Positions 1-35,907 of a stretch of DNA of 35,907 bases are shown here, one piece after another. The notes below the pieces were generated by a model that saw nothing but the letters and a program-made list of their open reading frames with translations, ran no database searches and was not told the origin of the DNA. Numbering within the stretch: position 1 is the stretch's first letter; each line of letters begins with the position of its first letter. The DNA lies in contig CANRME010000003.1 of assembly GCA_947631655.1 (NCBI GenBank), forward strand, positions 1-35,907, written 5' to 3'. The DNA is from an uncultured Bacilli bacterium (lineage in GTDB: Bacteria; Bacillota_I; Bacilli_A; RF39; UBA660). The position numbers and the translations under genes were made by a program.

Positions 1-351
1 AAAATAAAAGAGTTAGAATCAAAAGAAAAAGAATATCTTAATAAATTAGATACACTTTATGAAGATAAATTTAAAGGATTAGTATCAGAAGAAATGTATA
101 AAAGAATTGCTAATGATACTGAAATTTTACTAACTAAATTAAGAAAAGAAATAAATAAATTGAAAAATGATAACAAGATTATAAATAATAAAACTGATGA
201 TTTAAAACATTATGAAGAAAAGATTAAATCTTTAATTAATATTGAAAATCCTACAAGAGAATTAATGCAAACTATCATTGATAAAATAATTATAGACAAA
301 GATAAAAATATAGAAATAATTTACAAATTTAGCATATTAAATAATATTTAA
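1..351 (+). CDS. Serine recombinase, C-terminal fragment (5' truncated by window edge)
   Basis: Frame 1 is open from base 1 (KIKELESKEKEYLNKLDTLYEDKFKGLVSEEMYKRI...LMQTIIDKIIIDKDKNIEIIYKF). This resembles the coiled-coil and C-terminal region of large serine recombinases, including the one at 7514-9058. Confidence 0.7.
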   Translation, partial: KIKELESKEKEYLNKLDTLYEDKFKGLVSEEMYKRIANDTEILLTKLRKEINKLKNDNKIINNKTDDLKHYEEKIKSLINIENPTRELMQTIIDKIIIDKDKNIEIIYKFSILNNI

Positions 352-356
352 ATTAA

Positions 357-379
357 CTTTGCTCTAATTTGGAGCAAAG
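357..379. terminator. Hairpin CTTTGCTC-N7-GAGCAAAG after recombinase gene
   Basis: Perfect 8-bp inverted repeat in the intergenic space. There is no clear T-run, so it may be a weak terminator or another structure. Confidence 0.4.
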
Positions 380-429
380 AATACATAGCAAAAGATAAAC
401 TACTTATATAAAACAATAAAGGAGTATGA

Positions 430-1488
430 ATGGAAAAGGTTGATGGTTATATTACAATAAAGAATGATAAACATTTTTCGATAGATGATTTACATCAATA
501 TCTTATAGATAGTGATAAAATAGGAAAAATCGATGCATTACATAAACTTTTAATAAAAAGTCTAAATCTTGCTTCAAATACAATATTAACATCAGAAAGT
601 GCAAGTAAATATTTAAATAGTATTTTGAAGAATGAAGAATGGATTGATAAATATTATAATAAAAATTTGAATATATACAATAGTTTCTATAATGCTGTTC
701 ATAAAGGAATAGATAACTTATCGTATTCAGAGGCAATTACAAATATAACTAAATCGTTATCAACTTTATCATCGACATTAGTTAATATTGTAAAAATATC
801 TTATGAAAATATTATAAATAACGAATCGCTAAATTCATTACGAAAATTAGCTCAAACTTTAGCTTCTATCCATTATGATTCTGAAGAAATAAAATTAGTT
901 GATAAAAATGTTGAAAAATTGATTGAATATGGTTGGCCCGTATCTTTTGAATTAGAAGATTATGTTTTTGAAAAAATACCTGGAAAAGCAAAAACAAATG
1001 AAATAGTAAAAAAATACTATACTAAACAAAGGATTAGTAAAATAGAAAGAACTATACGAGATTATTTAAAATTTGATAAGTATTTAATGAAGTATTTTAA
1101 AGAAGCAAAGAAAGATTTTTTAAATTGTTCCTATTATAGTTGTGCAGTAATGCTTTTTGCAATAATTGATAGATTAATATCTATGAATTTTAGTAATGAA
1201 ATAGGTATTAAAGGAATATTACTTTTAAAGAAAAAATTAAAAGATGTTGAATTTTATAACGGATATGTTAATTATTCAACTGTAAAAGTATTGTTTAAAT
1301 TATATGCAGATACTAATAATTTTACATTAGATAAGTCTCAACTTAATAGAAATATGATAGATCATGGATGGGCAAAGAGAAATATTAATCCATATGAATG
1401 TTTACAGTTATTGTTAATAATAAACAATATATTATTTATATTAAATAACGAAACTAATATAATGTCAGAAACATTAAAAATTGCATAA
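430..1488 (+). CDS. Hypothetical protein with C-terminal HEPN-like (Abi-type) motif
   Basis: ORF with AAGGAG upstream. The C-terminal 'LNRNMIDHGWAKRNINPYECLQLLLIINNIL' fits an R-x4-H HEPN motif followed by a helix. Confidence 0.6.
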   Translation: MEKVDGYITIKNDKHFSIDDLHQYLIDSDKIGKIDALHKLLIKSLNLASNTILTSESASKYLNSILKNEEWIDKYYNKNLNIYNSFYNAVHKGIDNLSYSEAITNITKSLSTLSSTLVNIVKISYENIINNESLNSLRKLAQTLASIHYDSEEIKLVDKNVEKLIEYGWPVSFELEDYVFEKIPGKAKTNEIVKKYYTKQRISKIERTIRDYLKFDKYLMKYFKEAKKDFLNCSYYSCAVMLFAIIDRLISMNFSNEIGIKGILLLKKKLKDVEFYNGYVNYSTVKVLFKLYADTNNFTLDKSQLNRNMIDHGWAKRNINPYECLQLLLIINNILFILNNETNIMSETLKIA

Positions 1489-1512
1489 TATTGAATTAAA
1501 ACTACACATTGA

Positions 1513-2694
1513 CTATCGCCAGGTGGCGAAGGCGCCGAAGTCGTCTATCCTCTAAGAAGTACAGATACACTAGCAAAGGCAATATTAGAAGAAATTGGCT
1601 CTGAAGGACAAATTACACGAAAATATTACCAAAGACGTTTACCAGAAGACCCATCAAAAGATTATTACTATATTATGAGAGAAACCCCAGATACCACGTC
1701 CCTTTTAATAGAATACGGATTTATTGATAATCCAAATGATGTGGAAAAGTTGCAAAACAATTTAACTGACTATGCCGAAGCGGTAGTAAGAGCAGTTTCG
1801 CGATACATTGGTGTTCCTTACACAAGTCCTGAAGGAGTGACAGACAATACATATATTGTGCAAAAAGGAGATAGTTTATACTCGATTGCACGAAAATTCA
1901 ATACAACAGTTGATGCCTTACGTGATTTAAACAATTTAACAAGTGATACTCTATCTATCGGACAATTACTTATTATTTCAGGTGATATGGGACCAGAACC
2001 ATCTGAACCAGAAGAACCAAGTAACGACTATACCTTATACACAGTAAAAAATGGAGACAGTTTATACAAAATTGCCAACCAATTTGGAACTACTGTAGGC
2101 GAATTAATTAGAATCAATAACCTAGGAACTACAGTTTTATCAATCGGACAGCAATTAAGAATTCCAAACAGTCAACAAACGGGAATCCAATATACTGTGC
2201 AAAAGGGTGATAGTCTATGGAAAATCGCCAATCAATATGGTGTCAGTGTCGACGACATTATAGAAATCAATAATCTTTCAGGAACAACTTTATCCATTGG
2301 ACAACAATTAATCATTCCAACGAAAAATCAAATTAAACCACCAAACAATCCAATCGAGCCACCAGTCGATGAAGAAAATACCACACAATTATATGTAGTA
2401 AAAAGTGGAGATAGTTTATACTCCATTGCAAGAGCCTTTGGAACCACAGTGGCTGAATTGAGAGAAATAAACAACTTAACAACAGATACCCTACAGATTG
2501 GGCAACTTTTAAGAATCCCAGGTAACTCGAGTAATACAGAAACCATCTATTACGTAAAAAGCGGAGATAGTCTTTGGAAAATAGCTAATCAATTTGGTAC
2601 AACGGTAGATGCCATCATAAATCGGAATAATTTAGCAACTAATTTACTTCAAATCGGACAACAACTAATTATTCCAAACGAAAATCGGATTTAA
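1513..2694 (+). pseudogene. N-acetylmuramoyl-L-alanine amidase (Amidase_3) with LysM repeats, 5'-truncated by element insertion
   Basis: Frame 1 reads GGEGAEVVYPLRSTDTLAKAILEEIG...TPDTTSLLIEYGFIDNPNDVEKLQNNLTDYAEAVVRAV, i.e. the C-terminal half of Amidase_3. An in-frame TGA lies at 1510-1512, and the N-terminal catalytic half is absent upstream. Confidence 0.75.
1843..2688 (+). repeat. Five tandem LysM domains
   Basis: Five copies of Y-V-x-GDSL-[YW]-x-IA-x-F-x-T-T/V...NNL...L-IGQ-x-L-x-I-P in the translated ORF. Confidence 0.9.
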
Positions 2695-2709
2695 GTATCC
2701 GATTTTTTT
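2683..2709 (+). terminator. Rho-independent terminator of the LysM amidase
   Basis: AATCGGAT-loop-ATCCGATT followed by a T-run. Confidence 0.8.
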
Positions 2710-3142
2710 AGTGAATCTGTTTACAAACTCCTTCATAAGGTTCATAAAAACAATGACTTTTATATCTGCCAGATAATCTTTGCTCATACCATAAAGGAAC
2801 ACAACTTTCATTTCCTCTCGGAGCATAGAACCATAATGCGTTAGTTGCTGGATAATAGTACTCTCCTTGTAAAACTCTTCTCGCGAGCTCTTTTTCTAAG
2901 GTAGTCGCTGTGGAGAAAAACAAATTACTATTCACACCAGCAAAGCCTCCAGGAGATTGGTAGATAACTTGTGTAATAGTTTGAATATCACGGAAAGTAA
3001 GACAATCCGCAATCGCTCGATTTACCGCCACATTACCAACCATCAACATTCCTAAACTTCCTTCACCAATTGCCTCGGCACGCATTAATCTAGCAAGTAA
3101 GTCCAACTCTTTAGAAGTATAAGAAACTAACATGAATATCAC
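2708..3142 (-). CDS. Cell wall hydrolase, SleB/CwlJ-type (Hydrolase_2 family)
   Basis: LLARLMRAEAIGEGSLGMLMVGNVAVNRA...YQSPGGFAGV...YYPATNALWFYAP matches the SleB/CwlJ hydrolase pattern. Confidence 0.8.
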   Translation of the reverse strand: MIFMLVSYTSKELDLLARLMRAEAIGEGSLGMLMVGNVAVNRAIADCLTFRDIQTITQVIYQSPGGFAGVNSNLFFSTATTLEKELARRVLQGEYYYPATNALWFYAPRGNESCVPLWYEQRLSGRYKSHCFYEPYEGVCKQIH

Positions 3143-3177
3143 CTATAATAAATTATGAAAAAAAATAAAATGTGTTA

Positions 3178-3206
3178 TTGTGCAATACAAACGAATATGC
3201 TATAAT
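3178..3206 (+). promoter_or_regulatory. Sigma-A-like promoter of tRNA-Trp
   Basis: TTGTGC - 17 bp - TATAAT. Confidence 0.65.
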
Positions 3207-3288
3207 ACAAGACATGGGAAGTGATATTAAAATCTAATTTAAGAATTAGTGAAATGGTAGGATTTCATTGCAAGTCAATATGTAACCT

Positions 3289-3362
3289 AGGGGATTAGTT
3301 AAATGGTATAATAATGGTCTCCAAAACCACTGTTGGGAGTTCGATTCTCTCATCCCCTGCCA
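3289..3362 (+). tRNA. tRNA-Trp (anticodon CCA), 3' CCA encoded
   Basis: Acceptor AGGGGAT/ATCCCCT, anticodon loop CTCCAAA, T-arm GGGAG TTCGATT CTCTC, discriminator G then CCA. Confidence 0.9.
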
Positions 3363-3424
3363 TGTGTTCATTACACGAACTCGATTGCCATATTTAGATA
3401 TGGATTCGCAGTAAGTGTTCATAT

Positions 3425-3451
3425 AAAAAGGACTAGAAAATAGTCTTTTTT
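3425..3451 (+). terminator. Terminator downstream of tRNA-Trp
   Basis: AAAAAGGACTA-GAAAA-TAGTCTTTTTT. Confidence 0.7.
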
Positions 3452-3826
3452 GTTTTAGTTTTTTATAGGAGATGATTAGTTCTAAATAACGATAAATAAT
3501 AAATAAAACTTTATATTTTTAGTCTTTGATTTGCTCGTCAATTTATAAGTATATATTTATAGTTATTATTATTTGGTTATTAGTCTTTTATTTATTAATA
3601 AAAGCTAATATATGGGGATATTTTACAAATTTTACAATATTATTGTTATATATTTTCTCAAAGCACTTAATAATCGGTGCCATTTTATAATAATTTTATT
3701 TAGTAAATCAAAGAATATTTGGCAATAACATAAAAGCACTAAACAAAAGGGACGTTTATATGAATTGATTATGATTTATTAGTAAAAAATAAATTATACA
3801 GAAAATAAAAAGATACATACGCACCT

Positions 3827-4060
3827 TTAATCAACATTATCAAATAATTGTCTTATATCTATTTCTAAAGCATCGGCAATTCTAGTTAGAGATACAATAG
3901 TAAAGCCTCTTTGCATTTTTTTACTCTCTATTTTAGAGATAAAATTCATTGTTAATCCAGCCCTATCGGCTAATTGTTGTTGAGTGAAATTCCTATCTTT
4001 TCTATATTTCTTTATATTATATCTAATAACATCAAAATAATAATTATCACTATGTTTCAT
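3827..4060 (-). CDS. Xre-family HTH transcriptional regulator
   Basis: IKKYRKDRNFTQQQLADRAGLTMNFISKIESKKMQRGFTIVSLTRIADALEIDIRQLF is a canonical Cro/C1 HTH. Confidence 0.85.
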   Translation of the reverse strand: MKHSDNYYFDVIRYNIKKYRKDRNFTQQQLADRAGLTMNFISKIESKKMQRGFTIVSLTRIADALEIDIRQLFDNVD

Positions 4061-4103
4061 ATTAGTACCACCTGTCCATAGTATTATTATCTTAAAAGTT
4101 TTT

Positions 4104-4141
4104 ATACGGATATATGGACACGTTGTCCGTATTGTGATATA
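4104..4141. promoter_or_regulatory. Divergent promoter/operator between Xre gene and membrane protein gene
   Basis: Palindrome GGACA-CGT-TGTCC (4116-4128) nested with ATACGGA...TCCGTAT (4104-4110 and 4126-4132), followed by TATAAT at 4136. Confidence 0.6.
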
Positions 4142-4183
4142 ATCTTGATATGGACAAAGAGGTAATAGTGAGGTGAAAGAGGT

Positions 4184-4501
4184 ATGATGAATATGATATT
4201 ATCTATATTAGTAGTGGTTATTATAGCCATTGTTGCTATTGTATTTGCTGTTAAAAAGACGATACTTTATGTTGATAAAGAATACCGTAGTGCTGCTATA
4301 ATATCGTTCATATTCCCTATTGTAGGGTTGATAATCTATGCTGTTAATATAGGTTCCAACAAGAAATTAGCAAGAAGTTGTATAGCACCAGTTATAGCAG
4401 GCATGATAATTAGTGCAATAATAATCATAATGGTATTACTGATTCTTGGTGGCGTATATACCGGTGGCTCAGTACATACCAAAAATATTCCAATGAAATA
4501 A
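4184..4501 (+). CDS. Small membrane protein (about three predicted TM helices)
   Basis: 105-aa ORF with an AGGTG-type RBS and long hydrophobic stretches. Confidence 0.6.
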   Translation: MMNMILSILVVVIIAIVAIVFAVKKTILYVDKEYRSAAIISFIFPIVGLIIYAVNIGSNKKLARSCIAPVIAGMIISAIIIIMVLLILGGVYTGGSVHTKNIPMK

Positions 4502-4503
4502 AA

Positions 4504-4530
4504 AAAGGCAAGAAATGTCTTTTTTAATTT
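4504..4530 (+). terminator. Terminator
   Basis: AAAAAGGCA-AGAAA-TGTCTTTTTT. Confidence 0.6.
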
Positions 4531-4571
4531 CTACAAGAAATTTACTTTGCGAATTAAGTTGATAAAGAGAA

Positions 4572-5534
4572 CTATTTTATAGAACTCTTTTTATTTTTGT
4601 TGTTGCGACTTTTTTGCTTTCTTTGATTTTGTCTCGATAAAGTGCATTCATATTCTAAACAATATTTTTGCCTAAATCCATTTCTTTTAAAAATATTATT
4701 ACAAGCTGGATTTTGACAGATTCCTATTGTTTCATCGTTGTTATCTCTTGATAGTTGCATTTTTAGCTCATATATACCTAATAATAGAGCATTATCAAAT
4801 ATCATTTTAGTTTCCCAACATTCATTATCATAATCAAATGTAGTATCAAATGTACAATAACCTTTGGTGCAATTATCAAGAAATTCTAAATTTTCACTTA
4901 TTTTTGTTGGAATATCGTGCTGTTTTGTAGTATCAATTATATATTTATATATTTTAGAGTATTTATTTGTATTATTTGCATATTGTTCTCTTAATAGAAA
5001 AGACTCATAAATTATATAGACAACTGTGAGAAAATATAAAATAATACATTCATTGTCAGATGTGGTATCGTTATCTTCAACAACTGAAACGAATCCATAC
5101 TTTTCAAAGAAACTAATTATTTCTTCTATAAAAATTGATAAATATTTATAATTGTTTCTATATAACAATAATAATATTACATTAAAATATACACTATAAT
5201 TGTCAGATTTAGTGCAATTAGCTGTTATAAAATCATCATCTATAATTTCATCATTTAGTTTTTTCCCCAAATTAAAAATATCTACAAAAACTTCATATGA
5301 ATTAATATTATTTTGTATTTCTTGTTTAGGAGCCATATTTTCATCTTTTTTATATTGATAATTATACTCTCCAATACTTAATATATCACCTTTTTTATGA
5401 TTAGATGTTGGATTAACTAGTGATAAGTCTTTTAAATCATAAGCGCCAATCATTAATAAATCTCGCCAACCTTGATTCATCTTTTTTATAGCGTCTTTAT
5501 CTATATTATTTTTTACTCTTAAATATGCTTTCAT
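4572..5534 (-). CDS. Hypothetical protein with C-terminal zinc-ribbon-like motif (CGNR-like)
   Basis: C-terminal 'ICQNPACNNIFKRNGFRQKYCLEYECTLSRQNQRKQKSR' (C-x4-C ... C-x4-C) followed by a basic tail. Confidence 0.55.
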   Translation of the reverse strand: MKAYLRVKNNIDKDAIKKMNQGWRDLLMIGAYDLKDLSLVNPTSNHKKGDILSIGEYNYQYKKDENMAPKQEIQNNINSYEVFVDIFNLGKKLNDEIIDDDFITANCTKSDNYSVYFNVILLLLYRNNYKYLSIFIEEIISFFEKYGFVSVVEDNDTTSDNECIILYFLTVVYIIYESFLLREQYANNTNKYSKIYKYIIDTTKQHDIPTKISENLEFLDNCTKGYCTFDTTFDYDNECWETKMIFDNALLLGIYELKMQLSRDNNDETIGICQNPACNNIFKRNGFRQKYCLEYECTLSRQNQRKQKSRNNKNKKSSIK

Positions 5535-5811
5535 ATATTTACCTTTTTAATGTCACAAGCATTTCACAAGTTATATGTAACATTCCTTTTCTAAATATTA
5601 TATGATGTCATTGTAATTATTTCAAGCGCGCATCTTATAATTACGTAAAATGAATTTAGTAATAATTGACTTGTACAGTAGATAAGAAAGGGAAAAACGT
5701 AAAAATCCTTAAAAAAATAAGGGATTTTAGCAATTATTATCGGCAATTATATGTTACCGTTATTAATACTACTTCATTTGCAATTATTACCGATAAGAAA
5801 GGAAAAGTAAA

Positions 5812-6315
5812 ATGGCAAAGTATTTAATAGATGATTACGGCGATTTAATAGGTGAATTTAATGATGATGATTCAATTCGTGTCTATAATCCATTGAATAC
5901 TAAAAGAAGACTTATAGAGAATAAATTATTTTATAAATTCTATAAAGATTCAATATTAATATTTGTGAATGGGCTTATTAGTAAACAAGTTACAATAACT
6001 TTGTTTAAATTAATTCGCTTATTAGAATTTGGCACAAATGAATTTGTTAATATTAATGGTTTGCCTGCAAGCTTAAATCAACTTGCTACTTTCTTCCATA
6101 TGAAAACTAAAACTTTCTTTAATCATATAAAAAAGCTTGAAGAACTAGAAATACTAAAGAAAGTAAAAAATGGGAGAAATAGGAATATTTTGATTAATCC
6201 TTATTTTATTGGATATGGCACTAATTGTACGGATGAATCTTTAAAAATTTTTAGCAAGACAATCTGGGCTAAACAATCAAAATATTCTAAAAATAAATTA
6301 AAGATTAAAAGCTAA
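5812..6315 (+). CDS. RepL-like winged-helix replication/regulatory protein
   Basis: GGAAAAG RBS. 'LNQLATFFHMKTKTFFNHIKKLEELEILKKVKNGRNRNILINPYFIGYG' resembles the wHTH and 'NPYxFG.G' end of the Firmicutes RepL family. Confidence 0.5.
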   Translation: MAKYLIDDYGDLIGEFNDDDSIRVYNPLNTKRRLIENKLFYKFYKDSILIFVNGLISKQVTITLFKLIRLLEFGTNEFVNINGLPASLNQLATFFHMKTKTFFNHIKKLEELEILKKVKNGRNRNILINPYFIGYGTNCTDESLKIFSKTIWAKQSKYSKNKLKIKS

Positions 6316-6350
6316 TTTTTATGATTATTTTAGGGAAAGGAGGAAGTAAA

Positions 6351-6659
6351 ATGAGCAGGGAATACCCTTTTATAATGTTGATGAAAATCATTAGTAGTTT
6401 TAACTATAAAAGTGGTTATATCAAAAATTGGGATGATAACGAAGATATGGTAACAATTAACGAAATATGCCATATTGTAGGTATCAACACCAGCGATATT
6501 AATCATATTTTATCAATCTGGAGTTATTTTGACTTAGCAAGTGAATATAAGCAAAATAACAAAAGATACTTAAAAATATCTGATAAAGTTATTTCCAATA
6601 TTCAAAAAGGAAATATAATTAGATACGAATTAAAAAATACAAAAAGTAGACATTATTAA
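6351..6659 (+). CDS. Small winged-helix-like hypothetical protein
   Basis: GGAGG RBS just before ATG at 6351, which is preferred over 6321. 'MVTINEICHIVGINTSDINHILSIWSYFDLASEYKQNNKRYLKIS' looks HTH-like. Confidence 0.55.
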   Translation: MSREYPFIMLMKIISSFNYKSGYIKNWDDNEDMVTINEICHIVGINTSDINHILSIWSYFDLASEYKQNNKRYLKISDKVISNIQKGNIIRYELKNTKSRHY

Positions 6660-6735
6660 TTAACAGCATTTGCCATTTAAAATAGACAAAATAATAAAAA
6701 TGTGCTATTATAAATGTGTGAGGTGATAGGTTAAT

Positions 6736-7200
6736 ATGATTACTATAAGTGACAGATTAAAAGACTTAAGAATGAAAAATAAATTAAGTCAGAATGATTT
6801 GGCTTTGTCGCTAGGGATTAAAAGGCATACTATTAGCGCTTATGAAACTGGTAGTATAAAGCCCCCTATTGATAAGTTAATATTAATATCGAATTATTAT
6901 AATGTATCATTAGACTATCTATGTGGGATAACTAATAATCCTATAATTAATAGTTCTAAAATTGATGATTCTTTAGGATTTGATGTCGAAAGTATTGCAA
7001 AAATACAACAATTAAAACTAGCTAATAATATGCAGTTAATAATTAGTTTACTTAAATATGGAAGTATTGATTTGTTTAAATTGGCTAATAAATATTTAAG
7101 TACTAAATATGATAACGATACAAAGAAAAAAACAGATGAGTATGTTGTATTGGAAAAAATTAAGGATACTTTTGATGAATATAAAATAAAAAAAGATTGA
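6736..7200 (+). CDS. Xre-family HTH regulator (phage repressor-like)
   Basis: 'ISDRLKDLRMKNKLSQNDLALSLGIKRHTISAYETGSIKPPIDKLILISNYYNVSLDYLCGI' is a canonical Cro/C1 HTH. Confidence 0.85.
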   Translation: MITISDRLKDLRMKNKLSQNDLALSLGIKRHTISAYETGSIKPPIDKLILISNYYNVSLDYLCGITNNPIINSSKIDDSLGFDVESIAKIQQLKLANNMQLIISLLKYGSIDLFKLANKYLSTKYDNDTKKKTDEYVVLEKIKDTFDEYKIKKD

Positions 7201-7226
7201 TAGCTACGGCAATAGTTATCAATCAA

Positions 7227-7270
7227 GAGTACACATAAAACGGTTACCCCACCAATTTATATGTGTACTC
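7227..7270. repeat. 11-bp perfect inverted repeat GAGTACACATA...TATGTGTACTC
   Basis: Arms at 7227-7237 and 7260-7270, between the Xre gene and the recombinase module. No T-run follows. Confidence 0.7.
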
Positions 7271-7328
7271 CTATTATATAATAATTTAATTATTAAGACA
7301 ATTATTTGAAAAAAGGAGTGATAAAAAT

Positions 7329-7514
7329 ATGTTAAATGATATGCAAGTAAATGCGATTTCTAGTGTATTTAGTGCTGGAGATATTAAAGACTATGTAGAA
7401 AGAAATATATATGATTATGTATTATTTGAACAGAAAGATAATAATCCAAATTGTAATATATCAATGAGAATAGGTTTTTTTGGAACACTTTCTTTAATTG
7501 GGGGTGTTAGATAA
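7329..7514 (+). CDS. Small protein translationally coupled to serine recombinase
   Basis: AAAGGAG RBS. The stop overlaps the recombinase start (TAATG). Confidence 0.6.
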   Translation: MLNDMQVNAISSVFSAGDIKDYVERNIYDYVLFEQKDNNPNCNISMRIGFFGTLSLIGGVR

Positions 7515-9058
7515 TGAATGCAGTAATTTATGCAAGATATAGTTCTCATAATCAAACAGAATGCTCTATTGAAGGACAATTAGAGGAATGTAGAAAATAT
7601 GCAGAACAAAATAATATAAATATTATTGGAGAATATATAGATAGGGCAAAATCTGGAACTAAAGATAATAGAGATAACTTTCTTAAAATGATTGAAGATA
7701 GTAAAAGAAAAACATTTGAGGGTGTTTTGGTGTATCAATTAGATAGATTCGCTAGAAATAAATATGATAGTGTAATATACAAAAAACAACTTAAGGACAG
7801 AGGTATAAGGGTATTATCAGCAAGAGAGAATATATCTCAAGATGCAAGTGGTATTCTTATGGAAAGTGTGCTTGAGGGAATGGCGGAATACTTTTCTGTG
7901 GAACTGGGGCAAAAAGTCAGAAGAGGTATGAAGTTAAATGCTGATTGCTGTTACTATAATGGTGGAACAATACCTTTGGGCTATAAATTGGAAGTAGTTA
8001 ATGATGATAGGTTTAATAATGGTATTAAAAAAGCGGTTAAAAAGAGGTATGTAATAGATGAAAATAAAGCACCAATAGTTAAGAAGATATTTGAAATGTA
8101 TGCAAACGACAATAAAATGAGTGAAATTATTAACTATTTAAATGGTTTAGATTTAAGAACAGCTTATAATAAATCATTTAATAAAAGTAGTATTAGAAGA
8201 ATATTAGAAAATAAAAAATATATAGGTATATACACATATCACGGGCAAGAAACAAAAGACTCTATACCTAGAATAATTGATGATGAATTGTTTTACAAAG
8301 TACAACAAGAATTAAGAAAAAATAGTCTTGCTCCAGCTAGAAGAAGAGCTAAGACAGAATATTTATTATCTGGGAAATTATATTGTGGATTGTGTAGAGA
8401 AAAAATGACTGGAAGTTCTGGGACTTCCGAAAATGGAAAGTTATATACTTATTATGCTTGTAAATTAGCTAACAAACATTTATGTGATATGGATTCTGTA
8501 AAGAAAGAGGATATAGAAGATATTGTTTTAAAATCCTGTCAAGATATACTTACAAAAGACAATATTAATTTAATAGCCAAAAAGATTGTTGAGTATGCCA
8601 ATAACGAAAAAAATACTATTGAATATAAACAGTTAAGTAAAGCATTAAAAGATAATGAAAGAAGAAAGATTAACATTGTTAAAGCAATTACAGAATGCGA
8701 AGACAATACTACAAGACAAATTTTATTTGATGAGTTATCTAAAATCCAAAATGCTCTTGATGAAATTAATCAGTCTTTATTAATAGAAAAAGCTAAGCAT
8801 TTAAATCTCGGAATAACAGAAGTAAAGTATTTCTTAAATAATCTAAGAAAAGGAAATATAAATAAGTTTGAGTACCAAAAGATATTGATAAATACATTAG
8901 TAAATAAAGTGTACTTACATAAAGATAAGGCAATTATATTATTCAATATCAATAATCATGTAGAAGAGGTAAAAATATCTCTTCTTAATGATATTGAAAG
9001 TTCGCTTTTTAATGCAGTAGCTCTGCCACTAAGTAATGAAATGGCTTCGAAAAGTTAA
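7514..9058 (+). CDS. Large serine recombinase (site-specific integrase)
   Basis: Resolvase domain AVIYARYSSHNQTECSIEGQLEECRKYAE... DRFARNKYDS; recombinase domain; zinc ribbon YCGLCREKMTGSSG...YYACK; coiled coil. Confidence 0.95.
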   Translation: MNAVIYARYSSHNQTECSIEGQLEECRKYAEQNNINIIGEYIDRAKSGTKDNRDNFLKMIEDSKRKTFEGVLVYQLDRFARNKYDSVIYKKQLKDRGIRVLSARENISQDASGILMESVLEGMAEYFSVELGQKVRRGMKLNADCCYYNGGTIPLGYKLEVVNDDRFNNGIKKAVKKRYVIDENKAPIVKKIFEMYANDNKMSEIINYLNGLDLRTAYNKSFNKSSIRRILENKKYIGIYTYHGQETKDSIPRIIDDELFYKVQQELRKNSLAPARRRAKTEYLLSGKLYCGLCREKMTGSSGTSENGKLYTYYACKLANKHLCDMDSVKKEDIEDIVLKSCQDILTKDNINLIAKKIVEYANNEKNTIEYKQLSKALKDNERRKINIVKAITECEDNTTRQILFDELSKIQNALDEINQSLLIEKAKHLNLGITEVKYFLNNLRKGNINKFEYQKILINTLVNKVYLHKDKAIILFNINNHVEEVKISLLNDIESSLFNAVALPLSNEMASKS

Positions 9059-9177
9059 AAAAGAATTTTAGGAGATAATATTCTTTAGCTTGAAAGGAGC
9101 TGTTTTTTAATGATAAATTAAACGATTTTATAAAGAACAATTTTAAGAATAAAAAAGATAATTTATCAAACGAAAAC

Positions 9178-9206
9178 AAGGATGAGTGATTTCATCCTTT
9201 ATTTTT
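9178..9206 (+). terminator. Terminator between convergent recombinase and endonuclease genes
   Basis: AAGGATGA-loop-TCATCCTT followed by ATTTTTTT. Confidence 0.6.
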
Positions 9207-10526
9207 TTCGTTAAGTTTACTAAATAAGAAATTTTTATCTAACATAAAGCAAACTTTTGTAACATCATTTTGAAAAAAGTTTGTATAAGCCTCATCGCCT
9301 CTTTTACCCTTAGGAGCAACCTCTAGTATTTGACCATCAAATCTTTTTGGCTGAGGTAGCAATGATATATCATGTTTTTCAATGGCCTTTTTAACTTGAT
9401 TATATGTTCTTCCAAATAATTCAATATCTTCGTCGTTAAATGTTATTTGTCTTATACCCTCTAAAATTCTTTCTCCATTTTTTGAATTTTTACTTCCTTT
9501 ATAACAAATGACAATTAATGTAACTTCTTCAAAATAATTTTTCCAATAAGAGTCTTCCCAAGAATCTTTAAATTCAGTTAATACTAAATTTCTAAAGGAC
9601 ATTCTTTCAAGTGGATAGCCAAAATCGTTTACAGGTAAATTTTTAATAATATAATTAACTTTTTGAAATAATGGATTCTTAGTAGGTAGCTCTTTATCTT
9701 TTCCAATTAACTCATCAGAAATCATTTTACTTAATTGTTTTGGGACTGGTTCTGCTAATTTTTTATGTGTTAGATATTCAAAAATATCATTTTGTTTTTT
9801 TCCAATAAAATTTTGTATTTGAGCGAATACATATTCTTCAATTGTTTTATATTCAATGTTATCTACATCTAAAATTAAATGTGCATTTCTTAAAATACCT
9901 GTCATATAAGAATTTTTTAGTGAGTATGCTCGTGGCATTGCTAATTCAGTAGAAAATGGTTGAGTAGTTCTATCTTTTCCTGTAGATCCTTTGGGACATG
10001 CTCCCAAATAAGAAGTGTCTCCTTCAGATAGCAAATGAGCCTTTCCTTCTATTACTTTTTGTTTGATTAGTTCAAAATCATTTTTAATTATTAAAGAATC
10101 ACCAGTCATATCATAAAGTTGAAAATCAGTAATTACAAAATCCTTATAATCTTTTTCTCTATCATATTCATACCAAATAATTAATATTTTTTTACTTTTA
10201 AATAATAAATGACTAAAATCAAATTCTTCATGAACAATACTATTATAATCAATCTTTCCTAAAACTAATCTTTCTTTAGCAGAAATTGTTCCATTTTTAT
10301 TTTTTATATATCCACTAACTTTTAACTCTACGCCAAGATTAGCAAAATCAGCTTCAGCTTTGTTATTATTAGGATATTTATAAAAACCAGTTTCAATAAT
10401 TTTTCCCAAATTACCCTTATCTTTAGAGTTTGTCGTTAAAGTATTATTTATATCAAAATCTTTAAATGTTTTACCTCTAATTTGTTTGGTATATTCAAGA
10501 AGTTCATCAATTGTTTTGAAATTCAT
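9192..10526 (-). CDS. Type II restriction endonuclease, Sau3AI/MutH family (predicted GATC specificity)
   Basis: 'KGNLGKIIETGFYKYPNNNKAEADFANLGVELKVSGYIKNKNGTISAKERLVL' carries the MutH/Sau3AI active-site layout E...D-x6-E-x-K. An M.Sau3AI-like methyltransferase lies in the same cassette. Confidence 0.85.
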   Translation of the reverse strand: MNFKTIDELLEYTKQIRGKTFKDFDINNTLTTNSKDKGNLGKIIETGFYKYPNNNKAEADFANLGVELKVSGYIKNKNGTISAKERLVLGKIDYNSIVHEEFDFSHLLFKSKKILIIWYEYDREKDYKDFVITDFQLYDMTGDSLIIKNDFELIKQKVIEGKAHLLSEGDTSYLGACPKGSTGKDRTTQPFSTELAMPRAYSLKNSYMTGILRNAHLILDVDNIEYKTIEEYVFAQIQNFIGKKQNDIFEYLTHKKLAEPVPKQLSKMISDELIGKDKELPTKNPLFQKVNYIIKNLPVNDFGYPLERMSFRNLVLTEFKDSWEDSYWKNYFEEVTLIVICYKGSKNSKNGERILEGIRQITFNDEDIELFGRTYNQVKKAIEKHDISLLPQPKRFDGQILEVAPKGKRGDEAYTNFFQNDVTKVCFMLDKNFLFSKLNEKNKG

Positions 10527-10536
10527 TTTTTACCTC

Positions 10537-12225
10537 CTAGATTTTGTTAAGCATAATTTTATATTTTTTTGCTACTCTAGCAGAAGTATTAATATTTTCT
10601 TCTATTTTTTCAACTAAATAACTAATTTCTTCTAATGTGGCCAGAGAAAAAATCTCCAATCTTTGCCTTGCTCTTGATGCGGCAACATAAAAATTATTAA
10701 GATATTCTTCTTTCTCAATTTTGAATGGATTGAAATCTACTATAATAATAATATTAGATTCCAAACCTTTAAATTTTTTTGATGTTGTAAATAAAATTTT
10801 GTCTTTTTCAAATTGACTTGATAATGCAATTTTTCTTTTAATATTTTCTATGTTAATTATTGAATTATCTTCGCTTTCCATTGTTAAAATAGTAATATCT
10901 TCATTATCATAACCATCTTTCGTATAACTATTAATTTTTTCAATGATACTTTTTAATAGTTCGTCTTTTCTATTAGAATAATTTAATATTGGCATTATTC
11001 CTGAAATACAAAACTCATTTGATGTACTTTTACTACTAACAATACTGTTCATAGTATTAAGAATTTTTTGAGTATTTCTACAATTCTTTGTTAATTTTAA
11101 TTTGCAATCAAATAATTTTAATATGTTTGGCAAATTTTTATAATATAAAAGTTGGTTTTTATCATAAAATATGAATAATCTAATATTATTTGTTTGGCAA
11201 AATTTTACCAAATGCTCTAGTATTTTATCATAAATATCTTGAGCTTCATCAATAATAATATATTTATATTCCAATTGTTTTAAATCAATTTCTTTAATAG
11301 CAAGTAACAATTGAGAATCAGCTAACAAATTTTTCACAGAATATTTTCCTACAAAAGAGTGTATATTGTAATAATCAATATTTTCATAATTACATTTTTC
11401 AATTAAATGTTTATTAAGAAACTTGTTGAAACATAAAAATAATACTTTTCCGTTTTTTGCAAACCTTTTTGCTTGTTCTACAGCAACGAACGTTTTTCCA
11501 GTTCCAGCTCCGCCTTCAATAGCAACAGAATTTTGATCTTCAATAAAATCTAATACTTTTTTTTGCTCATTGGTAAGTTGTAAAAATACATAGTCAGCTT
11601 CATTTTTTACATTAGACGAAGAGGGAATTAAATCAAAATTTGGCATTAAAATATTTTCTATTACTTTTATTCCATTTTTTTGTAATCTGGTAAAACGTAG
11701 TCCATTATAATAATTAAATACTTTTATTAAGCTTAATTCTGGCGTTTTCAAATCTTCTTCTGATAATATTTGATTAATGCTATAGTTTAACGGTAATGTA
11801 AATTTTTTTATTTCATCTTTTGAAATAGATGGGAACCAGACAGCTTTGTCAATAAAACACCTATCACCATTTAGTAGTTCACCATCAATCTCTTCTATAA
11901 GCTTATATTTGCTTCTATCAGCTTGTTTAAAAGGATCTTTCATTTTATATTCTTCATTTGTGTCTAATCTTTTTTGATACCAATCACCATTTTCACATCT
12001 AATTTCTCCGGATTTAACTTCAATTATTAGAATTCCATAGATTGGATTAAAAATTGCAAAATCAGCTTCTCCCCAAGTAATTCTTCCGTTGTTATTCCTT
12101 TTTTGCCATGTTAATGAATAATAAATATTCCAAGAATTAGACAAGTTTTTTAAAGCCTGAAATATTTTATATTCACCTAAACTATTATGGAAATCATCAG
12201 ATATTTCTGGATAAAAATGTGCCAT
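10537..12225 (-). CDS. NERD-domain superfamily I DNA helicase
   Basis: N-terminal NERD-like 'GEYKIFQALKNL...WGEADFAIFNPIYGILIIEVKSGEI', Walker A 'IEGGAGTGKTFVAVEQA', Walker B 'YIIIDEAQDI', motif VI-like 'FYVAASRARQRLEI'. Confidence 0.85.
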   Translation of the reverse strand: MAHFYPEISDDFHNSLGEYKIFQALKNLSNSWNIYYSLTWQKRNNNGRITWGEADFAIFNPIYGILIIEVKSGEIRCENGDWYQKRLDTNEEYKMKDPFKQADRSKYKLIEEIDGELLNGDRCFIDKAVWFPSISKDEIKKFTLPLNYSINQILSEEDLKTPELSLIKVFNYYNGLRFTRLQKNGIKVIENILMPNFDLIPSSSNVKNEADYVFLQLTNEQKKVLDFIEDQNSVAIEGGAGTGKTFVAVEQAKRFAKNGKVLFLCFNKFLNKHLIEKCNYENIDYYNIHSFVGKYSVKNLLADSQLLLAIKEIDLKQLEYKYIIIDEAQDIYDKILEHLVKFCQTNNIRLFIFYDKNQLLYYKNLPNILKLFDCKLKLTKNCRNTQKILNTMNSIVSSKSTSNEFCISGIMPILNYSNRKDELLKSIIEKINSYTKDGYDNEDITILTMESEDNSIINIENIKRKIALSSQFEKDKILFTTSKKFKGLESNIIIIVDFNPFKIEKEEYLNNFYVAASRARQRLEIFSLATLEEISYLVEKIEENINTSARVAKKYKIMLNKI

Positions 12226-12227
12226 AA

Positions 12228-15200
12228 TTACACCTCATTTGGAATCAGTTCTAGATATTTTTCAACTTCATCTATTGCTATTATTTTCCAATCTTTTTCA
12301 GAGCATTTATTTCTTACTTCAAATCCACAGTACTCTGGAGAAATAATTAAATTTTCATTTACATATATAAATAGTGCCTTTATAGTAATACCTGAAATAT
12401 TTATATCAGTATATGCAAAATCAGCTATTTTTTTGTTTTCTCTATCTAGTAAATTACAATAATATTTATACTTTTCTTCTGTAACTAAATTTTCGCTAAT
12501 TCTCTTCCAACTATCATAATCTTCTAAACTATATGTTTCACAAGCATTAACATCAATATATTTTTCTAATTTTTCAGGATGTTTTATTATTTTATTTTCA
12601 ACTGCAGCAATGTTATCTATTTCATTTTCTATATCTTCTCCTAAAAAATACCTTTCAACAAAATTCCATCTTTCGTTATTTTGGCTATTGTTATAATGTC
12701 TAAAAAAATAATCTAATATCTTGACTGATCTATAATGTTTCTCTTTAGCCATTTCAACATAATTATTTTTATAGATAACCCTGTCTTCCACAATATTTTT
12801 AATTTTATCTGGTGCGTTTAAACGAATAAATATTTCTGGACTATCACCGCCCACAATTTCGTATGAAACTAAGTCTAAAATAGATAAAAGTTTTAATGCG
12901 TTAGAATCTGTTACATTGTCAGCATAAAATTGTTCATATTCTGAATTATTTATATACCTTATATTTTTTATTAAAGATGCCTTGCTTAAAATTTGTGTTG
13001 CCAATGTTCTTAATTTTCCATTACTAATTTGATATTTTTCAAATTCATTATCTTCTCTTCTTACAATACATTCATAGTTCAAATCTATGACATCAAAATA
13101 CGAATTTGCAATTATTTCAGCTTTAGAACTCTTATATCTTGAAGATATTTTATTTTTAAACTCTTCTTTGGTGAAAAAATTTCTATCAAACGAAGTTAAT
13201 GTATCAGTTAAATAATTAATCTCATCCATAGCCTTTTGATAAACTTCTGAAAGCAATCCTGATTTCGCTTTCATAGATAGCTTTACTCTATAGAAAATAT
13301 CATTTTTAATATCTCCCATAACATCAACACTATTTTTGTTAAAAAATTTATATTTAAATGATGCAAATGACATTTCTGAACCATATATATTTTCCCAAAT
13401 ACTCTTTAAATCAATTTCATAAATTGGACCCGGATCTGTTACAAGGCATCCACCAACAGCCTCACGGTTTCTTCCTTCTGCAATTTTAGTAAAATATTTT
13501 CCATATTTACTATTTTCAATTTTTAAAACATTTTCTTCTGATACTGAGGCATAAGCTTTTGTAAACATTGTACCTGGTCTAGAAATTAATACATATATTT
13601 TATAAGTTTCATAAAAATCTTTTTCAAGCATTAGTAAAACTATTTTTAATTTGTTTTCCAAATCATCTTGATTGGTTTTTCCAAATACACCATCAAACAT
13701 TTTGGGATTAATCATAAAATTTCGATGCTTTTTATTTAGAAATGTATCATAAATTATAGATAAACATTTCTTTACATGATATTGTTTGATTTGCGACATA
13801 CCAAATAAAGTATTAACATATTTCATGTCACCATTAAAATAGTCAACAATAGCTTTTCCATTAATGCTTTTATCTCTAGCAGCTCTTCCTATTTCTTGAA
13901 CATAATCACTTAGTCCACCAGTTACAGCATAGTGAAAGACATTATGAATATCTGAAATATCTATTCCCATTCCAAAAGCTTTTGTTGCAATCATTACATT
14001 TGCTTTTCCTTCGGTAAAGTCATCCATTGCTTGTACTTTTTCTTCAGCTTCTTCACCACTTCCGGTATATATTCTAATATCATTTTTAAAACATTTAAAA
14101 CTACTAAATTCTTTATCACCATTATAAATTTGGTGTGCAATCGAACTATATGGACAGTAAACTATTGTTTTATCATTTTTATCAATCCACCCATTTATTC
14201 TCTCACCTAGTTTTTGTATTTTCATATCTTTATATTGATCATAAGATTTGTCTGTGTAATTATTTATCTCAAAAGTGATATTTTCTCTTTTTGCTGAACC
14301 TATCTTTTTGATTGGATCATTCATAAACAAACTAATAATTGTTTCTGAAACGGTATCATCTTTTCCACCATTTACCGCAGTAGCTGTACAAGCAAAAATT
14401 GGAAAATCATGATGCCTTTTGCCTTGACCGAATTTATTTTGCATTGTTCTAAGTCTATTTATGTATGTACCTAAATACCAATAATCAGGTCTAAAGCCAA
14501 CGCCCCAAGTTGTAACTATATGAGCTTCATCTATGATTATAAGTCCGATTTCTCTTTCTCCTATTAATGAATCGATTGAATGTGATAGAAGTGTTTCAGG
14601 GCTAACATATAAAATGTCTATTTTTCCTTCTTTGACATTATTAATTATTTCTTCTCTTTGAACAATTGTTGCAATATCAGAATTTAAATATGCATGTTTT
14701 TTATATCCAGATTTGGTTAATATATCATATTGATTTTGCATTAATCCTTTTAAAGGTTCAATAATAATTATTAGTTTGTTATATTTTTCACTTAAATAAA
14801 TTGAAGGCAATTGAAAGATTAATGATTTCCCTGCACCTGTAGACGCAGTCATAAATATATCTCTATATCTTTTTCCCGCATATGCTTTTTCAGATTCACT
14901 AACTATGTATTCCATTATTTCAGCTTGAGAAATATCTTCCATTTCATCTGATAAATCTGGATCTTTATAAAATGATAATTTTCTAAAATTAAAATCTGTT
15001 TTACCAGTAAGTTTTGTACCTATTTTTTTTAGTTCTTCTCTAATAGTACTTGTTATGGGATATTCGCCAGAATATTTGTAAAGGATATTAATATTTAAGG
15101 ACTTCAATAATGCTTTCATTGATTCGAATATCATATTTGATATTTCGGTATTACAAACTTTTTTATAACCAATGGTTTTATAATTATTAGTAATGATATT

Positions 15201-15773
15201 TTGATAGTGTTCTAAATATTTTTCGAGATTATCGTCTATATCAATTAAATATTCACAATTATCTGTTAAATTAATATCGATGTTATTGTCATAAAAATGA
15301 ATAATTCTATCTATATTTGCATTATTTGGAAACTCATAATTGTAATAAGTCACATAATATTGCCCGTTTACCAAATAGATATTTGAATAAATGTTGTCTA
15401 AACTTTGAACTTTTAAATTGACATTCATATTTTCTTCTTCTTTATATTTTAAATACTCTAAGAACGTATTTTCTTCTATTTCACAATATATAGGATATAT
15501 TCCAGGAAAAATATTATTACATACTATTTTTATTCTTATTCTTCCAGTCTTGACAAAAATATAAAGTTGTTCATGAATTAATTCAAATTCTTCATAAGTA
15601 ATCCAAAATTTTTCACCACGTTTATTATAAATATATCCACCTAGTTCAAATGCATAATCATTAGTTAAATTTTTATAGTCGATTTTAAAATCTAAATCTT
15701 TTTCACTTAGTGGCAAATAATCTAATTTTGATAAAAAATCCTTATTAAACCCTTTATAAACATATAAATCCAT
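12228..15773 (-). CDS. RecQ-like DEAD/DEAH-box helicase with large N- and C-terminal extensions (about 1181 aa)
   Basis: 'TASTGAGKSLIFQLPSIYL', 'GLIIIDEAHIVTTWGVGFRPDYWYLG', 'FACTATA', 'IATKAFGMGIDISDIHNVFHYAVTGGLSDYVQEIGRAARD'. Start placed at the internal ATG (15773) with an AAGGAAG RBS; the longer ORF extends to 15854. Confidence 0.85.
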   Translation of the reverse strand: MDLYVYKGFNKDFLSKLDYLPLSEKDLDFKIDYKNLTNDYAFELGGYIYNKRGEKFWITYEEFELIHEQLYIFVKTGRIRIKIVCNNIFPGIYPIYCEIEENTFLEYLKYKEEENMNVNLKVQSLDNIYSNIYLVNGQYYVTYYNYEFPNNANIDRIIHFYDNNIDINLTDNCEYLIDIDDNLEKYLEHYQNIITNNYKTIGYKKVCNTEISNMIFESMKALLKSLNINILYKYSGEYPITSTIREELKKIGTKLTGKTDFNFRKLSFYKDPDLSDEMEDISQAEIMEYIVSESEKAYAGKRYRDIFMTASTGAGKSLIFQLPSIYLSEKYNKLIIIIEPLKGLMQNQYDILTKSGYKKHAYLNSDIATIVQREEIINNVKEGKIDILYVSPETLLSHSIDSLIGEREIGLIIIDEAHIVTTWGVGFRPDYWYLGTYINRLRTMQNKFGQGKRHHDFPIFACTATAVNGGKDDTVSETIISLFMNDPIKKIGSAKRENITFEINNYTDKSYDQYKDMKIQKLGERINGWIDKNDKTIVYCPYSSIAHQIYNGDKEFSSFKCFKNDIRIYTGSGEEAEEKVQAMDDFTEGKANVMIATKAFGMGIDISDIHNVFHYAVTGGLSDYVQEIGRAARDKSINGKAIVDYFNGDMKYVNTLFGMSQIKQYHVKKCLSIIYDTFLNKKHRNFMINPKMFDGVFGKTNQDDLENKLKIVLLMLEKDFYETYKIYVLISRPGTMFTKAYASVSEENVLKIENSKYGKYFTKIAEGRNREAVGGCLVTDPGPIYEIDLKSIWENIYGSEMSFASFKYKFFNKNSVDVMGDIKNDIFYRVKLSMKAKSGLLSEVYQKAMDEINYLTDTLTSFDRNFFTKEEFKNKISSRYKSSKAEIIANSYFDVIDLNYECIVRREDNEFEKYQISNGKLRTLATQILSKASLIKNIRYINNSEYEQFYADNVTDSNALKLLSILDLVSYEIVGGDSPEIFIRLNAPDKIKNIVEDRVIYKNNYVEMAKEKHYRSVKILDYFFRHYNNSQNNERWNFVERYFLGEDIENEIDNIAAVENKIIKHPEKLEKYIDVNACETYSLEDYDSWKRISENLVTEEKYKYYCNLLDRENKKIADFAYTDINISGITIKALFIYVNENLIISPEYCGFEVRNKCSEKDWKIIAIDEVEKYLELIPNEV

Positions 15774-15881
15774 AAATACACTTCCTTTTTGATCTTGTTT
15801 TTTATTTAAAAATTTTATACAATAATAGTAATGAAGGTTAATCTTTAACATCATTTATTATATAATAAATATCGATAAAAG

Positions 15882-15910
15882 TTGATCTTTTTCTTCAAAT
15901 AAATTATAAT
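15882..15910 (+). promoter_or_regulatory. Predicted promoter of methyltransferase gene with GATC inside the -35 box
   Basis: TTGATC (15882-15887) - 17 bp - TATAAT (15905-15910), followed by AGGAGG at about 15938. Confidence 0.6.
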
Positions 15911-15951
15911 ATATTTAGGGAATATAAACAAATAGTCAGGAGGCTTAAGTT

Positions 15952-17190
15952 ATGAAAAAAACTATGGTTGAATTATTTGCTGGTGTTGGTGGTTTCCGTT
16001 GTGGATTAAATCATGTGGAATTAAAAGATGGTAAGACTATAGAAAATGGCAATTGGAAATGTCTTTGGGCAAATCAGTGGGAACCAGCTACTAAGTCGCA
16101 AGAAGCATATGATTGCTATGCTAAGAGATTTGGTGCTGAAGATGTATCAAATGTAGATATATTTGAAGTTGATAAACATGATATACCAGACCATACACTA
16201 TTAGTTGGTGGATTCCCTTGTCAGGACTATTCTGTTGCTCAAACTCTTTCAAATAGTAAAGGAATAGAAGGTAAAAAAGGAGTTCTTTGGTGGGCTATAG
16301 AAGAAACACTAGCTATTAAAAAGCCACCATTTGTACTATTAGAAAATGTTGATAGATTACTATTGTCTCCTGCTAAACAAAGAGGAAGAGATTTTGGAAT
16401 GATTTTAAGAAGTTTCTATGAAAATGGTTATGATGTAGAATGGAGGGTAATCAATGCCGGAGAATATGGTCTCCCACAAAAACGTAGAAGAACTTATATT
16501 TTTGCTTATCATAAATCAACAAAGTATTATAAAAAAATGCAAAAAATTTCTGACTATGATGTGATTTTTTCTGATGGTATGTTTGTACAACAATTTCCTA
16601 TTAAACAAAGTTATGAAGAAATAACTGAATCTAATATTTCAGAATATAAAGATTTAGTAGAAGTAAGCAATTTATTTAAGTGTAATTTTTATAATGCAGG
16701 AATTATGAAAAATGGAGGTATTTATACAGTTAAAGTAAAAGCAGATTATAATTTGGTTTATCCACTAAGAAATATTCGTGAAGAAGAGCCAGTAGATGAA
16801 AAATATTTCTTAAGTAAAGAACAGATAGAGAAATTTGCATTCTTAAAGGGTAGTAAAAAAATCCCTAGAGTTAAGCCAAATGGTGAACCATACTTTTACT
16901 CAGAAGGAGCTATGCCATTCCCTGATAATTTAGATGCACCAGCTAGGACAATGCTTACTAGCGAAAGTGGAATTAGTAGAACAACCCATGTTATTGAGGA
17001 CTTTAAAACAAAAAAAACAAGACTTCTTACTCCAAGAGAATGTGAAAGAATAAATGGGTTCCCAGATGATTGGACTAATACAGGAATGTCTGATAAAAGA
17101 AGATATTTTATGATGGGAAATGCTTTAGTTGTTGGGGTAATTAAAAAAATTGGTGTTGAATTAGAGAAAATAATAGATGATGAAAATTAA
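15952..17190 (+). CDS. DNA (cytosine-5-)-methyltransferase, M.Sau3AI-like (predicted GATC)
   Basis: 'MVELFAGVGGFRCGL', 'LLVGGFPCQDYSVAQTL', 'LLENVDRLLLSPAKQRGRDFG', 'EWRVINAGEYGLPQKRRRTYIFAY', 'RLLTPRECERINGFPDDW' are canonical C5-MTase motifs with the M.Sau3AI-like 'WANQWEP...YDCYAKRF' segment. Confidence 0.93.
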   Translation: MKKTMVELFAGVGGFRCGLNHVELKDGKTIENGNWKCLWANQWEPATKSQEAYDCYAKRFGAEDVSNVDIFEVDKHDIPDHTLLVGGFPCQDYSVAQTLSNSKGIEGKKGVLWWAIEETLAIKKPPFVLLENVDRLLLSPAKQRGRDFGMILRSFYENGYDVEWRVINAGEYGLPQKRRRTYIFAYHKSTKYYKKMQKISDYDVIFSDGMFVQQFPIKQSYEEITESNISEYKDLVEVSNLFKCNFYNAGIMKNGGIYTVKVKADYNLVYPLRNIREEEPVDEKYFLSKEQIEKFAFLKGSKKIPRVKPNGEPYFYSEGAMPFPDNLDAPARTMLTSESGISRTTHVIEDFKTKKTRLLTPRECERINGFPDDWTNTGMSDKRRYFMMGNALVVGVIKKIGVELEKIIDDEN

Positions 17191-17282
17191 TTATTATGTT
17201 ATAATTAAAATAACTGAGATATCATTAAAATTATGATATCTTTTTTTAGTAATACTACTTTTTAAAAGTAATGTTGTCATGA

Positions 17283-18566
17283 ATGAGAGGTTTTTTTATG
17301 AGATTATTTAATGGTAATCAAATTGATGACTATATGAGAGAAATATGGGAGAAAATAAGAGAAGATATTAACAATATACCTGATCAAGATATTTTGTCAC
17401 TCGATATCAACGATTTTGTTTCTTATTATTATGACAAATACCATGTTGAACCAATAACTCTTTTAAAAGAAGAAATTAATTCATCGATTGAAGAAACAAA
17501 AATAAAAAAAGATAATCCATTTTATAGAGATTTTGGTTATGGACTAGAGCAAAAATATTTTCTTGTCGATGGTTATAGAATTTATTATGATATTCCTTTT
17601 AATGGCGAATCCGATTTACTTTTTTTACAACCAACTATGAGGATATTAAAAAAATTTGAAATAGATAATATTAAAAATAGAAATAGTATGGATTATTTGC
17701 CTTTTATTTGCTTTTCAGTAGAAATAGAGGCACAAAAATTAGATGAAAGTGATAATCCACAACAATTAATAGATGATAACTTTAAGAGAGAATTTAGTAG
17801 TTATGAATCAATGATTTCAAATGTTAATGTTTCAATAAATAACTTTAATTCTAACCTAAAAAATAAAGTTAATGAGTTATTAACTGAAAAGTATAATAAA
17901 AGTAGTAAATTTTCTTCTTTAATGAGTAAAATAAATATTCCTTTAAAAAGGAATGATAAAGCTCCAAATGTAACTCCTTTAACATTAAATATAAAGAAAG
18001 AACCTATTAAATATCCAGAAAAAAAGAATGTTAGTATTGACTATTGCGTTTCAGAAGATGACTATATAAACATCAAAGAAATTATCAGTCAATCCTGTAT
18101 TTCTTTTGAAAGCACTTCTCTAACTTTTTGTAAATTAAGTGAAGAAGAACTAAGAGATGTAATTCTTTCTAACTTAAATACTCATTATGATAATAAAGCA
18201 ACTGGAGAAACATTTAGTAAAGTAGGAAAAACTGACATTAGGATTCAGTTTGATAATAAGGCTGCTTATATTGCAGAATGTAAAATATGGCATGGTATTA
18301 GTGAGTTTAAAAAGGCAGTTTCTCAATTATTTAGTTATACTAGGTGGAGAGATGTCAAAACTTCACTAATCATATTCAATAAGGATGTTAAAAACTTTTC
18401 TACAGTTTTATCTAAAATAGATAATGAATTACATACTAACGAACTGTGCATTAATGTTCAAAACATTGAAAAAAATTGTTGGCAATGTACTTTTAAAAAA
18501 TATAGTGATTGTGATGAATTAATTCAATTAAATATTCTTGTATGTGATTTATTTGCTGATAATTGA
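17283..18566 (+). CDS. Hypothetical protein with C-terminal PD-(D/E)XK nuclease-like domain
   Basis: C-terminal 'GETFSKVGKTDIRIQFDNKAAYIAECKIWHGISEFKKAVSQLFSYTRWRDVKTSLIIFNK' matches E...D...ECK of PD-(D/E)XK folds. An internal ATG at 17298 is an alternative start. Confidence 0.65.
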   Translation: MRGFFMRLFNGNQIDDYMREIWEKIREDINNIPDQDILSLDINDFVSYYYDKYHVEPITLLKEEINSSIEETKIKKDNPFYRDFGYGLEQKYFLVDGYRIYYDIPFNGESDLLFLQPTMRILKKFEIDNIKNRNSMDYLPFICFSVEIEAQKLDESDNPQQLIDDNFKREFSSYESMISNVNVSINNFNSNLKNKVNELLTEKYNKSSKFSSLMSKINIPLKRNDKAPNVTPLTLNIKKEPIKYPEKKNVSIDYCVSEDDYINIKEIISQSCISFESTSLTFCKLSEEELRDVILSNLNTHYDNKATGETFSKVGKTDIRIQFDNKAAYIAECKIWHGISEFKKAVSQLFSYTRWRDVKTSLIIFNKDVKNFSTVLSKIDNELHTNELCINVQNIEKNCWQCTFKKYSDCDELIQLNILVCDLFADN

Positions 18567-18579
18567 TTGAAAACAGGAG

Positions 18580-20130
18580 ATGATTAACTTGGACGACAAA
18601 AAATTAGAATTGATTTTAAAACATTTTATAGAGTTTGAAGAATTAGATTTTTCTCCAAAACAAAAATATTTAGATTTGTATAGTGATTATGATGAGAAAT
18701 TAAAAATGATTTTTGTTTACTTTCACCAAAGTTTAAATAGTTTGCTTGAATATATGAATAGCCGTGGTGCAGGTGCTCACTATACAGCAAATGAAAGTCG
18801 TGAACTAATATATTTAATTGATAAAATTAGAGAATTAAAAATGATTTTAGAAAAAACAAATTATTCTTTTGCTATAGATGATACATATGAAGAGTGGATG
18901 AATAACTGCGACAGTTTTTTATCACAATCAGGTGGAAGTGAAATACCTAGTGATTATAAAAGAGTTATTTTGAAAAATTATGATAAGATTTTTATTTTAA
19001 CAAATCAATCAAACACTAGTAATATTTCTAATAAAATAAAGTATACTTTGAAAGGTACAGGTGCTTTTGCAAAGGTATACTCTTATAACGAACCTCTATC
19101 AGGTAAAAAATTTGCTCTAAAAAGATTAAACAAAGACATTATCGGAAAAGAATTAGATAGATTTAAACTAGAATTTGAAAAGATGAATCAAATTAACAAT
19201 CCATATATTTTAAAAGCATATTCTTATGATGATAAAACTAATAGTTACATAATGGAATATTGTGACTGTACATTAAAAAAATTTATAGATGAGAACAACA
19301 ATAAACAATATATGGATGAAAAATATAGAAAAAATATTGCACTTCAATTTTTAAGAGGATTAAAATATTTACATTCCAAGGACTTATTACATAGAGATTT
19401 GAGTTTAAATAACGTTTTAATAAAACAATATGATGATCAATTTATCGTTGTTAAAATAGCAGATTTTGGTTTAATAAAGGATCTTAATTTGGATTTGACA
19501 AGTACTGATTCTGAAATAAGAGGAACAATTATTGATGATACTTTAACAAGTTTTAAAGATTATAATAAAAAAAATGAGATATATGCTATTGGTGTTATTT
19601 TATGGTTCATCTTTACAGGTAAACATAACTTGTCTCAAATAGATAATTCTAAAATAGGTAATATTGTAAAAAAATGTATTGATAGGGATCATAGTAAGAG
19701 ATATGATAACGTTGATGAAATTATAAAAGATGTTATTGATATTAACCATGATATACCTAATCAATTACCAAAAAAAGAATTAGGTTTAAAAACAATTGCT
19801 TCATTTTCGCAAATGACGGGTTTAGAATATGGAATTGATAAATATGGATTTGATTTTATTCGTGCCATGGTGGAAGATACTATTAATAATCAATTAATTT
19901 ATACACATGATTTGGTTGGGGAAAGATTTCAAACAACAGATGGTAAGTTTATTATTGAATTATCAAAAATACCAAATAGAGAAAAAATATATATTAAAGA
20001 TTCCTTTAATAAATTATTGACAGATAAGTATATTAAATCTTTAAATTCAGAAAACTCTCTTTTTGAATTAACAAAAAAAGGATACGAAATTTATGATTTA
20101 TTTAAAAAAAATGGATTTAAGTATTCATAG
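18580..20130 (+). CDS. Serine/threonine protein kinase with extra N- and C-terminal domains
   Basis: Gly-loop 'LKGTGAFAKVYSY', 'FALKRL', 'HRDLSLNNVL', 'IADFGL', 'NEIYAIGVILWFIFTGKH'. The C-terminus 'SLFELTKKGYEIYDLF' is winged-helix-like. A TTG start at 18589 is better spaced from AGGAG than the ATG at 18580. Confidence 0.88.
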   Translation: MINLDDKKLELILKHFIEFEELDFSPKQKYLDLYSDYDEKLKMIFVYFHQSLNSLLEYMNSRGAGAHYTANESRELIYLIDKIRELKMILEKTNYSFAIDDTYEEWMNNCDSFLSQSGGSEIPSDYKRVILKNYDKIFILTNQSNTSNISNKIKYTLKGTGAFAKVYSYNEPLSGKKFALKRLNKDIIGKELDRFKLEFEKMNQINNPYILKAYSYDDKTNSYIMEYCDCTLKKFIDENNNKQYMDEKYRKNIALQFLRGLKYLHSKDLLHRDLSLNNVLIKQYDDQFIVVKIADFGLIKDLNLDLTSTDSEIRGTIIDDTLTSFKDYNKKNEIYAIGVILWFIFTGKHNLSQIDNSKIGNIVKKCIDRDHSKRYDNVDEIIKDVIDINHDIPNQLPKKELGLKTIASFSQMTGLEYGIDKYGFDFIRAMVEDTINNQLIYTHDLVGERFQTTDGKFIIELSKIPNREKIYIKDSFNKLLTDKYIKSLNSENSLFELTKKGYEIYDLFKKNGFKYS

Positions 20131-20280
20131 AACGTCAAGCTTGTATATTTTAAAGATGTATGATACAATGACCTTGCCGTTGGAGTTAATCCAGTTTAAT
20201 TTTAGAAAATGTGTTGTATAATCAAGTCAACACCCTGCCAAGACAAGCATTCGCTTATTATAGCGATTTATTATAAAGTA

Positions 20281-20305
20281 TCTAGTATTTTTACTAGATT
20301 TTTTT
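20281..20305 (+). terminator. Terminator at right edge of the accessory island
   Basis: TCTAGTA-TTTT-TACTAGA followed by TTTTTTT. A small hairpin TCGCT-TATTAT-AGCGA lies at 20251-20266. Confidence 0.7.
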
Positions 20306-20381
20306 ATTTTCAATATGCGCCATCTAAAACAAAATCACATTCTTTATTGCAATATTTAATCTTAAGTCTTTTAAAATTTTT

Positions 20382-20410
20382 TGTAACCATTATCGAAAAT
20401 AAAACGTCTA
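20382..20410 (+). promoter_or_regulatory. ECF-sigma-type promoter (predicted autoregulatory)
   Basis: TGTAACC (20382-20388) - 16 bp - CGTCTA (20405-20410), directly upstream of the ECF sigma gene. Confidence 0.7.
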
Positions 20411-20440
20411 TATAATGAGTCGACTTAATGGAGGTAGCAA

Positions 20441-20920
20441 TTGAAAAATAATATTAACTTTAAAATAGAAACAATCATTGATGAATATTCAAATTATATT
20501 TTTAAAATTGTAAACAACATTGTTAGTACTTCTCTACCATATCAAGATAAAGAGGAAATAGTAGCAGATGTATTTTTTCTGTTATGGAAAAATCAAGAAT
20601 ATATTAATAAAGATTTAAAATCATATCTCGCCGCTATTGCTAAAAACTCTGCATATTCCAAACTTCGAAATAAAAAAATCACTCTTGAATTAAAAGATGA
20701 ATTAATTACGGATAATTTAACTTTTGATACAGATAACGTGATTGATGAAATACTTGTAAGACAGAAAATAGAGGAATTAAGTGAAATAGAAAAAACTATT
20801 TTTACTCTTTATTATGTCGATGGATACAAAATAAAAGAAATTGCCAAAAAATTAAAATTAAGTTCTAGTGGAATAAAGATGAAACTCTATCGGATTAGAA
20901 AAAAATTAAAGGAGGAATAG
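20441..20920 (+). CDS. RNA polymerase sigma factor, sigma-70/ECF family (TTG start)
   Basis: 'EEIVADVFFLLWKNQEYINKDLKSYLAAIAKNSAYSKLRNKK' (region 2) and 'LSEIEKTIFTLYYVDGYKIKEIAKKLKLSSSGIKMKLYRIRKKLKE' (region 4). GGAGG RBS. Confidence 0.9.
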   Translation: MKNNINFKIETIIDEYSNYIFKIVNNIVSTSLPYQDKEEIVADVFFLLWKNQEYINKDLKSYLAAIAKNSAYSKLRNKKITLELKDELITDNLTFDTDNVIDEILVRQKIEELSEIEKTIFTLYYVDGYKIKEIAKKLKLSSSGIKMKLYRIRKKLKEE

Positions 20921-20921
20921 T

Positions 20922-21326
20922 ATGAATCAATTTGATACTCACCAAATAAAAGAGATAACAAATCAATTAATTGGTTATGAAAATTTTAAAAGGGAGGAAA
21001 AAATGAAAAAAAGAAAACTACGAAATATTGTTTTTGTATTTGTAGGAATCATTTTACTAGGTATCAGTACCATGACGGTCAATGCGTTAACAAATAATGC
21101 GGTAGATGAAGCCATTAAAAAAATGATACCATTTAAAATTGTTAGTAAAAACGAGGAAGATATGAAAAATGCAACTTGTACCGAACTAGACAATGGAAAT
21201 GTTTCTTGTACTATTGAGCAAGAATCAGAAAATGGGGATAATAAATTTGAAATAACGGTGGAGTATGATCCAACTTATGATAAAACAAAAGGGGAAACAT
21301 TTTTGTATGAATATAGTGCAAAATAG
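20922..21326 (+). CDS. Single-pass membrane protein, candidate anti-sigma factor
   Basis: Immediately follows the sigma gene. About 34-aa basic cytoplasmic N-terminus, one TM helix, extracytoplasmic domain. Confidence 0.6.
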   Translation: MNQFDTHQIKEITNQLIGYENFKREEKMKKRKLRNIVFVFVGIILLGISTMTVNALTNNAVDEAIKKMIPFKIVSKNEEDMKNATCTELDNGNVSCTIEQESENGDNKFEITVEYDPTYDKTKGETFLYEYSAK

Positions 21327-21520
21327 TATTTGAAATAAACGACTAATTTTAAATAAATCATTAGGCAAGCGGTCAGGAATATATCGTTTGCTCTTTTTGT
21401 GGTATAATTTTAACAAAATGAATAGTATTTTGGAGCGGAAACAACTCTGTATCAGATTTTCTTTTTCGCTAGTATCTTTGGTACAGAAACGATAAAAATT
21501 CTATTGACATAATGTAGATT

Positions 21521-21540
21521 TTAATATTTCTTTAATTTTT
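21521..21540 (+). promoter_or_regulatory. Candidate response-regulator box upstream of the TCS operon
   Basis: TTAATATTTCTTTAATTTTT, a direct repeat of a TTAATnTTT-type half-site at about 10-11 bp period. It is nearly identical to 23509-23528. Confidence 0.5.
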
Positions 21541-21574
21541 GTGATATATACTTTTAGAAGTTGGAGGTGGTAAG

Positions 21575-22252
21575 ATGAGAATTTTAGTTGTGGAAGATGA
21601 AGAAACAATCGCTGATATTATAGCGACAAAACTACGATGCGAAAAATATGAAGTTGATACAAGTTATGATGGCGAAGAGGGGTTATATAATGCCATCTCA
21701 AACATATATAATCTAATCATTCTTGATATCATGTTACCTAAAATGAATGGTTTAGAAATACTAAAAGAAATAAAAGAAAATGATATAAATGCGAAAGTCA
21801 TCATACTTACTGCCAAATCGGAACTGGATGATAAACTAAAAGGCTTTGATACTGGAGCAGATGATTATGTAACAAAACCTTTTCATATCGAAGAATTAAT
21901 TGCGAGGGTAAATGTTCAATTACGAAATAAAGGAAATCATAAAGTAAAAGATACATTAGAATATAGTGATTTATCCCTAAATATTAGAACTTCTACCCTA
22001 ACTTGTAAAAATACCAATGAGTCAATCAATATTCCTTATCGAGAATTCTTACTACTGGAATATTTTATGAATAATAGAGAACAAATTATATCAAAAGAAC
22101 AAATTTATGATAAAGTTTGGGGAATTGATACAGATTATGAGTCCAATAATTTAGAGGCATACTTATCTTTTTTAAGAAAGAAAATAAAAATTATTGGATC
22201 AAAAGTAGGCATTAAAGCCGTTCGTAATTTAGGTTATAAAATGGAGGAATAA
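21575..22252 (+). CDS. OmpR/PhoB-family response regulator
   Basis: 'MRILVVEDEETIADII...LIILDIMLPKMNGLEILKEIK...TAKSELDDKLKGFDTGADDYVTKPF' plus a winged-helix C-terminus 'AVRNLGYKME'. Confidence 0.95.
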   Translation: MRILVVEDEETIADIIATKLRCEKYEVDTSYDGEEGLYNAISNIYNLIILDIMLPKMNGLEILKEIKENDINAKVIILTAKSELDDKLKGFDTGADDYVTKPFHIEELIARVNVQLRNKGNHKVKDTLEYSDLSLNIRTSTLTCKNTNESINIPYREFLLLEYFMNNREQIISKEQIYDKVWGIDTDYESNNLEAYLSFLRKKIKIIGSKVGIKAVRNLGYKMEE

Positions 22253-22258
22253 AGGGAT

Positions 22259-23488
22259 ATGGAAAACTTAAAGAAGAAAACATTTTTTACCATTTTTATT
22301 ATCATCTCTTTATTCGCTATGTTTTTCGCTACTTTCTTTCATATTCAAACCTATCATAGAGAATATATTGGAATCTTAAATAATTTAACAAAGATGAGAA
22401 ATTTAACCAATCAAAGACCTGAACCTTTTGATAAAGAAATGAAACCGATAAATGATGATCTACACAATAGAAAAGTGATGGATTATGAAGTTTATACTTT
22501 TATCTTAAACGATAATAATGATATTGTTGATAAAATAAGTCACAGTGATAATACGATTAGTGAAGAAATCACAACTAAAGCGAAAAATATTATTGATAAT
22601 AATAACAAAAGTAAAGTAAAAATTGGATTTTTATATTGGAATAAATATGCTTACAATTATGAAGAAGGGAAATCTTTAACAATTGTAAATATTTCTAATA
22701 CTAGAAATATGTTACTCACGAACTTACTAATCTCCTTATTATTAGTAGGTATTGGGGAACTAGTTATTTATATCATTTCTAAAAAAATAACAGAATGGAT
22801 TACGAAACCAGTTCTTGAAAGTTTTCATAGAGAAAAAGAATTTGTTGCGAATGCTTCTCATGAACTAAAAACTCCACTTGCTGTTATGATGGCAAATATT
22901 GATTGTTTAGATGTGAATAAGAAAAACGAAAAATGGATTAATAACTTAAAAAGTGAATCGGATCGAATGAGCAATTTAATAACAAGATTACTTGATTTAT
23001 CGAAAACGGAATACTTAAAAAAAGAGAATTTTAGTAAAAATGATATTTCTATGATTATAGAGAAAAGAGCGTTAATATTTGAAAGTTTAGCATACGAAAA
23101 AAATATAACCATAGAAACGAATATTGCTGAAAAAGTAAATCTCTTTTGCCATAAAGAAAGCATCGATGAATTAGCGTCTATTTTAATTGATAATGCGATA
23201 AGTCACGGAAAAGAAAATAGTAAAATTCAAGTGAACCTTACAAGTAATAAATCGGAAATAAAATTAGAAGTAACTAACAAGGGTGACCCTATACCACCTG
23301 ATGAATGTGAAAAAATATTTGAGAGATTTTATCGAAATGATAAAAGTCATAATCGTAAAAGTGGAAGATATGGCTTAGGTCTTGCCATTGCCAAGAATAT
23401 TGTAAAAGCCCATAATGGTAATATTCGAGCTTATTCCAAAGATGGAACTACGACTTTTGAAGTGGATTTTAAAACAAATGAACATTAA
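22259..23488 (+). CDS. Sensor histidine kinase
   Basis: Two TM segments, H-box 'FVANASHELKTPLAVMMANIDCL', 'GLGLAIAKNIVKAHNG'. Confidence 0.95.
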   Translation: MENLKKKTFFTIFIIISLFAMFFATFFHIQTYHREYIGILNNLTKMRNLTNQRPEPFDKEMKPINDDLHNRKVMDYEVYTFILNDNNDIVDKISHSDNTISEEITTKAKNIIDNNNKSKVKIGFLYWNKYAYNYEEGKSLTIVNISNTRNMLLTNLLISLLLVGIGELVIYIISKKITEWITKPVLESFHREKEFVANASHELKTPLAVMMANIDCLDVNKKNEKWINNLKSESDRMSNLITRLLDLSKTEYLKKENFSKNDISMIIEKRALIFESLAYEKNITIETNIAEKVNLFCHKESIDELASILIDNAISHGKENSKIQVNLTSNKSEIKLEVTNKGDPIPPDECEKIFERFYRNDKSHNRKSGRYGLGLAIAKNIVKAHNGNIRAYSKDGTTTFEVDFKTNEH

Positions 23489-23510
23489 CGAAAAAAAGTT
23501 AATGTTTTTT
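23482..23510 (+). terminator. Terminator overlapping the histidine-kinase stop codon
   Basis: ACATTAAC-GAAAAAAA-GTTAATGTTTTTT. Confidence 0.75.
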
Positions 23511-23528
23511 AATGTTTCTTTAATATTT
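23509..23528 (+). promoter_or_regulatory. Candidate response-regulator box upstream of ABC transporter
   Basis: TTAATGTTTCTTTAATATTT, 18/20 identical to 21521-21540. Confidence 0.5.
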
Positions 23529-23565
23529 ACATAATAAAATGATATTGTTTTCAAGGAGGAAGATT

Positions 23566-25032
23566 ATGTTTATATTAAAAAATGCATGGATTTCAATTAA
23601 AAGAAATAAAGGAAGGAATATTTTAATAGGAATCATTATTTTAATAATTGCATGTGCTTGTACGATAACACTAGCGATAAAAAATACAGCTGTAGATTTA
23701 ATAGATTCTTATAAGAATGCTTATGACAAAGAAGTAACCATTAGTTTTGATAGATCGAATATGATGAAAGACTTTGACCCATCCCAATCAGAAGGAAGAG
23801 AAAATGCTAGAGAAAAATTTGATAATATTGCAAGTTACACCATTAGTGATGTTCTATCTTTTGCGGATAGTGAATATATTGAAAGTTATTATTATACTTA
23901 TGGTGTTGGCTTGAATGGAAACAATATTGAAAAGGCTGAAATTGAGTCAAATAATAATATGCCAAACGGATTTGGTCATGGAAAAGAAAACAATATATCA
24001 TCTACTGATTTTACTTTAACTGGTTATAGTTCATTAGATGCTATGAGTGAATTTATAAATGGTACTTATACCATGAATGAAATAACGGAGAATGCATGGG
24101 ACATTGCCTTTGATGGTAACTATGTATTTATCAATCAAGAACTTGCGGATTATAATAATCTAAATTTAAATGACAAAATAGTCCTAGAAGATGAAGAGGG
24201 AAATACTTATGAATTCGAAATCATTGGTATTTTTAAAGAAAACGAAGAAGGAAACGGAGAGCCAATGTCGATGTTTTCCAATTCAGCGAATACTCTGGTA
24301 ACAAATGCCAGTGCGGTAACAAGTATTACTACAAGTAACGAAGATTTACAAGCGACAATTAATCCAACATTTATTATAGATTCTTATGATAACGTAGAAA
24401 AACTACAAGACGAATTTTACGAAAAAGGGTTAGATGAAAATTTTGTTCTTCAAACGAACGAAGAAATAGCATTAAGCGGAGTTTCAAGCATTGAAAATAT
24501 TAACTCTTTTGCAACAACATTTTTAGTTATCACTCTTATTATTGGTGGAATTGTTTTATTTGTAATCAACATGATCAATATTCGTGAAAGAAAATACGAA
24601 ATAGGAGTTTTAAGAACCATCGGTATTAGTAAGGTTAAATTAACGATGCAGTTTGTATCAGAACTTGTGATTGTTTCTGTTGTTGCTCTTGTACTGGGTG
24701 CAGGAATTGGGGCAGTAAGTTCGAAAGGAGTAAGTAATTCTTTACTAGAAAGTGAAATAAATAGTAGTAATGAAAGAACAGAAGAAATTGGTAAAAACTT
24801 TGGTGGACCAAATGGGAATGAAGGAATGCCAGATCGTGGAAATAGAGACGAAATGAGAGGAAAAGGTATGCCCGTGGTTCAAGCATACGATTCGATTGAT
24901 GCAGTCGTAGATATGAAAGTTTTACTAGAATTACTTGGTATTGGACTTTCATTAGTATTGGTAAGTTCCATTGCCTCAATGGTTAGTATTCAAAGATTTT
25001 CACCACTTACAATATTGAAAGAGAGGTCTTAA
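23566..25032 (+). CDS. ABC transporter permease, FtsX/MacB-type
   Basis: 'MFILKNAWISIKRNKGRNILIGIIILIIACACTITLAI' and 'MINIRERKYEIGVLRTIGISK...RFSPLTILKERS'. AGGAGG RBS supports the start at 23566 over the ORF start at 23539. Confidence 0.88.
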   Translation: MFILKNAWISIKRNKGRNILIGIIILIIACACTITLAIKNTAVDLIDSYKNAYDKEVTISFDRSNMMKDFDPSQSEGRENAREKFDNIASYTISDVLSFADSEYIESYYYTYGVGLNGNNIEKAEIESNNNMPNGFGHGKENNISSTDFTLTGYSSLDAMSEFINGTYTMNEITENAWDIAFDGNYVFINQELADYNNLNLNDKIVLEDEEGNTYEFEIIGIFKENEEGNGEPMSMFSNSANTLVTNASAVTSITTSNEDLQATINPTFIIDSYDNVEKLQDEFYEKGLDENFVLQTNEEIALSGVSSIENINSFATTFLVITLIIGGIVLFVINMINIRERKYEIGVLRTIGISKVKLTMQFVSELVIVSVVALVLGAGIGAVSSKGVSNSLLESEINSSNERTEEIGKNFGGPNGNEGMPDRGNRDEMRGKGMPVVQAYDSIDAVVDMKVLLELLGIGLSLVLVSSIASMVSIQRFSPLTILKERS

Positions 25033-25034
25033 TA

Positions 25035-25829
25035 ATGGCAGATAAGGAAAAGAATAACTATGTTTCAAAAGATAAACTTGGGAAAAATTTTACTCACAAA
25101 AAACAAATAGTTAAAAATAATGAAGTAAAAGATAATAAAGAGATGAAAGAAAAAAATACTTCTTCAAAAGACATTATTTTAAGTATTAAAAATGCAAGTT
25201 ATCGATATAGTGATGCGGAAGAAAATGACTATGCATTAAGAAATGTTAGTTTTGATTTTGAAAGTGGAAAAATATATGCTATCAGAGGTCGAAGTGGTAC
25301 TGGAAAAACAACATTATTATCTTTAATAAGTGGATTGGAAAGATGCACAGAAGGGGAAATTATTTTTGATGGCAAAAGTCTAAAAGATAGGAATTTAGAT
25401 AAGTATCGTAATAGTGATATTGGTATCGTCTTTCAAAGTTATAATTTATTGCCCTTTATGACAGCTAGCGAAAATATCATTCTTTCGATGGACGCAAATG
25501 GCTTAAAACTGAAAAACAAAAAAGAAAAAGCCATCGAGCTTATGGAAAAAGTCGGCTTGAAAGAAACTTATGCAGATCGTAAAGTTTTAAGATTATCAGG
25601 TGGGGAGCAACAAAGAGTGGCTATCGCAAGAAGCCTATCTTATAACCCTAAAATGATAATTGCTGATGAACCAACTGGAAACCTTGATAAGCAGACAGAG
25701 ACTGAAATTCTAGAAATATTTGAAAAGTTAGCCCATGAAGAAAAGAAATGTGTCATTATCGTAACTCATTCTCAAAATGTATGCGACGCTGTTGATGTAA
25801 TATATGACTTGAAGAAAGTGGCAAAGTAA
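25035..25829 (+). CDS. ABC transporter ATP-binding protein (MacB/LolD-like)
   Basis: Walker A 'GRSGTGKTTLL', signature 'LSGGEQQRVAIARSL', Walker B 'MIIADEPTGNLD'. About 48-residue charged N-terminal extension. Confidence 0.95.
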   Translation: MADKEKNNYVSKDKLGKNFTHKKQIVKNNEVKDNKEMKEKNTSSKDIILSIKNASYRYSDAEENDYALRNVSFDFESGKIYAIRGRSGTGKTTLLSLISGLERCTEGEIIFDGKSLKDRNLDKYRNSDIGIVFQSYNLLPFMTASENIILSMDANGLKLKNKKEKAIELMEKVGLKETYADRKVLRLSGGEQQRVAIARSLSYNPKMIIADEPTGNLDKQTETEILEIFEKLAHEEKKCVIIVTHSQNVCDAVDVIYDLKKVAK

Positions 25830-26128
25830 GTAAATATAGATATTAGCAAACTCTATTGGGAGATTTTCTTTTTTGACATTCTAAGATATAATATCGAATG
25901 AACAAAATTACAAGTTGATTTTAAAGAAAACTATCAAGTAAAATTTTGGGATTGTGGAATCAAATATCGTCTAAGCAAATGCCAGAATTTTATAAAAACA
26001 GTAGTTTCTGAAATAGAGAAGGTTAGTGCTATAATGATATTACCTGAAAAGAAAGAGGATAACGTCAATACCATAATACGAGGTTTGGTTATAATTGTTC
26101 GTTTCAAACATAATGGAGTGAATGGAAT

Positions 26129-26815
26129 ATGAGGAAAAGTAATTTGTTCAAGGCAACGATTTCTTTTGAAAATAATCATTACATGAATATAACTTTATAT
26201 TTAGTTTATAATGGGAACGAAAAATTAAAGAATGAAATTCCCCAAATAAAATTTAAAAAATGGGGAGATAAACATTTTTTAACGGTTGATATAAAAGATA
26301 TTAAAATTTTGGAAAAATTAAAGAATATCAGTGAATCCGACAAACGATATATAAACGATGTATTTGAATACGTAAAAACACATCAACAGCTCCTATTAGA
26401 TTATTGGAATGCTGATATACCAGAGTTTGAAGCAAAACAAATATTTTTTGATGAAACAAATAATCATTTTGGATGTACGAATTTAAGTAAGAGAAAAACC
26501 GGTTTACCGATGAATTTAGTTGTTTATTGTAACTATACACTGGATAGAGATAATATATTATTTTTTCAAAATGATTACGAAAAATTAAACTATCATAATA
26601 TGATAATGATGAGTATTGATAAAGATCATCCACAAGTATTAGTAAACAGAAAAATAAATATAAAAGAAGAGAATATGGAGTTATTAAAAAATTTTATAAA
26701 AAAGTATTATAAAATATTAACAGAATATAACGATGATCAATTACATGATAGTGAGATATTTAGTTTCATCGACGAAAGTGTAAAAGAAGCGAAAAAAGAG
26801 AGTAATGATGAATGA
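26129..26815 (+). CDS. Hypothetical protein
   Basis: 228-aa ORF. ATG overlaps the stop of an upstream open frame (ATGA) and a terminator overlaps its end. Confidence 0.55.
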   Translation: MRKSNLFKATISFENNHYMNITLYLVYNGNEKLKNEIPQIKFKKWGDKHFLTVDIKDIKILEKLKNISESDKRYINDVFEYVKTHQQLLLDYWNADIPEFEAKQIFFDETNNHFGCTNLSKRKTGLPMNLVVYCNYTLDRDNILFFQNDYEKLNYHNMIMMSIDKDHPQVLVNRKINIKEENMELLKNFIKKYYKILTEYNDDQLHDSEIFSFIDESVKEAKKESNDE

Positions 26816-26851
26816 AGGCTAATAATGTCCCAGTCATTATACTCTCTTTTT
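26794..26851 (+). terminator. Long terminator hairpin overlapping end of the 228-aa ORF
   Basis: AAAAAGAGAGT-AATGA ... TCATT-AT-ACTCTCTTTTT. Confidence 0.65.
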
Positions 26852-27044
26852 CTATTGTTTTGATTTTGAAGATACTATTTTTAAGGGAAAGAATACTATG
26901 AAAAAAGAACGAAAAACTTTTAACAGTAAATAGTGACAAGAAAACACTTTACTTTACAGTAAAAATGATGTATAATATTGCCAACAACAGGGGGGAATCC
27001 TTTCCCATCATTGTATATAATATATAATAGAGGAGGAATAAATT

Positions 27045-28265
27045 ATGAAAAAGCTCATGACAAAATCAATTATGACAAAAGCAATTATATCGGTAATGAT
27101 AACTACTACTGTCATAGCCGGTGTAATCGTTACATCAAAAGTAATGGACAATAAAAACTTTGCTAATAAGATCAGCAATCAAAAAGCAGAAAGTTATACG
27201 GAAAAGAAAAATACAGAAGGGGAAACTGCAACCACTGCTATTAAAACAGAAACAAAACAAAATGAGACAGATGAAAAAATAGGAGATGCACAATCAAAAA
27301 CCAAAAGTACTGAAACTACGACGGAACTAGAATTACAAAAAGAAATTGAGAATGCGAAAAAAGCAGTAACCGAAGCAGAAAAAGAATTAGAAACTGCTAA
27401 AACAGAACAAGAAAAAACACAGGCAAAAGCGAAAGTAGAAGCAGCCAAAGAAGAACAAAGAAAAGCAGAGCAAGCAAAAGAAGAGGCAGAAGAAAAAGCA
27501 AAACAAGCAGGAGAAACTACTACAAAAGTGGAAGAAGAAAAACCAAAAACAAGTAGTGAAAGTCAACCTACTGCTACACCTAATACAGTAGAAACTCCAG
27601 CTCCAAAGGCAAATGATTTGGAGACAGTGAAAAAGGCAATAGAAAATACAAGAAATGCAAACACCATGACAGTCACGAATTATATAGAAAATTCAACCAA
27701 ACAATTCAATAAGGCAACAGGCGAAGAACATGCCGTTTATCGTAGCGCTCTAAGCCTTACTGAAAAGGCTGGTACTCTATATTCCTATAAAACCAATAAC
27801 AGCAAAACGCTTTCTTTATTCAAAGAAAATGGTGGTAGTGAATGGAAAATGGTCTTTAGTGGTAAGAGAACCATGGGTGTCATTGAATTAGAATTAATAA
27901 AGAATGCTTATAGTGTAGAAGCAACCGGTGATGGTAACTACAATGTAAAAATTTCTCATAGTGATGCCAAAAGCTGGCTTATGAATTACTATGGAAGTTC
28001 ATCAGTATCTGGTGAAGTAACGATTACTATTAAAACAAATGGTACTTACGTACAGTTAATAAAAGGTACAGTTGGAACGAGAGAAATTAATTTGGCTCTA
28101 AGCGATATTGGTTCTACAACGGTTCCTTCAAGAAGCCAACTTGGTATTGATGAAGGAACAATTAATGCATTAGAAGAAGAATATAAAGCGCATTATGACT
28201 GTGAACGTGAAAACGATTACTGGGTTTGCGGACCACATAAACATGTAAATCAATATAATTTTTAA
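27045..28265 (+). CDS. Membrane-anchored/secreted coiled-coil protein with C-terminal globular domain
   Basis: AGGAGG RBS, N-terminal signal/TM segment, heptad-rich E/K/A coiled coil (ELQKEIENAKKAVTEAEKELETAK...), T/P-rich linker, C-terminal domain. Confidence 0.75.
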   Translation: MKKLMTKSIMTKAIISVMITTTVIAGVIVTSKVMDNKNFANKISNQKAESYTEKKNTEGETATTAIKTETKQNETDEKIGDAQSKTKSTETTTELELQKEIENAKKAVTEAEKELETAKTEQEKTQAKAKVEAAKEEQRKAEQAKEEAEEKAKQAGETTTKVEEEKPKTSSESQPTATPNTVETPAPKANDLETVKKAIENTRNANTMTVTNYIENSTKQFNKATGEEHAVYRSALSLTEKAGTLYSYKTNNSKTLSLFKENGGSEWKMVFSGKRTMGVIELELIKNAYSVEATGDGNYNVKISHSDAKSWLMNYYGSSSVSGEVTITIKTNGTYVQLIKGTVGTREINLALSDIGSTTVPSRSQLGIDEGTINALEEEYKAHYDCERENDYWVCGPHKHVNQYNF

Positions 28266-28296
28266 TAAATAGGAATGCAACGAAAATAATAAAAAG

Positions 28297-28333
28297 AAAA
28301 GCCTATACCTTCGAAAGGGTATGGGCTTTTTTG
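28297..28333 (+). terminator. Strong rho-independent terminator
   Basis: AAAAGCCTATACC-TTCGAAA-GGGTATGGGCTTTTTT. Confidence 0.85.
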
Positions 28334-28630
28334 TGGAAAAAACTTTTTCTTCCCCCAAAAAAATTCAAAATCAAAGTTTGTAACCAGAACCAAATCATGA
28401 AATGAAAAATTCATATCGAAAACAGGACTACGAAAAATCAAAAAGTACCAGAAAATTCATTAGGAAAAAGAATGGATATCAAACAGGAAATCAAAGAGTA
28501 AGAAATGAAATAAGTAAAATCAGATTTTCCTAGAAGAATATAATTTTGAAATCATGACATTTTTAACTGACCGAATAAGTCATAGTATTTTTTTAAAACT
28601 TTGGATATACTTTTCTCATGAGGTGAAACC

Positions 28631-29593
28631 ATGAATCAAGAAAAAATGGGAAAATTTATCGCGGAACTACGCACAGAATGTGGTTATACACAAAAAGAGA
28701 TCGGCAATATGTTAGGTATCACAGACAATTCCGTATCCAAATGGGAAAGAGGAATCAACGCTCCAGATATCTCGATTTTGACGACTCTTTCGGAAATATT
28801 TCATGTGACAGTTCAAGAATTATTAAATGGCGAAAGAAATTTCAAAAAGAAAGAAATTGATAAAACGCATCACCAAAAGGTATTAGAGGTAAAGAATTTA
28901 TCGAAATCCTTTGGTAAAAGAAAAATCCTAAAAAACATTACCTTTGATATTTATGAAGGGGACATTGTCGGTTTGATAGGTCCGAATGGTGCCGGGAAGA
29001 CAACTCTAATAAAAACAATTTTAAGTTTATATCATATGGATAGTGGTAGTGTCAAAATAGGTGGATATGACATTAAAAAAGAATTAGAAAAAGCGTTATC
29101 ACAAACTGGTTCAATTATTGAAAATCCGGATATGTATCAAAATATCAGTGGAAGAAAGAATCTAAAGATTACCTCACTCATCAATGACATTAAGGATAAA
29201 GACTATATCGAAAAGATCATTCGCTTCGTCAAATTAGAAGACCGTATCGATGACAAAGTAAAAAAATATTCTCTAGGAATGAAACAACGACTAGGTTTAG
29301 CAAACGCCTTAATCAAAAGACCCAAACTTTTAATTTTAGATGAACCAACCAACGGATTAGATCCCGCGGGAATAAAAGAATTAAGAGAAATTCTAAAGAA
29401 AATCAACCACGAAGAAAATATGAGTATTTTAATTAGTAGCCACATCTTATCCGAAGTAGAAAATATCTGTGATCGTATTTTGATTATCGATGAAGGAAAA
29501 ATAAATAGCGACTTCGGTATTGAAGAAGTAAAATATAAAAATATCAGCCTAGAAGATGAGTTTTTCTCAAAAATAAAAAAAGAGAAAGAATAG
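28631..29593 (+). CDS. Fusion protein: Xre HTH domain plus ABC transporter ATPase
   Basis: N-terminal 'MGKFIAELRTECGYTQKEIGNMLGITDNSVSKWERGINAPDISILTTLSEIFHVTVQELLNGE' joined in one ORF to 'VLEVKNLSKSFGKRKILKNITFDI...GPNGAGKTTLIK...YSLGMKQRLGLANALIKRPKLLILDEPTNGLDP'. Confidence 0.92.
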   Translation: MNQEKMGKFIAELRTECGYTQKEIGNMLGITDNSVSKWERGINAPDISILTTLSEIFHVTVQELLNGERNFKKKEIDKTHHQKVLEVKNLSKSFGKRKILKNITFDIYEGDIVGLIGPNGAGKTTLIKTILSLYHMDSGSVKIGGYDIKKELEKALSQTGSIIENPDMYQNISGRKNLKITSLINDIKDKDYIEKIIRFVKLEDRIDDKVKKYSLGMKQRLGLANALIKRPKLLILDEPTNGLDPAGIKELREILKKINHEENMSILISSHILSEVENICDRILIIDEGKINSDFGIEEVKYKNISLEDEFFSKIKKEKE

Positions 29594-29612
29594 AAAAAGG
29601 AGTGAACGATAA

Positions 29613-31232
29613 GTGAAAATAATCAAATTAATTCAAAGTGAATTTATCAAAAACTATACCCTAAAAAAGATCATAGGAATCATCCTTATTGTTTCTCTTT
29701 TTAGTATCGGGTTGGTAGAATTTATGAACCTGTTTTACTTTCAAAAAGGACAAGAAATCGAACTCATAGATAACCAGATGGAAATTCGTAATCAGGAATT
29801 AGCGCAAAAAGAAAATCGAACACTAGAAGAAGATTATGAATTATATCTAAATCGAATCAAAAAAGAAGCGTATCAATATTTAACCGAAAAGAAAATAACA
29901 ACCTTAACAGATTGGCATACCAGTATCGTTTTCGATTTACGCGCCGATTTACAAGAAAATTATTTATATAAATTGATTCGAGATAAAATAGAGGATTCCT
30001 TTATTTCAGGAATTTGTTCCAATGAAAACTATAAGCCAACGGAGTACGGGGATGGATATGCCGCTACCTTTGTGGGCACTCTTTCTACTGATTGTGCTTA
30101 TTATTACGACGGTACTTTAGAAGAAAAAATAGAGTATTTAGAAAAAGAAATCGAAGCATATGAAAAACTTTTAAAAGAAGATAAATTTTATCTTTACTTA
30201 CAATATCTAATTGATACAGAACAAATCTTTGATGATGATATTGAGATTGCCCAACTCATCATTGATAAAAAAATTGAAAATATGTGGGATGCCCGAGCCC
30301 TCAATTACATAAAATATTCTTTCTATCAAACTGAATCCATCCTCAGTGAAGAGAAATTTCGAAAGATGCAAGAATTTTATCATTTTCCTTCCTATCAAGA
30401 TTATGTAAGATTTACGAAATACAATAATGAAGAAGCAAAAAAATCCAAAGCAATTCTCCGCTATAGCATAGAAAATAACATAGAAAATGATTTACCATCA
30501 AACAATACACATAATTATGGAATTTGGAGTATGATGAATAGTTCCTACAATGTTGTAACAAGTAAGAAAATGGTAAATGAGGTGTTTCACCTAACTATCA
30601 TTGTTCTTATATTAGTGTGTATCACAAGTAGCGGAATCGTAAGCGGAGAACATAGTAAAGGAACAATCAAAAATATGATTACTACCCCAGTAAAAAGATA
30701 TAAAATTTTACTTAGTAAGTTTATTTATTTGATTCTTCATACTTATATTATTTGGTTCATTGGATTAGTGGCTTTAAGTATTTATTCAGGTATTCGATTT
30801 GGTTTTAGTGATTTGTTTACTCCTAAATTAATTGATTCTGGTGGAAAAGTAATCGAAGTAAATTATTATTTATACTTATTGAAAGATATGTTTTTTGCCG
30901 GTATTCCTGTCATTGCCTTTTTAAGTATCTTATTTTTCTTATCAACTGTGACACTCAATACGGCAGTTACGACCAGTGTTATGACTATTTTAGCAATTAT
31001 CCCATCCATTTTATACTACGCTTGTGCCCATTTAAATTTGAATTTTCTTGTTTATACCCCTCTCTTATACTTTGACTGTGGTTATCTATTTGATAAACAG
31101 GAATTTTATATAGATATTTTAAAGAAAGTAGATATGAATTTAGGTTTAGGTATCCTCGTCTCTCTAATCACAATCGTTATTCTATACACAATAACCAATG
31201 TAGTTTATATCAAACGAGATATTAAAAATTAA
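29613..31232 (+). CDS. ABC-2-type transporter permease
   Basis: GTG start, six or more hydrophobic segments, 'SGEHSKGTIKNMITTPVKRYKILLSKFIYLILHTYIIWF'. Confidence 0.8.
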   Translation: MKIIKLIQSEFIKNYTLKKIIGIILIVSLFSIGLVEFMNLFYFQKGQEIELIDNQMEIRNQELAQKENRTLEEDYELYLNRIKKEAYQYLTEKKITTLTDWHTSIVFDLRADLQENYLYKLIRDKIEDSFISGICSNENYKPTEYGDGYAATFVGTLSTDCAYYYDGTLEEKIEYLEKEIEAYEKLLKEDKFYLYLQYLIDTEQIFDDDIEIAQLIIDKKIENMWDARALNYIKYSFYQTESILSEEKFRKMQEFYHFPSYQDYVRFTKYNNEEAKKSKAILRYSIENNIENDLPSNNTHNYGIWSMMNSSYNVVTSKKMVNEVFHLTIIVLILVCITSSGIVSGEHSKGTIKNMITTPVKRYKILLSKFIYLILHTYIIWFIGLVALSIYSGIRFGFSDLFTPKLIDSGGKVIEVNYYLYLLKDMFFAGIPVIAFLSILFFLSTVTLNTAVTTSVMTILAIIPSILYYACAHLNLNFLVYTPLLYFDCGYLFDKQEFYIDILKKVDMNLGLGILVSLITIVILYTITNVVYIKRDIKN

Positions 31233-31433
31233 AAAATTACGAATCCTTACTTTCAAAAAAAGATAATAAGAGATTTAAAAAAATTCCGCAAAAAAATAAT
31301 GATGCCAAAAGAAGCGAAAGAAGAAACATAATTAACAAAAAAGGTTCCACAAAAAGAAACAGAACGATGCAAAAAGAACGACAAAAAAGAAAATAAAGAG
31401 AAATCAAAAAATAAAAAAAGGGACCAAAAAATC

Positions 31434-31484
31434 AAAAAGAGGTTACATCGAAGTGAACCCAAATCGTTCACATCAGCCTCTTTT
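31434..31484. terminator. Bidirectional terminator between convergent ABC permease and FkbM genes
   Basis: AAAAGAGG...CCTCTTTT enclosing GTGAAC-CCAAATC-GTTCAC. Confidence 0.65.
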
Positions 31485-31517
31485 CATTTTGCGACATCTC
31501 TACATAAGGAACAAGAG

Positions 31518-32456
31518 TTATTCTTTTACCGCAAACAAAACAATTTCTGTAGGAAAAACCGCATTTCCATAGTATCTTAGATCAAAAAAATATCCATCCC
31601 ACATTTCGTAAATCAGTTTTGGTATCTTCCACAAATCTTCATGATTATGGTAAACAGAAATAGCTAACTTCGGATGTTCTTCCGTAATATGACGTTTCGC
31701 ACCAAGAAGTGCTTTGGTCTCTGACCCTTCAATATCCATTTTTAGAAAGGTAATAGGTTCTTTTATATCCTCATCCAAAGTAACAGTTTCAATGGCGTTT
31801 TCCTCTTTCCCTTCCTTCCATACAATATTGGCAGAAGCATCTACTGCATTTTTTTCAATATAAAGAATCCCACTTTCATCCGAAACCGCTTTCTTTTGAC
31901 AAAGAATATTAGGATAATAAGAAAGAGATTTCTTTAAAGAAGTAAAACTTTCTTCCGTCACTTCATAACCATAAATTTTTTGATAACAATGACTCCCATA
32001 CTGTGTGAGATAATCCATAATAGTATCTCCAACATAAGCACCTAAATCCACAAAAACTTCTTTTTCATCACAAGAAATCAAATCGAAATCAAAATAATGA
32101 GAATAATTTTTTTCACCACACGTACCTAATGTTTCAAAATCGAAACGATACCAATTACTTAAAATCGCGTATAATACTTTTTTAGAACGATAATCACCAA
32201 GTTTTTGGTAAAGCCAAGCGTAATCTTCTATATGTTCTTTCAATGAAATACTTCGTAAATACAATTCGTCATAAATTCCTTCTGAACGTTTTAATTTTCC
32301 CCAATAAGGAAAAGTCTGAAAATAATTTTCCAAAGAATCTTGTGTTTGTTTGGGAATATGAAAATACTGTTGATAAATAGAAGTATAAATTTCCTGTAGA
32401 CTTTTCGACCGAATTTCATTTACTAATGAAAAAAAAGATTGATCAATTTGATTCAT
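31518..32456 (-). CDS. FkbM-family methyltransferase
   Basis: 'EVFVDLGAYVGDTIMDYL...KIYGYEVTEESFTSLKKSL...ITFLKMDIEGSETKALLGAKRHI' is the FkbM SAM-binding pattern. Confidence 0.85.
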   Translation of the reverse strand: MNQIDQSFFSLVNEIRSKSLQEIYTSIYQQYFHIPKQTQDSLENYFQTFPYWGKLKRSEGIYDELYLRSISLKEHIEDYAWLYQKLGDYRSKKVLYAILSNWYRFDFETLGTCGEKNYSHYFDFDLISCDEKEVFVDLGAYVGDTIMDYLTQYGSHCYQKIYGYEVTEESFTSLKKSLSYYPNILCQKKAVSDESGILYIEKNAVDASANIVWKEGKEENAIETVTLDEDIKEPITFLKMDIEGSETKALLGAKRHITEEHPKLAISVYHNHEDLWKIPKLIYEMWDGYFFDLRYYGNAVFPTEIVLFAVKE

Positions 32457-32651
32457 AAATTTCTCCTCAATATAACTCTATGAAAAGAAAGAAAACTTCA
32501 TGCCGATTATGTAGATAAAAAATACCATTTCATTTCAATTTATGGAAATATGGAAAATAAGAAAAACAATAGGAAAAAGCAATCCTTAGACAATGATATA
32601 TTGAAAATGCAACCTCAATTCCACATCGAAAGCCTAACATCACTTCCTTCA

Positions 32652-32680
32652 TTTACGAATGGATGGATCTGTGATATACT
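32652..32680 (+). promoter_or_regulatory. Sigma-A-like promoter of pta
   Basis: TTTACG - 17 bp - TATACT. Confidence 0.55.
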
Positions 32681-32716
32681 AAAAAAGAAAACAGAATTAA
32701 ATAAAAATAGGAGGCT

Positions 32717-33718
32717 ATGATGGATTTTATTGAACAAATAAAAAACCAAGTAAAAGATAAAAAAAAGACGATTGTTTTAGCAGAGACAGAGGATATCAGA
32801 ACATTAAAAGCCGCTGCGATTGTAAAAAAAGAAGATTTTGCCAATACAATATTAGTAGGGGATGAGAATGAGATTCAAAAATTAGCTTTGGAGAATCAAG
32901 TAGATATTGAAGGAATACGAATCATCAATCCAAAAACATTCTCTGACTTTGCGAAATTAAAATCTACTTTTTATGAATTGAGAAAGGCAAAGGGATTAAC
33001 GGAAGAAGAAGCCGAGAGACTTTTACTAGAAGACAAATTATATTTTGGAAATTTATTAGTAAAATGCGGTTATGCGGATGGACTAGTAGCAGGAGCAGTA
33101 AATAGTAGTGCCAATGTATTAAGACCAGCACTACAAATTATTAAAACAGCAAGCGATAGCAAAATGGTTTCTTCCTTTTTCTTGATGGATGTACCAAACT
33201 GTGAATATGGTTCAAAGGGAGTCTTTGTTTATTCTGATTGTGGAATGGTTCAAAATCCGACGAGTGAAGAATTGGTAGAAATTGCGGCAACGAGTGCCAA
33301 GACATTTGAACGATTAGTTGGAGAGAAGGCAAAAATAGCAATGTTATCTCATTCTACTTTAGGTTCTGCCAAACACCCAGATGTGGATAAAGTGAGAACA
33401 GCCGTAGAATTGGCACATCGCACTTATCCAGAGTTAGATATTGATGGAGAGTTTCAATTGGATGCCGCCATTGTTCCTAGCGTAGCAGAAAGAAAGGCAC
33501 CAAATAGTAAAGTAGCAGGTCATGCCAACGTATTGATTTTTCCAGATTTAGACGCCGGAAACATTGCTTATAAATTAACAGAACGACTTGCCCATGCCAA
33601 AGCGTATGGACCAATTACGCAAGGTCTAGCCAAACCAGTGAATGATCTATCGAGAGGATGTAACGAACAAGACATTGCAGGAGTCGTTGCCATTACCGCT
33701 TTCCAATGCGAAGAATAA
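32717..33718 (+). CDS. pta: Phosphate acetyltransferase
   Basis: 'VKCGYADGLVAGAVNSSANVLRPALQIIKT...MLSHSTLGSAKHPDVDKVRTAVELA...GEFQLDAAIVPSVAERKAPNSKVAGHANVLIFPDLDAGNIAYKLTERLAHAKAYGPITQGLAKPVNDLSRGC'. ATG at 32720 is an alternative start. Confidence 0.95.
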   Translation: MMDFIEQIKNQVKDKKKTIVLAETEDIRTLKAAAIVKKEDFANTILVGDENEIQKLALENQVDIEGIRIINPKTFSDFAKLKSTFYELRKAKGLTEEEAERLLLEDKLYFGNLLVKCGYADGLVAGAVNSSANVLRPALQIIKTASDSKMVSSFFLMDVPNCEYGSKGVFVYSDCGMVQNPTSEELVEIAATSAKTFERLVGEKAKIAMLSHSTLGSAKHPDVDKVRTAVELAHRTYPELDIDGEFQLDAAIVPSVAERKAPNSKVAGHANVLIFPDLDAGNIAYKLTERLAHAKAYGPITQGLAKPVNDLSRGCNEQDIAGVVAITAFQCEE

Positions 33719-33723
33719 AAAAT

Positions 33724-33754
33724 AAGGAAAGAGAAAAGAAGTCTTTCCTTTTTT
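33724..33754 (+). terminator. Terminator after pta
   Basis: AAGGAAAGA-loop-TCTTTCCTTTTTT. Confidence 0.75.
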
Positions 33755-33780
33755 GTTTCAAAAAAAAACGATAAGTCAAA

Positions 33781-33880
33781 GGAGAAAAAATCATAAATAA
33801 AAGAGAAAAAATCATAAATAAAAGAGAAAGAATCATAAATAAGAGAGAAAAAAACAATAAATAAAGGAAAAAATCATAAA
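33781..33880. repeat. Tandem repeat, about 21-bp unit (GAGAAAAAATCATAAATAAAA), 4-5 degenerate copies
   Basis: GGAGAAAAAATCATAAATAAAA / GAGAAAAAATCATAAATAAAA / GAGAAAGAATCATAAATAAGA / GAGAAAAAAACAATAAATAAA / GGAAAAAATCATAAAT. Confidence 0.85.
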
Positions 33881-33987
33881 TTTTCTTTCAAAGAAGAAAA
33901 AAGAAAAGATCGATATTCACACAAAAGTGGATAAAATAACATAATTCAACCACAAATTTATGATAATATAACAAATAGGAGGAGAGA

Positions 33988-35583
33988 ATGTTGAAAAAAA
34001 ATATCATTCACTTATTGGTAACCGCTTTTGTTGGTGCCATCATGTACTATATTAGTTTGCCAGCCTTAAATATACAAAGTATGGGATTTTGGATGTTTTT
34101 ATCTTTCTTGATAATACTCTATGCGACCTTAGATTTCTTTTTCTCTTTTTTCGAACGAAGAAGTAGAAATTCACCGAAAGTACCCATCGTTTTAGGACTA
34201 GTTGTAGGATCTATTTTTGTTCTCATCCCGGTTGTAAATTTTTTTCTATCTCCCTTATTTCATGCTAATGAATACGGAAATAGAATTCAAATCAATGAAG
34301 AAAAAGAATTCACAAAAGAAATCGAACCAGTGGATTTTAATTCCATCCCATTACTAGATAAAGCATCTAGTCAAAAATTGGGAGATCGTGTGATGGGTCA
34401 AATGCCAGAATTAGTATCACAATTCTATGTATCAGATCTATACACACAAATCAATTATAATGATAGTATTGTCCGAGTAACCCCTTTAGAATATAATGGA
34501 CTATTCAAATATTTTTCTAATCGCAAGGGAGGAGTCAAAGGATATATTATCGTTGACTCTGTGACTGGAAAGTCGAGTTTGAAAAAACTTACGAAAGGAA
34601 TGAAATATGTTGATTCCGCTTACTTTAACGATAATCTAGCAAGACATCTAAGATTTTCTTATCCAACTAAAATATTTGGTGAAAAGACATTTGAAATTGA
34701 TAATCAGGGAAATCCATACTGGATTGTGCCAACGATGAAATATAAGGGGATTGGTCAGAAAGCAGAAATTGCCAGTATCATTATTATGGACCCAATTGAT
34801 GGAAGTTCAAAAGAATACAAAGTAGAAGATGTACCTGTATGGGTAGATCATGTATACTCTGCTTCATTAATTCTGGAACAAGTGGATGACTGGGGAAGAT
34901 ACCAACAAGGATTCTGGAATTCGATGATTGGTCAAAAGAATGTTGTTCAGACTACGCGCGGATACAATTACATGACGATGAACGATGATGTTTACCTATA
35001 TACAGGAATTACATCCGTGTCAACCGATGAATCAAATATTGGATTCATTTTAACGAATATGCGAACCAAAGAAACAAATTTCTATGTCGTTCCTGGAGCT
35101 GAGGAATATTCCGCCATGGATAGCGCAAGAGGACAAGTACAACAAATGAATTATGATGCTAGTTTTCCACTACTCATTAATTTAAACAATCGACCAACTT
35201 ATTTATTAAGCTTAAAAGATGCGGCAGGATTAGTAAAAATGTATGCCTTTGTCGATGTAGAAGATTATCAAAAAGTAGAGATAACGGATGCATCCGAAGG
35301 AATCGAAAAAGCAGCGCAAAATTATTTAAATAAAGTAAATTTTACAACAACGGAAAAATCAGAAAATGATATAGAAAAAGAAATCACCATTCAGAGAATC
35401 ACGACATCAGTAATAGATGGAATAAGTTATTATTACTTTGTAGATGAAAATGGTCAAAAATATAGAGCAAACATCCATATCGAAGAGAAGTTACTTCCAT
35501 TTTTAACAAGTGGAGATCAAGTAAAAGTTCGTTATGAAAAAGAAAACGACGTGATTGAATTAAAAGAAATCAAAGAGATTTAG
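33988..35583 (+). CDS. Large membrane protein of unknown function
   Basis: AGGAGG RBS, three hydrophobic N-terminal segments and a long extracytoplasmic domain. Continuous 531-aa ORF. Confidence 0.75.
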   Translation: MLKKNIIHLLVTAFVGAIMYYISLPALNIQSMGFWMFLSFLIILYATLDFFFSFFERRSRNSPKVPIVLGLVVGSIFVLIPVVNFFLSPLFHANEYGNRIQINEEKEFTKEIEPVDFNSIPLLDKASSQKLGDRVMGQMPELVSQFYVSDLYTQINYNDSIVRVTPLEYNGLFKYFSNRKGGVKGYIIVDSVTGKSSLKKLTKGMKYVDSAYFNDNLARHLRFSYPTKIFGEKTFEIDNQGNPYWIVPTMKYKGIGQKAEIASIIIMDPIDGSSKEYKVEDVPVWVDHVYSASLILEQVDDWGRYQQGFWNSMIGQKNVVQTTRGYNYMTMNDDVYLYTGITSVSTDESNIGFILTNMRTKETNFYVVPGAEEYSAMDSARGQVQQMNYDASFPLLINLNNRPTYLLSLKDAAGLVKMYAFVDVEDYQKVEITDASEGIEKAAQNYLNKVNFTTTEKSENDIEKEITIQRITTSVIDGISYYYFVDENGQKYRANIHIEEKLLPFLTSGDQVKVRYEKENDVIELKEIKEI

Positions 35584-35637
35584 AAAATAGATTTAATTCA
35601 ATCGATTTCGTTAAATGATAAGAATCCGAATAATATG

Positions 35638-35673
35638 AACCCCATTTCTTGGACAAAGAAATGAGGTTTTTTA
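35638..35673 (+). terminator. Terminator
   Basis: ACCCCATTTCTT-GGACA-AAGAAATGAGGTTTTTT. Confidence 0.8.
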
Positions 35674-35819
35674 TATGAGTAAATTAAGTTGTGAAGAAAA
35701 GAAGTGCAAAGGAGAACAAAAGAAGAGAAAATACCATATGATAACAATAAAAGGAAACAAAAAGAGCAATTTATGTAAAAAATTATGTAGAAAAAGGTAA
35801 AAAAAAGTAAAAAAGGGAG

Positions 35820-35848
35820 TTGACGGGTGGAAAAAGAAATGATATATT
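35820..35848 (+). promoter_or_regulatory. Sigma-A-like promoter reading out of the window
   Basis: TTGACG - 17 bp - TATATT. Confidence 0.6.
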
Positions 35849-35907
35849 AAATGGGCATTCCAAGGAAAAAGGGATGAAAGAAGGGTATGTCAAACGGAAA
35901 AAAGGAA

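Follow-up and report, generated by a model that had tools for sequence, protein, structure and literature searches.

Self-target GATC sites in the promoters of M.Sau3AI-like methyltransferase genes: probable autoregulation by promoter methylation

Why should a methyltransferase gene carry, inside its own promoter, the very site that its product is expected to modify? This is the question raised by one locus in the window, by which we mean the whole stretch of 35,907 nucleotides analysed here, from an uncultured Bacilli bacterium. Ahead of an M.Sau3AI-like C5-cytosine DNA methyltransferase gene (15952..17190, plus strand, 412 aa) stands a promoter, P1, whose -35 box TTGATC (15882..15887, plus strand) holds a GATC at 15884-15887, is conserved in relatives and is separated by 17 bp from the -10 box TATAAT (15905..15910), exactly as the first-pass annotation had read it in hexamers, coordinates and spacer. 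Transcription is expected to start near 15917, and 41 bp lie between the -10 box and the start codon, an ATG at 15952, which sits 3' of the ribosome-binding site AGGAGG (15938..15943, plus strand). We think it probable, from the comparisons described below, that the enzyme regulates its own gene in a negative feedback loop, by methylating this promoter.

The target itself has to be established before anything else, and here the neighbouring genes are of great help. The methyltransferase exceeds the cut-offs of both PF00145 (E 3e-63) and TIGR00675 (247 bits) in profile searches and matches the PADLOC model MTase_II (E 1.7e-163). The intergenic region 15774-15951 separates it from a divergent operon on the minus strand, in which a RecQ-like helicase gene (12228..15773; PADLOC C3a193 E 1.9e-155, as well as recQ models; start inferred from the ribosome site AAGGAAG) is followed by a NERD-domain UvrD-type helicase gene (10537..12225; domain and PADLOC searches) and, in last place, by a gene for a Sau3AI-family type II restriction endonuclease with the target GATC (9192..10526). 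This endonuclease reaches 335.9 bits with NF040973, for which 300 is the NCBIfam equivalog cut-off for Sau3AI, and it matches the Sau3AI structure, PDB 4pxg, at E 4.7e-40. Because of these two matches, GATC is well supported as the shared target of endonuclease and methyltransferase, and the GATC specificity that had been predicted for the methyltransferase at first reading thus gains support from its partner. The product is very likely GATm5C, judging from the C5-methyltransferase fold and the Sau3AI partner.

The surroundings deserve a brief word of their own. Positions 7514-20130 resemble a defence island, with a serine recombinase similar to SCCmec CcrB, Sau3AI, the NERD helicase, the RecQ-like helicase (PADLOC C3a193), the methyltransferase, a PDC-S54 candidate and a Ser/Thr kinase, and a RecQ-like helicase lies near Sau3AI in one relative (L054) too. 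On two plasmids, of Psychrobacillus glaciei (L117) and Staphylococcus simulans (L121), the same methyltransferase family with a TTGATC promoter adjoins endonuclease genes not of the Sau3AI but of the BglII/BstYI type.

Is P1 the whole story? The first-pass annotation had the anatomy of this single promoter right but missed both the tandem array to which it belongs and the extent of the device across the family. Three tandem promoters in fact face the methyltransferase gene, and GATC is found in P3 and P1 but not in P2. The outermost, P3, reads TTGTTT-17-TACAAT (15795..15823, plus strand), and a GATC lies flush upstream of its -35 box (15791..15794, plus strand), just upstream also of the divergent operon's ribosome site. 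The middle one, P2, reads TTAATC-17-TATAAT (15838..15866, plus strand), and alignment with relatives shows that its GATC has been lost. We count this loss against autoregulation, while noting that a G-to-A change on the plus strand is what would be expected from deamination of a methylated cytosine on the bottom strand. The divergent endonuclease and methyltransferase units share this one intergenic region, and a consensus scan, in which matches are at chance level, offers a weak candidate promoter for the divergent operon, TTAACC-18-TAAAAT (15812..15841, minus strand), overlapping P2 and P3; neither that scan nor the intergenic alignment of close loci revealed a convincing conserved minus-strand promoter for the endonuclease.

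The array is not a peculiarity of this one genome. Close relatives have two or three tandem promoters facing the methyltransferase, and the spacer is 17 bp in every one of them. P3 takes the form GATC-TTGTTT ... TAnAAT, the string GATCTTGT, the 17-bp spacer and TAnAAT all being kept in 23/23 distinct close upstream regions that reach so far, and P2 and P1 take the form TTGATC ... TATAAT, many close relatives keeping TTGATC at P2. At P1 the GATC occupies the same position in 22 of the 24 distinct close loci that were aligned; two loci (L012 and L013) are the opposite of the window, with P1 lost (TTAATT) and P2 kept, and GATC is retained in P1 or P2 at every close locus. In a further one (L021) 5 bp have been deleted from the P1 spacer, yet a TATAAT again lies exactly 17 bp away. 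The main difference is in gene order, since in most relatives the Sau3AI gene lies head-to-head with the methyltransferase, whereas the window has two helicase genes in between.

How unusual, then, is a single site of this kind? On its own, the P1 match to consensus is not above chance in such AT-rich DNA: 7 kb contain 55 sigma-70-like sites against 57.6 in shuffles, and we have discarded the consensus score by itself as a measure of the promoter. In the 1.23 Mb assembly there are 13 instances of TTGATC-17-TAnnnT, of which only P1 ends in TATAAT. In addition, the window has only 41 GATC sites where 104 would be expected, and the intergenic region nonetheless holds two (Poisson P about 0.018). 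As a separate matter, the first 9 kb of the window (1-9000) contain a single GATC, or 0.11/kb compared with 1.3-1.7/kb elsewhere, and GGCC is very rare throughout (3 sites, with 20 expected), a pattern that would fit the action of other restriction systems on this DNA.

The real weight of the argument is carried by the wider family. From 85,462 species genomes, 388 genomes of the phylum, viral contigs, plasmids and phages we collected homologues with 91 non-redundant upstream regions, and 46 of these contain TTGATC-16..18-TAnnnT, compared with 0.83 on average, and never more than 6, in 200 dinucleotide shuffles; the strict form TTGATC-17-TAnAnT is present in 39/91 (shuffle mean 0.055, maximum 2). 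Other genes on the same contigs behave quite differently, with the looser pattern in one of 597 upstream regions. Among promoters with a TTGAnn box, 53/73 ahead of the homologues end in TC and none in CA, whereas in those 597 control upstream regions 1/101 end in TC and 20/101 in CA; Fisher's test gives P about 1e-26 for the endings and 7e-45 per locus, on the assumption of independent loci, though the loci are related. The promoter is also absent from all 30 upstream regions of other C5-methyltransferase genes of the same phylum and from all 27 of Dam-family m6A methyltransferase genes. We have accordingly rejected a general host habit of using TTGATC (1/597 controls, and a single TTGATC-17-TATAAT in the assembly), as well as a trait of C5-methyltransferase genes at large or of Dam-family genes, with the proviso that several control starts were script-guessed, a few of them looking internal, and that the Dam model covers several specificities. 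With that same breadth of the Dam-family model in mind, the contrast suggests that m5C chemistry matters and not the GATC sequence alone. Seven of the Dam-family genes (L191, L193, L199, L204, L206, L207 and L211) have features of their own, an inverted repeat like TGTGTATTTTAATACACA often standing just before or at the promoter.

Might TTGATC nevertheless be an ordinary -35 variant passed on by common descent, or the site of an unknown regulator, on which methylation has no effect? Much intergenic sequence is indeed common to the close group, and the shared string GTTGATCTTTT exceeds GATC in length, but in homologues at 43-76% identity only TTGATC and the -10 box are conserved, while the sequence between the boxes and the flanks are scrambled. 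Moreover, neighbouring genes and the other C5-methyltransferase genes of the phylum do not use TTGATC, and GATC is found again at a second register that lies outside the hexamer, all of which leaves this explanation highly improbable in our judgement. The two registers are apparent as peaks in the distance from GATC to the -10 box among those same homologues, one at 17 nt, where GATC makes up positions 3 to 6 of the -35 hexamer, and one at 23 nt, where it lies flush upstream of the hexamer; in either case GATC falls inside or next to the segment that sigma region 4.2 contacts. On the protein tree the TTGATC state must have switched 12 times or more along well-supported branches, and the element has therefore been lost or gained repeatedly. 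From these comparisons we conclude that selection maintains GATC as a self-target, most probably for negative autoregulation by methylation, and the original suggestion that it is a meaningful part of the -35 box is borne out by family-wide conservation in fixed registers and by the negative controls.

It must be said that about half of the homologues are without the TTGATC form, which we count against autoregulation; some lie downstream of another gene and a Clostridia branch has an RNA leader, and these account for part of the deficit only. By script gene calls, the device is present at 40 of the 60 loci with a divergent upstream neighbour, and where the methyltransferase follows another gene at 4/19 with a gap of at least 60 nt and at 0/3 with a shorter one. 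In four Lachnospiraceae relatives (L049, L054, L062 and L073) the palindrome CGAACGATCGTTCG, or nearly that, is centred on GATC 20-40 nt ahead of the methyltransferase start, and could be an operator or another self-target.

What would methylation do at such a promoter? In unmodified DNA, as in a new host, strong P1, together with P3 and perhaps P2, would drive expression of the methyltransferase, whose activity on promoter DNA would turn GATC into GATm5C on both strands. Two cytosines of the -35 box would then be methylated, the bottom-strand one that pairs with its key G and the one that ends the box, and their methyl groups would project into the major groove, through which sigma region 4.2 reads the -35 element. 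Sigma binding would be weakened, expression would drop to a maintenance level, and it would be renewed once replication or dilution leaves GATC sites unmethylated. Silencing of P1-P3 may also free the promoter of the divergent operon, which ends in Sau3AI, much as in CfrBI; we raise this because the operon starts in the same intergenic region, and from the layout such release of the endonuclease by promoter competition is possible.

Could the sign be the opposite, so that GATm5C in the -35 box increases promoter activity and the feedback is positive? There is a precedent in Helicobacter pylori, where the GCGC sites of M.Hpy99III are likewise m5C targets at a core-promoter position, apparently selected, and where methylation makes several promoters more active (PMC8706393), a result that we again count against autoregulation. 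However, M.Hpy99III is an orphan enzyme affecting many genes and its site is near -13 (PMC8706393), and where methyltransferases are known to have their own promoters methylated the effect is repressive (PMC4824078). Positive feedback would also delay protection of a naive host, contrary to what a restriction-modification system needs. We favour damping because a promoter that requires methylation could not start expression in such a host, and activation seems to us decidedly unlikely.

A third idea is that it is the methyltransferase protein which represses: bound to the promoter's GATC sites, it would shut out RNA polymerase irrespective of whether it methylates those sites. The tandem sites are of course the enzyme's own targets and overlap the polymerase site, and SsoII-type methyltransferases are established binders of operators (PMC12707154). 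Those enzymes, though, as in SsoII, Ecl18kI and MspI, have an extra N-terminal HTH and a separate operator, whereas here the PF00145 domain begins at residue 4 and the domain search detected neither an additional N-terminal HTH nor any second domain. Sites of 4 bp are, moreover, found genome-wide and would confer little selectivity for the promoter, and we regard repression by bound protein as unlikely. Control by a C protein depends on a small HTH controller gene, and the ORF list of the window contains no such ORF in the endonuclease or methyltransferase transcription units, the nearest HTH_3 gene (6736-7200, 154 aa) lying beyond the recombinase gene.

Autoregulation by promoter methylation, which the first-pass annotation had called an established mode, certainly exists: repression of the methyltransferase gene in this way is established for CfrBI and LlaDII, to which reviews add AhdI (PMC4824078, PMC12707154, PMC3874152), although one recent review describes it as a logical but apparently rarely used form of restriction-modification control (PMC12707154). 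The closest parallel is CfrBI, which also has divergent endonuclease and methyltransferase units with its own target within the methyltransferase promoter; methylation there stops RNA polymerase at that promoter (reviewed in PMC12707154), and the overlapping divergent endonuclease promoter is released once it has been silenced. CfrBI has another target and another enzyme, and its one site lies within inverted repeats, whereas in the window two or three tandem promoters have GATC either within the -35 box or immediately upstream of it, and two helicase genes stand ahead of the endonuclease gene. In LlaDII and AhdI the methyltransferase promoter likewise contains the enzyme's own target, and its methylation represses the methyltransferase gene only (PMC12707154, PMC4824078); their targets and enzyme families are different, and the case for the window comes from comparison across a family. 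Sau3AI restriction-modification systems share both the endonuclease and the C5-methyltransferase families with the window, and are mostly head-to-head, without its two helicase genes between promoter region and endonuclease gene. The literature searched, which covered few subscription journals, yielded no description of promoter control in the Sau3AI family, nor of the breadth and fixed -35 register of the device in Sau3AI-like genes; the kind of control is already known, and it is this breadth and register that we did not find described.

In a Clostridia branch of 13 loci (L034, L037, L042-L045, L053, L055, L057, L060, L076, L078 and L098) a covarying leader RNA stands instead, about 100 nt before the methyltransferase start, with two stems and, around the ribosome site, a helix in which AAGC/AAGT pairs with GCTT/ACTT. 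Two-sided compensatory changes occur at 10 of 14 pairs, and no Rfam match was found in the 12 of 13 loci scanned; the leader is possibly a new cis-regulatory RNA in place of promoter methylation. Among M.HhaI-like genes, whose target is GCGC, TATAGCGCnnnGCGCTATAAT or a close variant precedes the start in three of four genomic loci at 70% identity or more and in 5/8 loci from the viral collection at 77-85% identity, a small sample without shuffled controls. At eight loci (L153-L155 and L212-L216) TATAGCGCnnnGCGCTATAAT lies just before the start and presents two own targets in an inverted repeat, the right arm being the -10 box; GCGC directly adjoining the -10 box thus provides an independent example of an own target in a core promoter.

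What does this mean for the family? It is about an even call, in our view, whether placing an own target in the core promoter has evolved repeatedly as a general means of C5-methyltransferase control rather than being a rarity, with GATC in or flush with the -35 box in Sau3AI-like genes, GCGC abutting the -10 box in HhaI-like genes and an RNA leader that would sequester the Shine-Dalgarno sequence as the alternative of the Clostridia branch. The data suggest that, within one large enzyme family, a self-target in the promoter is more frequent than any other arrangement, and that it is present in a second. How restriction-modification systems gain entry to unprotected hosts without lethal effect can thus be tested directly, and the rule that a methyltransferase's own target stands at -35 or -10 might aid in predicting what uncharacterised methyltransferases recognise.
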